Source of the DNA: a bacterium
GTDB taxonomy: Bacteria; Zhuqueibacterota; Zhuqueibacteria; Residuimicrobiales; Residuimicrobiaceae
Length of the DNA: 64,000 nt
Assembly (NCBI GenBank): GCA_029565685.1
Contig: JAKQNR010000024.1
Location: 186,001 to 250,000, forward strand
Reading direction: 5' to 3'
In this document: positions 1-64,000 of the stretch, piece by piece
Layout: the number at the start of each line of letters is the position of its first letter
Numbering within the stretch: the first letter of the stretch is position 1
The notes under the pieces: generated by a model
What the model was told of the DNA's origin: nothing
The model's input: the letters and a program-made list of their open reading frames with translations, nothing else
Databases searched by the model: none
Made by a program: the position numbers and the translations under genes

Positions 1-120
1 ACTACATTTTTGTTTCATTCGAGTAACAAAATCGGTCGTTCGGCGACAGGGGGTCTTGTTTATTATGTTATTATCTGACCTCACTCGGCCCTGCTCCAAC
101 ATTTAGGCAAATAGTATACC
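1..120. other. window edge without a recognised gene
   Basis: No coding region, tRNA or clear regulatory site is seen here. The stretch lies downstream of the glnS terminator. Any gene to the left starts or ends outside the window. Confidence 0.5.
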
Positions 121-153
121 AAAAAAAAAGGACGTCCAGTGGGACATCCTTTT
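121..153 (-). terminator. intrinsic terminator of glnS
   Basis: On the minus strand a stem pairs positions 141-153 with 126-137 around a three-base loop, with one G-U pair. It is followed by a run of nine T. It lies about 30 bases past the glnS stop and fits a rho-independent terminator. Confidence 0.85.
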
Positions 154-183
154 CGCGTTGAGGGAAAAACCGTAAATTTTTAA

Positions 184-1896
184 TCAGGGTCTTTGCTCCG
201 CCTTTTCGATTTTAGCCCAAGTGTCCCTGAGCGTCACCGTCCGGTTCACTTTAATTTTTTCCGGTGTGGAGTCTTTATCGATGCAGAAATAGCCCAGCCG
301 CTCAAACTGAAACCGGTCCAAAGGGTGCGCGTCCTTCAGCGCAGGCTCGAGATAGCACTGCTCCAGCACCTCGACCGAATTTGGATTCAACGCATCGAGA
401 AAACTCTGACCCTCTTCCAGATCGTTCAGATTTTCCTTAAGGAAAAGATTTTCATACAACCGCACCTCTCCGCAAAGGGCGTGATTGGCGGAGACCCAGT
501 GTATGGTCCCCTTGACCTTGCGATCGCTCTGCGAAGAGCCGCTGCGCGTCTCCGGATCATAGGTGCAGTGTACCTCCACCACCTCCTGAGTGACGGGATC
601 CTTGCGCACTCCGACGCATTTGATGATATAGGCGTAACGCAGCCGCACCTCTCCTCCCGGCTGCAAACGAAAATATTTCTTGGGGGGATCTTCGCGAAAA
701 TCATCCCGTTCGATGTACAGCTCGCGTGAAAAAATGATTTTTCGCACACCCATCGATGGATCTTCTGGGTTGTTGATGGCGGTCATCTCTTCCACTTGGT
801 CCAGTGGATAATTATCGATGATCACCTTGAGCGGCCGAAGAACAGCCATCACCCGACGGGCGGTCTTGTTCAACTCTTCGCGCACGCAATGCTCCAGCAA
901 CGCCAGATCCACCATGCTGTCGCGCTTGGCCACGCCGATGGTTTCGGCGAAATTTCGGATGGCCTGCGGCGGATAACCCCGCCGTCGCAATCCGGAAAGC
1001 GTGGGCATGCGAGGATCATCCCAACCACTCACCCGCCGCTCCTGCACCAGCTGCAGCAGTTTGCGTTTGCTCATCACCGTGTAGCTCAGGTTGAGCCGGG
1101 CAAATTCGACCTGTCGGGGATGATATAATTTCAGCGTGTCTAAAAACCAGTCGTACAACGGCCGATGATCTTCAAACTCCAAGGTGCAGATCGAATGGGT
1201 GATGCCCTCCAGCGAATCGGACAAGCAGTGCGCGTAATCGTACATCGGATAGACGCACCAGGTCGAACCAGTGCGATGGTGTTCTGCGTGCTTGATCCGG
1301 TAGATCACCGGATCGCGCATGTTCAAATTTGGCGAAGCCATATCGATGCGGGCGCGCAGCACCCGTGTTCCATCCGGAAATTCACCGGCGCGCATGCGCT
1401 CAAAGAGATCCAGATTCTCTTCCACGGACCGGTTGCGATACGGGCTTTCTTTGCCGGGCTGCGTCAAAGTGCCGCGGTACTCCCGCATCTCCTCCGCCGA
1501 GAGATCGCAGACATAGGCTTTGCCGAGCCTGATCAGCTCTAGCGCGTACTGATACAGCTGTTCGAAATAATCGGAGGCATAGAACAGTCTGTCCTGCCAA
1601 TCAAATCCTAGCCAGCGGACGTCCTCCATGATGGATTCCACGTATTCGACATCTTCTTTGACCGGATTAGTGTCGTCGAAACGTAGATTGGTCAAGCCGC
1701 CGTATTCATTGGCAATGCCAAAGTTCAGGCAGATCGATTTCGCGTGGCCGATATGCAGATATCCGTTGGGTTCCGGGGGAAAGCGCGTATGCACCTTACG
1801 GTCGCCGAAGCGACCCTCAGCCAAATCCTGATCAATGATGGTGCGGATAAAGTTTGCGGGAAGAGCGACTCCCGTTTTTTCTTTGTTTTCTTCCAT
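184..1896 (-). CDS. glnS: glutaminyl-tRNA synthetase
   Basis: Class I aminoacyl-tRNA synthetase that charges tRNA-Gln with glutamine in the cytoplasm. The 570-residue chain has the HIGH motif at residues 48-51 within [12 protein letters not shown], the LRFDDTNP motif near 71-78 and a VMSKR signature at 274-278. The C-terminal half is the beta-barrel anticodon-binding region of GlnRS, which separates it from GluRS. The ATG start has an AGAGG ribosome site seven bases upstream. It lies just downstream of the tRNA-Gln gene and its terminator, so synthetase and substrate tRNA are neighbours. Its presence implies direct glutaminylation rather than sole reliance on the GatCAB transamidation route. 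Length and motifs are normal for the family. Confidence 0.97.
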
Positions 1897-1947
1897 GACA
1901 ACCTCTAAATTCTAAAAAGCGCTTGGCGTCTGTGGTCAGCATAAAAA

Positions 1948-1984
1948 ATAAAAAAACCGGTCATCAATGCCTGACGACCGGTTT
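1948..1984 (-). terminator. terminator after tRNA-Gln
   Basis: A 13-base-pair stem (1972-1984 with 1954-1966, one G-U pair) with a five-base loop is followed on the minus strand by a T-rich tract. It sits a few bases past the 3' end of tRNA-Gln and before glnS, so the tRNA/gltX transcript probably ends here. Confidence 0.85.
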
Positions 1985-1990
1985 CTTCCG

Positions 1991-2061
1991 CTGGGGAGCA
2001 GGGACTCGAACCCCGGTACCATGATCCAGAGTCATGTGTCCTGCCACTGGACGACTCCCCA
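1991..2061 (-). tRNA. tRNA-Gln (anticodon CUG)
   Basis: Cloverleaf read on the minus strand: acceptor arms TGGGGAG/CTCCCCA, D stem GTCC/GGAC, anticodon stem CATGA/TCATG around loop CTCTGGA (anticodon CTG), and a T arm with TTCGAGT. The discriminator base is G, as expected for GlnRS recognition, and CCA is not encoded. The gene starts five bases after the gltX stop, so it is very likely part of the gltX transcript. Confidence 0.93.
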
Positions 2062-2066
2062 GGATA

Positions 2067-3575
2067 TTACTGCAACAACGGTATGCGCGCCGCGGCGTTC
2101 TGCAAACGCCGCACGACCGTCTCTTTACCGAGCAGAGCAAGGAGGTCAAACAAACCCGGTCCCACCCCTACGCCGGTCACGGCCAGGCGGACCGGATGGA
2201 TCAGTTTTGTCGCGGCAACGCTATTGTTTTCGGCGACTTGACGTAAAACCGTTTCGATCGCACTGCTGGTAAACACATCTAATTTAGAAATTTCTGCAGA
2301 AAATTCAAGAATTATTTTTGCACTGTCCGCCTCCCAGCGTTTCCTTACGACAGCCGGATCGTAAACATCAGGGTCGTGGAAAAAATAAGCGCCGATTTTC
2401 AGCACATCGCGGCTAAAGTAAAGCCGTTCTTGCAGCAAAGCCACAACCTGCTCCAGGTAAGCCTCGCTCACCGGCACAGATTGCATTACGGCCTCCCGGT
2501 TTTCCAATGCCAATGAAGCCGGGCTGCGTCGCATGATGTGTTCTTTGTTCAACCAATTCAATTTTTTCAGATCAAATATGGCGGCGCTTTTGTTGACGCG
2601 CTCCAGAGAGAACTGCTCAATCAGCTCTCCCACCGTGAACACCTGGCGATCATCGCCTTCGCCGGGATTCCAGCCGAGCAAAGCGATGTAATTGAGAAGG
2701 GCGGCGGGTTCATATCCTTTTTTAATATAAGAAGCCACGTCCGGATCGACCTTGCCGGCGGGCAGATCGTCCAGGGACTGAATGTCCCGTTTGCTCATCT
2801 TGGTGCCGTCCGGATTAAAGATGAGCGGCAGGTGCGCCAGAGCCGGCGGCTGCCAAGCGAAATATTCGTACAACAGCAGATGCTTGGGCACCGAGCTGAG
2901 CCACTCTTCTCCACGGATCACATGGCTGATCTCCATCAGATGATCATCCACCACGTTGGCCAGATGATAGGTGGGATAGCCATCCGACTTGAGCAGAACC
3001 TGGTCATCCACTTCGCGGCTGTCGAACGTTACCGATCCGCGAACGATATCATTGACTATAAACTTGCGTTCCGGCGGCACCAGCAGACGGACGACGTAGG
3101 GTTGTTTTTGCGCCAGCGCTTCATTCACCTGCTCAGCCGTCATGGTCAGGCTGTTGCGCATTTGCATGCGTCGGCTTGCGTTGTACTTGGCGTGAAAATC
3201 ACCCTGCTGTTTCGCCTGCTGACGCATCGCCTCCAGCTCTTCGGAGGTGTCGAAAGCGTAATAAGCGTGTCCCTGCTGCAGAAGGAGTGCAGCGTATTTT
3301 TGATAGATCTCTGTGCGCTGCGACTGAAAGTAGGGACCGTATGGTCCCCCCTGTTCCGGCCCTTCGTCCGGTTCGATCCCCGCCCAGCGCAACGCGCTTT
3401 GCAGGTTCTCCGTGGCGCCCGGTACAAAGCGCTCGCGATCCGTATCCTCGATGCGCAAAATAAAAACGCCCTGATGATGGCGGGCGAAAAGAAAATTGTA
3501 CAGCGCGGTGCGCAATCCGCCGATATGGAAAAATCCCGTGGGACTGGGTGCAAAACGTACTCGGACCTGATTCAC
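2067..3575 (-). CDS. gltX: glutamyl-tRNA synthetase
   Basis: Charges tRNA-Glu with glutamate. The protein has APSPTG and the HIGG form of the HIGH motif at residues 17-20, and KMSKR at 259-263 in the GTKMSKRD context typical of bacterial GluRS. The reading frame stays open about 28 codons further upstream, but the GTG at 3575 is preferred. A GCGAGGAA ribosome site lies about five bases before it, and the protein then begins directly with the first strand of the Rossmann fold, giving 502 residues, the usual length. It sits between tRNA-Ser(GCU) and tRNA-Gln, and all probably share the promoter at 3899-3927. Whether the enzyme is discriminating for tRNA-Glu cannot be told by eye, but the nearby GlnRS makes that likely. 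Confidence 0.96.
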   Translation of the reverse strand: MNQVRVRFAPSPTGFFHIGGLRTALYNFLFARHHQGVFILRIEDTDRERFVPGATENLQSALRWAGIEPDEGPEQGGPYGPYFQSQRTEIYQKYAALLLQQGHAYYAFDTSEELEAMRQQAKQQGDFHAKYNASRRMQMRNSLTMTAEQVNEALAQKQPYVVRLLVPPERKFIVNDIVRGSVTFDSREVDDQVLLKSDGYPTYHLANVVDDHLMEISHVIRGEEWLSSVPKHLLLYEYFAWQPPALAHLPLIFNPDGTKMSKRDIQSLDDLPAGKVDPDVASYIKKGYEPAALLNYIALLGWNPGEGDDRQVFTVGELIEQFSLERVNKSAAIFDLKKLNWLNKEHIMRRSPASLALENREAVMQSVPVSEAYLEQVVALLQERLYFSRDVLKIGAYFFHDPDVYDPAVVRKRWEADSAKIILEFSAEISKLDVFTSSAIETVLRQVAENNSVAATKLIHPVRLAVTGVGVGPGLFDLLALLGKETVVRRLQNAAARIPLLQ

Positions 3576-3612
3576 AAAAATTCCTCGCTCTAAAAAACTC
3601 CAATAAATAATG

Positions 3613-3673
3613 CAGGGGCGGCACGGCTGTAATCCCGAGAAAGATGCTTCGGCGTACAACCGTATCGCCCCTG
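3613..3673 (-). other. long imperfect hairpin ahead of gltX
   Basis: CAGGGGCG (3613-3620) pairs perfectly with 3666-3673, and the stem continues with ACGG/CCGT and TGT/ACA segments broken by two small internal loops. It lies between tRNA-Ser(GCU) and the gltX start, about 38 bases upstream of the GTG. There is no long T-run directly after the stem. It could be a processing signal between tRNA and mRNA, an attenuator or a weak terminator. No T-box specifier or T-box sequence is recognisable. Confidence 0.5.
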
Positions 3674-3679
3674 TATGGG

Positions 3680-3768
3680 CGGAGAGGCAGGGATTCGAAC
3701 CCTGGGTAGGGGTTACCCCCTACAACGGCTTAGCAGGCCGCCCCGTTCAGCCACTCCGGCACCTCTCC
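3680..3768 (-). tRNA. tRNA-Ser (anticodon GCU)
   Basis: Class II tRNA with acceptor arms GGAGAGG/CCTCTCC, anticodon loop CTGCTAA (anticodon GCT, reading AGC/AGU), a long variable arm (TAGGGG/CCCCTA stem) and a T loop TTCGAAT. The discriminator is G and CCA is not encoded. It follows tRNA-Ser(UGA) by about 36 bases and precedes gltX. Confidence 0.95.
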
Positions 3769-3804
3769 GAAAATATGTCTTCGCCGGGAATCGACCTCAT
3801 GAAG

Positions 3805-3888
3805 CGGAGGGAGGGGGATTCGAACCCCCAAGGGCTTGCGCCCGGCGGTTTTCAAGACCGCTGCCTTGCCTGTTAGGTCTATCCCTCC
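3805..3888 (-). tRNA. tRNA-Ser (anticodon UGA)
   Basis: Class II tRNA with acceptor arms GGAGGGA/TCCCTCC, anticodon stem GCGGT/ACCGC around CTTGAAA (anticodon TGA, reading UCN codons), a GGGCGCAAGCCC variable arm and a T arm with five G-C pairs. The discriminator is G and CCA is not encoded. It is the first gene after the promoter at 3899-3927. Confidence 0.95.
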
Positions 3889-3898
3889 CCGGAACTGA

Positions 3899-3927
3899 AA
3901 TTTACTGATTATTTATCAGACAGTCAA
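3899..3927 (-). promoter_or_regulatory. sigma-70-type promoter for the tRNA-Ser/gltX unit
   Basis: Minus-strand TTGACT (3922-3927) is separated by exactly 17 bases from TAAATT (3899-3904), about ten bases before the mature 5' end of tRNA-Ser(UGA). Position and spacing fit a housekeeping promoter driving the two serine tRNAs and probably gltX and tRNA-Gln. Confidence 0.75.
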
Positions 3928-3963
3928 ACGTTTTTTAATCCGCTTTAACGGTCCGGACCCGAC

Positions 3964-5052
3964 TCAGCCCTTGCGCACAAACCGCTTGCCCGCCAATTGC
4001 AGCACCAGGCCGCGCAGTTCCAGCTGCAATAGAACGGGCAGCACTTTGGCGGTGGACAGAGCAGCGCTGGACGCCAGCGCATCGATGTGCTGCGGTTCCG
4101 TGGTCAGCAGAGCGAGCAGCCGCTCCTCCTCTTGCGATAGCAGCAGAGAGGCGGTTTTGGCCTCTGCGACCGCGTCGCATCCCGGCAACTCTTCCAAAAT
4201 ATCCTCCACGCAGGTCACCAGCTTGGCCCCCTGCTGGATCAGGCGGTTGCAGCCAAGGCTTTTGGCATTGTTGATATTGCCGGGCAGCGCAAGGACTTCG
4301 CGGTTGGACTCTAGAGCATAGTCTGCAGTGATGAGCGCACCGCTGCCCTGACCCGCTTCGATCACCAGCGTGGCCAGCGACAGACCGGCGATGATCCGGT
4401 TGCGGCGGGGAAAATAAGAGGCCTCTGGCTTGGTGGCCATGGGATATTCCGAGACCAGGGCGCCGCGCTCCGCAATCTCCTGCGCCAGCCCGAGGTTCTC
4501 CTCCGGATAGATTACGTCCACGCCGCTGGCCAGAACAGCGATGGTGCTGCCGCCGGTCGTCAGCGCGGCTCGATGCGCAAAGGTATCCACTCCTCGCGCC
4601 AGTCCGCTGACCACACAAAACCCGGCCACGGTCAAATCGCGGCCGAACTGCTCCGCCATCAACCGGCCATATACTGAGGGGTTGCGCGTTCCCACCACCG
4701 CCACCTGCTTCTGGGACAAACACGACAGGGAGCCTTGAACGAACAATACCACCGGCGGGTCGTTGATGGTCTTGAGCCATTCGGGATAATCTGCATCCCA
4801 AAAGGTGAGCAATTGAGTGTGATGCGCTTGCACTCTCTTGAGCTGGTCTTCGGCAAACCCCTCAGCCGCGCTCTGCTTGATATGGCCGGCTAAAACCTGA
4901 TCGATGCCGTCGACTTGCGACAGTTCGCGGACAGACGCTCTGAGAACCTGGCCGGCGGTTTGAAAACGGGCCAACAACTTGCGCATGCGCCAGGAGCCGA
5001 TCCCGGGAACGTGCCACAGCTGCAACAGCGCCTGAAGCTCAGCGGGCGACAT
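3964..5052 (-). CDS. dprA: DNA-processing protein DprA
   Basis: Single-strand-DNA-binding protein that protects incoming DNA and loads RecA during natural transformation. The 362-residue chain begins with a helix-hairpin-helix/SAM-like region (about 10-60). The Rossmann-like DprA domain follows, with VVGTRNPSVYG at 119-129, SGLARGVD at 149-156 and FPRRNRIIAGLS at 214-225. A winged-helix C-terminal domain (about 295-362) ends the protein. The order is the usual one for the family. It follows obgE by 12 bases and is probably co-transcribed with it. The ComEA-like protein at 30906-31316 could belong to the same uptake function, although dprA also occurs in species not known to be competent. Confidence 0.95.
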   Translation of the reverse strand: MSPAELQALLQLWHVPGIGSWRMRKLLARFQTAGQVLRASVRELSQVDGIDQVLAGHIKQSAAEGFAEDQLKRVQAHHTQLLTFWDADYPEWLKTINDPPVVLFVQGSLSCLSQKQVAVVGTRNPSVYGRLMAEQFGRDLTVAGFCVVSGLARGVDTFAHRAALTTGGSTIAVLASGVDVIYPEENLGLAQEIAERGALVSEYPMATKPEASYFPRRNRIIAGLSLATLVIEAGQGSGALITADYALESNREVLALPGNINNAKSLGCNRLIQQGAKLVTCVEDILEELPGCDAVAEAKTASLLLSQEEERLLALLTTEPQHIDALASSAALSTAKVLPVLLQLELRGLVLQLAGKRFVRKG

Positions 5053-5064
5053 ACTCTTCTCCGA

Positions 5065-6042
5065 TTAAGATGTCTTTTGCAGCCTCTCCCACAAAATCCG
5101 TACCAGTTCATCCAAATGAAGACCAGCCACCGCGGAGATGACCACATGGGGATCTCCACGGGACAAGCGGGGTGGACGAAACCGTTTGGTCAGCAGGTCT
5201 TTTTTAGTGAACACAATCACTCTTGGTTTTTTCTGCAACTCTTTTTTATAGGCAGCCAGCTCATTCAGCAGCATCTTGAAATCCCCCCGAGGATCTTCAG
5301 AGGTCGCTTCGATCAAAATGGCCAGCACGCGTGTCCGTTCGATATGGCGAAGGAACTGGATGCCCAGCCCGCGGCCGGTATGAGCGCCTTCGATCAATCC
5401 GGGGATATCGGCCACGACAAAAGACCGGCCGTCTTGATACTGAACGATGCCGAGGTTCGGCTGTAAGGTGGTGAAGGCATAGTCTGCGATCTTGGGCCGT
5501 GCGGCGGAGATGCAGGACAACAGCGTTGATTTGCCGGCATTCGGCAATCCCACTAAACCCACATCCGCCAGCAGCTTGAGCTCCAACGTCAGCGTCCTCT
5601 CCTCGCCTTCTTGACCATCTTCATACTGACGCGGCGTGCGATTGGTGGAAGAGGTGAAGCGAGCGTTACCCCGGCCGCCGCGGCCGCCTCTGGCTACTAC
5701 CGCCGTTTGGCCGGCGCGGGTCAGATCCACCAGAATCTCTTCGGACTCTTTGTCCAAAATCAGCGTGCCGACCGGCAGATGCAGGGTGAGAGATTGCCCG
5801 CTTTTACCGGTTTTAAGATCGCCCTGCCCATGGCGGCCGTTCTGGGCGCTGTATTTGTTTTTATATTTGAAATCCAGCAAGGTGCGCACATGTTCATCGG
5901 CCACCACCACCACGTCGCCGCCATGGCCGCCGTCGCCGCCGGCCGGTCCTCCCTTGGGCACATATTTTTCCCTACGAAAGGCGATGCAGCCCGAACCGCC
6001 GTTGCCCGCCTTTACATGAATCTCTGCACGATCGATGAACAT
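5065..6042 (-). CDS. obgE: Obg GTPase
   Basis: Ribosome-associated GTPase involved in 50S maturation and stress control. The glycine-rich Obg fold spans residues 1-158, with the GGPAGGDGGHGGDV segment near 31-44. The G domain has G1 GLPNAGKS (165-172), G3 DIPG (212-215), a G4 that reads TKKD (279-282) instead of the usual NKxD, and G5 SAVAG near 293. The protein ends soon after the G domain and lacks the variable OCT tail of some Obg proteins. The start is the only sensible ATG, but no good ribosome site is visible, and the STAS gene's terminator is only about 20 bases upstream. Expression may need read-through or a promoter hidden in the STAS gene. Confidence 0.95.
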   Translation of the reverse strand: MFIDRAEIHVKAGNGGSGCIAFRREKYVPKGGPAGGDGGHGGDVVVVADEHVRTLLDFKYKNKYSAQNGRHGQGDLKTGKSGQSLTLHLPVGTLILDKESEEILVDLTRAGQTAVVARGGRGGRGNARFTSSTNRTPRQYEDGQEGEERTLTLELKLLADVGLVGLPNAGKSTLLSCISAARPKIADYAFTTLQPNLGIVQYQDGRSFVVADIPGLIEGAHTGRGLGIQFLRHIERTRVLAILIEATSEDPRGDFKMLLNELAAYKKELQKKPRVIVFTKKDLLTKRFRPPRLSRGDPHVVISAVAGLHLDELVRILWERLQKTS

Positions 6043-6061
6043 GATGATTTTTTTCTATTCA

Positions 6062-6104
6062 ATAAAAAAAGGCCATGGCAACTTCTTGTGATCTACCATG
6101 GCCC
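6062..6104 (-). terminator. terminator of the STAS gene
   Basis: On the minus strand GGGCCATGG pairs with CCATGGCC around a loop of about 17 bases and is followed by TTTTTTT. It lies between the STAS gene stop (6126) and the obgE start (6042). Confidence 0.8.
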
Positions 6105-6125
6105 GTGTTTTCACAAAGGAACCGG

Positions 6126-6791
6126 TTATCCTTTTGTCGAGAACCGCAGCCGTTTCCGTTTTGAATCCAGATCCAATTGCTTGAGCAGTTTTCGCAGGGC
6201 AAACCACCCCGGCTTTTCATAGCCATAGGCGGAAGAGTTTAAAGTTTTGAGTATCTGGATGGTGCCCGCCTCTGGATCTTCCCGGATGATCTTTTGCACC
6301 TTGTCCTGCAGGGTTTCGACTGTTTTATTCGCCGCTGCTTTTTTGCTGATCGGGTCAGACGTCGGCTGCGCCGGCAAGGATTTGTATTCGTTTTCAGAGA
6401 CCGGCGCGGCGATTTCATAGCCTTTAGCAGCCAGGGTTTTCTCAAAATCCTTGACCGCTTCGTCAATCGTTTCGAACGCTTTGAGAATGAAATGAAATTC
6501 CAAAAGCTCAAACACTTCGTACACTTCGGGTATCATGCGCACCAGCTTCAAGTCGCCGCCCTTTTCCCGAATGCCTTTGATCTCGCTGATAAAAATTCCC
6601 CAGCCGGCGGAACTGACATAATCCACATTTCCCAGATCGATGATGATGTTGTAGGAACCGGCCTTGAGCAACGTATTCAATGCATGCTCCAACTCGGACG
6701 ACGTGGTGGTGTCGATGTACCCGCCCACTTTGATAATCGAGATGCTGTTACGATACCCTGCCTTTTCAACAGAAAGTTGAATGCCTTCCAT
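6126..6791 (-). CDS. STAS-domain anti-sigma-factor antagonist with a C-terminal winged-helix-like module
   Basis: Likely partner-switching protein of the SpoIIAA/RsbV kind, which binds an RsbW-like kinase when unphosphorylated. The STAS fold covers residues 1-120. The segment VSSAGWG aligns with the phosphoserine loop of SpoIIAA, making Ser61 the probable phosphorylation site. After a Lys/Ala/Ser-rich linker, residues 167-217 form a second domain. This domain aligns without gaps to residues 744-794 of the neighbouring phosphatase fusion, with 14 identities by eye (II, PE, G, YG and spaced leucines). The ATG at 6791 has GGAG eight bases upstream. The open frame extends further upstream, but that part overlaps the promoter at 6832-6860. 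The gene has its own promoter and terminator, so it is expressed separately from the fusion gene. The role of the C-terminal module is inference. Confidence 0.85.
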   Translation of the reverse strand: MEGIQLSVEKAGYRNSISIIKVGGYIDTTTSSELEHALNTLLKAGSYNIIIDLGNVDYVSSAGWGIFISEIKGIREKGGDLKLVRMIPEVYEVFELLEFHFILKAFETIDEAVKDFEKTLAAKGYEIAAPVSENEYKSLPAQPTSDPISKKAAANKTVETLQDKVQKIIREDPEAGTIQILKTLNSSAYGYEKPGWFALRKLLKQLDLDSKRKRLRFSTKG

Positions 6792-6831
6792 GTCGGTCTC
6801 CAAATGGGAAATGGCCTGCACTACGAAATAA

Positions 6832-6860
6832 AATATAGCGGATAATCCCCTAAATGTCAA
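6832..6860 (-). promoter_or_regulatory. near-consensus sigma-70 promoter of the STAS gene
   Basis: TTGACA (6855-6860) and TATATT (6832-6837) on the minus strand are separated by exactly 17 bases. Transcription would start near 6825, about 34 bases before the ATG. It begins 27 bases after the stop of the phosphatase fusion gene and is among the best promoter matches in the window. Confidence 0.8.
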
Positions 6861-6887
6861 TAAAAAACATTGCCTCAGGACGCCGGT

Positions 6888-9800
6888 TTACAGGCTTTCG
6901 GTCAAAAAACGTTTCGCCCGTTCAATCCCCGTACGAATATCGACGCGGCCCGGCGCCATTTCCAGCAGTTTTTCCCACACTTCTATCGCATGGCGGAAAT
7001 TACCCTGGTTGGCGTGCACCACGCCCAGATTTTCATACGCATCTGGATTCTTTGGATCCTGGTTGATCACAGCCGTGTAAACCCGGGCGGCCTCGCGCAG
7101 CTTTCGACAGCGAAAATAGGCGTTTCCCAACAACATGCGCGCCTGATGATCGCCAGGGAAAAAACGCAAATACTCCTCAAACAAACGGATCGACTCTGAA
7201 TAGTTTTCCGCCTCATAGGCGCCCACTGCATGCTGCAGGCGAGGATCATTCGCCTCCATACGGGCCGATCCTTTGGATCTTGGCTTTTGCGGATCCATGG
7301 CCAACATTTCGGCCGTTGAATCCGCCTGGCGTTGTTTTTGCAGCAGTGCCAGCAAATCATCAAATTCGATGACCTCGGCGGCGGTCTCCATCTGGCCGTG
7401 GCTGTCGCCGTTCGAGTCTTCCGCGTCGCCGCCATGCCATTGGCTCACCGATTCTAGGAATTCAAAAAACTGATCGGCGTCCAACCTTTCCTTCAGCTCC
7501 TGTCGGACGATCTGTTCCGAAATGTCGTAATCCAACTCGCCATGAGGATTGATCAGGGGCTGCGTTTCTTCCATCTCCAGCAATTCATCGATAGGCTGCT
7601 CAAGACGAGGCTCGAGCGAGAGGACCGTCGGTTCAGAATCAGGGCTGATTTCATACAAAACCGTCGCATCGGTCACCTCCTGCCCGGGAGACAGCGCGTC
7701 GTCATCCTCCAGCGTCAGGCCTCCGCCGGATTGCAGCAGCTCGGCAAAATCCAATTCATCCCTGCCCGCTTTTTCATATAGACGATGATCCGGCGGAAGA
7801 TCCAGATCAGCAGCTTGGCTTCGCTCCTCAGCATCCGGCTCCAGCGCGGCAACAGCGGGCGATATCTCCTGCAACGCAGCAGGCTCTTCCCCTTTCAAGC
7901 CGGGTGAAAAAACCTCAGCCGCTTCCGCCTCGTCCTCTGACTGAGCATATTCGGGCAGTCCCAGGGTCAGTTCCTCGGCCTCTGCGGCAGCTTGGCTCTC
8001 CGGCGTACTGCCGGCGCGTTTGTCGAACAGATCCTCCAGCGCCTGATGAAACAGCTCCGCAGCTTGAATGCTCAGAATATCCCGTCCTTGGTAAACATAC
8101 TTTTCCTCACGCCGCGGTGGTATGGCCTGCGTCTTGCCGGAGGACTCGGAAACAGCAACCGTTTCGTCAGCAGGCTCGGCCACAGAAGCTTCAGCAATCG
8201 ATTTCACCGACCGCCGTTTGGATGCAGGCCTGGGCATGGACGAAACCGGTTCGTCGATCGCCGGCTCCTGGGCGTCGGACAGTCCGCCCCGCTGAATGAT
8301 CACGCGGCCGTCCAATGTCAGCAGCGGCGTGCCCGGCGGTTTGATCCGGCGCCGCCGGCCTCCGCGATTGATGAACGCCTCGCGCAATTCGCGCGTGTTC
8401 AGATGCGCGCGCACCAGCTCTTCATAGATTTTCGAACTGCTGATCTGAAGAAAACCGTAGCGTTCGCTGTACAGCTCTTCGCTAATCTTTTTTGCCCCGT
8501 ATTCGGGAAAGCGGCTGATAATGTCGTAAATTTTGGTTTTCTCTTCAATGCTGAGATGCTTGGCCTCCAGCGCATCCGATTCTCCGATCAGCTCATAGCT
8601 GTCGACGCCGGTCAATTCAAATTTGTCCCGGTATTTGTTATAATAGGCGTAGGTGGACAGCCCCACCAGATCGCACGCCTCTTTGATGGTTTTGCCTTGC
8701 TCGATCAGGCTGAACACTCTTTTCGCCCGCTCCAGCTCGATCTTTTCCGCAGTGGTCTTTTCTTTGATCGCCACCAAAGTGATGTCATCATTTTGCGCGC
8801 TGCCTTCGGTGAATGAAAGGATCTCCTCATGCAGCCGGTTGACAAACACGTTCGGCGGCAAAGTGCCGTGTTGGCGAATGACGTCGAGAAACCGTTCTTC
8901 GCCGAACAGAGCGCGTTTGCGGTTCATGGCCTCGGTGATGCCGTCGGTATAGATGAGCAGGATATCATCCTCAGCCAGCGAGATCGTGTCCGAAGTAATG
9001 GTGTTGCGGAAAAGATTTTTATCCGGCAGCGAGATACCGATGGGAAACCCGTGGGGATTCAGATAAAAAGTTTTATTCTTACTGGCCCGGTAGAGGATCA
9101 TGGGATTGTGGCCGGCGCTGGCATAGTTGAGTTTGCGCCGCTTGGAATCGATGATGACGTAAAACAGGGTGACGAACATGCCCTTCTTCATATCGTTGAC
9201 CACGAAATCATTGACGCGCGACAGCACTTCAGCGGCGTCTTTGACGCCGCGCGCTTCAGTGCGCAACGCGGTCCGGATCATGGTCATGACCAGGGAGCCG
9301 GGCACGCCTTTGCCGGACACGTCGGCCACCACGATTCCCAGCGTGTCCTTATCCACCTCGACAAAGTCATAATAGTCTCCGCCCACCTCCTTGGCCGCCG
9401 CATAGTAAGAGGAAATCTCGTATCCTTCGATCTCGGGGAAATCGGACGGCAACAGCGTTTGCTGGATCTCCTGCGCTACCTGCATCTCTTTCTGCAGGCG
9501 TTCCTGTTCAGCCAGGTTGACCTGAGACTCGCGCAGCTTCATGGTGATGTCGCTGAATGCCTGGGCAATTTCGCCGATCTCGGTCGAGGCGTCGATGTCC
9601 ATCTCCTGGGCCGCTCCCGGTTGGCCCAGAGCTTTGACCCATTCCGAAAGCCGGCGGAAGGGATTCATCACGATATAGATCAGCAGAAACAGACCCGCCG
9701 CGCCCAGCACCCAGACAAAGCCGAGCATGTTCAGGTCTTTCAGCCGCGCCTGTTGGATCTCCTCGCTGATCACCCGATAGTTCATCACGAAATGAACTTG

Positions 9801-10754
9801 ACACAGCCGCCGACCCTTGTCGTCCTGCACGATCTGATGGACATCAACCACGCGGTCCGCTGGAGGAACCGTGTAGCTGTAGATGTCCGAGGCCTCCTGC
9901 TTCGCATTTGCAGGCCGTTCATACAGTTGCAGCCGCTTGCTGGGATCGGTGGATGCGATGATGTTGTTGCTGCGGTCCACCACCAGGGCGTGGTGAAGAA
10001 AGCCGCGATATTCCGCCGGCAGCTTGTTGACCGTGCGGCCCAGACTCTCGACGATGTTGAACAGCTGCGAAGCGTCATCGCGGTTGAGCAACAGCTGCAG
10101 GTCCTCGCCCAGCTCGGGCTGCTGCAGGGTCAGGAGCACATCAGAAGCCAGGCCGGAACACGCGGCCTTGGCGCGGCCGAGGTAATCCTGCATCACCTGG
10201 TCATCCCGGCGGAAAAAATTGAGAAAATAGATAGTGGATAAAATCAGAGAGAACGCCAACATGGAAACCAGCCAGTAGCGCACCTTGAGGGTCATCGGGA
10301 TGGCCGGCACAGCGATCTTGGGATGCCGCGCCACATCGCGATGTTTGATCATCCAAAGCTCGTTGCCCTCCTCGGTCTTGCGATAATCGATCTGATCGAG
10401 CAGGCGCCGCATGATGAAAATGCCCAATCCGCCCTTTTTGCCGATCTCGACATAGCGCTTCAGATCCGGATCGTTGACCTGGCGCGGATCGAAATATTTC
10501 CCCTGGTCGATTAAAACGATGGTCAGGCTGTTGGCTTTGACAATGGCGCGAATGGTGATGTTGCCCGGCCAGTCTCGGTAGGCGTGTTTGATGATGTTGG
10601 TGGCGGCTTCGTCGATGGAAAGCTTGAAGGCATTGATCACCCGTTCGGAAAAACCATGGCGGCGGCCGACCTTGGTGACAAAATCCCGCAATTCCCCCAG
10701 ATACTCGATTTTAGCAGGAACCTTGAGTTGTTCTTTTTGTACGTTGCGAAACAA
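6888..10754 (-). CDS. membrane partner-switching fusion: RsbW-like ATPase, sensor, HAMP, PP2C phosphatase, HTH modules, TPRs
   Basis: A 1288-residue protein that puts opposed signalling activities in one chain. Residues 10-140 are a GHKL/RsbW-type ATPase with a DEAATNIIKHAY N-box (49-60) and GGLGIF (108-113). Transmembrane helices at about 158-180 and 343-363 enclose a sensor region (181-342), and a HAMP-like segment follows. Residues 445-666 form a SpoIIE/RsbU PP2C domain with all expected acidic metal-binding motifs: GGDYYDF (458-464), DVSGKG (478-483), TDG (603-605) and NDD (655-657). Then come a helix-turn-helix (about 673-711), a winged-helix-like module (744-794) similar to the one in the STAS protein, a long acidic linker (about 820-1160) and TPRs (about 1175-1288). 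The start is a TTG with a moderately placed GGGA. It follows the PorV-like gene by 21 bases. It probably sets the phosphorylation state of the STAS protein, but the sigma factor or other output is not in the window. Confidence 0.88.
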   Translation of the reverse strand: MFRNVQKEQLKVPAKIEYLGELRDFVTKVGRRHGFSERVINAFKLSIDEAATNIIKHAYRDWPGNITIRAIVKANSLTIVLIDQGKYFDPRQVNDPDLKRYVEIGKKGGLGIFIMRRLLDQIDYRKTEEGNELWMIKHRDVARHPKIAVPAIPMTLKVRYWLVSMLAFSLILSTIYFLNFFRRDDQVMQDYLGRAKAACSGLASDVLLTLQQPELGEDLQLLLNRDDASQLFNIVESLGRTVNKLPAEYRGFLHHALVVDRSNNIIASTDPSKRLQLYERPANAKQEASDIYSYTVPPADRVVDVHQIVQDDKGRRLCQVHFVMNYRVISEEIQQARLKDLNMLGFVWVLGAAGLFLLIYIVMNPFRRLSEWVKALGQPGAAQEMDIDASTEIGEIAQAFSDITMKLRESQVNLAEQERLQKEMQVAQEIQQTLLPSDFPEIEGYEISSYYAAAKEVGGDYYDFVEVDKDTLGIVVADVSGKGVPGSLVMTMIRTALRTEARGVKDAAEVLSRVNDFVVNDMKKGMFVTLFYVIIDSKRRKLNYASAGHNPMILYRASKNKTFYLNPHGFPIGISLPDKNLFRNTITSDTISLAEDDILLIYTDGITEAMNRKRALFGEERFLDVIRQHGTLPPNVFVNRLHEEILSFTEGSAQNDDITLVAIKEKTTAEKIELERAKRVFSLIEQGKTIKEACDLVGLSTYAYYNKYRDKFELTGVDSYELIGESDALEAKHLSIEEKTKIYDIISRFPEYGAKKISEELYSERYGFLQISSSKIYEELVRAHLNTRELREAFINRGGRRRRIKPPGTPLLTLDGRVIIQRGGLSDAQEPAIDEPVSSMPRPASKRRSVKSIAEASVAEPADETVAVSESSGKTQAIPPRREEKYVYQGRDILSIQAAELFHQALEDLFDKRAGSTPESQAAAEAEELTLGLPEYAQSEDEAEAAEVFSPGLKGEEPAALQEISPAVAALEPDAEERSQAADLDLPPDHRLYEKAGRDELDFAELLQSGGGLTLEDDDALSPGQEVTDATVLYEISPDSEPTVLSLEPRLEQPIDELLEMEETQPLINPHGELDYDISEQIVRQELKERLDADQFFEFLESVSQWHGGDAEDSNGDSHGQMETAAEVIEFDDLLALLQKQRQADSTAEMLAMDPQKPRSKGSARMEANDPRLQHAVGAYEAENYSESIRLFEEYLRFFPGDHQARMLLGNAYFRCRKLREAARVYTAVINQDPKNPDAYENLGVVHANQGNFRHAIEVWEKLLEMAPGRVDIRTGIERAKRFLTESL

Positions 10755-10775
10755 CGAAACAGTTTCCCTTTATAT

Positions 10776-12782
10776 CTATCTACCTGCAGTTCCGCTGATC
10801 TTTTTCAATTTGTCGTTCGCCGAATCAATCGCCCGCAGGATGTTGCGGTTTAACGGTTGCAGTTTTCTCGCCTCCTCCAGATGACGCAGCGCCTCCTGAT
10901 AGTTGCCGGCAATGGCCGCCTGGACGCCCCGGTTGTAGATGGCCTTGACGTTTTCCGGCATATCTAGATCTTTGGCGTTGGCGCGGGCAAAGGCGTCGTC
11001 GTATTTTTTGCGCAACGCCACGTTGCCCGGTTCGCTGTTGGACAGCTCGCGGTACAGTTCCGCCGCTTTGGCCCAGTTCTTGTCGTTCTCATATTCCATA
11101 GCCTGACGCAGCATGCTGTCGCGCGACAGCCCGGCGCTGATCTGGTCGATTTGCCCGATAATATACGACTTGTAACGTTCATTGTCACGCGATAATCGCC
11201 GGGCTTCATTGAGCATAGTGATGGCCTCGTTGGGCCGACCGGCCGACTGCAGCGTTTTAGCCCGCTCCAGCAGACTGGCGATTTTGGTCGCCAGCGCTTT
11301 CTCCGCATCGCTTTTCAATTTTTTGAACTGATCGCTGTTGGGCGCATACTCGAGCGCCTTGTCGATCTCTATCAGGGCATCATGATACTCTTCGGCGGTG
11401 AAATAGGCCAGATACCGCTTGTAATGATCGTCCGCCGCTATGGCGTTGCGCCGGATCTGCGCCTCTTCCTCCTGCAACCGGCGAAGCGCTTCCTCCTCTT
11501 TGGTGCGTTTTTCCTCCAGCGCCTTGCTGATGCGCGCGAACAGCTCGCGGGTGACCTCGAGATCCGGATCGCTGCCGGTGCGGTCGTATTTGATCAAAAT
11601 GCGGTAGATGGCCACATAGGCCTGTTCCAGATCGTTTTTGGCCAGCAGCTTTTCCCCTTCCGCCATGCCGGAGGAGATGGCGTTTCTGCGTTCGTTCTCC
11701 AGCCGTTGGGTCTCTATTTTTTCGAGCCGCTGCAACTCCTGCTGCTGATGCTCCTCCATCCGCTGTTGCCGGTTTTTACCGACGTTGAGAACCAAAGAGA
11801 GGCGATGGCTGGTGCCCAGCAACGCATCGTTGCCGTTCCAGTAGGAATAATCGAACTGCATGCCGGCCAGTTTGGCGCCGACGCCATAAGTGAGATGGTC
11901 GTTGTACAAACCCATGCGCAAGGAAACCGTCTCGTGATAACGATACTCCAGCCCCATATGCACGGTGGACGGAGTTTTTTCATTTTTGTCGATCTCAGCA
12001 GCCACCAACAAATGGTTCAGCGCGGAGATCTCGAACTTTTTGCTCATCCCTGCGCGCAAATTGCGCGGCGTCGATTCGCGCGCTTCAATCGCGCGGATGG
12101 TTCGCTGCAGTAGATTCTGCACAGTCACGCCCACGGTGAAATGGCTTAAATAGGGGCCGGGCAGCTGCGGCGTGAACACCAGTCCGCCGTCCGCGCCGTA
12201 GGAGGATTCGGCAAAATTCGGCGGCCCGGCAGTGGGGTCGACGTTATAGCCGATCAGGTTGGCACGCTCGACTTTAAAAGTGGCGCCGAGCGACAACCAG
12301 GGATGTGCGTTGAATCCATAGCCAAACAGAAACAAAGTCCGGCTGTAATTGGTGGTGCCCACCACCGCGGGATCAAAATCGCGCAGCTTGATGTCGCCGG
12401 TGGAGATGTTGAGAAGGCCGACGGAAAATGTGCCGGCGAAAAGCGTAGGGTGCACATAGGCGAGATAGTTGTACGAAGTGCCGGCCGCCAAATTGGTATA
12501 ATACACTCCCAGTCCCATATTGGGCACACTCTGTAAGGCGCCGGGATTCCAATACAGGGCAAAGGGATCGTCCGCCACGGAGACATAGGCGCCGCCTAGA
12601 GCCATGGCCCGCGCGCCCACCGGATAATCAAAAATATCCGTTGCGCCGCCCCAGGCGTCGGCTTGATACGAGTATTGCGCCATTGACGCCGGGATCAACG
12701 TCAGCCAGAACAGAAGCGCTGTTTTTACAATTCGACTCGCCACCCGATACTCTTGCCTTACTAGGGTTCCTAAAGGTCTCAT
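10776..12782 (-). CDS. PorV-like outer-membrane barrel fused to TPR repeats
   Basis: Predicted exported protein of 668 residues. A signal peptide (about residues 18-36, cleavage near ASMA/Q) leads into a PorV/PorQ (UPF0164)-type beta-barrel of about 310 residues with the family-like start DIFDYPVGARAMALGGAYVSV. A charged coiled coil rich in Glu/Arg/Gln (about 340-440) and several TPRs (about 440-668) follow. In type IX secretion PorV shuttles cargo across the outer membrane. The start ATG overlaps the stop of the giant gene as TGATG, indicating translational coupling. The barrel/coiled-coil/TPR fusion is longer than ordinary PorV, and the TPRs probably sit in the periplasm. Its pairing with the type IX-like giant protein supports a transport or anchoring role. 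Confidence 0.82.
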   Translation of the reverse strand: MRPLGTLVRQEYRVASRIVKTALLFWLTLIPASMAQYSYQADAWGGATDIFDYPVGARAMALGGAYVSVADDPFALYWNPGALQSVPNMGLGVYYTNLAAGTSYNYLAYVHPTLFAGTFSVGLLNISTGDIKLRDFDPAVVGTTNYSRTLFLFGYGFNAHPWLSLGATFKVERANLIGYNVDPTAGPPNFAESSYGADGGLVFTPQLPGPYLSHFTVGVTVQNLLQRTIRAIEARESTPRNLRAGMSKKFEISALNHLLVAAEIDKNEKTPSTVHMGLEYRYHETVSLRMGLYNDHLTYGVGAKLAGMQFDYSYWNGNDALLGTSHRLSLVLNVGKNRQQRMEEHQQQELQRLEKIETQRLENERRNAISSGMAEGEKLLAKNDLEQAYVAIYRILIKYDRTGSDPDLEVTRELFARISKALEEKRTKEEEALRRLQEEEAQIRRNAIAADDHYKRYLAYFTAEEYHDALIEIDKALEYAPNSDQFKKLKSDAEKALATKIASLLERAKTLQSAGRPNEAITMLNEARRLSRDNERYKSYIIGQIDQISAGLSRDSMLRQAMEYENDKNWAKAAELYRELSNSEPGNVALRKKYDDAFARANAKDLDMPENVKAIYNRGVQAAIAGNYQEALRHLEEARKLQPLNRNILRAIDSANDKLKKISGTAGR

Positions 12783-15700
12783 CAACGAATGACCGCTATC
12801 TTGCTGATAGCCACTTGGCCGCCTTCCACAGAAAGATAAGCGAGATATACGCCGCTCATCACACGCTGGCCGCGTCCATTGCGGCCGTCCCAATAAATAT
12901 CGCCGTCATGCAACCCGGCTGAGGTCTCCGCCGGGTGCTCCGCTTTTTTGAGATCCCAGCTGAAGACCAAGTCTCCCGTCAGGGTGAAAATTTTCAATTC
13001 GAGGTCGCTGGGCTGCTGCAGATAATAGACAAACCGCGTTTCCGGCCGGGCGGAGGTGCCGAACGGATTGGGATAATTGCAAAAAGAGGCCTCCAGCTTT
13101 TGATCGATCAAGACGACGGCGCCGGAGCTGTAAGCGAGCACGCTGACCCGCTTTTCCGTGGAATCGGCTAACAGCAAGCGGTATCGAGAAAGGGCGTCGC
13201 GGGCGATGACCGCGCTCGCCGAATCGATCGTCAACTGAAAATCCGCATTGATCGGTTCGTCGAGCACATCCACCAGCAGCGCGACGCGAAAGTCTTCGCT
13301 GTCGCGAATCGTGTCCGCGTGCAAGACGGTAAAATCCAGCAGCACTTTCGACGAGGCCGGCGGCGGCGACAGCTCGGCCAACACCTGGCGGTCCACCGCG
13401 TTCACCGCCGCAATGCGCGACACCACCTCACTGGCCTTGATCTCGTTGCCTTTTTTATCTCGGAACTCGAGGCGCAGCGTATCCAGCACCGATCGGCTGT
13501 TCAGCGAAATGTCCTTGTTGCGCAGAGAAAAACCCATCATCGCTAGATCACGGGCGCCTTTGACCGTGGTGGCCCCGGACTTGACCGTGTTCGGTTTAAT
13601 CACCAGCATGCCGGCCTCGCGCTTGATAATCACCCGTGCGCTGTCCTTTTTTACCAGCACGGTTTTTCGCGAATACTGATCGACCGGCAACGGCGCAAAT
13701 AATTTGACCGTAAAAGTATCCGGCACATCTGAAATGGTTTCCGGTGCACGCACCCGCCAAATCACCGTGTCGCCGCCGGTTTTGCTGAGAAGCGTGTAAC
13801 CGGACGGCAATTTAAAACTCAGGGCCGGCGCGCCGACAAACCCCGCTTCGCCGGAATTGCCCAGATAACCGTAAATGTTGAAAACACTGCCGATGCGCAC
13901 CGGCGCATAACTGACCATGGCGGTATCGCTCAGCGTGGCGGCCACGCTCACCTCTGCCCGTCGCACCACCTGGATGGAATAGGACTCTTCGATGTTTTCG
14001 ATCGCAGCGTACTGGTTCGAATTCAAATCCCGCGGCACCCGTTTCAACCGGAAACGGAAGATGGACAACCCCTCCGGCTTTTTGCTCGGCGCGCGCAAGC
14101 GCCAGTATGGATGCGCCCGGACTTTACTCTGCTCCAGCGAATCCGTGGTGGTAAATTCCACCGGCTTGGTCATCTGCACCACAAAGGGATCCGCGGTCTC
14201 ATGCGGCGCGCCCCTGGCGATCAGCCGAGAGGTCAAAATAAAATCCTCATCCGTGGAGACGACGTATTGATTGAGCGAATCCGGCTGCGTGATGGCCGGA
14301 CGCATGGAGAACACCGTCTTGTTCTGCAGCTGAACCGTCGTTTTGGACGAAGTCAAACTGCGCGTGGTCGACGGCGAGCGTTCATCATACCCTCTGACGA
14401 TGACATAAAACGAATCCGCCGTCGTTTTGCTCACCGTGGACGGTGCGGTCACCGTCCACTGCACCTTTTGATTCTCGCCGTAGGTGACGCTCTTGGTCTC
14501 CTGATCGATCTTGTATTCCGGGTTGGAGAACATGAGTTGGGCGGTGATTTTGTCCTGCACCACGCGGCGAGTGGTGACCGACAAAGTCACCTCAAAACTT
14601 TGATCCGTAGAAATCTGTTTGTCGATGGCGCCGGCCGGAGCGGTGATGCTGGGAACGCCGGAAGAGATGGCGCCCGCCTCGATGGTCAACACCGAAAGCG
14701 TACTGTTAGGAAAGCCGATGATATCCGCCTCCTGACCCGTGTGCTCATCCACCGGAATGGCGGTCATGCGGATCTCGATCTGCTTGGTCTCCACGCTCGG
14801 CTTTAAAGGAGCGATCACATTCCAAGTCACACTGGTGGAGATCGTAAAGATTTTTTCCGCTGTCTCTCCGGCTGCCAGGGTAAAGCCGCTCTCGAGAAAG
14901 TCGATCCTTATTTTGCCTTGGCTGACCCTGGCGGTGCCGCTGTTGGTTACCAGCGTGGATAACGTAGCCGACTGGCCGGCGGAAAAAACACCGCCCGGCG
15001 ATTGTATCGCTTCCAGCGGCGAGGACACCATCAAGGGCTGCATGGAAAGCTGTGCGCGGGTGACGACCCGGTTGATGCGGATAGAATCCAACGTGCTCTT
15101 GGTGCTCAGGTCGGTCCTGCCCTCGGCGCGGATATAAAAATGATGCGGGGCGGCCACTGCCTTGTCAGGCGCCCGCACAGTCCACTGGATCAGCGCAGGA
15201 AAAGAGCTGATCTCCCTCTGCAACGGTGTTTCCAGGTTAGGCGAATAGCCCATGCCGGAGGGCAGCTCCAGCGTCACCTTGACATTGCTGAGGTTGGGTG
15301 TGGCTTGGATTTCCGTCTGCAGTCCGATGTACTGCAGGGTGGATAATTCACCGGCCAATGCGCCGTTGGGGGAAAAAATCCTGCTGTTGGAGAGAAACAA
15401 TCCGGACCGCGAGGTGGAGACGCGAATCGAATCCCTGCCGTCGGCGAGGAGCGGCGCCGGCGCCCGGCTGTTCAAATCCTCAGGCGCGGCGATAATCTGA
15501 CACCGGATGATATCGTTCAACGATTCAAAGTTCGGCGCCGTCACATGAAAAGAATCCTCCACCGCCTGGGTGTCGTTGACGATATAGAAATCCCGCTCCG
15601 CGCCGGCTTCGTCGGTGAGAGTGAAATACTCGGGCAATTCGAGCCTGATCCGTCCGCTGTCCAGCGGCGCACTGCCCAGATTGGTCATGCGCGCGATCAC

Positions 15701-18700
15701 GGTAAAGGCCTGGCCTGCGGTCAAAATGGAATCCTTATCCGCTCTGAGCCGGAGGTCCAGCCGGATTTGCGCTGGATTCTGAATGCGCATGGCCACTTGG
15801 GCATCGATGTCTCTGCGCGGATTGCGAATCTGCGCGGGCAAAGGGGTGCCAAGCGTTTTCGCTGACAGAATCTTGGCGGTGAACAGCTCTTGCTTTTCGG
15901 ATAGCTTGGCGTTCCAGCTGTCATCGGCCGTGACCGTAAAGCGAACGGTGTCCTTGCTGGCACGGTTCAGCCGCGCAATGGTCATCAGCGAAGGCGTAAT
16001 GATAGAAAGCCCATTGCTCGTCAACTGCACCTGAACGGAATCCACGCCCCCCAGTTCGCCGGTCTCCACAGAGACATTGGTGTGAAAAACCTGTCCACGG
16101 TTGACCAGCCAGTTGCCGCGATCATCACTCACCCGTCCTCTGGGCTGCGCCAGATCGATGCGCACCCAGGACACGCTGCTTACCGAGACCGTATCTTTGC
16201 CCTGAGCCGTTTGAATGGTGGAAGGATTGGGTTGACCGAGGTTGACGTCATATCCCTGCAGCCGGACCGTGATCTCGGCGTTTCCAGCGATGTCGCCGTT
16301 TTTAGTGACCACATAGTATAAGGTGTCAGGAACGCCTCCGCCCGCCAGCTGAAAATTGCCGGAGCGGACCAGGCTCACCGGCGTAATAACGTAATCCGGA
16401 TCGATCTTGCCCTCGGTCTGGATGGTAATGTTGGAACGGTTGACGTCGGTCAGATGCAGCGCCGATTGACCGCTGTTGACCAGCTCTACGTTGATGCGCC
16501 AGTTGCTGTTGCTGTCGCCGGCGTTGATCTCTTCGGTGGAGGAAAACACGCGCAATATCTGCAGCTTTGCGCCGGGCTCTATGTTGGCAGAGGCCTGGTT
16601 GTCCTCTCCTTCGTGCTGCACAGCAGCGATCGCGTTGCTGTTCAAGCCCAGGGACTGAACGATCGAAGAGGTAAAGGCGACTGGACCGGGACGAGACAAC
16701 GCCGTTGCGGTAAATACCACCGTTCCGGTATCCTGACCGGTGATCGTGCCGGGAACGGCCAGCGTGGTTGGCGAGAAAGCAACTTTATCCAGGCTGTCTG
16801 CCTCCAGGTGAACCAGCACATTGCTCACCGGCTCTGATCCCCAGTTTTTGACCGTCACCTTGACGGGAAAACTCTGTCCCATACTGACGTTTTTAGTTGG
16901 ATTGGGCGCCTGATTGACCGTGGCTGTAATCTGCAGCAACGCGGGCGTATAGATCTGCGCGACAGCGATAGAATCATAAGCCGCGAGAATGCGCGCTTGA
17001 GATCCGTCGATGCCGACCGCCTGATTGATCACCGCTAAAAATGTCTCGCCGCTCAGATTTTCCATGCTGTCGGCGCGCACGTCGAAATAAACGACGCTCG
17101 GCTCGCCGATGCCCAAATTCTTGACCAGCCGCTCAGCGCCGTTGAACAGATGCGATTCGACTGCCTGCAGGCCGACGGCGATCTCTTTCAGATTCTGGCC
17201 GCCTTCGTTTTTAACCTCCACGCCGATGCGGAAATTCTGTCCGGTGTTGACATGGACGATGCCGGCTTCGTCGATTCGGTTGGCGTCAGCCACAATAAAG
17301 GTTTTCGTGATGCGCGCCCGCGAGGTGGAGGCGATTTGAACCGACTGCTGCGCCATGGTCTGCAACGGTTCCCGTGCGCTGTCGTTCACATCCCGGGCGG
17401 ACAGCACAGCGGTGATGGCGGCGGTGCCGCTGTTGGGCCCGGTGGTCAGCACCTGATACTCGAGCGTGTCCCGCTCGCCGCCGGCCAGGCGTTGTTTGGC
17501 CGGGGTCAACACCGGCGCCTGAACGGAGAAACCAGGCAGCGAGAACAAAATATCGCCGGCTGCCGGTGCAACCAAATCCAACGCCCCCTGGCCGGCATTA
17601 TACACCAGGACCTGAATGCCCCAGGGAATGCCGCTTCCCGCCGAAATGGTGTCCGCCGTTGTGATCACACGCTCGATAGTCAGAGTGCCGGGCTTTTGGA
17701 TGCGAATGGTCTTGCTGGTGTCAGCCGCCTGCAGCGCCGGAAGAACCGCCACCGGCTCTCCCGTGTTTTCGCTCACCGCTTGCACTACGCGACTGGTAAA
17801 ATGCTCAACCACTGAACCCAACTCAAGATTGGCCGCCTGCACCAGAATGCCGCGCGAGGTCCATTTGGACTGGCCCGCGGCCAACGTGTCGACAGTGGCC
17901 GTCGCTCCGGATGGATCCGGAAAAAGGGACAGATTTTCTCTGGACAACACCCGCACCTGCGCCGATCGAACCGTCTCGCCATTGCCGACGTTGGTCACCT
18001 TGGCGCGAAAATAAAAACGCTGTCCGGCATTGGCCGTCGAGTCGGCAGGAAGGGTCACCACCAGCGTGTCGATGCGCACTCGGGCTGAATCCTGAATGAC
18101 CACGGTCACCTGCGGCGAATTCAGACCATAGACGATGCGATCGCTGTTCAACTCGAGGGCCTCCAGAGCAGCGCTCAGCCGGCACTGGCCCAACACCGCT
18201 GAAGCGGCGCTCACTTCAGACACGGTGTAAACCAGGCTGTCCTCCGCGCCCGCCGCCAGCTGCAGGCCGGCGCCGGATAAAAACGATGTCGGCGGCTGCA
18301 CGGTGAAATAAACGTCGCCTTTGCTGAACATAATGCGCGAAGACCCGCTCGCGGGACGCACTTCCACCCGGCTGCCGCCGTTGTTCCTAACCCCTACGCC
18401 GATTTTCCAGGCGGACTTTTGGCCGCGAGTGACCGCGGGCTGGCTCACGCTCATCTTGGTGATCTCTAGTACCGCCTGGGTCTGCACTGTAACATAGGCC
18501 GAATTGCCCTGCTTGGTTTCATCGCTGTAGGTCTGGGTAATTCGGGCCGAGTCGGTGAGCGACACGGTGCCCGAGATCATCACCACGCCGGCGGCCGTGG
18601 TCGAGGCCACTTCGTTGATGGTGAACGAAAGGGTTTGAGAAGATTTGCCGCGTAGAAACAGACTGCCGTTGTTGAATAGCGCCGGCTTGGTCAGTGAAAA

Positions 18701-21700
18701 ATTGGTGGAAATATTCACATCGTTGCGGAAAAAAGAGAGCTGACTGTTGTTCAGCCGCAGCGTGTTGTCGCCGTTGTTGACCAGCACCATGGAGATCTTC
18801 CATGGTTTGGTCTGACCCGCGGTCACGGTCGGCACGCTGCTGCTCAGCGATTGAATGGTCAACGTCTTGGCGGTGCCGACGTTGGTGCTGTTGTTGCTGA
18901 GCAGGCCGACGCTGCTGAAGGGATTGCCGTTCTCCGTGCCCTTGAGGGTCACGGTCGGGAAATAAACCCCGGCGAGAAAACCGCCGGCGATGGGATTGAG
19001 ATTGAAATATAACACCGTGTTCGCTTGACCGCTGAGGGTGACGCCCAGGGCAGGATCCAAGCTGGCTGAATAATTATTCAATCCATCGCTGAACTCCAGC
19101 TTGGTGCCCGCCGGATCCAGCACCAGCGTGGAGCCGCCCGCGTTGGAGGCGGAGATCTGATAGCGCACCACGTCGCCGGGCGAGACGTAGGCCGGCTGCA
19201 GGCTCTTGGCCACAAAGAGAATTTGCGCCTTGCTCTGAATGGTCAGGTTGTCGCCGAGAACGCCGCTGGCCAGGGCGGTGATGCTTTTGTTGCGATTGGT
19301 TTCAACCGCGGTGACCTGCGCCGCCACGCTCATGGGGCCGATGCGGCTGCCCGAGGACTTGAGCTGAAAGATCAGACTGTCCCTTTTGCCGGCAGCCAAA
19401 ATTCTGCCGCCGCTGCCGGCCAGGCCGCCGGGCAAGCGGAAATAGTAATCCACCGGCTGCCCACCGGAGTCATAGAGCTTGACCCAGGTCTTGCTGCTGT
19501 CCGCCAGATTGAGCTGAACGTCCGAACCGCCTGCCTGATTGCTGACCTGCACCGTCACCCACCAATTGGTGCTTCCCTGCGTGACCGGCTTGCGCGATAC
19601 GCGGACACGGTCGATGACAAAATTGGATGGGGTCTGCAGCTGCACCGTGCCGCGCGCGTCGCTGCCTGAGGTGACCGACTTGATCTCATTGGTGTTGACC
19701 ACGCGATAACCGACCTTGGCGTCCAGCGTCAACACGCTCGCGGCCGCTGCGCCGGTTCTGCGCACAGTATAGATCAGCGTGTCGGATTGACCGGTTTTGA
19801 GATTGGCGCCGTAGCGGGCCAGGGCTGTGGGCCGCGTCAACGTCAGAATCGCCGGGGTTTGAATCAAATCGGTATAAGTCGAATCGAATTGAACCGCAAC
19901 CTCGCTGCCGCCACTGTTCTCCACCAGCACGAATATTTTCCACTCATAGCTGTTGTCGTTCACCGTCACCGCCGGCTGGGAAGGGACGATCCTGCTCACC
20001 CGCACCACTTCAGCCGGCTGCACCTCCACGCTGCCCGAGGCATCGCTGACATAAATGCCGGTGGTGGTCTCGGCGCGGGCGTAAAGGGACATCACGCCGG
20101 TTTCTGCACCGGTTTTCGTTATCGTGTAACGCAGGGTCTTGGTCTGCCCGGCGTTCAGAGTCGCCGTACCGTCGGTGAACGCACTGGGCTGCACGATCGT
20201 GTAGGTGTTGGATAAATCTGTCTGCGCTTTTCGAATGCGCAGAAAAGTTTTCAACCCGTCGAAGGAGAGGGTGACGGCCGAGCTGCCGCTGTTTTTCACG
20301 CTCGCCGAAACGGTCCACACAGCGGTCTGGCTTTGCGTCACAGTGGTCTGCGAAGGCGTTATGCCGGTTATCTGTAGAACCGATGCCTCGCGGTTGATAA
20401 ACGTATCCACCCCGCCGCGAACCGAATAGGTCTGGCTGGAATTCACATCGCTGTAGGATACATTCTGGTACACATAGATGCGGCCCAGCTGAGACTGGTT
20501 GCCGCTGGCAAGATAGTATCGCAGCGTGACGGTCCCTCCGCCGGCCACTGCGGTCGCGTTGTCGCTGTACGGGACCACGGAAAAAGAGGCGGAAACGTCG
20601 GTGATATCATCCTTAAGAAACTGCAGGGTGGAAGAAGTCAGGCCCGCACCGGCTGTGCCGTTGTTCCGGACGTCGCACTCCACCGTTACGCCCCCTTGTC
20701 CCTGATTGAGCGTATCAGCGGACACGCGCACGGCATTCACCTGCAGGGTCGCCTTGCTCTGCACCTGCCAGCTGTGGGTGGTGGCAGCGCCGTTGCTGTC
20801 GGTCATGGTCAGTGTGTCCAGTTTGCCGGAGACGAAACCGTTGATGGTTATGGTGGTCAACGCCGCGTCCTCTTCCACCCGAACCTGGAACTGAAGAGTC
20901 GCCTGTCCTGCGGCGGGAAGAGTGGTCAGTCCATCCACCCGCGTAACCTGATAATCATCGGTGTAAGCGGTGCCTCCGCTGTAAAATTGCAGAGTCGCCT
21001 GAACATTGGTCAATGCACGATCGCTGCTGTTGGCCACCTCCATCATCACCACGGCGTTGGTTTGACCGCGGCTTACCTTGAGATTGCTGCTGTAAATGCG
21101 ATTGATGGTCAGAGAACTGACCTCGATGGCCGTCTGGCCCAACAGCGTCGGCGTGCTGTTGTCGCGCACCAGCAGATTTTGCCTGCCCGCTGTCTGCAAT
21201 TTGAAATAGCTGCCGGAGAAGGTGTGCGAACCGGCATCGCTGGTTGTAAAGGTGTAGGGGTTGCTGCTGTTGTGATAGAGATAAGCGTTCACATCCGTGG
21301 AGGTGAAATAGACCTTGCCGGTGTAATTGGTCTTTAGGTTGGCGAACGCATCATAGGCTTTGACCGTCACCCCGCTGGGAAAATTGGCGCCCGCGGCAAT
21401 GGCCGACGGCGCGCCGCTGATGGTGAAATAGCTCAATGCGCCGGGATTCACCACGATATCGGTGGTACGAATGACGCCGGCGTTGCCTGAGACCACCCCG
21501 CGCAGGGTCACCGCCTCGGCGCACACCAGCACCTGCGGCGAACTGCCGCTGCCATTGACCACCGGAATGTTGGTCAAAGTGGCCGCGGCGTTTTTGTTGG
21601 GCGCTTCGCTGGCGCCTACGGTTGCGTTGATCAGAATCGTGCCGTTGGCGGCATTGCCAAACGCGTCCCTTGCATTGGTGACGTTGATGGGAAATTGCTG

Positions 21701-23527
21701 ACCTGCGATCTGAGGAGTGGCCACGCCGAAGGTAAAACCGGCAATAGCCGCAGGCTGCACCAGAACCGGCGCAGTGGTCTTACTCAAACTGGGACTGACC
21801 GTGCGCGCCGTAATGGTCTGCGAGCCGCTGGTTCGCAACTGAAAGTTGGTGCCAGGGACAAACACATCGCCTGAGGTGATGGCAAGCGGACTGGCATTCG
21901 TGAAGGTTAAAAGCGCCTGGCCGTCGCTGCTGGTAAAGTACAGGCTGCCGCTGTAATTGGTCTTGATGTTGCCGTAAGCATCGAGTACGCGGATGCGCAG
22001 ACCGTTGACGCCGAAGGTCTGTCCGGCGACAACCGACGTGGGCATAGCCGGTTCGCCGGTCACCTGCAGATCAGCGGCTGCGCCGGGCAAAACGCTTGCA
22101 GAGGCCGTTTGAACGACGCCGGCCGCCATGGTGGCTTTCAAGACCACCGCGGATTCACTGAGATAAAGTCTAGAGTTGGCGGCGCCGGAACCATTGATCA
22201 CTTGGACCGCGGTCAATTGGGGGGCCAAGCCGCTCAATGAGGTGTGCGGATTCGAATCGTCAAACGTGATCATCGCGGCGCCGTTTATGGGGTTGCCGGC
22301 GGCATCCTTAGCGTTGGAAATGGTGACGGGAAAATCAACGCCGGCGGTGATCGGGTTGCCGTTGTTTACAGACAAGGAAAAGCTGGCTATGCTGCCCGCT
22401 GTAACGGTGATGACATCCGTAGTGTCGCGCAACGGCGTGGGTTGATTGTCATAAACTATGATCCGCTGCTGGCCGGCTTTAGTCAGCTTAAATTCGCTGC
22501 CCGGGAAGGTGTGTTGGCCGTCGTCAGTAGGATTTGTCTCGAATTGATAGCTGGGTGGAAGCAATTTGTTGTCATCAGGAACAACAACATTAAAAGTGAC
22601 TGTTCTATTGTAGGTTTTAGCCAAATTCCCATAAGGATCATACGCAGTCACTTTGATGTCATTGCTAAAGCTGGCGCCGGATTGTACGGTGGTGGGTTCA
22701 CCGCTGATCACTAGGCGCGATGCATCCGTATGCCACACGGAAATATCAACATCTTTAACAACGCTGGATCTACTTGTGCCGCGCAATTTCACCGACTCTT
22801 GTTTGAATAAAATCTGCGGCGCTGACCCGGCGCCATTTCGAACAAGGATGGGATTCAGTTTCGCAGTGGTGCCATCCGGTGCTGGATTAGCGCCGACAAC
22901 AGCGGAAACGGAGACGGTATCGACAGCAGGATTTCCGTACTCGTCCAAAGCATTGGTGACAAACAGTTCAAAAGGGACGCCCGCGGTTTTTGTAGACGGA
23001 GTGCTTCCTATTCCAAAATTATAATTGTGGATCGGCCCATCAATATGAAACGGCAAAGAGGCGCCGGAATCAATAATGGTATAGGCGTTATCCAGCGTCT
23101 GCACTGTGATGATATTATCCAGCTTTCTGCCCGACGGATTGCCCACCAGGGCCAGCCAGATGGAGACCGTGCTGCCGGCGCCTACAGACGTTCCGCTTCC
23201 ATCCCGTGTGCACAGAACTGAATCGCCGCTCACCGCCGGCGCCAGAAATCCGCCGTCCAGATGCGAAGCGTCGGCGGACATGACCGCGATCACGGAGGAG
23301 AGATCAAAATCCGCGGCGTCGGGAAAAACCAGACGAATTTTTCCATCAGCAGGCAGTCCGGCGCCGGTGGTGGAGAGTGTAAAGGTGAATTTGTGCAAAG
23401 CGGGCGTATTGCTGGCATAGGAGGTCAGGCTGTCTTCGACTCCGCTCAGGATGCCGGGAGCAGCCGGCAAGGAAACCGCCAGAACAAAAATAAGGAATGC
23501 CGTTTTTATCTTGAAACGTGGTAGCAA
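12782..23527 (-). CDS. giant secreted repeat protein (3581 residues) with type IX-like C-terminal domain
   Basis: Predicted surface or extracellular protein. A hydrophobic signal peptide (residues 4-23) is followed by an N-terminal domain (about 25-150) also present in the small upstream gene. Next come immunoglobulin/filamin-like repeats of about 120-130 residues with the phrases AYDxYGN, YxGxVxFTS and GxHTFxGxxFKL. Then follows a very long array of CARDB-like repeats of about 120-140 residues marked by VxxGQxxxWxIxVxVxNxG. Near the end YPNPF opens a FlgD-like/Por-secretion C-terminal domain with the WDGRNGRGQRVMSGVYLAYL type of motif, ending in ISKIAVIR. The TTG start lies one base after the stop of the upstream gene, and its own stop overlaps the PorV-like start. 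No catalytic domain was recognised. Adhesion or a scaffold role is an inference. The frame is unbroken over 10.7 kb. Confidence 0.85.
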   Translation of the reverse strand: MLPRFKIKTAFLIFVLAVSLPAAPGILSGVEDSLTSYASNTPALHKFTFTLSTTGAGLPADGKIRLVFPDAADFDLSSVIAVMSADASHLDGGFLAPAVSGDSVLCTRDGSGTSVGAGSTVSIWLALVGNPSGRKLDNIITVQTLDNAYTIIDSGASLPFHIDGPIHNYNFGIGSTPSTKTAGVPFELFVTNALDEYGNPAVDTVSVSAVVGANPAPDGTTAKLNPILVRNGAGSAPQILFKQESVKLRGTSRSSVVKDVDISVWHTDASRLVISGEPTTVQSGASFSNDIKVTAYDPYGNLAKTYNRTVTFNVVVPDDNKLLPPSYQFETNPTDDGQHTFPGSEFKLTKAGQQRIIVYDNQPTPLRDTTDVITVTAGSIASFSLSVNNGNPITAGVDFPVTISNAKDAAGNPINGAAMITFDDSNPHTSLSGLAPQLTAVQVINGSGAANSRLYLSESAVVLKATMAAGVVQTASASVLPGAAADLQVTGEPAMPTSVVAGQTFGVNGLRIRVLDAYGNIKTNYSGSLYFTSSDGQALLTFTNASPLAITSGDVFVPGTNFQLRTSGSQTITARTVSPSLSKTTAPVLVQPAAIAGFTFGVATPQIAGQQFPINVTNARDAFGNAANGTILINATVGASEAPNKNAAATLTNIPVVNGSGSSPQVLVCAEAVTLRGVVSGNAGVIRTTDIVVNPGALSYFTISGAPSAIAAGANFPSGVTVKAYDAFANLKTNYTGKVYFTSTDVNAYLYHNSSNPYTFTTSDAGSHTFSGSYFKLQTAGRQNLLVRDNSTPTLLGQTAIEVSSLTINRIYSSNLKVSRGQTNAVVMMEVANSSDRALTNVQATLQFYSGGTAYTDDYQVTRVDGLTTLPAAGQATLQFQVRVEEDAALTTITINGFVSGKLDTLTMTDSNGAATTHSWQVQSKATLQVNAVRVSADTLNQGQGGVTVECDVRNNGTAGAGLTSSTLQFLKDDITDVSASFSVVPYSDNATAVAGGGTVTLRYYLASGNQSQLGRIYVYQNVSYSDVNSSQTYSVRGGVDTFINREASVLQITGITPSQTTVTQSQTAVWTVSASVKNSGSSAVTLSFDGLKTFLRIRKAQTDLSNTYTIVQPSAFTDGTATLNAGQTKTLRYTITKTGAETGVMSLYARAETTTGIYVSDASGSVEVQPAEVVRVSRIVPSQPAVTVNDNSYEWKIFVLVENSGGSEVAVQFDSTYTDLIQTPAILTLTRPTALARYGANLKTGQSDTLIYTVRRTGAAAASVLTLDAKVGYRVVNTNEIKSVTSGSDARGTVQLQTPSNFVIDRVRVSRKPVTQGSTNWWVTVQVSNQAGGSDVQLNLADSSKTWVKLYDSGGQPVDYYFRLPGGLAGSGGRILAAGKRDSLIFQLKSSGSRIGPMSVAAQVTAVETNRNKSITALASGVLGDNLTIQSKAQILFVAKSLQPAYVSPGDVVRYQISASNAGGSTLVLDPAGTKLEFSDGLNNYSASLDPALGVTLSGQANTVLYFNLNPIAGGFLAGVYFPTVTLKGTENGNPFSSVGLLSNNSTNVGTAKTLTIQSLSSSVPTVTAGQTKPWKISMVLVNNGDNTLRLNNSQLSFFRNDVNISTNFSLTKPALFNNGSLFLRGKSSQTLSFTINEVASTTAAGVVMISGTVSLTDSARITQTYSDETKQGNSAYVTVQTQAVLEITKMSVSQPAVTRGQKSAWKIGVGVRNNGGSRVEVRPASGSSRIMFSKGDVYFTVQPPTSFLSGAGLQLAAGAEDSLVYTVSEVSAASAVLGQCRLSAALEALELNSDRIVYGLNSPQVTVVIQDSARVRIDTLVVTLPADSTANAGQRFYFRAKVTNVGNGETVRSAQVRVLSRENLSLFPDPSGATATVDTLAAGQSKWTSRGILVQAANLELGSVVEHFTSRVVQAVSENTGEPVAVLPALQAADTSKTIRIQKPGTLTIERVITTADTISAGSGIPWGIQVLVYNAGQGALDLVAPAAGDILFSLPGFSVQAPVLTPAKQRLAGGERDTLEYQVLTTGPNSGTAAITAVLSARDVNDSAREPLQTMAQQSVQIASTSRARITKTFIVADANRIDEAGIVHVNTGQNFRIGVEVKNEGGQNLKEIAVGLQAVESHLFNGAERLVKNLGIGEPSVVYFDVRADSMENLSGETFLAVINQAVGIDGSQARILAAYDSIAVAQIYTPALLQITATVNQAPNPTKNVSMGQSFPVKVTVKNWGSEPVSNVLVHLEADSLDKVAFSPTTLAVPGTITGQDTGTVVFTATALSRPGPVAFTSSIVQSLGLNSNAIAAVQHEGEDNQASANIEPGAKLQILRVFSSTEEINAGDSNSNWRINVELVNSGQSALHLTDVNRSNITIQTEGKIDPDYVITPVSLVRSGNFQLAGGGVPDTLYYVVTKNGDIAGNAEITVRLQGYDVNLGQPNPSTIQTAQGKDTVSVSSVSWVRIDLAQPRGRVSDDRGNWLVNRGQVFHTNVSVETGELGGVDSVQVQLTSNGLSIITPSLMTIARLNRASKDTVRFTVTADDSWNAKLSEKQELFTAKILSAKTLGTPLPAQIRNPRRDIDAQVAMRIQNPAQIRLDLRLRADKDSILTAGQAFTVIARMTNLGSAPLDSGRIRLELPEYFTLTDEAGAERDFYIVNDTQAVEDSFHVTAPNFESLNDIIRCQIIAAPEDLNSRAPAPLLADGRDSIRVSTSRSGLFLSNSRIFSPNGALAGELSTLQYIGLQTEIQATPNLSNVKVTLELPSGMGYSPNLETPLQREISSFPALIQWTVRAPDKAVAAPHHFYIRAEGRTDLSTKSTLDSIRINRVVTRAQLSMQPLMVSSPLEAIQSPGGVFSAGQSATLSTLVTNSGTARVSQGKIRIDFLESGFTLAAGETAEKIFTISTSVTWNVIAPLKPSVETKQIEIRMTAIPVDEHTGQEADIIGFPNSTLSVLTIEAGAISSGVPSITAPAGAIDKQISTDQSFEVTLSVTTRRVVQDKITAQLMFSNPEYKIDQETKSVTYGENQKVQWTVTAPSTVSKTTADSFYVIVRGYDERSPSTTRSLTSSKTTVQLQNKTVFSMRPAITQPDSLNQYVVSTDEDFILTSRLIARGAPHETADPFVVQMTKPVEFTTTDSLEQSKVRAHPYWRLRAPSKKPEGLSIFRFRLKRVPRDLNSNQYAAIENIEESYSIQVVRRAEVSVAATLSDTAMVSYAPVRIGSVFNIYGYLGNSGEAGFVGAPALSFKLPSGYTLLSKTGGDTVIWRVRAPETISDVPDTFTVKLFAPLPVDQYSRKTVLVKKDSARVIIKREAGMLVIKPNTVKSGATTVKGARDLAMMGFSLRNKDISLNSRSVLDTLRLEFRDKKGNEIKASEVVSRIAAVNAVDRQVLAELSPPPASSKVLLDFTVLHADTIRDSEDFRVALLVDVLDEPINADFQLTIDSASAVIARDALSRYRLLLADSTEKRVSVLAYSSGAVVLIDQKLEASFCNYPNPFGTSARPETRFVYYLQQPSDLELKIFTLTGDLVFSWDLKKAEHPAETSAGLHDGDIYWDGRNGRGQRVMSGVYLAYLSVEGGQVAISKIAVIR

Positions 23528-23528
23528 G

Positions 23529-23993
23529 TTATAACCTGTCCGCTTTCCGTAGAGTGATTTCAGCCCGTTGTCGGCTGGTCTGCAAGGCGCTCTCCTCCCG
23601 GTGCAGCAGCAGCCACTCCGGCGCTGCGGGGATGGTTTCAGCGACCACCGCAGCGAGAATCAGATCAACCACGGTTCCAGCGGTGATCGTTTTACCCAGG
23701 CCGCTGCGCTGCGCCCACACTGTATCCGCATGAACCCGGACCAGCCAGCCGCCGTCTATGCTGCGCGAATCCGCCATCATCATTTTGCTCAAGTCAAATC
23801 CTGATGGAAAAACCACGGCCAAACCGGCCCTGGGGCTGAGCTCCTGATCCGCGGTAAAAGAGAAAACATAGACCGCCGGCGTTCCCGCCGCTGTGCTGGT
23901 GGCGGTCACCGTTAGACCGCTCTGCGCCAGGCCCAGGCCGGCAATGAGTAAAAGGAAAGAAAAAGAACTATATAACCTTCTGCAACTCATCAT
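23529..23993 (-). CDS. small exported protein related to the N-terminal domain of the giant protein
   Basis: A 154-residue protein with a signal peptide (about residues 6-24, ending GLGLAQ). Its body shares the pattern of the first domain of the 3581-residue protein: FSFT, then VFPxGFDLS, a S-x-DGG motif, DTV, a RSGxG turn and AGT-V-LA. The two therefore look like paralogous domains. Two adjacent ATG codons (23993 and 23990) follow the promoter at 24073-24101, and both fit the signal peptide. The frame continues upstream, but those codons overlap the promoter. The stop is one base before the TTG start of the giant gene. Function is unknown; it might cap, chaperone or partner the giant protein. 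Confidence 0.75.
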   Translation of the reverse strand: MMSCRRLYSSFSFLLLIAGLGLAQSGLTVTATSTAAGTPAVYVFSFTADQELSPRAGLAVVFPSGFDLSKMMMADSRSIDGGWLVRVHADTVWAQRSGLGKTITAGTVVDLILAAVVAETIPAAPEWLLLHREESALQTSRQRAEITLRKADRL

Positions 23994-24072
23994 GATGCTT
24001 TTTGTTTCACTTTGATGTGCATTTTGTCCGCATGCGATACATTTTTCGGCCATAAATAGAATAAAAATCGGC

Positions 24073-24101
24073 CATTTACACGCCGAATCAGTAATATGCA
24101 A
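24073..24101 (-). promoter_or_regulatory. possible promoter of the giant-protein operon
   Basis: Minus-strand TTGCAT (24096-24101) is followed after 17 bases by TAAATG (24073-24078), about 80 bases before the proposed ATG. The match is moderate, but spacing and -10 form resemble the clearer promoters of this window. Confidence 0.4.
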
Positions 24102-24498
24102 ATTTTATACCAATCTTGAGCTGAGAGAGCGCTTTCATCTCTGATTTGGGGGGAGTCACCTTTCCATGTTGTCTGTCTGAGATAGATGCCGCCATCTATC
24201 GCTGCTCGAATGACCATCGTGTCGGATGGTGCAACGCGTTCACGCTGTATTACTGAGGAGCTGAGGATCTGGCGCCGCTCACCGGGTTGTTATGAAAAGG
24301 TGTTCTCGCCACCTGTTCTACTCTTCACCGGCGCCAATCGATGTAATTTAAATCACAAACCGGCCCTTTTCTCCCAGGCCGGCCGGGCAAAAACGCAACC
24401 AGCGTATCAAAAAAAGCCTGAGTCCAGTTGAAGCTTTGTATAGGCACATTCCATCTCAGGTAAAGCGATCGATGGAAACCTGCGTTTGAATGCGCATC
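24102..24498. other. intergenic region between the giant-protein operon and the TPR gene
   Basis: Apart from the terminator-like hairpin near 24350-24382, nothing was recognised. Short open frames on both strands lack a convincing ribosome site, composition or family resemblance. This is the longest gene-free stretch left of oriC, so it is a natural place for transcription of the 24-to-6.9 kb operon to begin. Confidence 0.5.
24350..24382 (-). terminator. probable terminator of the TPR/aspC unit
   Basis: GGCCGG (24377-24382) and CCGGCC (24360-24365) form a six-pair G-C stem followed on the minus strand by TTTGTGATTT. The T tract is interrupted, so confidence is moderate. It lies about 115 bases past the stop of the TPR gene. 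Confidence 0.4.
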
Positions 24499-25635
24499 CT
24501 ATTTCAAAATAGCGCGCAACAGGAGCAAAAAACCGCGACCGTCGTTTTCCAGCAATTTCAGATTCTTTTTTGCCTTGTGAAAATTGGGATTGATCTTGAC
24601 CGCTTCGCGGTACTCTTCCAACGCCTTGCCGTAATAGTGCCAGCAGCGGATCAGAAAGGCGGTTCCCAGACTGAGGCGCACATCCGGATAATTCGGGTGC
24701 TGGTTGATTGATTTTTCCAGAATCCGTATATAGTTGTCCAGCGAACGATGCTCTTTGTGCAGATCGGCAAACATGAAACGCAGATAAAACTCGCCGTCAA
24801 GCACCAGGCTGCGGGTGTCGACCGCCTTGATTCGGTTCGCCTTCTTGATCTTCTCGATCGCTTGTTCCCACTGATCGCGGTTTTCCAACAGCTCCAGGGC
24901 CGCACCGAGCCCTTCTCGATCATAGGCCTCGGAGCTCTTTGCAGCCTGCAACAGACAGGTGCGCGCCTCTTTCACCCGTTCGATGGGCGGCGGCAGTTCG
25001 GTGTTCTTGGGATCGCTCTGCACGCTTTCGATCAGATACAGGCCGAGATCGTACAGGGCCTGGTGGTACTCTGGATTGATCTCCAGGCTGGTGCGCGCCC
25101 GCTGAATCGCCTGGGTGAAATTCCCGCGCTCCCGGTGAACCCGGCTGATCCACAGCAGCACATCCGGGTAATCCGGTGTTTTTTCCACGGCGGTCTCGAG
25201 ATGGCTCAGCGCCCCCTCATAGTCGCCCTTTTTAAAAAGCGCCCTGCCGAGTAAATAGTGACCGTTCTCATATTCCGCGTCCAGGCTGAGCAATGCGCTA
25301 AAAATCTCAACCGCCTCTTCAATCAACCCCTTGTCCAGCAGCAGGGTGCCGAGCCGGGCATGAGCATCGGCATCGGGCGTGGCTTGTACGTTTTTGATCG
25401 TGGAATAGAGCAACTCCAAATCCGCCAGCACCAGATCATGACACTGCCGCACCTGCGGGTCTTTAGGGTCCTGCTCCGCGGACGGGTCCACGAGATACTC
25501 GCGGCTGTCGATCACCTGGCCGGAATCGGCGACCGTCACTCTCACAACCTGATGCGCCGCGTCATACTCGGTCTGCACAAGCAGTTTACGTTTGCCGAAC
25601 TTGATATGGCTGCTAAAACTGTTTTTTTCTTCCAT
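24499..25635 (-). CDS. TPR-repeat protein
   Basis: A 378-residue cytoplasmic-looking protein without signal peptide or membrane helix. The first 85 residues form a separate beta-rich-looking segment (SHIKFGKRKLLVQTEY onwards). TPRs follow from about residue 88 to 365, recognisable by the repeated A/G-L-Y-P pattern and by NPEYHQALYDLG and HPNYPDVRLSLG. It starts seven bases after the aspartate aminotransferase stop, so it is the last gene of that unit. TPRs mediate protein-protein contacts; the partner is unknown. Confidence 0.8.
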   Translation of the reverse strand: MEEKNSFSSHIKFGKRKLLVQTEYDAAHQVVRVTVADSGQVIDSREYLVDPSAEQDPKDPQVRQCHDLVLADLELLYSTIKNVQATPDADAHARLGTLLLDKGLIEEAVEIFSALLSLDAEYENGHYLLGRALFKKGDYEGALSHLETAVEKTPDYPDVLLWISRVHRERGNFTQAIQRARTSLEINPEYHQALYDLGLYLIESVQSDPKNTELPPPIERVKEARTCLLQAAKSSEAYDREGLGAALELLENRDQWEQAIEKIKKANRIKAVDTRSLVLDGEFYLRFMFADLHKEHRSLDNYIRILEKSINQHPNYPDVRLSLGTAFLIRCWHYYGKALEEYREAVKINPNFHKAKKNLKLLENDGRGFLLLLRAILK

Positions 25636-25642
25636 CTAAGGT

Positions 25643-26836
25643 TTACTCGAGTGCTAAGAGTCCCGCCTCGATGCGGTCCAGCGCTTTTTCCAGGACTGCC
25701 AGAGAGGTGGCAAAAGAAAGTCGAATATGGCCTTCCATGCCGAACGCGCTTCCCGGCACCACGGCCACCCCGAAATGCTCCAGCAGAAACGCGCACAGCT
25801 CCATAGAGGTTTTGATCGCCTGGCCTTTGTATTGCTTGCCGAAATAGAATGAAATGTCCGGAAAGGCATAAAAGGCTCCCTGCGGCGGAAAACAGCGAAC
25901 CCCGGGCATGGCGTTCAATCGTTTTTGCACATAGTCCCGCCGTTCACTGAAAGCCTTATGCATTTCGGCGATAAACGATTTGTCGCCGTTCAACGCCTGA
26001 AGCGCAGCCTTTTGTGAAATCGAGGTGGGGTTGGAGGTGCTATGGCTCATATAGCTCTTGATGGCGTCTGCCACAATCTCTGGCCCCACGATCCAACCGA
26101 TACGCCAACCGGTCATGGCAAAACTTTTAGAAACGCCGTTGACCAGTAAAAGTTGCTCCCTGATCTCCGGGTAAGCGGCCAGGCTGACGAACTCGGCGTC
26201 GTCAAAGACGATTTTGTCATAGATCTCGTCAGAGAGTACATAAAGGCCGGCCTGGTGGATGACCTTCACCAGCCGGTCCAGTTCGCTGCGGCTGTACACC
26301 GCGCCCGAGGGATTGCTCGGGCTGTTGAGGATCAGCAGCCGAGTGCGCGGGGTTATGGCCGCGGCCAACTGCTCAGCGGTGATTTTAAGCTGACGATCAG
26401 GTTGCGGATTCACGGTCACCATTTTCGCGCCAGCCAGTTTGATCATCTCCGGATAACTGACCCAGTAGGGCGCCGGTAAGATCACCTCATCTCCCGGATC
26501 GCAAACGGCCAGCACACCCTGATACACCGCGTGTTTGGCGCCGCAGGTGATAATAACCTGCCGCGGCTTGTACTGCACTTGAAGCTCTTCCGCCATCCAG
26601 CGGCAGACCGCTTCGCGCAGTTCCATAGCGCCCTCGGCCGGCGTGTATTTGGTGAATCCAGCTTCAATGGCCGCCACCGCCGCCGCCTTGATGTGAGCCG
26701 GCGTGTCGAAATCCGGTTCGCCCGCACCCAGGGCCACCACATCTTTGCCTTCCCGTTTGAGTCGCGCCAGGGTGCTGTTCAGCGCCATGGTCGGGGATTC
26801 ACAGATTTCCGAAAAACGTTTTGATAGGGTGGGCAT
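25643..26836 (-). CDS. aspC: aspartate aminotransferase (class I, subfamily I-gamma)
   Basis: PLP enzyme moving the amino group between aspartate and 2-oxoglutarate. The 397 residues carry the motifs of the thermophile-type aspartate aminotransferases: GAGEPDFDTP (37-46), NSPSNPSGAV (171-180) and SDEIYDKIVF (202-211). The PLP lysine is Lys237 in GVSKSFAMTGWRIG. An arginine for the substrate carboxylate is found near the C-terminal GHIRLSFA. The gene lies 44 bases after pta and seven bases before the TPR gene. Related class I enzymes acting on prephenate or other amino acids look alike, so exact substrate preference is uncertain. Confidence 0.9.
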   Translation of the reverse strand: MPTLSKRFSEICESPTMALNSTLARLKREGKDVVALGAGEPDFDTPAHIKAAAVAAIEAGFTKYTPAEGAMELREAVCRWMAEELQVQYKPRQVIITCGAKHAVYQGVLAVCDPGDEVILPAPYWVSYPEMIKLAGAKMVTVNPQPDRQLKITAEQLAAAITPRTRLLILNSPSNPSGAVYSRSELDRLVKVIHQAGLYVLSDEIYDKIVFDDAEFVSLAAYPEIREQLLLVNGVSKSFAMTGWRIGWIVGPEIVADAIKSYMSHSTSNPTSISQKAALQALNGDKSFIAEMHKAFSERRDYVQKRLNAMPGVRCFPPQGAFYAFPDISFYFGKQYKGQAIKTSMELCAFLLEHFGVAVVPGSAFGMEGHIRLSFATSLAVLEKALDRIEAGLLALE

Positions 26837-26880
26837 GCGCCGCTCTCCTTGCTGTTCAAACCCCGGTTATATTCCATCGG

Positions 26881-27867
26881 TCAAATACTGGATTGCGCTT
26901 TAAGGCTGCAGATGCACGCCACGTTGACGATGTCCTCGGCTTTGCAGCCGCGCGACAGGTCGTTGGCTGGTTTTGCCAGACCTTGAATAATCGGCCCGAT
27001 GGCTTGAGCGCCAGCCAGCCGTTCCGTCAGCTTGTATGCGATGTTGCCTGCCTGCAGATCTGGAAAAATCAGCACATTCGCTCTGCCGGCCACCGGGCTG
27101 CCCGGCGCCTTGCGTTTGCCCACACTGTCGACCAGAGCAGCATCTGCCTGCAACTCCCCATCAATTCGCAGGTTGGGGTTTTTCTTCTGCGCGATCTGCG
27201 TCGCTTTTACCACTTTATCCACAAGTTCATGGCTGGCGCTCCCTTTGGTGGAAAACGAGAGCATGGCCACCAACGGCTCTTCACCGGTCAAACTCCGGTG
27301 GGTATCGGCAGAAGCCAGGGCGATGTCCGCCAGCTGTTCAGCGGTCGGGTTGGGGACAACCGCGCAATCCGCGTAGGTCAAAGCCCTTTCATCCGCAAGC
27401 ACCATAAGAAAAGTGCTAGATACCACGGAAAATCCGGGCGCCACGCCGATGGCCTGAATGGCAGCGCGCATGACGTCGCCGGTTGTGTGCACCGCGCCGG
27501 CGACGCTGGCGGAGACCAGTCCCTTGCGCACCATCAGCGCGCCGAAAAACAAGGGCGTTTTGACCGTCTTGAGCGCTGTGTCCAGATCCAGCCCTTTATG
27601 CTTGCGCAGCTCGTACAGGGTTTGGGCGAACTCGTCAACTGCCGGATCAACGGTTGGATCTATTAATTGTACCTGACCAAGATCGACGTTCAGCGTTCGC
27701 GCGCTTGCCAGGATCTTTTCGCGGTTGCCCAACAAAACAGGAATGACCAGCTTGTTCGCCATGCATTGGCCGGCGGCAACGATGGTCCGTTCATCCTCCC
27801 CTTCTGGGAATACGATTTTTTTGATTGAAGCGGCTGCTTTCTGCTGTATCTGCTCTAGAATTTTCAT
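26881..27867 (-). CDS. pta: phosphate acetyltransferase
   Basis: Converts acetyl-CoA and phosphate to acetyl phosphate and CoA, feeding acetate formation or running in reverse. The 328-residue chain is the short single-domain Pta form with [10 protein letters not shown] near the N-terminus, [10 protein letters not shown] and the SVVSSTFLM segment in the middle, and [21 protein letters not shown] near 265-285. Its start ATG overlaps the coaD stop (ATGA). No acetate kinase gene lies next to it in the window. Phosphate butyryltransferase is a relative, but the motifs fit Pta better. Confidence 0.93.
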
Positions 27868-28355
27868 GCATCCCTCAGTTTTTTCACTATCTGTTCTTGG
27901 ACAAACGGCGGAACGAAGCAGCTCACCTCGCCGCCGAATTTTGCCAGTTCCTTGACTATGCTGGAATTCAAATAGGTGTATTTCTCATGGGGCATTAAAA
28001 AAACCGTCACCAGGCTCTCGTCTAATTTACGATTAACCAGAGCCATCTGCAACTCGTACTCGAAATCAGAGATCGCACGCAGGCCGCGAATCACCGCCTG
28101 GGCGGATACAGACTGCGCATAGTTCACCAGCAGCCCGGAAAAGCTGTCCACCTCCACCCTGGGGATATCGCGCACCGCCTCGAGGATCAGCTCGCGACGT
28201 TCTGCCTCGGTGAACATCGGCGATTTGTTGATATTGCGCGCCACCGCAACAATCACCCGGTCGAACAGGGTGACCGCCCTTTTGATGATGTCGATGTGGC
28301 CATAGGTGATCGGATCAAAAGAGCCCGGATAGATGGCGGTTCGTTCAGTCTTCAT
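27864..28355 (-). CDS. coaD: phosphopantetheine adenylyltransferase
   Basis: Fourth step of CoA synthesis from pantothenate: adenylates 4'-phosphopantetheine. The 163-residue protein has [12 protein letters not shown] (9-20) containing the TxGH nucleotide-binding motif, [15 protein letters not shown] and the C-terminal [17 protein letters not shown] segment. The ATG at 28355 is chosen because the family begins just before AIYPGSFDP. Upstream in-frame codons lie inside rsmD. The first bases overlap the end of rsmD, and the stop overlaps the pta start, so the three genes are tightly coupled. Confidence 0.96.
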
Positions 28356-28887
28356 AGCGGATCCCATAAAAAAGTACCCTGGTATCTCCCAACCTCTTTT
28401 GCTTCTTCTCATAAAAGCCCGAAACCAGGGGCAGCGGATTGCGAGAGCCGGATTCATAAATCAGCAGCCCCTTTTCGGTCAGAAGCCGCCGGTCAAAAAT
28501 AAGCCGCATGATCTCATCGAAAGCGTCAAATCGGTAGGGTGGATCGGCAAAAAGGAGGTCCACCGGCGTTGCCGTCTTTTGCAAGAAAATGCGCGCCTCC
28601 ATGCGGAACACTTGGGTCGGCTGCACCACCCAGACAAGATTTTTTCTGATCAACTCTACGGCTTGAATAGAATGGTCGACAAAAGCGGCGGAACGCGCAC
28701 CCCGGCTCAGCGCTTCGATCCCCAGGCCGCCAGTGCCGGCAAACAGGTCCAAGACTTGGGCATCATGAACCAGCGGACCAAGATATGAAAAAATAAACTC
28801 GCGATTGCGATCAGAGGTGGGCCGCAGCCACTCCCCTTTTGCCGTGATCAGCTTCCTGCCTTTGTATTGTCCGGCAATGATGCGCAT
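28345..28887 (-). CDS. rsmD: 16S rRNA (guanine966-N2)-methyltransferase
   Basis: S-adenosylmethionine-dependent enzyme that methylates G966 of 16S rRNA. The 180 residues begin MRIIAGQYKGRKL, typical of the family, with the SAM-binding DLFAGTGGLGIEALSRGA (47-64) and the catalytic ADPPY motif near 113-117. It overlaps coaD by 11 bases, the common rsmD-coaD arrangement, and follows the membrane protein at 28899 by 11 bases. Confidence 0.95.
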   Translation of the reverse strand: MRIIAGQYKGRKLITAKGEWLRPTSDRNREFIFSYLGPLVHDAQVLDLFAGTGGLGIEALSRGARSAAFVDHSIQAVELIRKNLVWVVQPTQVFRMEARIFLQKTATPVDLLFADPPYRFDAFDEIMRLIFDRRLLTEKGLLIYESGSRNPLPLVSGFYEKKQKRLGDTRVLFYGIRYED

Positions 28888-28898
28888 GGTACTTTAAG

Positions 28899-29882
28899 CT
28901 AGGCCGGCTGGGCCAGTTCCAGACGCAGCACAAAGGTCGAGGCAGCCTCCCGGGAGTCCAGTAGAATCAGTTTAGCGACCTGCAGGTTCCAGCCCTTGGC
29001 AGACAGCTGACGGCCGAACGCTTCGAACTCGGATTGATCGCCGCGAACTTTGATAAAAATCGGTGTGCGGCGGCTGTTGTTCTTGGTGATGGTCTTTTGC
29101 GGCGTGATCTCCACCACCGACAGACCGGTTGCCTGGGCGAGCTTGCGGATTTCCCCACTGACCGTTTCAGCGTTCAGGCCGGCCTGAGACCATCCTGACG
29201 ATGCCGGCGAGGTAAACGTCGCGGTCATGAGGGTGCGCATGCCGCCGGCTTGACCAGCAGCCGGTGAAGTGGTAAACTCGCAGGGGATCTGCTGCCGCAG
29301 ATCCGAGTACAGTTTTTCCAGCGTCGGTCGGTCGATATGGGACACCTCCAGAGAGAAAGAGCCATGATCCATCACCAGAGTGCCCAGCTTGACCGCCGGC
29401 GGAGTGACGGCGATGATCTTGGAAAAAGCGGTCATAACAGTAGCCAGTGCATCGTCGTCCGTCTGGACCGGCTTCATGACCGTCGTCGCGGCCGCAGGAG
29501 GCGGGACTAAATCGGCTGGCGCGTCAGCGGTCGGGGCCGGGAAGACGGGCGTCGGTTTTTCCTGCGGCGGCGCCAAGCTCACAGGGCGCTCGCCGCGTTT
29601 GCCCCACCTCTTGAGAAAATCCAGATCTCCCGGCTTGTAGAAAAAGCCGAAATAGGTGGCTGCGGCGATGGCGGCGAGCAGCAGGAGGATCATGAAAACG
29701 GGAAAAAAATAGCTCTTGGTTTTTTGCGGCCGTTCATACTCCAGATAATCCAGAGAGGCTGCGCGCGCAGGTTGCTCGAATATCGGCTCCTCCATCGTCG
29801 GCGCGGGTTCATAGTCAAACGGCTGCGGTTCCGGCGCCGCTTCGGCCTCCATCATCTCCCGCTGGTCTATCAACAAATTCAT
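28899..29882 (-). CDS. single-pass membrane protein, PilN/PilO-like by context
   Basis: A 327-residue protein with an acidic, proline-rich cytoplasmic N-terminus (1-55), one transmembrane helix (about 60-80), a Pro/Ala-rich linker (about 100-140) and a C-terminal domain of about 190 residues. The ATG at 29882 has GGGGA six bases upstream and is preferred over a TTG five codons earlier. It starts 34 bases after a PilM-like gene. Short cytosolic tail, one helix and a ferredoxin-like-looking extracytoplasmic part are what PilN/PilO proteins look like. I see no specific family motif, so the assignment rests on layout. Confidence 0.55.
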   Translation of the reverse strand: MNLLIDQREMMEAEAAPEPQPFDYEPAPTMEEPIFEQPARAASLDYLEYERPQKTKSYFFPVFMILLLLAAIAAATYFGFFYKPGDLDFLKRWGKRGERPVSLAPPQEKPTPVFPAPTADAPADLVPPPAAATTVMKPVQTDDDALATVMTAFSKIIAVTPPAVKLGTLVMDHGSFSLEVSHIDRPTLEKLYSDLRQQIPCEFTTSPAAGQAGGMRTLMTATFTSPASSGWSQAGLNAETVSGEIRKLAQATGLSVVEITPQKTITKNNSRRTPIFIKVRGDQSEFEAFGRQLSAKGWNLQVAKLILLDSREAASTFVLRLELAQPA

Positions 29883-29916
29883 ACGATCCCCATCCAATTG
29901 ATACGCATGTGAGCAA

Positions 29917-30873
29917 TCATGAAAAATACATACCCATCATCGACAAAAAGGAGCCTGCCTGTCTGCGCACGAGCTGCTGCTCAGCGGGACTCAAGGTGTG
30001 GTGCAAATTCCGCAATGGATCGATCATGACGAATTCGGTCGTGCGCATCAGCGGTTGCAGCGCACCCAACACTTCGCGACTGAACTCCGTTTCGGCAAAA
30101 TACAACTGGTCGATGTTTTTCAGCAGTACCTCATCGCCGAGCGTATCCAACAGTCGCAGGATCTCGTCATTCATAAAGCCGGCGGTCTCTTCGGCCCGTG
30201 CCGGGTTCAAAGTCCTGGGCTGCAGTTCCGTGCGCAAGGTGGAGATCTGCGACGACAGCAGTGCGCCGTTGCGCATCAGGGACAGATACAGCTTGCCGTC
30301 CCGGGGGCGCATCAAAATGGACAAACCTTCAGCCAAATGGTCAGTCACGACGGCCAATCCACGGGCGGCGCTCAACACATCCACATCCACTTGTCTCAGC
30401 GACAAACGAGTCCTGGCAAAAATCGCCTGCAGATGCTGCAGGATGACCTTGCGCATTGCAGCCACGATGTATCCCTCCATGGTCTCGGTCTCCACCGGCA
30501 TCCGTTCATAGCTGACGTTGTATTCATCGCGCGGGGCGGCGAGAAACTGCTCCATCTCCCATTCGATATGCTGACGGAGATCGCTTTCACTCAACCCCCG
30601 GTCCACGCGCAGCCGTTTCAGCAGCAAATAACCCTGATCAACGGCCAGCGCCGCCTGGCCTGCAGCGATACCCCGCTCCTCCAGCATCGACGAGATGGCA
30701 GCAGATTGGCGAAGGACTTGTTCCTCATCCTGGCAAGCACTGTAATCAAAGCGTCCATTCAGCAGGATCTCCCCGGCCGCCGACAACAGCGGCGCCGGAT
30801 CGTAGGTTACTACCACATAATGAATACGGTCTTGATTAAAGGTCATGCCGATTTGCGTGCTTGATTTTTCCAT
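29917..30873 (-). CDS. PilM-like actin-fold protein
   Basis: A 318-residue soluble protein resembling PilM/GspL cytoplasmic domains. The LKRLRVDRGLSESDLRQHIEWEMEQFL type of segment (68-95) and an IVAAMRKVILQHLQAIF segment are characteristic of PilM: the latter corresponds to the part before the second actin-like subdomain. In type IV pili and type II secretion PilM binds the N-terminus of PilN to link the inner-membrane ring to the ATPase. Here only a single-pass membrane protein and a ComEA-like protein lie beside it; no pilB, pilC, pilQ or pilin is in the window. Confidence 0.65.
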   Translation of the reverse strand: MEKSSTQIGMTFNQDRIHYVVVTYDPAPLLSAAGEILLNGRFDYSACQDEEQVLRQSAAISSMLEERGIAAGQAALAVDQGYLLLKRLRVDRGLSESDLRQHIEWEMEQFLAAPRDEYNVSYERMPVETETMEGYIVAAMRKVILQHLQAIFARTRLSLRQVDVDVLSAARGLAVVTDHLAEGLSILMRPRDGKLYLSLMRNGALLSSQISTLRTELQPRTLNPARAEETAGFMNDEILRLLDTLGDEVLLKNIDQLYFAETEFSREVLGALQPLMRTTEFVMIDPLRNLHHTLSPAEQQLVRRQAGSFLSMMGMYFS

Positions 30874-30905
30874 AGCTTTTGCGCCACCCCTTCCAAGGAG
30901 TTTTT

Positions 30906-31316
30906 CTATTCGATCGCCAGATAGGGCTCTATCTTCATCAAGGTTTTTTTTCCGATCCCCTTCACCTTCAGCAGATCCTTTGTCGACTGAAACGAACCGT
31001 GCTCCCGCCGATAGGAGACAATGCGCAGCGCCAAAACCGGTCCGATTCTCGGCAGCCGGGCTATCTCGCTCTCCGTAGCCTGATTGATGTTAATCTTCCC
31101 GGATAAAAGGCGCTGTTTTTGCTCCCCCAGCGCCGTCGCCGCCGAGGTCTGCACCGGCGTCTGCAAAGCTCTGAGGGCCGCGGTCTGCTCCGCACGCCAA
31201 TCAACGCGGACTTTGTCGGCAATGGTTTTACGGTAAAACTGCAACGCGCACCCGAGCAGAAACAGCGGCAAAAAAAACAGTAAAAACTTTTCTTCTTTTT
31301 TACTGAGCGAAAGCAT
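30906..31316 (-). CDS. ComEA-like helix-hairpin-helix protein
   Basis: A 136-residue protein with an N-terminal membrane anchor (about residues 10-25) and two helix-hairpin-helix units at the C-terminus. These start with KININQATESEIARLPRIG and end with LLKVKGIGKKTLMKIEPYL, the pattern of ComEA DNA receptors. The anchor would place the DNA-binding part outside the inner membrane. Together with dprA it suggests DNA uptake, but ComEA-like proteins also occur in species without known competence. It lies 32 bases upstream of the PilM-like gene. Confidence 0.85.
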   Translation of the reverse strand: MLSLSKKEEKFLLFFLPLFLLGCALQFYRKTIADKVRVDWRAEQTAALRALQTPVQTSAATALGEQKQRLLSGKININQATESEIARLPRIGPVLALRIVSYRREHGSFQSTKDLLKVKGIGKKTLMKIEPYLAIE

Positions 31317-31377
31317 GGCGATAGACCCGGGTACTGGTAGAACCGTGTTCCCGCAAGAGGAAAAAGACCCTGCAGCG

Positions 31378-31401
31378 CGGAACCTTTCGAATATGGTTCC
31401 G
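31378..31401 (-). other. hairpin between dnaJ and the ComEA-like gene
   Basis: CGGAACC and GGTTCCG form a seven-pair stem with a ten-base loop a few bases after the dnaJ stop. No T-run follows, so it is at best a weak or factor-assisted terminator, or an mRNA-stabilising structure. Confidence 0.35.
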
Positions 31402-31406
31402 GCTGA

Positions 31407-32528
31407 CTAAAGAATCGCTTCCTTCATTTTATCAAAAAACGAGCGATCCGCTTTGGTGGGCTTGGTGTTTTCCTGCTGGGCCAATTCTTTGAAGAGCTGC
31501 TTCTCTTTTTCGGACAATTTCGTCGGCGTGAACACCTGGACTCGGATCAATTGATCCCCCTTGCCATTGCCCTGCAAAAGCGGCAACCCTTTGCCGCGCA
31601 TGCGCAGAATTTTACCGCTCTGCGTGCCGGGGGCGATCTGAATTTTCGCCTTGCCGGTGATCGTCGGTACTTCCACCTCATCGCCTAGAGCCGCCTGGCT
31701 GAAGCTCAACACCAGATGGCATACCAGATCGCTGCCATGACGTTCAAACTGCGGGTGCGGCTCTTCTTCAATGATGATGAGCGCGTCGCCCGGAGGGCCT
31801 TTACGCGGTCCGGCGTTCCCTGCGTTGCGCAGGGTGATGAATTGCCCCTCTGCCACCCCCGCCGGGATTTCCACTTCCATCGTGGTTTCTCCGCGCACAC
31901 GGCCGTCTCCCCGGCATTCGCTGCAGGGGTGGCTGTTGATTTTGCCTTCGCCGTGGCAGCGATCGCAAGTGCGGCTGACAGTAAAGAACCCCTGGCGGTA
32001 CGCCACTTCGCCGCGCCCTTGACACTGCGGACAGGTGGTGGGCGTTGTGCCGGGTTTGGCGCCGCTGCCGTCACAGCGTTCGCAGCGGATCATTTTTTTA
32101 ATTTTCAGTTTTTTAGATACGCCGGTGGCGATCTCCTCCAACGTCAGCTTGAGACGGATCTGCAGGTCCGATCCGCGTTGGACCGTACGCCGGCCGCCGC
32201 CGGACATGTTGAACAGATCGCCGAACCCGCCGCCGCCGAAGACTTCACGGAAAATATCAAAAGGATCAAAGCCGCCGAAGCCGCCGCTGAACCCGCCGTT
32301 GCCGCGCATGCCCGAACGGCCGAATTGATCGTATTGGCGCCGCTTCTGCGGATCGGAGAGAACTGCATAAGCTTCGCCGATCTCTTTAAACTTTTCTTCC
32401 GCTGTTTTGTCGCCCGGATTTTTATCCGGGTGATATTGCATAGCCAGCTTACGATAGGCTTTTTTTATCTCCTCGGGTTCCGCTGAACGCCCGATGCCTA
32501 AAATTTCATAATAATCTTTTTCGTCCAT
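31407..32528 (-). CDS. dnaJ: chaperone protein DnaJ
   Basis: Hsp40 co-chaperone that delivers substrates to DnaK and stimulates its ATPase. It has a J domain with HPD at residues 33-35, a Gly/Phe-rich region (about 72-112) and four CxxCxGxG zinc motifs ([32 protein letters not shown]), followed by the C-terminal substrate-binding domains. The 373-residue length is normal. The ATG at 32528 is preferred to an upstream TTG two codons earlier. It follows grpE by about 52 bases; dnaK is not between them. Confidence 0.96.
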
Positions 32529-32580
32529 GCCCAATTTATCCGGCGCTTGCCGTTTCGATCTGCGCCGGAACCGCTCCTTT

Positions 32581-33120
32581 CTATTTGCTGACGATCACCT
32601 GTGCGTGCCGGAGCACCCGGTCGCGAAATGTATAGCCTTTTTTATGCTCCTCGACCACCAGATCCGGGGCTTTGCCCTCCACCGGCACATGCAGCAAGGC
32701 GTCGTGCTTTTCGGGATCAAATGGTTGGTCCACTGCATTCATCGCCGCCAACCCGGCGTCCTGAAGAATCCGCATAAAATTTTTATACACCAGCCGAACC
32801 GCTTCCCCCATCGCCTCTGCGGTGACGGCCGTTTTTTCCGCTGATAGAACGCGCTCCAAATCGTCCACGACCGGCAGCAACGACAACACCAGATCCGCAT
32901 TGGCGTTTAATATGGTGACGCCCAGATCGCGTTCCATGCGCTTGCGATAATTGTCAAATTCCGCGGCCAGTCGCAACAACTGTTCTTTGGTCTGGAGATT
33001 TTCCTCCTGCAGGATCCGCAGCCGCTCCTGCAAACTCTCCTCCGGCGCCGGAGCTTCGGCGACGCTGTCTTCAAGGGCTTCTACGGATTCGATCTCTTGA
33101 TCAGGTTTTTTCTCTTCCAT
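32581..33120 (-). CDS. grpE: nucleotide exchange factor GrpE
   Basis: Releases ADP from DnaK. The 179-residue protein has an acidic N-terminal tail, a long coiled-coil helix (about 30-85) and the beta-wing domain, with [15 protein letters not shown] in the helix and the family's C-terminal phrases [20 protein letters not shown] and [18 protein letters not shown]. It lies 21 bases after hrcA and is presumably in the same heat-shock transcript. Confidence 0.95.
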
Positions 33121-33141
33121 AATAGTGGTTCGTGTACTCCC

Positions 33142-34170
33142 TTATCTGCCGATTAAATATCCCAGGGTTTCAGACATAAACTTGACCAGACCGATGATCT
33201 TTTCATACGGCATACGCGTGGGTCCGATGATTCCAATGGTGCCTTCGGTGTCCTGTACATGATACGTGGTGGTGATGACGCTGCAGTGCTTCATCAGCTC
33301 TTCTCGGTTCTCTTCCCCGATAACGATGGAAACGCCATCCTGCGAATGTTCGCTGAGCACCCGCATGAGGATGTCGCGACGGTCGATGAGATCCAGAATC
33401 GCACCCACTTTTTCCCGCGAAGCGTATTCAGGATGCTTCAGCATGGTCCGAGTGCCGGCCATATAGATATCCGCCGAGGTCTCGCAGGTGACCAGCTTTT
33501 CCGTTTTTCCTTTCAGCGTCTGCAGAACGGATTTGATCTTTTCGTCCAAATCCCGAAAGCGTTCGTCAAAATCAACAAACAGCTCGCCCACGGACAAACC
33601 GTACAACCGCTCGTTCAACAGCTGACTGACCGCCCCGATCACGCTTGCCGGAATATCAGGGTTGATCTCCACGATCACCGTTTTGACCAAACCAGCGGTA
33701 ATGCTGAGCACAAACAGCACCTTGTCGTCGGCCAGAGGAACCAGTTCGATTTTTTCTATTTTGCCTTTTTGGAAACGCGGCGCCAGCACCACGCCCAATT
33801 GCTGCGATATATCGCTCAACACCATAGAGGCGTGTTCGACGATATCGTCCAGATCTCGGGTGAACAGGGCCAGCTGTTCATAAACCTGTTTTTTTTCCGC
33901 AGGAGTAAGATGGGCGTTCTCCATCATCCCATCCACATACAGACGATAGCCGGAATCCGTCGGCACGCGGCCGGCGGAGGTGTGCGGCTGGGCCAGAAAT
34001 CCCTTCTCCTCCAGATCCATCATGACATTGCGGATAGTGGCGGGGCTCAGGTTCAAGTCCGTATATTTGGACAGGTAGCGGGAACCCACTGGTTCAGCCG
34101 ATTCAATAAACGTCTGAACGATGGATAAGAATACCTGTCGCTCTCTTTCAGTAAGTTGTTCAAAAGCCAT
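33142..34170 (-). CDS. hrcA: heat-inducible transcription repressor HrcA
   Basis: Repressor of chaperone genes. The 342 residues have an N-terminal winged helix (LTERERQVFLSIVQ, then SPATIRNVMMDLEEKGFL and HTSAGRVPTDSGYRLYVD) and the GAF-like dimerisation part with the C-terminal GTIGIIGPTRMPYEKII signature. The ATG at 34170 is preferred to a GTG five codons upstream, because the promoter at 34202-34230 would place the transcript start close to that GTG. Neither start has a clear ribosome site. The usual HrcA operator (CIRCE) was not found upstream, so the operator may have diverged or lie elsewhere. Confidence 0.93.
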   Translation of the reverse strand: MAFEQLTERERQVFLSIVQTFIESAEPVGSRYLSKYTDLNLSPATIRNVMMDLEEKGFLAQPHTSAGRVPTDSGYRLYVDGMMENAHLTPAEKKQVYEQLALFTRDLDDIVEHASMVLSDISQQLGVVLAPRFQKGKIEKIELVPLADDKVLFVLSITAGLVKTVIVEINPDIPASVIGAVSQLLNERLYGLSVGELFVDFDERFRDLDEKIKSVLQTLKGKTEKLVTCETSADIYMAGTRTMLKHPEYASREKVGAILDLIDRRDILMRVLSEHSQDGVSIVIGEENREELMKHCSVITTTYHVQDTEGTIGIIGPTRMPYEKIIGLVKFMSETLGYLIGR

Positions 34171-34201
34171 AGGGTCGAAACACACAATTTCGAATTTAAT
34201 T

Positions 34202-34230
34202 AAATTAGTGATTCAAACAAGCACAGTCAA
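34202..34230 (-). promoter_or_regulatory. sigma-70-type promoter of hrcA-grpE-dnaJ
   Basis: TTGACT (34225-34230) and TAATTT (34202-34207) on the minus strand are separated by 17 bases, with a start expected near 34195. It looks like a vegetative promoter. No CIRCE inverted repeat overlaps it. Confidence 0.7.
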
Positions 34231-34254
34231 GAGAAATCTGCCGCCCGCGAGGCG

Positions 34255-35103
34255 CTAAAGATAGCGTTTGATGCCGATGCAGCCGCCCAAAAGGCCCAAC
34301 ACGCCGCCGGCGGCGATCAGCAGACCCCCTTTTTCCATCCCCTGCAGTTGAAAACCGCTGAGCAGGCCGCCGATCATCGAATATATCCAGTGCAAGACCA
34401 GCAGAGCCAGCACGCCGCCGAGCAATCCCTGCACCACGCCTTCAACGATCAGCGGCGCACGAATGAACGAAGCGGTGGCGCCGACCAGCCGCATGGTGTC
34501 GATGCGCTCCTTTTGAGATCCAATGACCAGCCGGATGTTGTTCGCCACCAGCAACAGAGAACCAGCGGCGACAAACAAAAACAGAAAAAGATTGATGCGC
34601 GAAGCGGCATCTGCATAGCGGTTCAACAGCCGCAATGTTTTATAATGACTGACCGCCTCCTCCACGCCCGGCTCCGCCTGAATTCGCTCAGCCACCCCGC
34701 GGATGCCGGTTTCGGTACGATAGGATTCCTGCACATCGACGACAAACGAAGCGGGCAACGGATTTTCATCCATCAAAGAGAACAGCTCTTTGCCGAACTC
34801 GTGCTGAAACGCCGCCGCCGCATCTGCTTTGGAAATAAAAGTGACCCGCGCTACGCCGGCCACCTGCTGCAGCCGGGAGCGCAGCGGCTCTATCTGGCTT
34901 TCCAGCAGGCCGTCGGAGAGATAGGCGTGAATCTGCACCTGGCTGCTCAACGAATGCACCAGCTGCTGGAGGTTGATCCAGAGCAAACCAAAAAAGCCGA
35001 GCAGCACCAACAGAAACATGATCGTGAACACTGAGAACAAGGAGGACAGCCAGGCCCGCTTAAAATGCATCGCGCAGGTTTTCACTAAATAGGATAGACG
35101 CAT
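34255..35103 (-). CDS. ftsX: cell division protein FtsX
   Basis: Membrane partner of FtsE that activates peptidoglycan hydrolases at the division site. A 282-residue chain has four predicted transmembrane helices (about 20-45, 160-185, 210-235, 250-275) and a periplasmic loop of about 110 residues after the first. The SQKERIDTMRLVGATASFIRAPLIVEG segment near 185-211 is the FtsX/permease signature. The ATG at 35103 starts 16 bases after the ftsE stop; a longer open frame upstream overlaps ftsE and is not used. Confidence 0.93.
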   Translation of the reverse strand: MRLSYLVKTCAMHFKRAWLSSLFSVFTIMFLLVLLGFFGLLWINLQQLVHSLSSQVQIHAYLSDGLLESQIEPLRSRLQQVAGVARVTFISKADAAAAFQHEFGKELFSLMDENPLPASFVVDVQESYRTETGIRGVAERIQAEPGVEEAVSHYKTLRLLNRYADAASRINLFLFLFVAAGSLLLVANNIRLVIGSQKERIDTMRLVGATASFIRAPLIVEGVVQGLLGGVLALLVLHWIYSMIGGLLSGFQLQGMEKGGLLIAAGGVLGLLGGCIGIKRYL

Positions 35104-35119
35104 CGCCGTTCTTCTCCTG

Positions 35120-35794
35120 TCATCCGCTGATCTGGCCGTTTCGAATAAAGACCACACGGCCCTGATACCGTTTGACCATCTCATAGTTGTGCGTGGCCAT
35201 CAGCACAGAAGCGCCGCGCTCGTTGATGCGCTGCAGCAGCCGCATCATGTAATCCGCCGTCTCGGGATCGAGGTTGCCCGTGGGTTCATCCGCCAGCAGC
35301 AGCCGCGGCTCGTTGACGATGGCGCGCGCCAGCGCCACCCGCTGCTGTTCCCCTCCGGAGAGTTCCTGCGGCCGTTTGCGCGCCAGGTGGCTCAACCCCA
35401 CATCGGCGAGAACCCGCAACACCCGCCGCTTGATCTCCTTGCGGCTTTTTCCGAGCACCTCCAGCACAAAAGCGAGGTTATCGAATACATCCCGGTCGGT
35501 GAACAAACGAAAATCCTGAAACACGATGCCGATGGAGCGGCGGACATAAGGAATGTCCCGTGTTTTGCTGAACAGAGAATGATAGCTGCCCACCCGCACA
35601 TGCCCCTCGCTGGGACGCAGTTCCAGATACAAGGTCTTAAGAACCGTGGTCTTGCCGGCGCCGCTGGGTCCAACTAGAAAAACAAATTCTCCCGGCGCAA
35701 TGGACAGGGTTGCTTGCTCCACGCCGTCGCCGTTGGCATAGGTGACTCGAACCTTGTGCAGTTCGGCATAGGACGTGTTCAGTTCGTCTTTCAT
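35120..35794 (-). CDS. ftsE: cell division ATP-binding protein FtsE
   Basis: ABC-type ATPase that works with FtsX. The 224 residues contain Walker [10 protein letters not shown] (42-50), the Q-loop in VFQDFRLF, the signature [14 protein letters not shown] and Walker [13 protein letters not shown]. The ATG at 35794 has GGAGG five bases upstream and overlaps the stop of the methyltransferase gene as ATGA. The frame can be read from a GTG two codons earlier, but the ribosome site spacing favours the ATG. Confidence 0.95.
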
Positions 35795-36624
35795 CGCCAC
35801 CTCCGCTTCCCGAACGAAGAACTGTGGGTCTCCGGGCCGCCGGCTGCGGTTTTCTTCAACACAAAATGCACGCGCTCCGCTTTCTCATTGGCCGGCAGAA
35901 AAGTGAAATCCGAATAACAAGCCTGCAGCTGAAAAGGGGTTCCCGCAATATAGCCGCGCACGGTGTCCAGGGATATAATTTTCTGTCGATGCACTTCCTT
36001 GAATAGTACGTCGGGTGCTTCGGCCAGCCTGATTTTGAACTCATTGACCTGAATGCTGCCGCGGGGTTGAAAATAGCTGGTCCGCAGATAATTGCCGCCC
36101 GGGGTGGTGTCTTTTTGAATGTAGCGTTGAAACACCGTGGTCGAGTTATACAGCGTGCTGACATCGAAAATAAAAATTCCCCCCACCGGAAGCAGCCGAT
36201 GAATGGATTGTAAAGCGGCCAGCCAATCCGACGGCGTCATCAAATAGTTCATGCTGTCATAAGTGGACAGAACCGCCTGCGGCGCCCAGGTCGCTCCGAT
36301 GGTGCGCAGATCGCCGCACCAGAGCCGCTGCGCGCCGATTTTTTTCCGCGCCACCCGCAGCATAGGCCAAGCGGCGTCACAACCGTAGACGGTCAGGCCG
36401 GCATCGGCCAAATGGCGACACAGAGAACCGGTCCCGCAGGAAACATCCAAAACGTGCTGTATGTTATCCCCGTGCTGTTGGAACAGGCCCAAAAGATAGC
36501 GCGCCCAAAGGGCGTAATCGACATGGTCCATCACATAATCGTATATCGACGCCAGGGCGCTGTACGGTGCGGTCAAGCGGACGGTGCGGCCGCTTTTTTT
36601 TTCGCTCGCTATAAGGGCGCTCAT
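35791..36624 (-). CDS. class I SAM-dependent methyltransferase
   Basis: A 277-residue soluble enzyme. Motif I is VLDVSCGTGSLCRHL (58-72), with an acidic residue after the second strand (YGCDAAWPML) and a loop STYDSMNYLM near 120 resembling motif II/post-I. The fold is a Rossmann methyltransferase close to the small-molecule type (UbiE-like/methyltransf_25). The substrate cannot be inferred. Its start overlaps the YjbQ-type gene and its stop overlaps ftsE, so it is coupled to division genes at least in expression. Confidence 0.85.
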   Translation of the reverse strand: MSALIASEKKSGRTVRLTAPYSALASIYDYVMDHVDYALWARYLLGLFQQHGDNIQHVLDVSCGTGSLCRHLADAGLTVYGCDAAWPMLRVARKKIGAQRLWCGDLRTIGATWAPQAVLSTYDSMNYLMTPSDWLAALQSIHRLLPVGGIFIFDVSTLYNSTTVFQRYIQKDTTPGGNYLRTSYFQPRGSIQVNEFKIRLAEAPDVLFKEVHRQKIISLDTVRGYIAGTPFQLQACYSDFTFLPANEKAERVHFVLKKTAAGGPETHSSSFGKRRWR

Positions 36625-37022
36625 CCGGAGAGCACCTTGACGTAAAAAGTCCGGCTGCGTGGACCGTCGAACTCGGCGAAATAGATGCCCTGCCAGGTTC
36701 CCAGCACCAGACCGCCGGAAGCCACCAGCAGTGTCAGGGACGGCCCGAATAGAGAAGATTTGATATGCGCCGCCGAGTTTCCCTCCCCGTGACGATAGTG
36801 ATCCTGAAAAGGCACTGTTTTATTGACCGTCTGAATCATGTCCGCCACCACATCGGGATCGGCGTTTTCGTTAATAGTCACGCCGGCGGTGGTGTGCGGG
36901 ACAAACACCACACACAGCCCTTCGTCTATTCCGCTCTGCCTCACCACCTCCTCGACACGGCGGGTGATGTCGATCAGTTGCACCCGATCCCGCGTGGACA
37001 AAGCGATGCAAACGCTTTTCAT
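36621..37022 (-). CDS. YjbQ/UPF0047 family protein
   Basis: A 133-residue protein with the family's core HTTAGVTINENADPDV (49-64) and GNSAAHIKSSLFG. The C-terminal LGTWQGIYFAEFDGPR segment is likewise diagnostic. Members have been reported to show weak thiamine phosphate synthase activity, but the true role is open. The ATG at 37022 has GGAGGAAG just upstream and is preferred to an in-frame GTG six codons earlier. The stop overlaps the methyltransferase start (ATGA). Confidence 0.93.
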   Translation of the reverse strand: MKSVCIALSTRDRVQLIDITRRVEEVVRQSGIDEGLCVVFVPHTTAGVTINENADPDVVADMIQTVNKTVPFQDHYRHGEGNSAAHIKSSLFGPSLTLLVASGGLVLGTWQGIYFAEFDGPRSRTFYVKVLSG

Positions 37023-37056
37023 GTTCTTCCTCCGACGCACTTTATTTTGTTTTCCG

Positions 37057-38313
37057 TCAGGTCTTCTGCTCCTTTTTTTTCGCCGCTGGAAACAAAATAT
37101 TGTTCAGGATCAGCCGATAGCCGGGAGAGTTTTTATGCAGCGCCAGTTGCGTGGGCGGATCGTTGACAAAATGCTGGTAATCCTCCGGATCGTGGCCGCC
37201 GTAGAAGGTAAATGTCCCCCGCCCCCAGTTACCGTGAAGATATTTGACCTGATCTGTGCCCACCGCTTCGGCCAGCACCACGACCGATTTTTTAATCCGG
37301 GAGCGATGATACCCTGTTGTCTGCCCCATAAATCCCTTGATCGCAGACACGTGATTCTGCGTGAGCATGGTTGGAACCGGATCGTATTTGGCGGAAAACT
37401 CGAACAGGGTAAAAAAGTCCGCCTCAGCGCCGCGCAAAACCGGCGCATAACTCGGAGGAATGTCGATATCAGAATACTCATACACCAGTGGATTGAATTC
37501 CAGATGGAAATCGGTGAAGGCGAAGGTCTGGCTGAAATCGAGTTTGGCCTGCGCTGCGGGATCAACGCCGTCGCCGTCGAAAACAGCGTCCACGATATCC
37601 ACCTGGCTGGCGGCCAGAGCGATGTCATACGTGTCTGTGGCTGAACACATGGCAAAGAGAAATCCGCCGCCCGCTACATACTCTTTAATTGCCTGCGCCA
37701 CTGCGCGCTTGAGCAAGGAGACCTTGGCATAGCCCATCCGTTTCGCCGCCGCCTCGTTCTTGCGAACTTCATCCTGATACCACTCGGCGTTGCGATAATT
37801 GGCGTAAAATTTGCCGTACTGACCGGTAAAATCTTCATGATGCAGATGCAGCCAGTCGAATCGCTCCAGCGAACGGTTCAACACCTCTTCATCCCAGACG
37901 GTTTCATAGGGGATCTCGGCGTAATCCAATGCCAGCAGCACGGCGTCGTCCCAGGCCTGTTTGTTCGGCGGCGCATAGATGGCGATATCCGGCGCCTTTT
38001 CGAGCAGCATCACATCCATATTTTCCCGCTCGATGACGCTGTATATCTGCGCCGCCTCCGCGCCGTCGATCGGAACAAAGGAGACGCCGCGCACCCGCAG
38101 CTCGCGTTCCAGCGCCGGAGAATAATCGGTCATGAAAGCCCCGCCGCTGTAATTCAACAACCATTCCACGTTGATGCCGTTTTTCAACACCCAGTAGGCC
38201 GCGCCGTAGGCCTTGAGATGATCGGTCTGACGCAAATCCATCGGAATGAGCAATTTCTGGCCGAACGCTACGCTGCTAAACAGCAACCAGCCGGCCAACC
38301 ACCGTAGTTTCAA
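37057..38313 (-). CDS. exported protein of the family often labelled asparagine synthetase B in Bacteroidota
   Basis: A 418-residue protein with a signal peptide (residues 1-18, FSSVAFG/Q). The body contains KNGINVEWLLNYSGGAFM (44-61), a VPIDGAEAAQIYSVIE stretch and NDPPTQLALHKNSPGYRLILNN at the C-terminus. It resembles a family conserved in Bacteroidota and relatives and often annotated as asparagine synthetase B. I see no PP-loop SGGxDS motif and no N-terminal catalytic Cys, so asparagine synthesis is unlikely. The start overlaps the stop of the upstream TPR gene (ATGA). Its neighbours DUF4159 and DUF4175 also look envelope-related. Function unknown. Confidence 0.7.
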   Translation of the reverse strand: MKLRWLAGWLLFSSVAFGQKLLIPMDLRQTDHLKAYGAAYWVLKNGINVEWLLNYSGGAFMTDYSPALERELRVRGVSFVPIDGAEAAQIYSVIERENMDVMLLEKAPDIAIYAPPNKQAWDDAVLLALDYAEIPYETVWDEEVLNRSLERFDWLHLHHEDFTGQYGKFYANYRNAEWYQDEVRKNEAAAKRMGYAKVSLLKRAVAQAIKEYVAGGGFLFAMCSATDTYDIALAASQVDIVDAVFDGDGVDPAAQAKLDFSQTFAFTDFHLEFNPLVYEYSDIDIPPSYAPVLRGAEADFFTLFEFSAKYDPVPTMLTQNHVSAIKGFMGQTTGYHRSRIKKSVVVLAEAVGTDQVKYLHGNWGRGTFTFYGGHDPEDYQHFVNDPPTQLALHKNSPGYRLILNNILFPAAKKKEQKT

Positions 38314-40145
38314 AAAACACTCCTTTGATTCAACTGCTTATCCAACAGACGAACGCGCCGTCGCGCCTCTTCAATATAAATACTCTGAGGATATTTTTCC
38401 AATAAAGTTTCATATTTTTTCCGCGCCTCATCGGCAAGACCAAGCTCAGATTCATACAATCCGGCCAGCGTCATCAACACGTGATCCGGCGTTCGACAGA
38501 GGTCGTCCTGCAACAGCGCCTCACACACCGGAACCGCAGCCTTGGCGCGGCCGGAAAGACGATAGGCTTCAATCAGAGTAATCCGTGCCTCCGTCGCCGT
38601 GCTGCCCGCAACCGACAGCAGACGTTCCACCGCGCGATCGTATTGCCGTTGCAGCAGGTCCAGACGGCTGGCGCCCAACTTTTGCAGGCCGACAGAGTCT
38701 GCACGATTCTCTGTCAACAGCCAGTACAATTCAAGCGCATCGTTTTCCACTCGGCTGGGCGCAGAGCCGGCTTTTAGCGCCAGAAGCTCCTTCAGCCGCT
38801 GCTCGGCAGAGCCCAGCTTGCCGGTATAAAAATCAAGCGCGGCCAGGGCCAGCCGCGCCTGACGGTGTAGTTCCGCTGCGGCCGGAATTTCGCTGACGAT
38901 TCTGGAGAAATGGGCTTCGGCAGCTGTCAAGCTGTCCGCTGCCATGGCGACTTCGCCCAATCGGTAATAGCAAAGCGCCTGCTGTGCGCCGGCCTGCATC
39001 AAAGCCCGCTCATAACCGGCCCGCGCAGCCGGTAGGTCGTGCAGCTGACGAAACTGAATGTCTGCGATGCGCAGCAACGCGGTGGTCATGTGACTGGATT
39101 TCTCATGCCGGCTGGTGAACTTTTCATAGGCGGCGATGGCAGCGGCATACTCCTTTTGTCGTTCATAAATCTCACCAAGCGCCAGTTCCGCATCCCGACT
39201 GAAGGGGCTGTCGTTATAGTGCTGCAGCAACAGGTTGAAGGCCTGCTTGGCCGGCACAAAAGCGCTGTCTTGCATCGCCGTCGTGCCCAAAAGATGCAGA
39301 TAATAACCAGGGGGATGGGTGCGGGCCGAGTCCTGATTGCTGGTCTCCAACGCCAGATACTGTCTCAGCGCTTCGTCATACTTGCCGGACTGAATGTGCA
39401 GCGCGCCGAGGATTTGCCGGGCAATGACCGCTCTTTGCGGAACGCGCTTGATCAGGTCAGTCAGCGCATGCACCATAGACGGCAGCGCAGCCGGTTCCTC
39501 TGCCGCCTGATTTAAAAATTGACTCTGAATGCGGGCCGCCTGCTCTGGAAACGCAGCCAGATATGCCTCAAGCTCGCGGGCGCTCAGACCATAATCTCCC
39601 TGCCGGTGAGCAATACGGCTGATCTCCTGGGCATAACGGACCGGCGATTTGAATCTGCGGCGCGCCAGCTCGTACACCTGCCTCGCTTCATCTAACAGGC
39701 TGTAACGTTCCAGCGTCGCACCGATCAGAAGATAAACCTGCTCGCTCTGGGGATTGCTTTCCACCAGATTCATCCAGCGCTGAACCGCCTCCTTGCGTTG
39801 GCCCTGCAAAAATGCGATCTCTGCCAAGTCCGCTTCCAATTCCAATCTGCGAAAGCGGGTTTGCAGCTGCAAAACAAGCTGTTCCAGCCGAGCGTATTGC
39901 TGCAGCTGCAGCAGACACCGCTTGGCGCCGCCATAAGCGACCTGATCCGTTGGCGCCGCTTCGGTCAGACGGACATAGATCTCGGCCGCCAAGTCATAGC
40001 GGCGCAAAGACTCGTACTCCGCCGCCCGTGCCAGCATCTGCCTCGCCTGCTGAGGGCTGGGCGCCTGCGCTTGCAGACCCACTGCCAATGCCAACCACAG
40101 CAGCCCGTTAACGACTCGGTTGCTCTTTTTCAAACAAGGCCTCAT
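38310..40145 (-). CDS. exported TPR protein
   Basis: A 611-residue protein with a signal peptide (about 8-27, AVGLQAQA). Almost the whole chain is TPR or TPR-like helix pairs, for example AAEYESLRRYDLAAEIYVRL near the N-terminus, FSRDAELALGEIYERQKEYAAAIAAYEKF in the middle and KKYETLLEKYPQSIYIEEARRRV at the end. The last part resembles YbgF-type outer-membrane assembly TPRs. The ATG at 40145 gives a proper signal peptide; upstream codons in the same frame fall inside the DUF4175 gene. It overlaps that gene by 38 bases and the next gene by four. Confidence 0.82.
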   Translation of the reverse strand: MRPCLKKSNRVVNGLLWLALAVGLQAQAPSPQQARQMLARAAEYESLRRYDLAAEIYVRLTEAAPTDQVAYGGAKRCLLQLQQYARLEQLVLQLQTRFRRLELEADLAEIAFLQGQRKEAVQRWMNLVESNPQSEQVYLLIGATLERYSLLDEARQVYELARRRFKSPVRYAQEISRIAHRQGDYGLSARELEAYLAAFPEQAARIQSQFLNQAAEEPAALPSMVHALTDLIKRVPQRAVIARQILGALHIQSGKYDEALRQYLALETSNQDSARTHPPGYYLHLLGTTAMQDSAFVPAKQAFNLLLQHYNDSPFSRDAELALGEIYERQKEYAAAIAAYEKFTSRHEKSSHMTTALLRIADIQFRQLHDLPAARAGYERALMQAGAQQALCYYRLGEVAMAADSLTAAEAHFSRIVSEIPAAAELHRQARLALAALDFYTGKLGSAEQRLKELLALKAGSAPSRVENDALELYWLLTENRADSVGLQKLGASRLDLLQRQYDRAVERLLSVAGSTATEARITLIEAYRLSGRAKAAVPVCEALLQDDLCRTPDHVLMTLAGLYESELGLADEARKKYETLLEKYPQSIYIEEARRRVRLLDKQLNQRSVF

Positions 40146-43100
40146 AATACTGCTTGATGAGCTCCAGATAATCGCGGCTGTATCCCTCCTTTTTCGCGCG
40201 GAGAAAATCCTGCTGCCACTTTTGCTTGCGGTCGCCCAGATCCGCCGGCAACTCACCGGGGCTGACCGTCGAATAGGATCGCCCGGTCTCCGCGCGTCGG
40301 TCTTTGCTGTATTCCCGTTCGCGCAGGGATTTTTGCGAGTCCAGCATACGCGATAGAATCTGCTCCTGCCGTTGAATGGTGTTGCGTGTGACCTGACGGC
40401 CGAGGTCCTGCTCCACCTGTTTCATATCTTCGATCATTTTATCCAGCCTGGCGCCGGATCCAGCAAGATTTCCGGACTCTTGAGCCAATTGTTCCAACGA
40501 CTTGCGCAGCTGCGCTTGCTCGGCGGCCAACCTGGCCATCGCCTCCTGCTGCCCGCTGCCCATGGCGCCATCCATGCCCAAAGCCAACGTTCGCTGATTG
40601 ACGCCCTGCTGCCCTTTGGATAAAGATTGCATCTGCTGAATGAACTGTTCCATGCTCATGCCGCCGCTGCCGCCCTGCATCATGGCTTGCATGGCGGAGT
40701 GCATCTGCTTGGCCGCGCGATTGAGCAGGGCCATGGCTTGGCCCTGCCGTCCGGCAGCAGCGGCGTGATTGCGCGATTCCAACGCCTCCAGGGACTGGGC
40801 CATGCTCTGCGCCGCCTGCCCCAACGCCCCGCCGATCTGCGGATCGATCTGCAGGCTTTCTTTGGACGCGTTAAAAATCTGATCCATCACCCGGCTCAAG
40901 GCTGAAAAAACATTCTGCTGCTCCTCAGCGATATCGCGGATATCCTGGGTCGAAGATTGTGTGGATTCGCTGCGGTTGAGCAGATTCTCCTGCTTTTGCG
41001 ACAGCGACAACAGATCCTTCATGCCTCGCTGCAAGGCCTGCATGGCGCGCTGCTGCTGAGCGCCCGATACTTTGTCCTTCGCCTGTTGCAGCTCTTGGGC
41101 TGCCGCGTTCAATTCGTTTCGAATGGGTTCGGAAAGCGCAGCCAGACCTTCGGATGCGCCGCGCTGCAACCGTTCCTGCATCTCCTGCAACCGTTCCTGC
41201 ATCTCCTTGGATTCGAGACGGTCCTGCGCCCGCTGTACCTCCTGCTGCGGCATGCCCGGCTCGTTCGCCATCTCTTGCTGGACGCTATCGAGCATTTTCT
41301 GCAAATCGGCCACATGGTTGCGCAGATCCGCCTGCCGCTGCGATGCGCCGGACTGCTCCGGCTTGTCGCTGATCTGCTTTTGTTCCTCCGCCAGCTTTTG
41401 AGCTGTGCGTACCGCCTGATCCAACTGCTGCTCCATTCTGAATCGTTTGAGCAAAGAGATGGCGCGATCGAGATTTTGATTCATCTCCTCTGCAGATTGA
41501 CGGTATTGTTGCAGCGCTGTGTTGACCAGCCGCGGATCCAGCTTTTGCATGGCCTCCGCCAGCTCCTGCATCGCCTTTTGCAGTTCCGGCGTCATGATCT
41601 CACGAAACAGTTGCTGCAGCTCCTCATATTTTTTCAACGTCTGCCAAGAGGCCAGCGCATTTTTTTCCATCTTTTGGAGCATCTGATCCAAGGACTCGGT
41701 CAGATGCTGTAAATCTTGTTTGATTTGCTCCTGCTGGCTTCCGGCGTCATCCAACTGCTGCTTGCGGTGCCAATCGATCTGCGGATCGCGCTGCAGCTCC
41801 CTCTGCAGCTCCTCCACATCCCTTTTCAGATCCTGACTCTGTTCATAGATCGATTCCATTCGCGCAATCGCGTCCGTCTGACTGGACGCCAGCTCTTCAT
41901 ACATCTCGTACAACGAAGGAAACCGTGCCCGATAATACGGAGTGCTGGCGGCTTTGGGGCCGTTGACCTGATCATTGTCAAAGACCTGAACCGCGTAAAG
42001 CACGCTTTCATTGGGCAGCAACGGCGATGAAGAAAGATCCCAGGAAAAAGCCAAATAGCTGTGGTCTGAAGCGGTCAACGGCAGCCGCTCGCGGGCAAAA
42101 CGCGAGCTGTCGATCTCCACCTCTCCAGCCGCCAGTACCTGATAGAGCAGATACATGGCGGACAAACCATAGTCGTCCTGAGCTTCGATCGCCAGAGGCA
42201 GCTGCATGTCTTCTCCCAGATCCACATCGCGGCCAGGCGCCAGCAAGCGGACAAAAGGAGGTTGATCCGGCAACACGCGCAGATGATACTCGATCTGCGG
42301 CGCAGCCGGCCACCCACGATGGTCTGACAGATAAAACCGATATCGATCGTTAGTCTGCAGCACAAAAGAGGCCTGCAGATGCCGTCCGGAGACCGCCATC
42401 GGCAAGGGACGGGCAAAAGCGAACTCCACTCGAGCGGTGTCCACCCAGCCATTGGTCTCGGCCTGAATCTGCACGCATGTTCCCATCAGGGCAGACACAT
42501 CGCCGCTGTTCTCTGGCAGCACCACCGGTTCCTGTCGAGAGTAGGACGGCGGAATCAGCTTGACATGAAGGGACCGGATCATCACCCGTTCTGCCACCGA
42601 CACCCGATACCATCGGCTCCTCATTCTGCCGCTATGAATGCGGTAAAGAAAAGAATCGTGCACCGCAGTGAATCGATAATGCAGTGTGTCAAGCACACCT
42701 TTCTGCAGATCGGCGTTCTCCAGGCGGCCATCCCTGCGAACCTGCAGTTGCGGCTTGCTGAGCCAGGGCGTAGCGGTCACCACGCGCACGAGCAAATCCT
42801 GACCCTTGATCACCGTGACATCCCCAGGCAGCACGGAATAAGGCAGCGACGCGGTCTGATAAAAATCGCGCTGCGGAGAAAACAACCGGACCGCGCCGCG
42901 TGTCAGGCTCTGTCCTAGCAGAAGCGCCAGCAGCAAAGAGAAGATCAGGCTCTGCCCTAACCTCAAATAGATGCGCCGGTACTGAGGATTCGGGCCGCAG
43001 TCGGAGAAATCATACCCCTCGAGCTGCGCCGCCACCTCAGCGAACGCGGCTTGTATCAAATCCGAAGAGTAGGCTTCCTGATTGTGGTCCAGCTTGCTGA

Positions 43101-43449
43101 GCAGCTGCAGGGCATTGGCCAGACGATCATGCACCGACTCGTAGTGAGAACCCAGCTCCAGCGCCACCCGGTTGATAGACGGAGTGTTGGGCTGAAAAGC
43201 CCACTGGCAAAACGCACCGCCTGCCTTGTAGATCAGCCAGGTCGACGACCCCAGGGCTGCGGTAAGTAAAAAGGCCCAACGGAGCCAGGAGGGCAACAGC
43301 AGGGCGCCGTTGATAGCCAACACGACCAGCCAGACCGGCGCCAACGGCATCAGCCCCTGCGCCAGCGCGGCGCCCAGGCGTCGCCGCTTCTGCTGCCGTC
43401 GATAGGCCTTCAATCGAGCGATAAATATTTTTTCACTTTTTTTATTCAC
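40108..43449 (-). CDS. DUF4175 membrane protein with a very long glutamine-rich coiled coil
   Basis: A 1113-residue protein. Two transmembrane helices lie at about 32-72 and a third near 168-185. A beta-rich region (about 190-490) follows. From about 515 to 1060 runs an extended coiled coil rich in Gln, Met and Glu, with heptads such as MQERLQ. A charged tail ends the protein. It resembles the DUF4175 family. The start is GTG, one base after the DUF4159 stop, suggesting coupling. A perfect 21-base tandem duplication at 41164-41205 duplicates one heptad. Function is unknown; the neighbouring genes suggest an envelope complex. Confidence 0.75.
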   Translation of the reverse strand: MNKKSEKIFIARLKAYRRQQKRRRLGAALAQGLMPLAPVWLVVLAINGALLLPSWLRWAFLLTAALGSSTWLIYKAGGAFCQWAFQPNTPSINRVALELGSHYESVHDRLANALQLLSKLDHNQEAYSSDLIQAAFAEVAAQLEGYDFSDCGPNPQYRRIYLRLGQSLIFSLLLALLLGQSLTRGAVRLFSPQRDFYQTASLPYSVLPGDVTVIKGQDLLVRVVTATPWLSKPQLQVRRDGRLENADLQKGVLDTLHYRFTAVHDSFLYRIHSGRMRSRWYRVSVAERVMIRSLHVKLIPPSYSRQEPVVLPENSGDVSALMGTCVQIQAETNGWVDTARVEFAFARPLPMAVSGRHLQASFVLQTNDRYRFYLSDHRGWPAAPQIEYHLRVLPDQPPFVRLLAPGRDVDLGEDMQLPLAIEAQDDYGLSAMYLLYQVLAAGEVEIDSSRFARERLPLTASDHSYLAFSWDLSSSPLLPNESVLYAVQVFDNDQVNGPKAASTPYYRARFPSLYEMYEELASSQTDAIARMESIYEQSQDLKRDVEELQRELQRDPQIDWHRKQQLDDAGSQQEQIKQDLQHLTESLDQMLQKMEKNALASWQTLKKYEELQQLFREIMTPELQKAMQELAEAMQKLDPRLVNTALQQYRQSAEEMNQNLDRAISLLKRFRMEQQLDQAVRTAQKLAEEQKQISDKPEQSGASQRQADLRNHVADLQKMLDSVQQEMANEPGMPQQEVQRAQDRLESKEMQERLQEMQERLQRGASEGLAALSEPIRNELNAAAQELQQAKDKVSGAQQQRAMQALQRGMKDLLSLSQKQENLLNRSESTQSSTQDIRDIAEEQQNVFSALSRVMDQIFNASKESLQIDPQIGGALGQAAQSMAQSLEALESRNHAAAAGRQGQAMALLNRAAKQMHSAMQAMMQGGSGGMSMEQFIQQMQSLSKGQQGVNQRTLALGMDGAMGSGQQEAMARLAAEQAQLRKSLEQLAQESGNLAGSGARLDKMIEDMKQVEQDLGRQVTRNTIQRQEQILSRMLDSQKSLREREYSKDRRAETGRSYSTVSPGELPADLGDRKQKWQQDFLRAKKEGYSRDYLELIKQYYEALFEKEQPSR
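41164..41205 (-). repeat. tandem 21-base repeat inside the DUF4175 gene
   Basis: Two perfect copies of a 21-base unit (41164-41184 and 41185-41205) encode two identical heptads of the coiled coil. This keeps the frame and the heptad register. Confidence 0.9.
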
Positions 43450-43450
43450 G

Positions 43451-44125
43451 TTATCGAGTCATGGCATAGTACAATATGTTTACGCCCATTTGCAGGGCCC
43501 GCTCCCGCACCTCGGGCGGATCCTTATGCACCTCTGGGTCTGCCCATCCGTCCGATATATTGGCATTATAGGAGTAAAAAACCACCAGCCTTCCGGAATG
43601 AAAATAGCCCCAGGCCTCAGGCGGGCCGCCGTCGTGTTCGTGGGTCTTTGGCAATCCGTTTTCAAAGGAATAAAAAGTGTGAAAAACCGGATGAGAAAAC
43701 GGGATGGGCAGCAACGCCTTGTCTGGAAACACTTTTTTCATCTCACGGCGAAAGTGTTCATCCATTCCATAGTCATCGTCTGCAAGAAGAAAGCCGCCGC
43801 CCTCCAGATACTGCCGCAAGCGCGCGGCCTCCTGGTCGGTAAAATAGATGCGACCGTGGCCGGTCATGAACAGCAGAGGATAAACGAATAAATTCTCATC
43901 CAGCAGCGAAACGCGCCCCTCCTGATCCGCACAACGCAAGCCGGTCGCACGCTGGAAATAGTTCAGAAGATTGGGGATCATCGAAGCGTCGTTGTACCAG
44001 TCGCCGCCGCCACCGTACTTTAAACGAGCTACGGTAAAAGCCTCAGCAGCGGTCGAGGTCTGCGCCCACCCCACAGAAGTGCATACCCAAAGGCCGCTGA
44101 ACAGTAAAATCGCTGCGTTTTTCAT
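43451..44125 (-). CDS. DUF4159 exported protein
   Basis: A 224-residue protein with a signal peptide (residues 1-21, ending VGWA/Q). The body has FTVARLKYGGGGDWYND near its start, YPLLFMTGHGRIYFTDQEAARLRQYLEGGGFLLADD in the middle and PIPFSHPVFHTFYSF, all characteristic of DUF4159. The family is thought to have a glutamine-amidotransferase/ThuA-like fold without proven activity. The ATG at 44125 is chosen over an upstream in-frame start because it is directly followed by the signal peptide. It precedes DUF4175 by one base, the pairing often seen in this protein family. Confidence 0.85.
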   Translation of the reverse strand: MKNAAILLFSGLWVCTSVGWAQTSTAAEAFTVARLKYGGGGDWYNDASMIPNLLNYFQRATGLRCADQEGRVSLLDENLFVYPLLFMTGHGRIYFTDQEAARLRQYLEGGGFLLADDDYGMDEHFRREMKKVFPDKALLPIPFSHPVFHTFYSFENGLPKTHEHDGGPPEAWGYFHSGRLVVFYSYNANISDGWADPEVHKDPPEVRERALQMGVNILYYAMTR

Positions 44126-44129
44126 ATGT

Positions 44130-44169
44130 CCACAAAACAACAAGTCGGCCTGATGCAAAGCCGACTTGT
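44130..44169 (-). terminator. terminator-like hairpin after the SurA-type gene
   Basis: A perfect ten-pair stem (44160-44169 with 44140-44149) with a ten-base loop is followed on the minus strand by TGTTGTTTTG. The tract is only moderately T-rich. It lies about 80 bases past the chaperone stop and just before DUF4159. Confidence 0.6.
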
Positions 44170-44249
44170 CCAGTTAAGGAAAAATCCATTGGTTTAATGT
44201 CGCCGCATCGGGACGAAGGGCCTCTGCCCCGGCCGCGCGAATAACTGCG

Positions 44250-45578
44250 TTAAAGATAGCTCTTGTCCTTGATATCGACAAACACCGTCTCTCGAATGTC
44301 TTGGAGCCAGGATTCGAACAGCTTTTGCTTTTTATGATCCAACGCGATCTGCTGAATCCGCTCAAAATCTTTTTCCAGCGACATTTCACGCGCTGGTTCA
44401 CGCCGGTTGACGCGAATGATATGAAAGCCATATTGCGTCCGCACTGGATCGGAATAGGCGCTGTCAGCGACCCCACGGATGGCAAAAACAAACTCTTTGG
44501 CCCTTTCCCTCAGCTGATCGATTTCAAACACTCCCAGATGCCCTTTCAGATCTCGGGTGGAGCTGTCCTCCGAGTACCTGGCCACCATTTCTTCGAAGGA
44601 GGCGCCTGCCTGTAACCGGCGGTGAATGGCCCGGATGGTGTCTGCACTGGCCACTTCATCTTCTCTGGTCGCCTTTGGGGTAATGAGGATGTGGCGGACA
44701 CGCACTTTTTCGCCCCTGCGCTCTTCCATCTTGATCAGGTGAAAACCGTATCGCGTTTCCACGAGCGGCGAAAGCTGACCGGGCTGCAGGGCAAACGCCG
44801 CCTCCTCAAAGGGCCGTTCCAGGACGCCTCGGCCCATAAAACCCAGATCCCCGCCGCTGCCAGCTGAGCCGGGATCCTGTGAGAACTCTCGCGCCAGCGC
44901 AGCAAAGTCCTCGCCTGCCTGCAGGCGTTGTTCGATGGAGCGTATCTTTTCCATCGCCACTTGCCGCGACGCGTCGCCGGCCTTGGGAGTGATCAACAGG
45001 TGACTGATATCCACCGTTTCTTGAATTTGTCCGATAGAGTCCTTGTGGCTTTTGAAAAAGGTTTCCACTTCCCGGCGGCCGATCTTGATCCCTGCCAATT
45101 TCTGGTTGCGCACCTGCATGGCGCGCAGATTTTTATCGATTTCATCCCGGTAATTGCGCCGTATCTTGGCCAAAGAAGAACCAAAGTAATCTTCCACCTT
45201 TTCCTCGCTGCCCAACTGCTGGATGACCCCCTGCATCTGTTGTTGCAGATAGGCTTCGACCTGCCGTTCATCCGCTTTAATCGTATCCTTCTCCGCCTGA
45301 ATCAGCAGCAATTTTTGCGTCACCATGTTATTCAAGGTGTTCTTTTTCATCCGCTCGAATTCCTTGGGATTCTTGCTGACGTCCACCTGCATCTGCATGG
45401 CCAGCAAATAAGCTCCCTGAACGATCTCGGATTCCAGAATCACCTCATCATCCACAATGGCCACCACGCGATCTAAAACCTGCTGCGCCGGGGCTTGAAC
45501 CGCGAGCAGAACAACCATCAGAAAAACTCTCTGCCAATGAATTTTCACCGCTTTTTGGACTCCTCTTGCATTAATCAT
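44250..45578 (-). CDS. surA: SurA-type periplasmic chaperone/peptidyl-prolyl isomerase
   Basis: Periplasmic chaperone that helps outer-membrane proteins fold. The 442-residue chain has a signal peptide (about 10-31, ending APAQ), a SurA N-domain starting LDRVVAIVDDEVILESEIVQG, and two parvulin domains. The first spans about 185-285 (SHLLITPKA, then GDLGFMGRG, then RYGFHLIKM). The second spans about 290-390 (RHILITPKA, GHLGVF, QYGFHIIRV). The two-parvulin layout matches SurA. Its start overlaps the stop of the upstream lipoprotein foldase (ATGA). It is suited to help fold the PorV-like barrel, but that is inference. Confidence 0.9.
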   Translation of the reverse strand: MINARGVQKAVKIHWQRVFLMVVLLAVQAPAQQVLDRVVAIVDDEVILESEIVQGAYLLAMQMQVDVSKNPKEFERMKKNTLNNMVTQKLLLIQAEKDTIKADERQVEAYLQQQMQGVIQQLGSEEKVEDYFGSSLAKIRRNYRDEIDKNLRAMQVRNQKLAGIKIGRREVETFFKSHKDSIGQIQETVDISHLLITPKAGDASRQVAMEKIRSIEQRLQAGEDFAALAREFSQDPGSAGSGGDLGFMGRGVLERPFEEAAFALQPGQLSPLVETRYGFHLIKMEERRGEKVRVRHILITPKATREDEVASADTIRAIHRRLQAGASFEEMVARYSEDSSTRDLKGHLGVFEIDQLRERAKEFVFAIRGVADSAYSDPVRTQYGFHIIRVNRREPAREMSLEKDFERIQQIALDHKKQKLFESWLQDIRETVFVDIKDKSYL

Positions 45579-46447
45579 TCGCCCCGGTCAATGCCAAGAT
45601 CAACCTGTTCGCTGAGGTGGGCGATTAATTTTTGATATACCTGTTCCCGCTTTTGAGCGCGCTCCCGCGGCAGAATGGCCTCTCGTACCTGATCGTAGGA
45701 ACGCACCTGCCCTTTTTTAAGCATCTCCCCCAGACGGATGATATGATATCCCAACGACGATTTCACCGGTTGAGAAATATCTTGCACCTTCATCTTCGCC
45801 ACCACAGACGCCAGGGCGGGTGTGAGCTGCTGAAGAGGAACCAGTCCCCAGGCCCCGCCTAGTTCGCGATTGTGATCAATAGATTTCTCCTTGGCCACCA
45901 GAGAAAAATCCTCCCCAGCTACGAGACGGTCTCGCACCTCTTTGGCCTGCGCCAGAGTCTCCACCAGGATCATGTCCAGCTGATAAAGATCCTCAGCAAC
46001 CTCGAATTCCTCTTGATTCTTCTGATAATAATCCTGCAATTCAGCCTCGCTCACCTGAACCTGCTGATCGACCCGTTCGGCGAGAAAAACGGAAACGATG
46101 TAATCCTTACGCAGCTTTTCCAAGTCCCTGCGCACATCCGGACGCCGGTCTATCTTTTCCTTAAGCGCCTGCTGATAGAGCAGTTCTGCCTCGAGCCACT
46201 GTTGAACATACCGCTCCTGCTGCAATCGGCTGAAAGCGCTGTCCTTAATTTCCGGCAGAGCGTCTGTTAGATCTTGCGCAGTCAAGACGCTCTTCCCAAC
46301 ATGGGCGATCACCTGTTGCCCCTGATCCTTGCTGCAAGCAGCCAACAGGCTGATCACTGCGGTCGCCAGACACCAGACTGTCCTCGAGCAGAACCGACTT
46401 AGAAATTTATCCCGTTTCTGTGGACCGCACGCTCTATCGTAAGCCAT
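45575..46447 (-). CDS. PpiC-type peptidyl-prolyl isomerase, probable lipoprotein
   Basis: A 290-residue protein with a signal sequence ending in SLLAACS, a lipobox with the cysteine near residue 38. A SurA/PrsA-like N-domain (about 45-140) is followed by one parvulin domain with LDMILVETLAQAKEV near 157, ELGGAWGLVPL and SSLGYHIIRLGEM near 232. It precedes surA with a four-base overlap, suggesting the two foldases act together on exported proteins. GGAG lies 11 bases before the ATG, a little far. Confidence 0.88.
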   Translation of the reverse strand: MAYDRACGPQKRDKFLSRFCSRTVWCLATAVISLLAACSKDQGQQVIAHVGKSVLTAQDLTDALPEIKDSAFSRLQQERYVQQWLEAELLYQQALKEKIDRRPDVRRDLEKLRKDYIVSVFLAERVDQQVQVSEAELQDYYQKNQEEFEVAEDLYQLDMILVETLAQAKEVRDRLVAGEDFSLVAKEKSIDHNRELGGAWGLVPLQQLTPALASVVAKMKVQDISQPVKSSLGYHIIRLGEMLKKGQVRSYDQVREAILPRERAQKREQVYQKLIAHLSEQVDLGIDRGE

Positions 46448-46489
46448 GAGGGGGAAAGCTCCATCTATATTTTTTCTAAAAATAGCAAC

Positions 46490-49400
46490 TTAGAGTATAC
46501 TTTGCAAGAACTTTTTCGCTGTTTCAACCGGATTATGATGTTTACTGATGTTCACTACGAAATAGAGTGCGTCTTTATCCTGCCGCAAATCAAATCGGCA
46601 CGAGGCTTTGTCCAATATTTTATGCATCCAGGAGGTAAAATGTTCCTTGTCCGGCAAAGAGGGGGTGTGGAATTTTCCGATGAATTGACCGTTCTTGAAT
46701 TGCAGTTCATCGACCAGCGCCTTGCGGGCATACAGTTTTAGCAGCACGAAATCGAACAGATCCCTGGCTGAGGCCGGCATGGGGCCAAAACGGTCGATCA
46801 ACTCGGTGTGCAGCTCTTCGATTGCCCGCTCGGTTTTCGCTTCAATAAGACGTTTGTAAATGTCCACGCGGTCCGATGCCGCAGGGACAAAATCCACCGG
46901 CAGATAAACATCGGTGGGCATCTCCACCCTGCTTTCTATTGCAGGTTCCTGGTCCTGAGACTGCGCCATAGGCTCCAGATTCATCTCCTGGCGCAGTTCG
47001 CGGATCGCCTCTTCCATGATCTTGGCATAGAGTTCATACCCCAGCGCGTTAATATAACCACTTTGTTCAGAGCCAAAGATATTGCCCATACCGCGGATTT
47101 CCATGTCGCGCATGGCGATTTTATACCCAGAACCCAGATGCGTGTACTCTTGAATGGTCTGCAGCCGCTTTATAGCGTTGCGGTTCAGCTTGCGCAGCGC
47201 CGGGATCAGCAAATAGGCATATGCCTGCTGTTGCGAACGGCCCACGCGGCCGCGCAGCTGATAGAGCTGCGCCAGACCAAAGCGGTCCGCCCGGTTCACG
47301 ATCAACGTGTTGGCATTGGGCACATCGATGCCTGATTCGATGATCATGGTGCAGATCAAACACTGTATTTTCCCCTCGCTGAAATCGATCATGATCTGCT
47401 CCAGCTCATCGCCGTCCATCTGGCCGTGGGCCACGCTGAAGCGGACTTCAGGCACCAGTTCGCGCAGCAGGCTGGCTATGCCATAAATGGTCTGAACACG
47501 GTTGTGGACAAAAAAGATTTGACCGCCGCGCTCAACCTCCTTCAAGATGATCTCACGCACGAACACCTTGTCAAAGCGGCTCACTTCGGTCTTGATCGGC
47601 CGACGGTTGTATGGGGGCGTGTTGATCACCGACATGTCGCGTGCACCCATCAGAGCCATATGCATGGTCCTGGGAATCGGGGTTGCGGACAGCGTCAATG
47701 TATCCACTGAAGCTTTCAGCAGTTTCAATTTTTCCTTATGCAGCACGCCGAATTTATGCTCTTCATCCACAATCAACAGGCCCAGATCCTTGAATTCGAC
47801 ATCAGCCGAGAGCAGACGATGGGTGCCGATGATCAAGTCCACTTTGCCTGCTTTGAGCCGCTGAATAATCTCCTTTTGCGCAGCCGGCTTGCGGAATCGA
47901 TTGAGCATCTCGATGCGCACTGGGTACGGTTGCAGTCTTTCGCTGAAGGTGATAAAATGCTGCTGCGCCAAAATCGTAGTCGGCACCAATAACGCCACTT
48001 GTTTGCCGTCATTCAGCGCTTTAAAGGCTGCGCGCACCGCCACTTCGGTTTTGCCAAAGCCCACGTCGCCGCAGATCAGACGATCCATGGGAACCGGCTT
48101 TTCCATATCTTTTTTAATGTCCTGCACAGCTGCGAGCTGATCCTGAGTCTCCTCGTACAAAAACGAGGCCTCAAGCTCACTCTGCCAGGGCTGATCACTG
48201 GAAAAAGCATAACCCTCTTTTAGTTTGCGCAGCGCATACAGCTTGATCAACTGACCGGCTATCTCTTTGACCCGTTGTTTGGTTTTGGTTTTCAGCCGAT
48301 CCCAATCCTTGGCGCCCAGCTTGCTCAGTACCGGAGCGTAACCGTCTTGCGAGGAGTACTTTTGTACACGATCCATTTTTTCAAGAGGTACATACAAACT
48401 GTCGCCATCCTGATATTCAATTTTTATGCACTCCCGCTGCTTGCCGTAAGCCTTGATGTTATGGAGTCCTCGGAAGATACCCACACCATAATCCACATGA
48501 ACTACGATATCGCCTTCGTTCAGTGCGGTCAATTCATTCAGGGAAACTTGGCGTTTGCTGATACGGTCGCCGCGTCTATAGTTCGGCCGGTTAAAGATCT
48601 CTCGTGAGGAGTAGCAGGCCACATGATAATCGTTCCAAATAAAGCCGGCTGAAAGGTTCCATGTTTCTGCGCGTACAGCAGGAGAAAAGTGGTCCTGTTG
48701 CAGCAGCTGCTGCATGCGCTGGGTTTGATAGTCATCTTCACACCAAATGCGCAAAACAGGCTCCACGCCGGCTGCATGCGCATCGGCCTCCAGCCGTTGC
48801 AATTCATTTTTCAGCAGTGTTATATTGCCGGCGAACCGACCGCAGGGCTGAATGTTGAAAGAGATGGTCTCGTGGTCGGCGGTGAGCGAGGAAAAACCAA
48901 GTTGTGAATAGCTCACCAGCTGCGCCAGCACCACATCCGCGGTCTCATAAAACTGATCAAGGGTTAGTTGGCCCTGCAGTTTGTGATCTTCGATATAGGT
49001 TTGGCCCCGCACCTGCAGTCCTCGTTCCGCTTCTTCCAGAGTTATGCGCAACAGAGCGGATTCGGCTGTCATCACCAGGCTGTCGGTTTTTAGGTAAGCG
49101 GCCAAGGTGCTGTCCAATTTCATGATCTCCTGAGGGTGATCTGCTGCCGGGCCAAAGGGGCCGGCGCTTCCGGGCGGCAGCACCGTGAGTGCTTCTCGCG
49201 AAGAAAGGGAGCGTTGGTTTTCCACGTCAAAATCGCGAATGCTTTCAATGGTGTTGCCGAAAAACTCGATGCGGCATGGATGCGTTTCTTCATAACAAAA
49301 GATATCCAGCAATCCGCCGCGAACGCTGATCTCCCCCGGCCCTTCGACACGTTGTTCACGTACGTAACCCATGGACACTAGGCTTTGCACCAGATCCGAG

Positions 49401-49846
49401 AAATAGAGCTCGTCCCCCTGCTGCAAGTAGATCTGGGCCCGACGCAGAGAGGTGGGGTTGACGACTTTTTCCAAAAGCGCGGCTGCCGGCATGACGACAA
49501 CAGGCGCTGGTTCGTTAAGGAGCGCCTTCAGCGCCATAAGCTTACGACCGATCGCTTCAGCAGAGGGTCCCAATTCGCTCCACAGCTGCCGGTCATAAAA
49601 AGGGAATAAAACGGATGAAATTTGTGGAGAGATCTCCTGCAAGTCGCTATAAAACTGCTCCGCCTCCTCCTCGCCAGGAAGCACACACAGAACGGGTTTT
49701 CCTCGATCAGCCAGGGCGTTGAGGATAAAGGCCTGGGCGATATGGTTGGCGCCGCTTGCCTGGACGATTTTATTGGATTGCAGGGCCCTGCGCAGCGCCT
49801 GCAAGGGTTCGCTGTTTGAAAAAATTGTCTTGATCTCTTGCATCAT
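46490..49846 (-). CDS. mfd: transcription-repair coupling factor Mfd
   Basis: ATP-dependent DNA translocase that removes stalled RNA polymerase and recruits UvrA to lesions. The 1118-residue chain has the UvrB-like N-terminal module (with GPGEISVRGGLLDIF), the RNA-polymerase-interacting domain (GDIVVHVDYGVGIFRGL, with YVPLEKMDRVQKY) and the RecG-like helicase with Walker A GDVGFGKTEVAVRAA, box II DEEHKFGV and the RGRVGR motif. A regulatory C-terminal domain completes it. The ATG at 49846, ten bases after the murQ stop, fits the family's N-terminus; a longer frame overlaps murQ. Another ATG follows directly. Confidence 0.96.
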   Translation of the reverse strand: MMQEIKTIFSNSEPLQALRRALQSNKIVQASGANHIAQAFILNALADRGKPVLCVLPGEEEAEQFYSDLQEISPQISSVLFPFYDRQLWSELGPSAEAIGRKLMALKALLNEPAPVVVMPAAALLEKVVNPTSLRRAQIYLQQGDELYFSDLVQSLVSMGYVREQRVEGPGEISVRGGLLDIFCYEETHPCRIEFFGNTIESIRDFDVENQRSLSSREALTVLPPGSAGPFGPAADHPQEIMKLDSTLAAYLKTDSLVMTAESALLRITLEEAERGLQVRGQTYIEDHKLQGQLTLDQFYETADVVLAQLVSYSQLGFSSLTADHETISFNIQPCGRFAGNITLLKNELQRLEADAHAAGVEPVLRIWCEDDYQTQRMQQLLQQDHFSPAVRAETWNLSAGFIWNDYHVACYSSREIFNRPNYRRGDRISKRQVSLNELTALNEGDIVVHVDYGVGIFRGLHNIKAYGKQRECIKIEYQDGDSLYVPLEKMDRVQKYSSQDGYAPVLSKLGAKDWDRLKTKTKQRVKEIAGQLIKLYALRKLKEGYAFSSDQPWQSELEASFLYEETQDQLAAVQDIKKDMEKPVPMDRLICGDVGFGKTEVAVRAAFKALNDGKQVALLVPTTILAQQHFITFSERLQPYPVRIEMLNRFRKPAAQKEIIQRLKAGKVDLIIGTHRLLSADVEFKDLGLLIVDEEHKFGVLHKEKLKLLKASVDTLTLSATPIPRTMHMALMGARDMSVINTPPYNRRPIKTEVSRFDKVFVREIILKEVERGGQIFFVHNRVQTIYGIASLLRELVPEVRFSVAHGQMDGDELEQIMIDFSEGKIQCLICTMIIESGIDVPNANTLIVNRADRFGLAQLYQLRGRVGRSQQQAYAYLLIPALRKLNRNAIKRLQTIQEYTHLGSGYKIAMRDMEIRGMGNIFGSEQSGYINALGYELYAKIMEEAIRELRQEMNLEPMAQSQDQEPAIESRVEMPTDVYLPVDFVPAASDRVDIYKRLIEAKTERAIEELHTELIDRFGPMPASARDLFDFVLLKLYARKALVDELQFKNGQFIGKFHTPSLPDKEHFTSWMHKILDKASCRFDLRQDKDALYFVVNISKHHNPVETAKKFLQSIL

Positions 49847-49856
49847 AGTCGAAGCG

Positions 49857-50771
49857 TCACTCCATGGTGATGGCTTTACGGACAAAGCCATCTGCCTGTT
49901 GCAGGCGTTTTTGCGCTGTGCGGCTATCCACTCCGGCCAGGATCATCACCAGCGCTGTTTTAACGTGGCCGCCAGCTGATTTCAGCGCTGATCCGGCTTC
50001 CTCATAGTCAACACCCGTGGCCAACATGAGAATTCGCTTGGACCGTTCCTCCAGCTTTTTGCTGGTCATCTGCAGATCCACCATCAAATTGCCGTAGACT
50101 TTGCCGAGGCGAATCATGGCGGTGGTGGTGAGCATATTCAGAACCAATTTCGTCGCTGTGCCGGCTTTCATGCGCGTGGATCCCATGATCACCTCCGGTC
50201 CCACTACCGGGCAAATAGCCACATCCACCGGAATGTTCATCTCCTCGCGCGGATTGCAGGTGATATAGATAGTTTTGGCCCCGGCTTTGCGCGCCTGTTC
50301 GATAGCGCCGATCACGTAGGGAGTGCGTCGGCTGGCAGCGATGCCGCAGACCACATCCTCGCGCCCCACCTCCCTGGCCCGGAGGTCATTGGCGCCCTGC
50401 TCGAATTTGTCCTCCGCCCCCTCCTGCGCCTGCACCAGCGCTTTGTTGCCTCCGGCGATCACGCCCTGAATCATCTCTACTCTGACGCCAAACGTAGGCG
50501 GGCATTCGGCTGCATCCAACACACCCAGCCGACCGCTGGTGCCGGCGCCCACATAAAACAACCGGCCTCCGCGTTTAAAGGCGTCGACGATCAGATCCAC
50601 CGCCTGAGCGATATAAGGGATCTCTGCGCCGACGATCTCGGCGACTCGGCGGTCCTCTTCATTGATCATTTGCAAAATCCTCTCCACCGGCATGCTGTCG
50701 ATATCCTTGGTGAGCGGATTAATTTGCTCCGTAGTCAGATCCTTGATCTCTTCAAACACTCTGTCTTTCAC
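49857..50771 (-). CDS. murQ: N-acetylmuramic acid 6-phosphate etherase
   Basis: Cleaves the lactyl ether of MurNAc-6-phosphate, giving GlcNAc-6-phosphate and lactate in cell-wall recycling. The 304-residue SIS-fold protein has FYVGAGTSGRLGVLDAAECPPTF (73-95) and the PEVIMGSTRMKAGTATKLVLN segment, both family signatures, plus a C-terminal helical HTH-like part. Its first 20 bases overlap the end of rsmG. It sits in the origin-proximal operon where parA/parB are often found in other bacteria. Confidence 0.95.
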   Translation of the reverse strand: MKDRVFEEIKDLTTEQINPLTKDIDSMPVERILQMINEEDRRVAEIVGAEIPYIAQAVDLIVDAFKRGGRLFYVGAGTSGRLGVLDAAECPPTFGVRVEMIQGVIAGGNKALVQAQEGAEDKFEQGANDLRAREVGREDVVCGIAASRRTPYVIGAIEQARKAGAKTIYITCNPREEMNIPVDVAICPVVGPEVIMGSTRMKAGTATKLVLNMLTTTAMIRLGKVYGNLMVDLQMTSKKLEERSKRILMLATGVDYEEAGSALKSAGGHVKTALVMILAGVDSRTAQKRLQQADGFVRKAITME

Positions 50772-51396
50772 TTGACCTTTCCTTTCTCAGGAGCAACAAA
50801 CGGCTTTCTGAGATTGTATGCAGCATCGGGATCGATTCAACCGTCGCGCCTGCGAGAGGCTCGACCTCCTCCTGCAAGCCCTTTTGCGTAACCAGAAATC
50901 CCTCAGGCCGCAACAACGGCTGTGCCCATACCCACAACTCTTCCAGCCCGGCCACGGCCCTTGCGGTTACCAGATCGAAAGAGTTTGACCTGCTCTGTTG
51001 CAGCTCCTCCGCCCGCTGGCGCAGCACCTGAGCGTTCGCCAGACCAAGCTGCTCCACCGCTTCGCGCAAAAACAACGTGCGCTGCCGCCGCGAATCCAGC
51101 AGCGTCACCCTTACATCTGGACGTAAAAGCGCCAGGACCACGCCGGGAAAACCTGCGCCGCTGCCCATATCGAGAACCTGGACGCCAGCCAGCAATCCAG
51201 CGACACGGGTGAAATTCCAAGAATCAGCCACATGTTTACTGGCGATCCTGTTGAGATCGTTTTTCGACACCAGATTGCAGCGGCCAGTCCACCGCTCGAC
51301 CAATTCAACATAGCGGTACAGTCCGGCTGCCTGCTCTTCGGACAGAGCGGCTCTGGCGCAAAGTTGGAGCAGCCCGGTTTTGTTTTCGACCCGCAT
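50752..51396 (-). CDS. rsmG: 16S rRNA (guanine527-N7)-methyltransferase
   Basis: Methylates G527 of 16S rRNA. The 214 residues include LVSKNDLNRIASKHVADS near 42-59, the SAM-binding LDMGSGAGFPGVVLAL (74-89) and the VTARAVAGLEELW segment. The gene is next to mnmG and mnmE, the usual order near the origin. It lies 36 bases downstream of the first parS-type palindrome. Confidence 0.95.
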   Translation of the reverse strand: MRVENKTGLLQLCARAALSEEQAAGLYRYVELVERWTGRCNLVSKNDLNRIASKHVADSWNFTRVAGLLAGVQVLDMGSGAGFPGVVLALLRPDVRVTLLDSRRQRTLFLREAVEQLGLANAQVLRQRAEELQQSRSNSFDLVTARAVAGLEELWVWAQPLLRPEGFLVTQKGLQEEVEPLAGATVESIPMLHTISESRLLLLRKERSSERQSV

Positions 51397-51430
51397 TAGA
51401 CCTCGACCGTTTGGTTGAATGAATTAACAA

Positions 51431-51446
51431 CGTTCCACGTGGAACG
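51431..51446. promoter_or_regulatory. parS-type palindrome 1
   Basis: The 16-base site CGTTCCACGTGGAACG is a perfect palindrome with the core GTTCCACGTGGAAC found in bacterial parS sites, bound by ParB to organise origin segregation. It lies between rsmG and mnmG, about 6 kb from oriC. The outer bases differ from the second copy. Confidence 0.88.
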
Positions 51447-51486
51447 CTTTCATCTGCGCGGTTGCGGCCGCAGGTTCTCCCCGGAA

Positions 51487-51502
51487 TGTTCCACGTGGAA
51501 CA
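51487..51502. promoter_or_regulatory. parS-type palindrome 2
   Basis: TGTTCCACGTGGAACA matches the consensus parS form perfectly on both arms. It ends exactly one base before the stop codon of mnmG and is 56 bases from the first site. The pairing of two sites this close strongly supports function. Confidence 0.92.
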
Positions 51503-53389
51503 TCAGCGGCGACGGCCGGTTTTTGTCAAAAACACCAGCAAAACGGCAATGTCAGAAGGTGCGACGCCGAGAATGCGTGATGCCTGGCCCAGCGTTCGCG
51601 GCCTTATCCGTTTGAACTTGTCGCGGCTCTCTTTTGACAACGCCTGGAGCGAATCGTAGTGGAAATCTTCCGGTATGGTGATCTCCTCCCATTGTTTCAT
51701 ACGCTGCACCTGCTGCTGCTGGCGATCGAGAAAACCTTGATATTTGATGGAGATTTCAACCTGCTCGCGGACCTGACGCCAGAAGGGATCAGCGTTGGCG
51801 GAAAAAAGTTCTTCCTGGTACAACTCGAAAAAATCGACAAGTCTCACCTCCGGCCTTTTGAGCAATCGCGCCAGGCTTTCAGTCTCGTTGAGTTCAGCAG
51901 AGCCCTCGGCAGCCAGGATTTTGTTTACCGCGACCAAGGCCGGCTTGTCGTGTTGCAGTCGCACCAGCGCCTGCTCGATGGCTGCTTGTTTGCGCTCGAC
52001 CAGAGCGTAGGCTTGTTCGTCGATAAGGCCGAATTGACGGCCATACTTCATCAGCCGCAAATCCGCGTTGTCCTGACGCAAAAACAACCGGTGTTCGGCC
52101 AAAGAGGTGAACATTCGGTACGGCTCTTCTAGTTCCTTGGTGACCAGATCGTCTATCAGTACGCCGATATATGCCTCATCTCTGCGGAGAATAAACGGCG
52201 GTTGTTGGCGGATTTTAAGTACAGCGTTGATGCCCGCCATCAAGCCCTGAGCCGCCGCCTCCTCATAGCCTGAAGTGCCATTTATCTGTCCGGCAAAATA
52301 TAATCCGGGAATAAACTTGCTTTCCAAAGTGGCCTGCAGTTGGATCGGAGGGAAATAATCATATTCGATGGCATATGCCAGCCGAGTGACCTGGCAGTTC
52401 TGCAATCCAGGAATGGTTCGAATGGCCGCCTGCTGTATTTCTTCCGGCAGGCTGGAAGAAAAACCATTGACATAGTATTCGTAGGTGTCTCTGCCCTCTG
52501 GCTCAAGAAAGATCTGATGCCCCTCGCGGTCGCCGAAGCGATAAATCTTGTCTTCAATAGAGGGACAGTAACGCGGCCCCACCCCTTTGATGATACCGGC
52601 ATAGAGAGGGGACTGAGAAAACCCGTTGCGCAATATTTCATGGGTCTTTGGCGTGGTTCTGGTAAGATAGCAGGGCAGTTGGTCACAAACAACCTGCGCA
52701 TGCCTATGGGAAAAAGAAATAGGTTCATCGTCGCCGCGTTGCACCGTCATCGCAGTAAAATCCACTGTGCGGCCATCGATGCGCGGCGGCGTGCCGGTCT
52801 TCAACCGCTTGACAGCGATACCCTGCTCTGCCAGCCATTCAGACAGGCCATGCGAGGAAAGCTCCCCTGCCCTACCGCCGGGAAAATGGACCATTCCGAT
52901 GTGGATCAACCCATTGAGAAATGTGCCGGAACAAAGGATCACTGCCTGGCTGTGCAAATGAGTTCCTATCTCGGTCACCACTCCTGCTGCACGGCCTTGG
53001 TCGATCAAAAGGGCAGTGATGTTCATCTGCCGAAGGTACAGGTTCGGCTGATTTTCGATGCTTAAACGCATCCGCTGGCTGTAGGCGAGACGATCGTTTT
53101 GCGTGCGCAACGACCACACCGCCGGACCCTTGGAGCGGTTCAACATTCGGAATTGCACTGCGGTTTCATCCGCCACCACCCCCATCTCGCCGCCAAGACT
53201 ATCGATCTCTTTCACCAGGTGCCCCTTGGCCAATCCACCGATGGCTGGGTTGCAGGACATCTGGCCGATGGTGAAAAGGTTGAGCGTGGTCAACAAGGTG
53301 CGGGCGCCCATGCGGGCGCAGGCCAGCGCAGCCTCACAACCGGCGTGACCCGCGCCGACAACGATGACATCGAAATATTCTTCATTCAT
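51503..53389 (-). CDS. mnmG: tRNA uridine-5-carboxymethylaminomethyl modification enzyme MnmG
   Basis: FAD enzyme that, with MnmE, installs cmnm5 on U34 of several tRNAs. The 628 residues start with the dinucleotide-binding VIVVGAGHAGCEAAL (about 8-22) and carry GLAKGHLVKEIDSLGG, GRYCPSIEDKI-like GPRYCPSIEDKIYRF and the C-terminal PSDIAVLLVFL segment. The ATG at 53389 is two bases after the mnmE stop, showing coupling with its partner. The frame runs a few codons further upstream, inside mnmE. Confidence 0.97.
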   Translation of the reverse strand: MNEEYFDVIVVGAGHAGCEAALACARMGARTLLTTLNLFTIGQMSCNPAIGGLAKGHLVKEIDSLGGEMGVVADETAVQFRMLNRSKGPAVWSLRTQNDRLAYSQRMRLSIENQPNLYLRQMNITALLIDQGRAAGVVTEIGTHLHSQAVILCSGTFLNGLIHIGMVHFPGGRAGELSSHGLSEWLAEQGIAVKRLKTGTPPRIDGRTVDFTAMTVQRGDDEPISFSHRHAQVVCDQLPCYLTRTTPKTHEILRNGFSQSPLYAGIIKGVGPRYCPSIEDKIYRFGDREGHQIFLEPEGRDTYEYYVNGFSSSLPEEIQQAAIRTIPGLQNCQVTRLAYAIEYDYFPPIQLQATLESKFIPGLYFAGQINGTSGYEEAAAQGLMAGINAVLKIRQQPPFILRRDEAYIGVLIDDLVTKELEEPYRMFTSLAEHRLFLRQDNADLRLMKYGRQFGLIDEQAYALVERKQAAIEQALVRLQHDKPALVAVNKILAAEGSAELNETESLARLLKRPEVRLVDFFELYQEELFSANADPFWRQVREQVEISIKYQGFLDRQQQQVQRMKQWEEITIPEDFHYDSLQALSKESRDKFKRIRPRTLGQASRILGVAPSDIAVLLVFLTKTGRRR

Positions 53390-53391
53390 AA

Positions 53392-54768
53392 TTATTTGCC
53401 GATGCAAAAACGCGAAAAGATATCATGCAGCACATCTTGAGTCGTCACCTGCCCGGTGATCTCCCCCAGCGCATCCTGGGCTGCAGTCAAATCAGGCAGA
53501 AGAAATTCAGCGCTATAATTTTGCTGCAGCGCGTGCAACGCTTGTCGTATGGCGCTGCGTCCGGCGAGCAGGCTTTGTTGATGACGGATTTTGTCGATAA
53601 ACACGCCCTGCTGCGGAGCTCTGTGACTGAGTGCCTGGTTAATGAGCGCCTGCTCAAATTGCTCAAATCCCTCGCCGGTCTTGCAGGAAAGGGAAATTGT
53701 CGTACTCGGCAACAACGAAAATGCGCTGGGAGAAAAAGAGGGCTTGTCTTTTTTATTGATAATCCGCAACAATGGTTTGTCAAGGGCCTGACAATCCCGC
53801 AGCAATTGTCGGTCTTCCTCCTCTTCAGGCTGACTCCCATCCACCATGCAGACGAGCAGATCCGCATCAGCCATGGAGTTTCGCGTTCGCTGCATCCCCA
53901 TCTGCTCCACAGGATCTGTGCTGGAGCGCAGCCCGGCGGTGTCGACGAGTCTAAACAGATAGCCGTTGATGGAGATCGTCTCTTCCAGAGTGTCTCGCGT
54001 GGTTCCTGGAAAGTCGGAAACCAGAGCGCGATCCTTTTTCAACAAACGATTCAGCAAGCTGGATTTGCCCACATTGGTTTTACCAACGATAGCCACCAGC
54101 ATCCCCTCACGCACCAAACGGCCGTATTCAAAGGAAGAGATCAGCGCACTGAGCTGCGAATCGAGTTTTTGCAGCAGTTGCGCCAGTTCGGAACGGTGAA
54201 GGAAAACCTCCTCCTCGTTGAAATCCAGTTCAAGCATTAACAGCGCCTGGGCATCGATAAGCTGTTGTCGAAGCCTCTGCACATACTCGGAGAGCTCTCC
54301 TCCCAATTGGGCCAGAGCTTGGCCGAGATTTTTCGGCGTGTTGGATTGAATCATATCCGCCACAGCCTCGGCTTGAATCAAATCCATTTTTCCATTCAGA
54401 AAGGCACGCAAAGTAAACTCCCCCGGCTCTGCCATACGACCTCCTGCTAGCAACAGTGATTGCAGAATTCGATCGATGATAAACAGGCTGCCGTGACAGG
54501 AGAGTTCAACCACATCTTCTCCGGTGTATGATGCCGGCGCCGAATATTTGGTAAGAACTACCTGATCCAACCAGAGACCTGATGGTGTGTAAAATTTGGC
54601 CACAGTGGCCTTCCGGGCAGGAGCAGAGGAAAGAATAGGCTTTTCGCCAAGGTGTTGTTCGACTAGATCCACCGCCTGCTTGCCGCTGATTCGAATCAGC
54701 GCTAGAGCGGAAGGCGCTTTACCGCTGGCCAAAGCTACGATGGTGTCTGCTAATGAATAATTGTTCAT
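53392..54768 (-). CDS. mnmE: tRNA modification GTPase MnmE
   Basis: Partner of MnmG. The 458 residues contain an N-terminal formyl-THF-like domain (about 1-120), a helical domain and an inserted G domain with G1 GKTNVGKSS, G2 GTTRDT, G3 DTAG and G4 NKKD. The C-terminal CIGK supplies the conserved cysteine. It lies just after the yidC terminator and two bases before mnmG. Confidence 0.97.
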   Translation of the reverse strand: MNNYSLADTIVALASGKAPSALALIRISGKQAVDLVEQHLGEKPILSSAPARKATVAKFYTPSGLWLDQVVLTKYSAPASYTGEDVVELSCHGSLFIIDRILQSLLLAGGRMAEPGEFTLRAFLNGKMDLIQAEAVADMIQSNTPKNLGQALAQLGGELSEYVQRLRQQLIDAQALLMLELDFNEEEVFLHRSELAQLLQKLDSQLSALISSFEYGRLVREGMLVAIVGKTNVGKSSLLNRLLKKDRALVSDFPGTTRDTLEETISINGYLFRLVDTAGLRSSTDPVEQMGMQRTRNSMADADLLVCMVDGSQPEEEEDRQLLRDCQALDKPLLRIINKKDKPSFSPSAFSLLPSTTISLSCKTGEGFEQFEQALINQALSHRAPQQGVFIDKIRHQQSLLAGRSAIRQALHALQQNYSAEFLLPDLTAAQDALGEITGQVTTQDVLHDIFSRFCIGK

Positions 54769-54784
54769 TTATTCCAGGCCCGCT

Positions 54785-54812
54785 AAAAAGAAAGCCCCAC
54801 AGAAAGCGGGGC
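54785..54812 (-). terminator. terminator of the rpmH-rnpA-yidD-yidC unit
   Basis: A seven-pair stem (54806-54812 with 54794-54800, one G-U pair, five-base loop) is followed on the minus strand by TTTCTTTTT. It lies between the yidC stop and the mnmE start. Confidence 0.8.
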
Positions 54813-54843
54813 GTTTGCGGATAGTGTATGGCGATCTCCTGAA

Positions 54844-56511
54844 TTATGCCGGCTGCAAGTATTTCTGCTGCAAGATCGTCAGTATATTGAAAATGGTGTA
54901 ATATAAATTCAGGCCGGAAGGAAAAGAATAGAACATGAAAATCATCAACGCCGGCATCAGATAGACCATGGCTTTCTGTTTGGGGTCGGTCATCGTCATC
55001 TTTTGCTGCAAAATCATGGTGACGCCCATAAGAATCGGCAGGATATTGATCGGAATTCCGGCAACTATCCCGATAGTATCCGGCGTGGACAGGTCTGAGA
55101 TCCAGCTGACAAATCCCTGTTGACGCAATTCAATCGTTGAGCGAAACACATTAAAAAGTGCAATAAAAATAGGTATTTGTATAAGAACTGGGAAACATCC
55201 GCTCATCGGATTAATGCCCTGCTCTTTGTACAGCTTCATGGTCTCCTTGTTAAGCCGTTGCGGATCATTGCCGTATTTCTCTTTGAGTTCATTCATCAAG
55301 GGCTGCAACGTCTGCATCTTTTTCATCGATGCGGTGCTCTTGTTTGTCAGCGGGGTAGTGATGATCTTGAGCAGAAGAGAAAATATAATGAGCACGAGGC
55401 CGTAATTAGTTACGTATTTGTGAATCTGTTTAAAGGTCCACAAGATGGCCACGCTGATGGGCTGAATAAACTTCCAGCCGAAATCCATGGCATTTTCTAA
55501 ACCCACCTGATAGGATTTGAGAATATCATCATCCAGGGGACCCAGATACAGGGCGAAGGTTTCCTGATAATCCTTCTTGGTATAGGGCATGGTCAGGCTG
55601 ATGGAAAATTTTTTCCATCTTTCTTTAATAGAGAGAGGGGTGGGAATCTCCCACCCTTGAGACTGCACGTACATGCCTTTGGACTGTTTGGGAATGAGCG
55701 CCATCAGGAAATATTTGGTGCGCAGCGCGATCCAATCGATGGAGCCGGTCTCCTTGATCATCTGGCCGTTGGCTTTGCCGTTTTTACTGTATTCTCCGGC
55801 TGCGGCAACGATTGTTTTGGCATAGCTCATATCCTCACTGACCCGTTTTTCCGTGCTGTTAAGACCTGAGGGCAGTGACAGGCTATAGGCCTTGTCCGCA
55901 ATGATTTGTTCCATATTTTGCAGATCTATTTTCACCTCAACATGATAGGCGTTGGGGAGAACTTGGATCTCTTTGACGATCTTTTGATTTTCGCCGAAAT
56001 CGAGCTCAAATCGAAGCGTTTGGCTTTCATTGCGTGCGTCGAGGAACGAATCGGCGGAGCAGGTGAAAGAGTAAAGGGCGGTCTCTATTGAATCGCCTTC
56101 ATGAGTTAAAAAAGAGAGCGCCAAATTTCCTTGTGAAGGATCCGCGATCATTTGCACGGCATCGCCGTAGCCGGTGGTATATTTTTTTAGCATCCAGCCG
56201 GTCAGCAGGGCGCCACGGCTGCTAAAAGTTGCACGATAGAGCTGGGTTTCAACGGTAATCGTCTTTTCTTTTATCGTGTCTGCGTCCGAGGTGGCGAGCT
56301 CAGGCGCGGCCGGCATTTCTTTGCGTTCTTCAGCCTGTTTGGCTTGAGCGGATGGAGCCGTATAACGCAGAGAGTCCTGCAACGCCTTGCGCGCCTGTTC
56401 TTGTTGATAAACCTGGGGGAAAAAATATTTTTTGTACACAGGCGTCTGGACAAGGAGGAATACCAGTCCGATGAGGAGAAAAGCGAGAATGGATTTTTTA
56501 TCGAAATTCAT
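54844..56511 (-). CDS. yidC: membrane protein insertase YidC
   Basis: Inserts proteins into the inner membrane. The 555-residue Gram-negative form has an N-terminal transmembrane helix (about 8-24), a periplasmic beta domain of about 300 residues and the conserved hydrophobic core from about 345 to 550. The core includes the MKKMQTLQPLMNELKEKYGND loop, NPMSGCFPVLIQIPIF and the final FMFYSFPSGLNLYYT segment. It follows yidD by 20 bases. Confidence 0.97.
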   Translation of the reverse strand: MNFDKKSILAFLLIGLVFLLVQTPVYKKYFFPQVYQQEQARKALQDSLRYTAPSAQAKQAEERKEMPAAPELATSDADTIKEKTITVETQLYRATFSSRGALLTGWMLKKYTTGYGDAVQMIADPSQGNLALSFLTHEGDSIETALYSFTCSADSFLDARNESQTLRFELDFGENQKIVKEIQVLPNAYHVEVKIDLQNMEQIIADKAYSLSLPSGLNSTEKRVSEDMSYAKTIVAAAGEYSKNGKANGQMIKETGSIDWIALRTKYFLMALIPKQSKGMYVQSQGWEIPTPLSIKERWKKFSISLTMPYTKKDYQETFALYLGPLDDDILKSYQVGLENAMDFGWKFIQPISVAILWTFKQIHKYVTNYGLVLIIFSLLLKIITTPLTNKSTASMKKMQTLQPLMNELKEKYGNDPQRLNKETMKLYKEQGINPMSGCFPVLIQIPIFIALFNVFRSTIELRQQGFVSWISDLSTPDTIGIVAGIPINILPILMGVTMILQQKMTMTDPKQKAMVYLMPALMIFMFYSFPSGLNLYYTIFNILTILQQKYLQPA

Positions 56512-56531
56512 GGATGCATACCCTGGATTAA

Positions 56532-56771
56532 TCAGACAGGATCATAGCCGCCTGGAAAAAAGGGGTTGCATTTAATCAGGCGGAGGATGGATTTGCAGCC
56601 CCCTTTGAGCAGGCCGTATTTGGTAATCGCCTGAACCGCGTATTCGGAACAAGTGGGATGGTATCGGCAAGCGGCGGGCAGTAAGGGCGAAAAGAACTTT
56701 TTATATCCTCTCAGGCCGAGGAGGATCGCCTTGAGCAGTGCGGCATGAATAAGGACCGGTATCTGTTTCAT
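56532..56771 (-). CDS. yidD: membrane protein insertion efficiency factor YidD
   Basis: A 79-residue protein with the family's Cys-rich core [17 protein letters not shown] (33-49) and [12 protein letters not shown] at the C-terminus. It is associated with YidC-dependent insertion. Its start overlaps the end of rnpA by four bases (ATGA), the standard rpmH-rnpA-yidD-yidC arrangement. Confidence 0.96.
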
Positions 56772-57109
56772 AGGCGTTCTGTTTTTGCAATTTTGGTTAT
56801 CAGACGGTCAAAATCATTTTTCAGCGCATGGAAATCGATCTCGCTTGCGGTTGGTTTTACGACGATGATGAGGTGCGCTTTCAGGGACCATATCTCCTGG
56901 TTGGATCTGGCCAACTCCCGGCCTAATCGTTTTAAATAGTTTCTCTCTACCGCTGTTCTGCACCTCTTACCGGCAACGCCGATTTTTATGGATGGTGCAG
57001 GCAAGACGGATATGAACAAGTAAGCGCTGGAAAAGTGTTTTCCGGATTGGATGATTCGAGAGAATTCCGCGCTCTTTTTAACCCGGACGGCTTTTTTCAA
57101 CCGACACAT
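56768..57109 (-). CDS. rnpA: ribonuclease P protein component
   Basis: Protein subunit of RNase P that matures tRNA 5' ends. The 113 residues have the family pattern [13 protein letters not shown] near the N-terminus and the RNA-binding [20 protein letters not shown] (49-68), the RNR-type motif. The ATG at 57109 has no clear ribosome site; a TTG three codons later is an alternative. It follows rpmH by 22 bases. Confidence 0.93.
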
Positions 57110-57131
57110 GGGAGGAATGCTGGTGCGCTAT

Positions 57132-57275
57132 TTATTTATCACTGACGGTCAGTCGTTTGCGTCCTTTGGCTCTTCTGCTCTGCAGCACCGCTCTTCCCGA
57201 TTTGCTTGCCATGCGGGCGCGAAAGCCGTGTTTGTTCACTCGCTTCCGTTTACTGGGTTGAAATGTTCTCTTCAT
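57132..57275 (-). CDS. rpmH: 50S ribosomal protein L34
   Basis: A 47-residue, very basic protein starting [20 protein letters not shown] and containing [20 protein letters not shown], both standard for L34. The C-terminal LTVSDK is also typical. It is the first gene left of oriC, preceded by a well-spaced promoter at 57310-57338. Confidence 0.96.
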
Positions 57276-57309
57276 GAATTAGCCCTTTCACAATTTGACG
57301 TAGAACATA

Positions 57310-57338
57310 AATTTAATTATTTTTTACTTAAAAATCAA
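57310..57338 (-). promoter_or_regulatory. promoter of rpmH-rnpA-yidD-yidC
   Basis: TTGATT (57333-57338) and TAAATT (57310-57315) on the minus strand with exactly 17 bases between them. The start is expected near 57303, about 28 bases before rpmH. It is in the origin region and points away from it. Confidence 0.7.
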
Positions 57339-57419
57339 GAGCTTTCTTTAGTGGAAAAGCGCTGCTGAACCTGACTGGGAATGAAAAAATAACGCATGGA
57401 ACATTTTCATCATTGACTT

Positions 57420-57700
57420 TGCCTGAACATTTAGTAAATTAAAGTATAATAAACTGACAAAGAGCAACATGTGGATAAGTATCAGAGTCTGTAATTTCGC
57501 TTTTTCCTGTATAAAAATCTGAAAAATTAACATTGTGGATAACCGATCTATTAAAAAATATTATATTATTATTTTTCAATATTTTAATTAATTTATGCTG
57601 TTTTAATCTGATGTTGATAAGTGATAAAAAATGTTGAAAAGTCAAAAAGTGTCCCTTTTTATGCTCAAAAAGGACTTCTGAAACAATATGTTGATAAATA
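57420..57700. other. oriC: chromosomal replication origin (oriC), dnaA-proximal part
   Basis: Two perfect DnaA boxes read TTATCCACA on the minus strand at 57470-57478 and 57534-57542. Two variants reading TTATCAACA lie at 57612-57620 and 57689-57697. All four point the same way. An A/T-rich block at about 57541-57610 (almost only A and T for 60 bases) could be the unwinding element. The block sits between rpmH and dnaA where strand bias of all genes switches. Short open frames over this region are not supported. Confidence 0.88.
57634..57662 (+). promoter_or_regulatory. possible dnaA promoter
   Basis: TTGAAA (57634-57639) and TTTTAT (57657-57662) are 17 bases apart, with a start about 45 bases before the ATG. 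The last DnaA-box variant (57689-57697) would fall within the transcript leader, as expected for autoregulation. The -10 match is weak. Confidence 0.35.
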
Positions 57701-57715
57701 GAATAGGAAAAATCA

Positions 57716-59059
57716 ATGCCTAGAACGCCGCTTGAAGCATGGGAGTTGGTATCAGCGCGCATTGCGGAACAGATCAAACCGGAAAGCTATACCACTTGGT
57801 TTAAACCTATTACGCCGATAAAATGGGATGAGAACACATTGACGGTTCAGGTTCCCAGTCAATTTTTTTACGAGTGGCTGGAACAACATTACAGCCAAAT
57901 GATCCATCAGGCGATGACCGCGGCCCTGGGTCCTGGCGCCAAATTGCTCTATTCTATATTAATGGATGTCACACCGCAGAAAAATGATCCAACCATGGTC
58001 AACCGGGCTGTTCGCACTTCTGGCCGGGCGGACAATCTCAATTTGCGTTATACGTTTGAAAGTTTTATTGAAGGCGAATGCAATAAATTCGCCAAGGCTG
58101 CCTCTCTGGCGGTGGCCAAGTCGCCGGGCACCACTACTTTTAATCCATTGGTGGTTTATGGCGGCGTTGGTCTGGGCAAAACCCATCTGATTCAAGCGGT
58201 TGGAAATTATGCCAAAATGGCGTTTCCTAATATCCGCGTGCTCTATGTCGACAGCGAGCGCTTTACCATGGAGTTCATTAATTCCATTCAGAAAAACAAA
58301 ACTACCGAGTTCAGTGGGCTCTATCGCACGGTGGATATTTTGATTATCGATGACATCCAATTTTTCGCCAATAAAGAGAGGACCCAGGATGAATTTTTTC
58401 ACACGTTCAACACTTTGCATCAAAAGGGCAAACAGATCATTCTGTCTTCGGATCGACCACCTAAAGAGCTGCAGGGGATGGAAGAGCGATTGATCTCGCG
58501 ATTTCAATGGGGCCTGGTGGTGGATATCCAACCTCCGGATCTAGAAACGCGGCAGGCTATTTTACAGAAAAACGCAGAGGACAATGATATAGAATTGCCT
58601 CAGGAAATTTTTCATTTCATAGCCACACACATCACCTCCAATATCCGCGAACTCGAGGGTGCCTTGATTCGCTTGCTGGCCTATGCTTCTTTGAACGGCG
58701 TCGATGTTACCTTGGATCTGACCAAAAAAGTGTTGCGCGACGTGTGCATCAGCAAATCCAAAACCGTCAGCATTGAGTTGATTCAAAAAATGACGGCTGA
58801 CCATTTTGGCTTTCCAGATGATTTGATGCGGGCAAAAACCAGAAAAAAAGAGATCGCCCAAGCGCGTCAGATTGCCATGTATCTGAGCAAAACGTTGACA
58901 GACAGCTCGCTGAAAACCATCGGCCTGCATTTCGGCGGACGTGATCATTCCACGGTGATTCACGCTATTCAGTGTATGGAGCAGGCGCTGCTGTCCGATG
59001 AGAAGATAAAAGAGTCAATCTCGTTGCTGAAAAATAAAATTGAAATTTCACAACTTTGA
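57716..59059 (+). CDS. dnaA: chromosomal replication initiator DnaA
   Basis: Binds DnaA boxes, unwinds the origin and brings in the helicase. The 447 residues have domain I (1-80), a short linker, the AAA+ domain with GGVGLGKTHL Walker A (about 149-158) and LIIDDIQFF Walker B. The DNA-binding C-terminal domain has GGRDHSTVIHA (about 412-422). The ATG at 57716 has AGGA eight bases upstream. It is the first plus-strand gene. Confidence 0.97.
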   Translation: MPRTPLEAWELVSARIAEQIKPESYTTWFKPITPIKWDENTLTVQVPSQFFYEWLEQHYSQMIHQAMTAALGPGAKLLYSILMDVTPQKNDPTMVNRAVRTSGRADNLNLRYTFESFIEGECNKFAKAASLAVAKSPGTTTFNPLVVYGGVGLGKTHLIQAVGNYAKMAFPNIRVLYVDSERFTMEFINSIQKNKTTEFSGLYRTVDILIIDDIQFFANKERTQDEFFHTFNTLHQKGKQIILSSDRPPKELQGMEERLISRFQWGLVVDIQPPDLETRQAILQKNAEDNDIELPQEIFHFIATHITSNIRELEGALIRLLAYASLNGVDVTLDLTKKVLRDVCISKSKTVSIELIQKMTADHFGFPDDLMRAKTRKKEIAQARQIAMYLSKTLTDSSLKTIGLHFGGRDHSTVIHAIQCMEQALLSDEKIKESISLLKNKIEISQL

Positions 59060-59402
59060 TTATCCACTATTTCAGTGGACAACCGCATGAATGCGGTCGA
59101 TAAGCTGTGCATGGGACGTGTACAAAAAGGGCGCTTTCGCCGCTGCACGCTTGAATTCTGCACACACACTTATATCCGCAATTGAATCCACAAAGAGTGC
59201 ACAGAGCAATGTGTAAAACCAATGAGCCGTTGATTGTTCAGATAGCCTATATTTATTAGGTTTACTGTTTGCGCGGAACGACGGTCAAGGACTTTTCCAC
59301 TTTTCCACAGTCCTTACTACTATAAAATACTTGATTTATATATTAAATTTAGTTAAGTTATATGGATTTATTTTCACTCTATCTCATGGTTAGGAGGCAC
59401 AC
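59060..59402. other. dnaA-dnaN intergenic region with further DnaA-box-like sites
   Basis: An inverted pair TTATCCACT and (minus strand) TTGTCCACT faces each other across ATTTC at 59060-59081, immediately after dnaA. TTTTCCACT (59293-59301) and TTTTCCACA (59301-59309) lie before the dnaN promoter. Each differs by one or two bases from the consensus. A small inverted repeat ACCGCA/TGCGGT lies at 59082-59097. No gene was recognised. The region could be the second half of a split origin, as known in some bacteria, or a DnaA-regulated promoter region. Confidence 0.5.
59331..59359 (+). promoter_or_regulatory. probable dnaN promoter
   Basis: TTGATT (59331-59336) and TAAGTT (59354-59359) are separated by 17 bases in an A/T-rich block. 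The -35 box is identical to that of rpmH. Confidence 0.45.
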
Positions 59403-60536
59403 ATGAATTTTACAACGTCCAAAAGGGAATTCTTTGAAGCGCTGCAAAAAGTGATCGGCGTTGTCCCGCAGAAAACGACGATCTCGATTCTTACCTGTGT
59501 ATTGATGGATTTGGACGGTGATAGATTGAATATGACCGGAACGGATTTAGAAATTTCAATCACCACCTCCCTTCAGGTCTCCGGCCATGAAAAAGGATCG
59601 GCAGCTATCCCGGCAAAAATATTACTGGAGATCGTTCGAGAGCTTCCGGATGTTCCGCTTCATATTCAAGATGACAGCAGCAACAAGATCATTATCAAAA
59701 CAGAAAAAGGCGAATATAAAATTGCCACGCAACCTAAAGAGGATTTTCCTAAAATTGCCGTGGAAGAGGGTGAGTTTTCCTTTATCATGGATGCAGGGCT
59801 GTTGAGCCGCATGGTTGAAAAAACTATTTTTGCCGTTTCCATCGATGAGTTGCGCCCCGCGCTCACCGGCATCAATATGGAATTTTATCCCAATGAAATC
59901 AGGCTGGTGGCGACGGACGGTCACCGGCTGGCCAAAGTGTCCAAGGTCAATTTTCCCGTTAAAAAGGACATACATAAAAACCTGATTGTGCCTACCAAGA
60001 CCATGACCCTCTTGATGAAGAATCCGCAGAGCAGCGGCGTTAAAATACAAATCGGCGAAGATCATATAGTGTTTTATTTAGAAAATTCCGTCGTCTATTC
60101 CAAATTGATCAACGGCGCTTTTCCCAATTATGATCGTGTTCTGCCCAAGGACAACGATAAGGAACTGAGAGTCAATCGGGACCTTCTGATTGCGGCCCTT
60201 CGCCGTGTTTCTATTTTTTCCAGTTCGTTGACGCATCAGGTACGCCTGATTTTATCCAGTCATGAGATGACCATTCGTTCGGAGGATATCGAGTTCGGCG
60301 CTGAAGCGAAAGAGGTGATTCCTTCGCAATTCAGCGATGAATGGTTGCAGATAGGCTATAATTCAAATTATCTAATGGATGTGCTGCGGCATGTGGACAC
60401 CGAGGAGGTTGTTTTTGAGCTCAAGGATGGCAACAATTCAGCCATCATCACGCCGGCAGCCACAGAAGAGGGGGAATCGATTCTTTATCTGTTGATGCCG
60501 ATCCGCATCAGTGAAGAGACAGCCGCGGCCTCTTGA
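59403..60536 (+). CDS. dnaN: DNA polymerase III subunit beta (sliding clamp)
   Basis: Ring-shaped processivity clamp. The 377-residue chain has three repeats of the clamp fold, with EALQKVIGVVPQKTTISIL at the start and ATDGHRLAKV (about 180-189) in the middle domain. The C-terminal ILYLLMPIRI ends the third domain. A strong AGGAGG at 59392-59397 precedes the ATG by five bases. Confidence 0.97.
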   Translation: MNFTTSKREFFEALQKVIGVVPQKTTISILTCVLMDLDGDRLNMTGTDLEISITTSLQVSGHEKGSAAIPAKILLEIVRELPDVPLHIQDDSSNKIIIKTEKGEYKIATQPKEDFPKIAVEEGEFSFIMDAGLLSRMVEKTIFAVSIDELRPALTGINMEFYPNEIRLVATDGHRLAKVSKVNFPVKKDIHKNLIVPTKTMTLLMKNPQSSGVKIQIGEDHIVFYLENSVVYSKLINGAFPNYDRVLPKDNDKELRVNRDLLIAALRRVSIFSSSLTHQVRLILSSHEMTIRSEDIEFGAEAKEVIPSQFSDEWLQIGYNSNYLMDVLRHVDTEEVVFELKDGNNSAIITPAATEEGESILYLLMPIRISEETAAAS

Positions 60537-60546
60537 TCAGGTCTGT

Positions 60547-61665
60547 ATGTATTTGAATTCTTTTTCAATCAGAGGGTTTCGTAATTTAAAAGAGCAGCGT
60601 TGGACATTCCCCCGACAGACGCATTTCATTTTCGGCGACAATGCTCAGGGAAAAACCAATCTGTTGGAGATGATTTATTTCCTCTGTTTGACAAAGAGCT
60701 TCAGAACCAGCGAGGATCAGGAATGCCTCAGCCATCAACAGAATCATTTTCTGCTTGAAGCCTGTTTTATTGATGAAAGTCAGCTGGAGCATTCTCTGCA
60801 GGTTTCCTATCAGCCGGGCGCGGGAAAAAGCATCCATCTGGACGGCAAACCATTGCATCGTTCTTCTGAATTGATCGGACGTTTTCCGGTGATCAAATTG
60901 TCTCAGGAGGACTTGGAGATCACCAGCGGTCCTCCGCATCAGAGAAGACGTTTCTGCAATATTCTCCTTTCGCAGGTATCTGTACGATATCTGGGTCTGT
61001 TGAAAGAGTATGAACGCATTGTCAAACAGCGCAATTGCATTCTGAAAAAGGGTTTGAATGATCGATCGGTCGCTGGGGCGGGCGTAGAAATATGGGATGG
61101 TCCGTTGATGAACAAGGCGGCCGCGATTTCAGATCTACGCGGCAAGATGGTTGACGAGTTGAATCCGCTTTTACAAGAGTATTATCAAAAGTTCACTGGG
61201 AAGGGGGATATTTTAACGCTGGAGTACCTTCCCGATGTGGCTGCGCGAAGGGATGAGTCCTATGCGGCCGCCTTTCAACGGCGTCTGAATCACTGTCGCT
61301 GGCAGGAATACCAACGGGGCATCACGCTGATCGGTCCGCACCGCGATGATTTTAAATTCTTCATCAACGGCAAAGAGCTGCGCTTGTTCGGTTCCAGCGG
61401 TGAGCACAAGAGCGTTGCTGTCTGTCTGAAAGCGGCGGAAGGAGTATTAATCCGTCGGACGTTGGATCGGCTGCCGATCGTATTATTGGATGATCTGTAT
61501 GCGGAGCTAGATTGGGATCGGGGAGAGCGTGCGCTTCATCTGTTTTCCAGCGATCTGCAGTGTTTTGTCACCGGAACCTCATTTGATTATCAGGCGCTGC
61601 AGCCCTTGCTGCCGTCAAGTGGGCAGGTGTTGTGGATGCGTGCAGGAGCGTTGGAAAGGCTGTAG
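60547..61665 (+). CDS. recF: DNA replication and repair protein RecF
   Basis: ABC-type ATPase that helps load RecA at single-strand gaps. The 372-residue chain has Walker A GDNAQGKTN (about 35-43), and GITLIGPHRDDFKFFINGKEL and GEHKSVAVCLKAAEG near 250-300 with Walker B LDDLYAELD. The ATG at 60547 is 10 bases after the dnaN stop and has AGG seven bases upstream; the frame is open slightly further upstream inside dnaN. Confidence 0.95.
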   Translation: MYLNSFSIRGFRNLKEQRWTFPRQTHFIFGDNAQGKTNLLEMIYFLCLTKSFRTSEDQECLSHQQNHFLLEACFIDESQLEHSLQVSYQPGAGKSIHLDGKPLHRSSELIGRFPVIKLSQEDLEITSGPPHQRRRFCNILLSQVSVRYLGLLKEYERIVKQRNCILKKGLNDRSVAGAGVEIWDGPLMNKAAAISDLRGKMVDELNPLLQEYYQKFTGKGDILTLEYLPDVAARRDESYAAAFQRRLNHCRWQEYQRGITLIGPHRDDFKFFINGKELRLFGSSGEHKSVAVCLKAAEGVLIRRTLDRLPIVLLDDLYAELDWDRGERALHLFSSDLQCFVTGTSFDYQALQPLLPSSGQVLWMRAGALERL

Positions 61666-61666
61666 C

Positions 61667-63890
<2,224 letters not shown>

Positions 63891-63912
63891 GAGAACGGAA
63901 AGCTGATCGTTT

Positions 63913-64000
63913 ATGCTGGAACTGAAAGAAAAAATCGTACCGGTCTTGATTGAAGAGGAGATGCGCAACGCCTACATCGATTATTCGATGTCGGTCATTG
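63913..64000 (+). CDS. gyrA: DNA gyrase subunit A (5' part, cut by the window end)
   Basis: The 29 visible residues begin MLELKEKIVPVLIEEEMRNA and continue with YIDYSMSVI, the standard GyrA N-terminus. The gene starts 22 bases after gyrB. The rest lies outside the window. Confidence 0.92.
   Translation, partial: MLELKEKIVPVLIEEEMRNAYIDYSMSVI

Follow-up and report, generated by a model that had tools for sequence, protein, structure and literature searches.

A set of six genes on the minus strand of the window (by which we mean the whole stretch of 64,000 nucleotides analysed here) suggests an undescribed way of reporting cell-surface events to the cell interior. The run reads TPR378 – g190 – giant – PorV-TPR – KP – STAS. 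We would give about even chances to the reading that it encodes an envelope-spanning, surface-to-cytoplasm signalling module, in which the membrane kinase/phosphatase KP responds to the state of the PorV/giant export branch by adjusting how far the STAS-HTH protein is phosphorylated, with a probably transcriptional output.

Organization of the locus

All coordinates given here refer to features on the minus strand. TPR378 (24499..25635) is a cytoplasmic-type TPR protein in which no signal peptide or transmembrane (TM) helix was found. The small secreted protein g190 (23529..23993, with the likely ATG at 23993) carries a hydrophobic signal-like segment and is a paralogue of the N-terminal domain of the giant protein (34% identity, E 9e-9). 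The giant itself (12782..23527, 3,581 aa) has an N-terminal signal segment, Ig/NEW3-like repeats and a C-terminal sorting-type domain (12785..13114, NYPNPFG...GVYLAxL...KIAVxR). It lies directly upstream of PorV-TPR (10776..12782), a PorV/PorQ-family outer-membrane barrel with a C-terminal TPR region, its stop codon overlapping the PorV-TPR ATG by one base. KP (6888..10754, 1288 aa) and STAS (6126..6791, ATG start) follow. An intrinsic terminator 3′ of STAS (6063..6104, GGCCATGG...CCATGGCC then T7, MFE -22.9 kcal/mol, z -3.0) separates STAS from obg. The initial annotation had placed STAS, KP and PorV-TPR in one minus-strand run with a giant secreted protein upstream; all three genes were confirmed at their positions, and the giant open reading frame adjoins PorV-TPR. 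The homologous HTHs of KP and STAS, the membership of the TPR gene and the conserved promoter of STAS had escaped that annotation.

The kinase/phosphatase/STAS core

The RsbW-type kinase domain of KP (residues 12-137, 10344..10721) matches HATPase_c_2 at 4e-28 and RsbW models at 5e-22, and its top Foldseek match is RsbW (6m37, TMt 0.87). Residues E49/N53, D83, G109 and G111 are invariant among the aligned orthologues, so that KP has the N-box Glu/Asn and the G boxes of a GHKL Ser kinase. Two TM helices (residues 160-181 and 340-367) enclose a periplasmic sensor domain (residues 182-339, 9738..10211) delineated by hydropathy and the AF2 model, in which it consists of long helices and a β-sheet domain with pLDDT mostly between 75 and 90; the KP model as a whole is of low confidence (mean pLDDT 66.8). 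The domain search gave no REC match in KP, which has a TM–sensor–TM–HAMP arrangement instead. The PP2C/SpoIIE phosphatase domain (residues 469-664, 8763..9350) matches PF07228 at 2e-51, and the metal-binding Asp residues of this class are present, with D460, D478, D604 and D656/D657 invariant. KP was assigned by Pfam and NCBIfam matches, and the earlier description of an RsbW-like ATPase and a PP2C phosphatase in one membrane protein is thus borne out by both domain matches and the two TM helices. The phosphatase is followed by a tandem helix-turn-helix region (residues 670-797, 8364..8747), helical in the AF2 model and matching the IS481 transposase N-terminal region (7.5e-7) and IS3 (2e-5), and by C-terminal TPRs (6930..7247, TPR_2 2.8e-12).

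The STAS protein was correctly recognized as such from the start (PF01740, E 2e-18; TIGR00377 above cut-off), and its AF2 model has the SpoIIAA/RsbV fold. Both serines of its DYxSSAGWG motif are invariant, and the predicted phosphorylatable Ser (codon 6609-6611) occupies the position of SpoIIAA Ser58. The C-terminal winged HTH of STAS is homologous to the KP HTH (hhalign 93.8%, E 1.8e-7), and HTH domains are kept on both proteins throughout KSB1/Calditrichota. The KP-HTH model also retrieves STAS open reading frames. These HTHs may make contact with proteins and not with DNA.

A promoter-like site, TTGACA-17-TATATT, precedes STAS at 6832..6860 and matches 11 of 12 consensus positions. At least 10 of 12 positions are matched in 24 of 36 orthologous upstream regions, against 0/20 for obg, 1/38 for KP, 2/33 for PorV and 5% of shuffles. 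No promoter common to all module genes was found: the site is conserved before STAS only, with 0/17 for TPR378 and a weak 3/16 for g190. With a promoter of its own, STAS is more than the final gene of a single transcript; the module genes share their expression only in part, and control is not purely operonic.

PorV-TPR, the giant protein and the type IX setting

The description of PorV-TPR as a PorV-like barrel with TPRs holds at the subfamily level (NF033709 PorV_fam, 126.8 bits, cut-off 90; TPR_2 5e-11) and fails at that of the T9SS PorV equivalog (NF033710, 53.7 bits, cut-off 250). Like T9SS PorV, it belongs to the PorV/PorQ subfamily and adjoins a protein with a sorting-type C-terminus; it differs in falling below the equivalog cut-off and in its extra C-terminal TPR region, which is probably periplasmic. 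Its alignment comprised 15 orthologues. The genome holds 31 PorV_fam matches, 25 of them over the cut-off and the window's PorV-TPR included, so the family name is by itself no proof of a T9SS shuttle function, and it is the position of the two genes that suggests a dedicated giant–PorV pairing. PorV is known to shuttle CTD proteins (PMC5562754). Of 19 giant orthologues, 18 have a C-terminus that matches the T9SS sorting domain TIGR04183 (E<=0.01, best 2.6e-8); the copy in the window reaches 19.3 bits where the cut-off is 23.

The genome has both the SprA/Sov translocon and the PorU sortase of a type IX secretion system. SprA scores 926.8 bits here and occurs in 20/20 relatives (19 over cut-off), and PorU scores 883 bits (cut-off 420) and exceeds its cut-off in 20/20 relatives. 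GldM/PorM (TIGR03517) gave 0 matches in the 20 genomes, and none in the control genomes either. Co-distribution with SprA was uninformative as a test of T9SS dependence because SprA is present in every genome searched.

Conservation of the module

KP was found in 76 of 82 genomes of KSB1/Calditrichota (48/49 among good genomes) and is nearly always single-copy. At the loci of this phylum whose contigs reach far enough, PorV lies directly before KP in 37/37, a giant homologue lies upstream of PorV in 33/33, and STAS follows KP in 37/38, the lone exception being the extra KP gene of a genome that has two. This linkage is kept across the families of the phylum. The gap between PorV and KP is 2-33 bp in most loci. 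When KSB1 loci were extended upstream, TPR378 homologues with the same C-terminal signature (KxxKNLKLxENDGxGFxxLLRAxLK) were found upstream of the giant in 17/17 and g190 homologues in 15/17; the TPR378 and g190 genes are members of the conserved set.

The order giant–PorV–KP appears again in Latescibacterota (14 of 16 loci), where three STAS domains are fused C-terminal to the KP HTH, which ties KP directly to STAS. SprA was found in all 78 Latescibacterota genomes scanned but KP in only 30 of 80, which means that a T9SS-like system can do without the module. Among the 80 genomes, 24 have both TPR378 and KP, 6 KP only, 2 TPR378 only and 48 neither (Fisher p 1e-12). In this phylum TPR378 homologues adjoin STAS genes, and a ParA-like ATPase gene stands beside TPR378. 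The physical linkage of a partner-switching module to a PorV-type export module, which the initial annotation proposed and which a lack of conserved neighbours in relatives would have undermined, is therefore strongly supported by adjacency kept in KSB1/Calditrichota and Latescibacterota.

Several candidates were set aside. The genes obg and dprA adjoin STAS in the bacterial order to which this genome belongs, here beyond the terminator, and are displaced from it in many families. Two other large PorV_fam proteins of the genome (C38:484053 and C1:12946), considered as possible further copies of the module, have unrelated neighbours and poor PorV-TPR model scores, and the KP-HTH-like matches of 1638-1993 aa in one family are orphan KP paralogues without an adjoining PorV or STAS. 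A match in CSSED10-310 (L018), found in one of eight genomes of that phylum on a 3.6 kb contig with KSB1-like identity, is probably binning contamination.

Proposed mechanism and alternatives

In the mechanism that we favour, the giant protein would be secreted bearing its type IX-like C-terminal sorting domain, and PorV-TPR would be its dedicated outer-membrane partner, presumably shuttling it as cargo, with the TPR region turned towards the periplasm. KP, spanning the inner membrane, may sense the state of this export or surface branch through its periplasmic domain. The message would pass through the HAMP domain and a coiled coil and shift the balance between kinase and PP2C phosphatase; coiled-coil linkers are known to carry signals to PP2C dimers (PMC12143880). 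Both activities would act on the conserved STAS Ser, and the phosphorylation state, in whichever direction the switch works, would decide whether STAS-HTH remains bound to KP or goes on to act on DNA, the protein presumably being made from its own housekeeping-type promoter. Export may plausibly be coupled to transcription or to another STAS output. A transcriptional output is the most likely, given the homologous winged HTHs on KP and STAS. The fully specified form, a surface-to-DNA relay, is put forward only tentatively: the state of the giant, as regards its secretion or assembly, would be read through a dedicated PorV-TPR and would switch a KP that itself carries DNA-binding domains and passes control to STAS, itself a transcription factor.

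A non-transcriptional output seems to us rather unlikely. Phospho-STAS would here act on the envelope or on positioning machinery (TPR378, say, or the Latescibacterota ParA-like ATPase) and control where or when the giant is displayed, as SypA and BtrV might suggest: SypA serves SypE as effector and has no known sigma factor (PMC10120452), and in Bordetella the process of type III secretion is itself a target of BtrU/BtrW (PMC8256260). TPR378 is constant in both phyla, with the ParA-like ATPase beside it in Latescibacterota; against this, no ParA-like gene was seen in the KSB1 loci, and HTHs are retained on both KP and STAS across KSB1/Calditrichota.

We also doubt that KP takes part in canonical partner switching, with its RsbW-type domain as an anti-sigma factor, dephosphorylated STAS displacing the sigma factor and the HTHs being accessory. 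By profile and fold the kinase domain is nearest to RsbW/SpoIIAB, and every genome has several sigma-70-family proteins; moreover, in Chlamydia an Rsb network is reported to control the primary sigma factor (PMC4552016), and on that account a SigB-type sigma is not strictly needed. However, none of 81 genomes has a sigma factor above the SigB/F/G cut-off (TIGR02980; one control genome has one), no sigma gene was seen in the conserved module, STAS carries its own HTH unlike canonical antagonists, and a membrane-tethered anti-sigma factor doubling as the antagonist's phosphatase would be unusual. As another type of sigma factor is possible, membership in partner switching is claimed for the kinase/phosphatase/STAS core only.

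That an ancestral gene order was merely kept without common function, as with the neighbouring obg-dprA-gltX, is very improbable and largely refuted: synteny is generally strong and obg, dprA, gltX and glnS are also syntenic within the bacterial order to which this genome belongs, yet giant-PorV-KP-STAS stay linked where obg/dprA have moved away, a second phylum shows the same gene order again, there with STAS as part of the KP chain, and TPR378 co-occurs with KP.

Comparison with known systems and significance

The nearest designs are Rv1364c, SypE/SypA, Bordetella BtrUVW and PorA–PorXY–SigP of P. gingivalis, and none has this composition. The earlier statement that no described system matches agrees with the open-access literature, in which none was found. 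Rv1364c of Mycobacterium tuberculosis, an RsbU-RsbW-RsbV fusion, joins kinase, phosphatase and STAS in one chain as the Latescibacterota KP does, and its RsbU-RsbW domains (3ke6) are a Foldseek match for KP. Its input is a cytoplasmic PAS domain and its domain order differs from that of KP; to our knowledge it has no HTH or TPR and no link to an outer-membrane protein.

SypE of Vibrio fischeri, like KP, has an N-terminal RsbW-like Ser kinase and a C-terminal PP2C phosphatase in one polypeptide, and it sets the phosphorylation of its downstream effector, the STAS protein SypA (PMC10120452), as we propose for KP and STAS. SypE, however, is built as a response regulator around a central REC domain, where KP carries two TM helices, a periplasmic sensor, HAMP, tandem HTH and TPRs; KP would work like SypE and, lacking REC, is not classed as SypE. 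SypA (105 aa) has no HTH, unlike the module's STAS, and the syp locus makes polysaccharide where the module has its PorV/giant-protein branch. BtrU/BtrV/BtrW likewise tie partner switching to a secretion system and affect the secretion process itself (PMC8256260), but they concern type III secretion and are separate proteins without HTH and without a linked PorV or giant cargo gene. In P. gingivalis the CTD protein PorA binds PorV and feeds PorXY-SigP (PMC7712824), so that a PorV-bound T9SS-CTD surface protein acts through a sensor kinase pathway on transcription; this pathway, however, uses a two-component His kinase and an ECF sigma factor, not Ser kinase/PP2C/STAS, and regulates the T9SS core.

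The module extends partner switching to a transmembrane sensor with both kinase and phosphatase and to an HTH-fused STAS protein, and connects it with type IX-like export in bacteria other than Bacteroidota; within Bacteroidota, PorXY-SigP is the T9SS signalling that has been described. If the relay reading is true, the antagonist of this partner switch would itself be the output that binds DNA, and the switch would be the first to be joined to type IX-like export. The module appears undescribed and offers a concrete, testable gene set; being near-universal and nearly always single-copy in one phylum and recurring in another, it probably belongs to the core physiology of these poorly cultured bacteria.

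Organization of the locus

The locus lies in a 5.3 Mb assembly whose closest named relatives are metagenome-assembled genomes of candidate division KSB1/Calditrichaeota. Its genes run on the minus strand, from a TPR protein (TPR378, 25635-24499) and a small secreted protein (g190, about 23993-23529) through a giant secreted protein of 3,581 aa (23527-12782), a PorV-family barrel with C-terminal TPRs (12782-10776), whose ATG overlaps the stop of the giant gene, and a membrane protein of 1,288 aa, here termed KP (10754-6888), to a STAS protein (6791-6126). A terminator follows STAS (6104-6063, minus strand; hairpin plus T7, MFE -22.9, z -3.0), and beyond it lie obg, dprA, tRNA-like genes recognized by eye, gltX and glnS.

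The PorV-KP gaps measure 2-33 bp in most loci, which is consistent with a single giant-PorV-KP transcript. In front of STAS stands a sigma-70-type promoter-like site, TTGACA-17-TATATT (6832-6860, minus strand), and the form TTGAC[A/T]-17-TA[T/A]ATT precedes the STAS ATG nearly throughout the phylum. At least 10/12 consensus positions were matched in 24/36 STAS upstream regions, against 0/20 for obg, 1/38 for KP, 2/33 for PorV and 5% of shuffles. This conserved site makes it probable that STAS is transcribed from a start of its own, and its product may exceed KP in amount. The site is kept over most families of the phylum, a conservation unusually deep for a bacterial promoter.

Elsewhere in the same genome (G000:C51:208000-224000), a STAS ORF and a gene for an RsbW-type ATPase form a separate cluster with PP2C phosphatase genes. 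It includes neither a PorV nor a giant gene and is apparently an ordinary partner-switching set.

Conservation of the gene order in two phyla

The genomes compared are mostly metagenome-assembled, and all evidence is computational. Searching with a profile built on the HTH region of KP recovered this protein in 76 of 82 KSB1/Calditrichota genomes (48/49 of the good-quality ones), nearly always in one copy. Forty loci were fetched over the breadth of the phylum, and those whose contig reaches were counted: PorV immediately precedes KP in 37/37, the giant gene precedes PorV in 33/33, and STAS follows KP in 37/38, where only an additional copy of KP (L088) departs from the pattern. Seventeen GenBank contigs, partly from the same genomes, have the identical order; in KSB1 loci extended upstream of the giant gene, TPR378 is present in 17/17 and g190 in 15/17. 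The initial annotation had placed partner-switching genes beside PorV on one minus-strand run; that order is thus kept phylum-wide, and the neighbours it named recur in related genomes. A KSB1-like KP-STAS contig (L018, G083:C447) within a genome labelled CSSED10-310 is probably contamination.

In the window obg (5065-6042, minus strand) follows STAS across the terminator, an adjacency lost in other families. Since obg and dprA lie downstream of STAS in much of the class and are displaced elsewhere, they were rejected as members and regarded as neighbours. In B. subtilis, the Rsb network requires Obg to activate SigB.

KP also occurs in 30/80 Latescibacterota genomes, and 14 of the 16 loci fetched there have giant-PorV-KP in the KSB1 order. 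Most carry three STAS domains fused after the KP HTH, so that sensor, kinase, phosphatase and STAS form one chain; in one locus (L126) STAS stands apart as its own gene, the KSB1 arrangement. Past the STAS-fused KP come genes named by inspection: a ParA-like ATPase, the homologue of TPR378, a further pair of STAS proteins that carry SSAG motifs, and a membrane protein with a VWA domain (L114:14393-19565 and other loci among L112-L127), an extension apparently constant in this phylum. TPR378 and KP co-occur among the 80 genomes (24 with both, 6 with KP only, 2 with TPR378 only, 48 with neither; Fisher p 1e-12, with related genomes non-independent and contig ends possibly explaining some single cases).

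Domain architecture and catalytic residues

Family searches upheld the STAS, RsbW-type/PP2C and PorV assignments of the initial annotation, which had overlooked the two transmembrane helices of KP (residues 160-181 and 340-367), its tandem HTH and the winged HTH at the STAS C-terminus. The helices place both the N-terminal RsbW-type kinase and the C-terminal PP2C phosphatase, as predicted, in the cytoplasm, with a putative periplasmic sensor of roughly 160 residues between them. The structure model of KP has low overall confidence; its kinase fold matches RsbW (6m37, TM-score 0.87 on target), and the STAS model matches SpoIIAA/RsbV structures. The tandem HTH after the phosphatase is similar to the DNA-binding region of IS481 and IS3 transposases (7.5e-7 and 2e-5, respectively). 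Its second HTH is homologous to the STAS winged HTH (profile-profile probability 93.8%, E 1.8e-7; AF2 pLDDT about 87-92 over the latter), and therefore enzyme and substrate have a domain in common; in two genomes the KP-HTH model by itself also matches the short ORFs that adjoin KP, namely the STAS genes.

Among 15 aligned orthologues, E49, N53, D83, G109 and G111 of the kinase and D460, D478, D604 and D656/D657 of the phosphatase are invariant. So is the DYxSSAGWG motif among aligned STAS orthologues; its second serine would, by residue count, occupy the position of SpoIIAA Ser58. Because of the fusion, the linkage and these residues, KP would act on STAS as both kinase and phosphatase.

In one family KP has an additional, longer paralogue of 1638-1993 aa (G046:C23:49193-55171; G042:C169:2304-7217; G044:C32:18932-24514), which includes a very long acidic linker and is adjoined by neither PorV nor STAS.

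The export branch

When the C-terminal ends of 19 giant proteins are aligned, the pattern PNPF...G...G.Y is invariant, and 18/19 match a T9SS sorting-domain model at E<=0.01, the window's copy falling under the curated cut-off. SprA and PorU are each present in 20/20 relatives, PorU over cut-off, so a T9SS-like translocon and sortase are present in these genomes, outside Bacteroidota, to which the literature on T9SS mostly confines the system. The model for the motor subunit GldM/PorM had no match in the window's genome or 19 relatives; the system may lack the motor or have a divergent one, though the control for this search gave no information. As PorV-family proteins are numerous in this genome, the proposed pairing of this PorV with the adjoining giant protein rests on gene order.

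Relation to known systems and proposed output

Like SypE/SypA, KP/STAS would be a bifunctional kinase/phosphatase with a STAS effector, and would work alike. However, KP lacks the REC domain, SypE's defining feature, and adds transmembrane, sensor, HTH and TPR parts. The module also recalls the Rv1364c fusion and has in common with BtrUVW that partner switching is tied to secretion. No open-access paper was found that joins partner switching to either a PorV-type or a type IX branch, in agreement with the original remark that no described system matched.

Gene order suggests that the periplasmic domain of KP may read the PorV/giant branch, as does the precedent of PorA, a T9SS CTD protein of P. 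gingivalis that binds PorV and feeds PorXY-SigP (PMC7712824). The signal would then pass via HAMP and coiled coil to the phosphatase, a route in keeping with the mechanism demonstrated for RsbU-type enzymes (PMC12143880). The output may instead be non-transcriptional, such an output being discussed for SypA (PMC10120452) and an effect on secretion being described for Bordetella BtrU/BtrW (PMC8256260). A sigma-factor output, for which Chlamydia offers a precedent in an Rsb network acting on its primary sigma factor (PMC4552016), is made less likely by the absence of any SigB/F/G-type sigma factor above cut-off in the genomes of the phylum scanned. In the mechanism proposed here, the HTH domains suggest that the KP-STAS switch would exert its output via DNA.

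Follow-up and report, generated by a model that had tools for sequence, protein, structure and literature searches.

In this study, we believe that two palindromes beside mnmG are very probably parS sites that form the centromere of a chromosomal ParABS system, on which ParB from a parAB operon elsewhere in the genome would act in trans, loading beside oriC. They were found in the window (the whole stretch of DNA analysed, 64,000 nucleotides long). Most likely, this is a chromosomal ParABS centromere of the ordinary kind, located about 6 kb from the putative oriC, because the draft genome holds only two cores of the motif, an adjacent parA-parB pair lies elsewhere, and its ParB carries the residues that specify parS. 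The components of this system are known and the centromere itself is ordinary; the placement of the sites at mnmG throughout the phylum (candidate division KSB1), with a detached parAB, was not expected. What was observed directly comprises the sites with their numbers and positions, and the genes for ParB and ParA with their motifs; binding by ParB and the function of the sites are inferred from known ParABS biology.

The parS pair and the genes around it

The two sites were found where the earlier note had placed them, as consensus 16-base palindromes 56 bases apart with perfect cores (Table 1). Site 1 is the exact 16-bp parS consensus, and site 2 has the same 14-bp core and deviates at the two outermost bases only. 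The spacing of 56 bp is counted from start to start, with 40 bp in between. One site had been described as exactly adjacent to the mnmG stop codon, and site 1 indeed touches this codon (51503-51505, minus strand). The same note held that the pair brackets the 3' end of mnmG, which was not the case, because both sites are downstream of the stop codon, inside the mnmG-rsmG gap. Compared with the same-genus genome G049, the parS cores are kept at 14/14 bases, and the 42-column spacer is identical at 20/42.

At up to 3 mismatches, the window held 2 parS matches against a shuffle mean of 0.21, and 5 of 100 shuffles gave at least two such loose matches. In the whole draft genome (5,276,209 bases, 52 contigs, 91.8% complete), the 12-mer parS core was present at 2 places, both of them the window pair, and the reversed control gave 0. 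The 14-mer GTTYCACGTGRAAC likewise had 2 copies. At the size and base composition of the draft genome, 0.022 copies of the 14-mer GTTCCACGTGGAAC were expected, and a chance origin of the pair was rejected on this ground. When up to 3 mismatches were allowed genome-wide, there were 24 parS-like places versus 10 for the reversed control. Two weaker matches (2 mismatches) were considered as further parS sites and set aside as background, since their palindromes are broken and they lie on other contigs. The motif is not randomly distributed in this count: the sole two perfect cores stand 56 bp apart near oriC. Because the genome is 91.8% complete and in 52 contigs, additional sites could be missed.

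Table 1. Features of the window around the parS pair.
Feature	Position	Strand	Profile match or remark
mfd	46490..49891	-	TIGR00580, 1006 bits, cut-off 800
murQ	49857..50771	-	TIGR00274, 388 bits, cut-off 302; occupies the usual place of parA
rsmG (gidB)	50752..51396	-	TIGR00138, 136 bits, cut-off 99.5
parS site 2, CGTTCCACGTGGAACG	51431..51446	.	56 bp deeper in the mnmG-rsmG gap; 56-bp spacing also in same-genus G049
parS site 1, TGTTCCACGTGGAACA	51487..51502	.	abuts the mnmG stop codon; 14-bp core identical in same-genus G049
mnmG (gidA)	51503..53407	-	TIGR00136, 839.5 bits, cut-off 524.85; frame called from the first TTG
mnmE	53392..54768	-	NF003661, 401 bits
probable oriC	57270..57715	.	AT-rich, ahead of dnaA; TTATCCACA at 57470-57478 and 57534-57542; consensus matches only
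dnaA	57716..59059	+	TIGR00362, 543 bits, cut-off 343.9

The minus strand carries, in this order, yidC, mnmE, mnmG, the parS pair, rsmG, murQ and mfd, and dnaA, dnaN and gyrB run in the opposite direction. The likelier start of mnmG is an ATG (MNEEY) 18 nt inside the called frame. The mnmE frame reaches 16 nt into mnmG as called; counted from the likelier ATG of mnmG, it stops 2 nt short. The end of mnmE and the start of mnmG are so close that the usual upstream parS has no space in the genus of the window. The nearer DnaA box and the nearer parS site are 5,968 bp apart, which agrees with the distance of about 6 kb from oriC given in the earlier note, with two perfect DnaA boxes marking the putative oriC. 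The profile matches also confirm its statement that murQ and mfd follow rsmG instead of parA-parB, and no parA or parB was found in the 15-kb stretch around the pair. A murQ gene between rsmG and mfd was seen in many KSB1 families; it was not found there in f3, f5, f7, f18 and f20-f23.

Some other frames of the window, all on the minus strand, were recorded. A 3581-aa open frame (12782-23527) has nearly no Pfam match, apart from a weak NPCBM_assoc stretch below the cut-off. A 1288-aa frame (6888-10754) has HATPase_c_2, SpoIIE phosphatase and TPR domains, and adjoining DUF4175 and DUF4159 genes occupy 40108-43449 and 43451-44158, respectively.

A parAB operon elsewhere in the genome

ParB had been said to be necessarily encoded elsewhere, and a parAB pair was found on another contig (C14). 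Neither of the two outcomes that the earlier note had named as refuting, a genome lacking any ParB homologue or a motif scattered at random, was observed. The search of the genome with HTH_ParB gave one protein, 285 aa long, at 286 kb of this contig, with scores of 127 bits for HTH_ParB and 177 bits for parB_part. Its ParB_N, HTH_ParB and ParB_C domains all matched Pfam above the cut-off. It carries GERRLRA and ENIHRENLNP, which we take to be the CTP-binding motifs. The parA gene is immediately upstream of parB on the same strand, with an 11-nt overlap as called, and encodes a 254-aa protein with a Walker ATPase domain and the motif KGGVGKTT. Even at the closest possible joining of the separate contigs, parS and parB would be separated by at least 164 kb. 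A second protein (332 aa, C4:311825-312109, loci L005 and L008) has a weak ParB_N domain and no HTH_ParB match; it is encoded about 74 kb from the parS pair.

Jalal et al. (2020, PMC7383237) gave R173 and G201 as the residues that make ParB choose parS over the Noc site, and described G170-K171-S172 as conserved in both protein groups. Mapped by spacing to C. crescentus positions 162, 173, 178, 201 and 204, the ParB of the window genome has Q, R, N, G and R, respectively, which is the parS-type set of that paper. At positions 170-172, also mapped by spacing, it has S-R-D instead of G-K-S, with R173 and G201 retained. This substitution and the incomplete 52-contig genome count against the centromere reading. 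For the phylum, 55 of the 61 ParB proteins could be parsed (the other 6 did not fit the residue pattern); R173, N178 and G201 were present in 55/55, and 2 have K at 204.

ParB was detected at E <=1e-20 in 75/82 KSB1 genomes, and in 48/49 of the genomes with a completeness of 90% or more and a contamination of 5% or less. The parA gene adjoins parB on the same strand in all 61 parB loci retrieved (the window genome and 60 others), and the 14-mer is absent from all 61. Conversely, neither parA nor parB was matched in any of the 75 parS loci retrieved, which are 3.6 to 18 kb long. Among 20 genomes compared, parAB and parS were on one contig in 5, at distances of 1.11 Mb in G042 (genome of 5.3 Mb), 570 kb in G077, 96 kb in G038, 75 kb in G068 and 72 kb in G069. 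In the other 15, with the window genome among them, the two are on separate contigs, and their minimum distances are 34 to 236 kb. A place of parAB inside the origin domain is usual for chromosomal ParABS but does not define it.

In established ParABS biology, ParB is loaded at parS as a CTP-dependent clamp and covers several kb; ParA moves it, and it recruits SMC (in part from PMC7333895, PMC5815017 and PMC7022226). By analogy, we propose that ParB from the distant parA-parB operon would bind each parS in trans, take up CTP and become a sliding clamp, and then spread across the mnmG-rsmG region beside oriC. The spread ParB would be the cargo of ParA and probably also the platform on which SMC is loaded, and the newly replicated origin would in this way be moved first. 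Two parS sites would mean two loading points for ParB, and these would remain in the short mnmG junctions phylum-wide, with both in the mnmG-rsmG gap in the genus of the window. As ParB is diffusible, the distance between parAB and parS need not matter. In Caulobacter, an additional parS cluster is reported to be tolerated only in a zone of about 500 kb around the native one, plus a limited zone near ter (PMC5815017), and this fits the tight clustering of parS. Our literature search gave no paper pairing KSB1 with ParB, and no binding or segregation data for the phylum.

Position of the sites around mnmG in KSB1 and other phyla

Among the best 80 of 592 matches to the mnmG of the window, the two top ones were MAGs of candidate division KSB1, with 58% and 56% identity, and the third was labelled Raineya, with 56% identity. 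The two MAGs correspond to G062 and G066, genomes of the same class as the window, with 23 of 23 probes of 60 bases in common in each case, which places the genome of the window in KSB1. In a set of 82 KSB1 genomes, every listed place of the 14-mer was retrieved and the genes were mapped by tblastn. The 14-mer was present in 71/82 genomes, and in 49/49 of the genomes that passed the same limits of completeness (90%) and contamination (5%). Without exception, the 142 copies are located in the interval from mnmE to rsmG: before mnmG, after it or in its last codons; 5 of them, on contigs without mnmG, were placed by mnmE or rsmG alone. Position at mnmG is common to the whole phylum as far as it is assembled, usually with two sites, a pattern that could not be seen from the window on which the earlier note was based. 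The 11 genomes without the 14-mer are all without mnmG in the assembly as well (mnmG was found in 70/82).

Of the 71 genomes with the 14-mer, 57 have two sites, 8 have one, 4 have three and 2 have four. Six of the eight one-site genomes (G018, G023, G031, G039, G070 and G078) have a contig edge in or near mnmG; in G070 the site itself is at the edge and its contig holds no mnmG. G081 appears to have a single site only. In G019, which also has one site, a partner with one mismatch, GTTCCATGTGGAAC, was observed in the mnmE-mnmG gap (L132, 10379-10392).

When mnmE, mnmG and rsmG are on one contig (58 genomes), one site upstream and one downstream of mnmG is the arrangement in 42, with two upstream in 6, two downstream in 5, one downstream in 2, and three or four sites in 3; exactly two sites are present in 53/58. 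The two-site genomes overall include 46 with one site on each side and 6 with both upstream. G003 was counted among the 46 because one of its sites, on a contig with no more than the 3' part of mnmG, lies between mnmG and rsmG. In the genomes with one site on each side, the gaps have medians of 27 and 48 nt between alignment ends. The mnmE stop is known for 66 upstream sites, and 43 of these follow it at a distance of 0-8 nt; the mnmG stop is known for 70 downstream sites, of which 20 follow it at 0-8 nt and 34 start ahead of it. In the genus of the window (its genome and G049), both sites are downstream of mnmG and 56 bp apart. We observed that 29 of these 70 downstream sites are entirely within the mnmG reading frame and code for part of the MnmG tail (loci L119-L192), as V-S-R-E-T in L140, L179 and L184 and as V-P-R-G-T in L164. 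Asymmetric sites, with one GTTTCAC and one GTTCCAC half, make up 41/142 of the KSB1 sites. Their GTTTCAC half points away from mnmG in 29/41, although the genomes are related and these counts are not independent; the orientation of asymmetric sites in Bacteroidota looked mixed.

A quick tree was built from the mnmG of 57 genomes, and on it parsimony requires 9 changes for the arrangement, 5 for the number of sites and 4 for the side in two-site genomes. Of its 54 inner branches, 13 are open; when the well supported ones alone are considered, the state with both sites downstream needs a minimum of 2 changes. The sites have thus switched sides more than once, with two of them retained.

The link with mnmG extends to other phyla. 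A parS is held within the retrieved stretch in 58 of 80 named mnmG loci. A genome-wide count in 42 of the 80 genomes, the majority of them Bacteroidota, gave 90 sites, with none in 4 genomes; 71 of the 90 are inside mnmG or within 250 bp of it, and 84 are within 2.1 kb. For Bacteroidota (the phylum of Chryseobacterium) and Pseudomonadota (the phylum of Methylopumilus), the first 20 listed genomes of an even draw were used, which do not make up a random sample, with one cluster per genome retrieved. A site inside mnmG or within 250 bp of it was present in 18/20 Bacteroidota, and a site at mnmG in 17/20 Pseudomonadota. No match to mnmE, rsmG, parA, parB or dnaA was found in 20/20 Bacteroidota mnmG-parS regions (7-13 kb), and rsmG, which is poorly conserved, could be missed there; parAB follows rsmG in 19/20 Pseudomonadota regions. 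There is no mnmG in 2/20 Bacteroidota regions and 1/20 Pseudomonadota regions, and the sites in the genomes of L054 and L073 all lie outside the mnmG locus. Exactly two sites is also the commonest number in Bacteroidota (102/148 genomes) and Pseudomonadota (79/150), and the idea that two sites are special to KSB1 was dropped. The odd features of KSB1 are the position at mnmG and the distance of parAB, not the number of sites. The plain reading of these sequences is that the sites around mnmG would be old, dating from when parAB stood beside them, and that KSB1 would have lost parAB from the cluster, with the sites staying with mnmG in KSB1 and Bacteroidota.

Rival readings and known systems

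The palindromes might be RNA hairpins, acting as terminator or attenuator of the mnmE-mnmG-rsmG operon, rather than protein sites. A scan flags 51431-51446 as terminator-like, but on the plus strand, opposite mnmG, and 4 such places in the stretch compare with 3.3 expected. Moreover, rsmG, murQ and mfd continue on the same strand, sites stand on both sides of mnmG or wholly inside its frame (the 29 downstream sites above), and the 41 asymmetric sites would put a mismatch or wobble in the hairpin, while remaining compatible with ParB half-sites. We consider this reading extremely improbable. We regard it as equally improbable that a Noc-like or other ParB paralogue binds the sites for nucleoid occlusion. 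The ParB on C14 does score 235.3 bits with nucleoid_noc (NCBIfam) and a second ParB_N protein exists; however, the score is below the cut-off of 315 bits, the protein has R at position 173 and G at 201 where Noc has Q and R, the second protein is without an HTH_ParB match, and the site is parS, not NBS. Both readings were rejected, the former on strand context and asymmetric sites and the latter on the sub-cut-off score and R173/G201, and the parS centromere is retained.

Why mnmG is the fixed neighbour of this centromere is a separate matter, and our leading answer, which we hold to be somewhat probable, is inertia. It is compatible with the centromere reading and assumes an ancestral mnmE-mnmG-rsmG-parA-parB cluster with parS around mnmG, from which parAB left and the sites did not move; the gaps are short, breaks would be rare, and there would be no selection on the link with mnmG as such. 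Pseudomonadota retain such a cluster, with parS near mnmG and parAB after rsmG in nearly all regions, and the regions without mnmG in both phyla, like the genomes of L054 and L073, indicate that the link is breakable. Against inertia, the site is still at mnmG in 18/20 Bacteroidota, where no mnmE, rsmG or parAB was found around mnmG, and this includes genomes with all sites on a single side; in KSB1 the side changed 4 times (parsimony, two-site genomes, quick tree) and the number is still two. A functional link is possible but very unlikely in our judgement: ParB loading around mnmG would control the expression of mnmG (and of mnmE or rsmG), and this coupling would hold the sites there. The upstream sites just past the mnmE stop (43/66) and the presence of the link in three phyla would suit it. 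In M. bovis BCG, ParB at a parS overlapping the gidB promoter may repress gidB, a suggestion only (PMC2346475), and a parS of S. pneumoniae affects comCDE 5 kb off (PMC7022226). On the other hand, the cloned gidA promoter region from P. aeruginosa work was not regulated by ParA/ParB in E. coli (PMC3909081), loss of Spo0J in B. subtilis left parS-adjacent genes unchanged (PMC7022226), and in the genus of the window both sites are downstream of mnmG. A broader proposal seems doubtful to us, namely that mnmG with its adjacent parS is an ancestral Gram-negative centromere cassette actively held by selection, which would keep the ParB loading sites at mnmG and, through them, mnmG at the origin, even though parAB has left the neighbourhood, as have mnmE, rsmG and dnaA in Bacteroidota, possibly through a coupling between ParB loading and mnmG expression. 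That selection keeps the parS sites themselves is suggested by their conservation.

Compared with the chromosomal ParABS of C. crescentus, P. aeruginosa and B. subtilis, the system of KSB1 has in common the parS core, the ParB domains and specificity residues, the adjacent parA and the position of the sites a few kb from oriC. It differs in that parAB is outside the rsmG-parA-parB cluster, at least 164 kb off in the window genome and 1.11 Mb in G042, and in that there are usually just two sites, at the mnmG junctions. In Thermus thermophilus parABc, parS likewise belongs to the gid region close to the origin; in contrast, there is a single site inside gidB, directly upstream of the linked parA (PMC4409726). 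The mycobacterial gidB-parA-parB region near oriC shares the number of just two parS, whereas its sites are upstream of gidB and inside parA, with parAB linked (PMC2346475). The Noc-NBS system shares the ParB fold and a 16-bp palindromic site, and differs from the present one, which has a Noc score below the cut-off and parS-type residues.

Studies have shown that gidA and gidB are among the origin genes of variable place (PMC2099444), and that in gut bacteria the origin, as placed by the parS cluster and GC skew, is not always at dnaA (PMC10197239). The parS cluster that marks ori in Bacteroidota in the latter work is comparable to the parS beside mnmG in the Bacteroidota analysed here. KSB1 differs in that dnaA, mnmE and rsmG are still beside mnmG, and mnmG is not mentioned in the available text of that paper. 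In a literature search mostly at title and abstract level, with subscription papers largely outside it, no published description of parS held to mnmG in these phyla was found. With 142/142 sites around one gene, usually two of them, and with parAB apart, KSB1 is a clean natural case in which the position and number of the sites are separable from the parAB operon. In addition, mnmG with parS may serve as an origin marker in KSB1 and many Bacteroidota, which would be useful where dnaA is off the origin (PMC10197239). In a Rhodothermus locus (L028), two parS triplets (11890-12049 and 17049-17145), about 5 kb apart, were observed to flank mfd.
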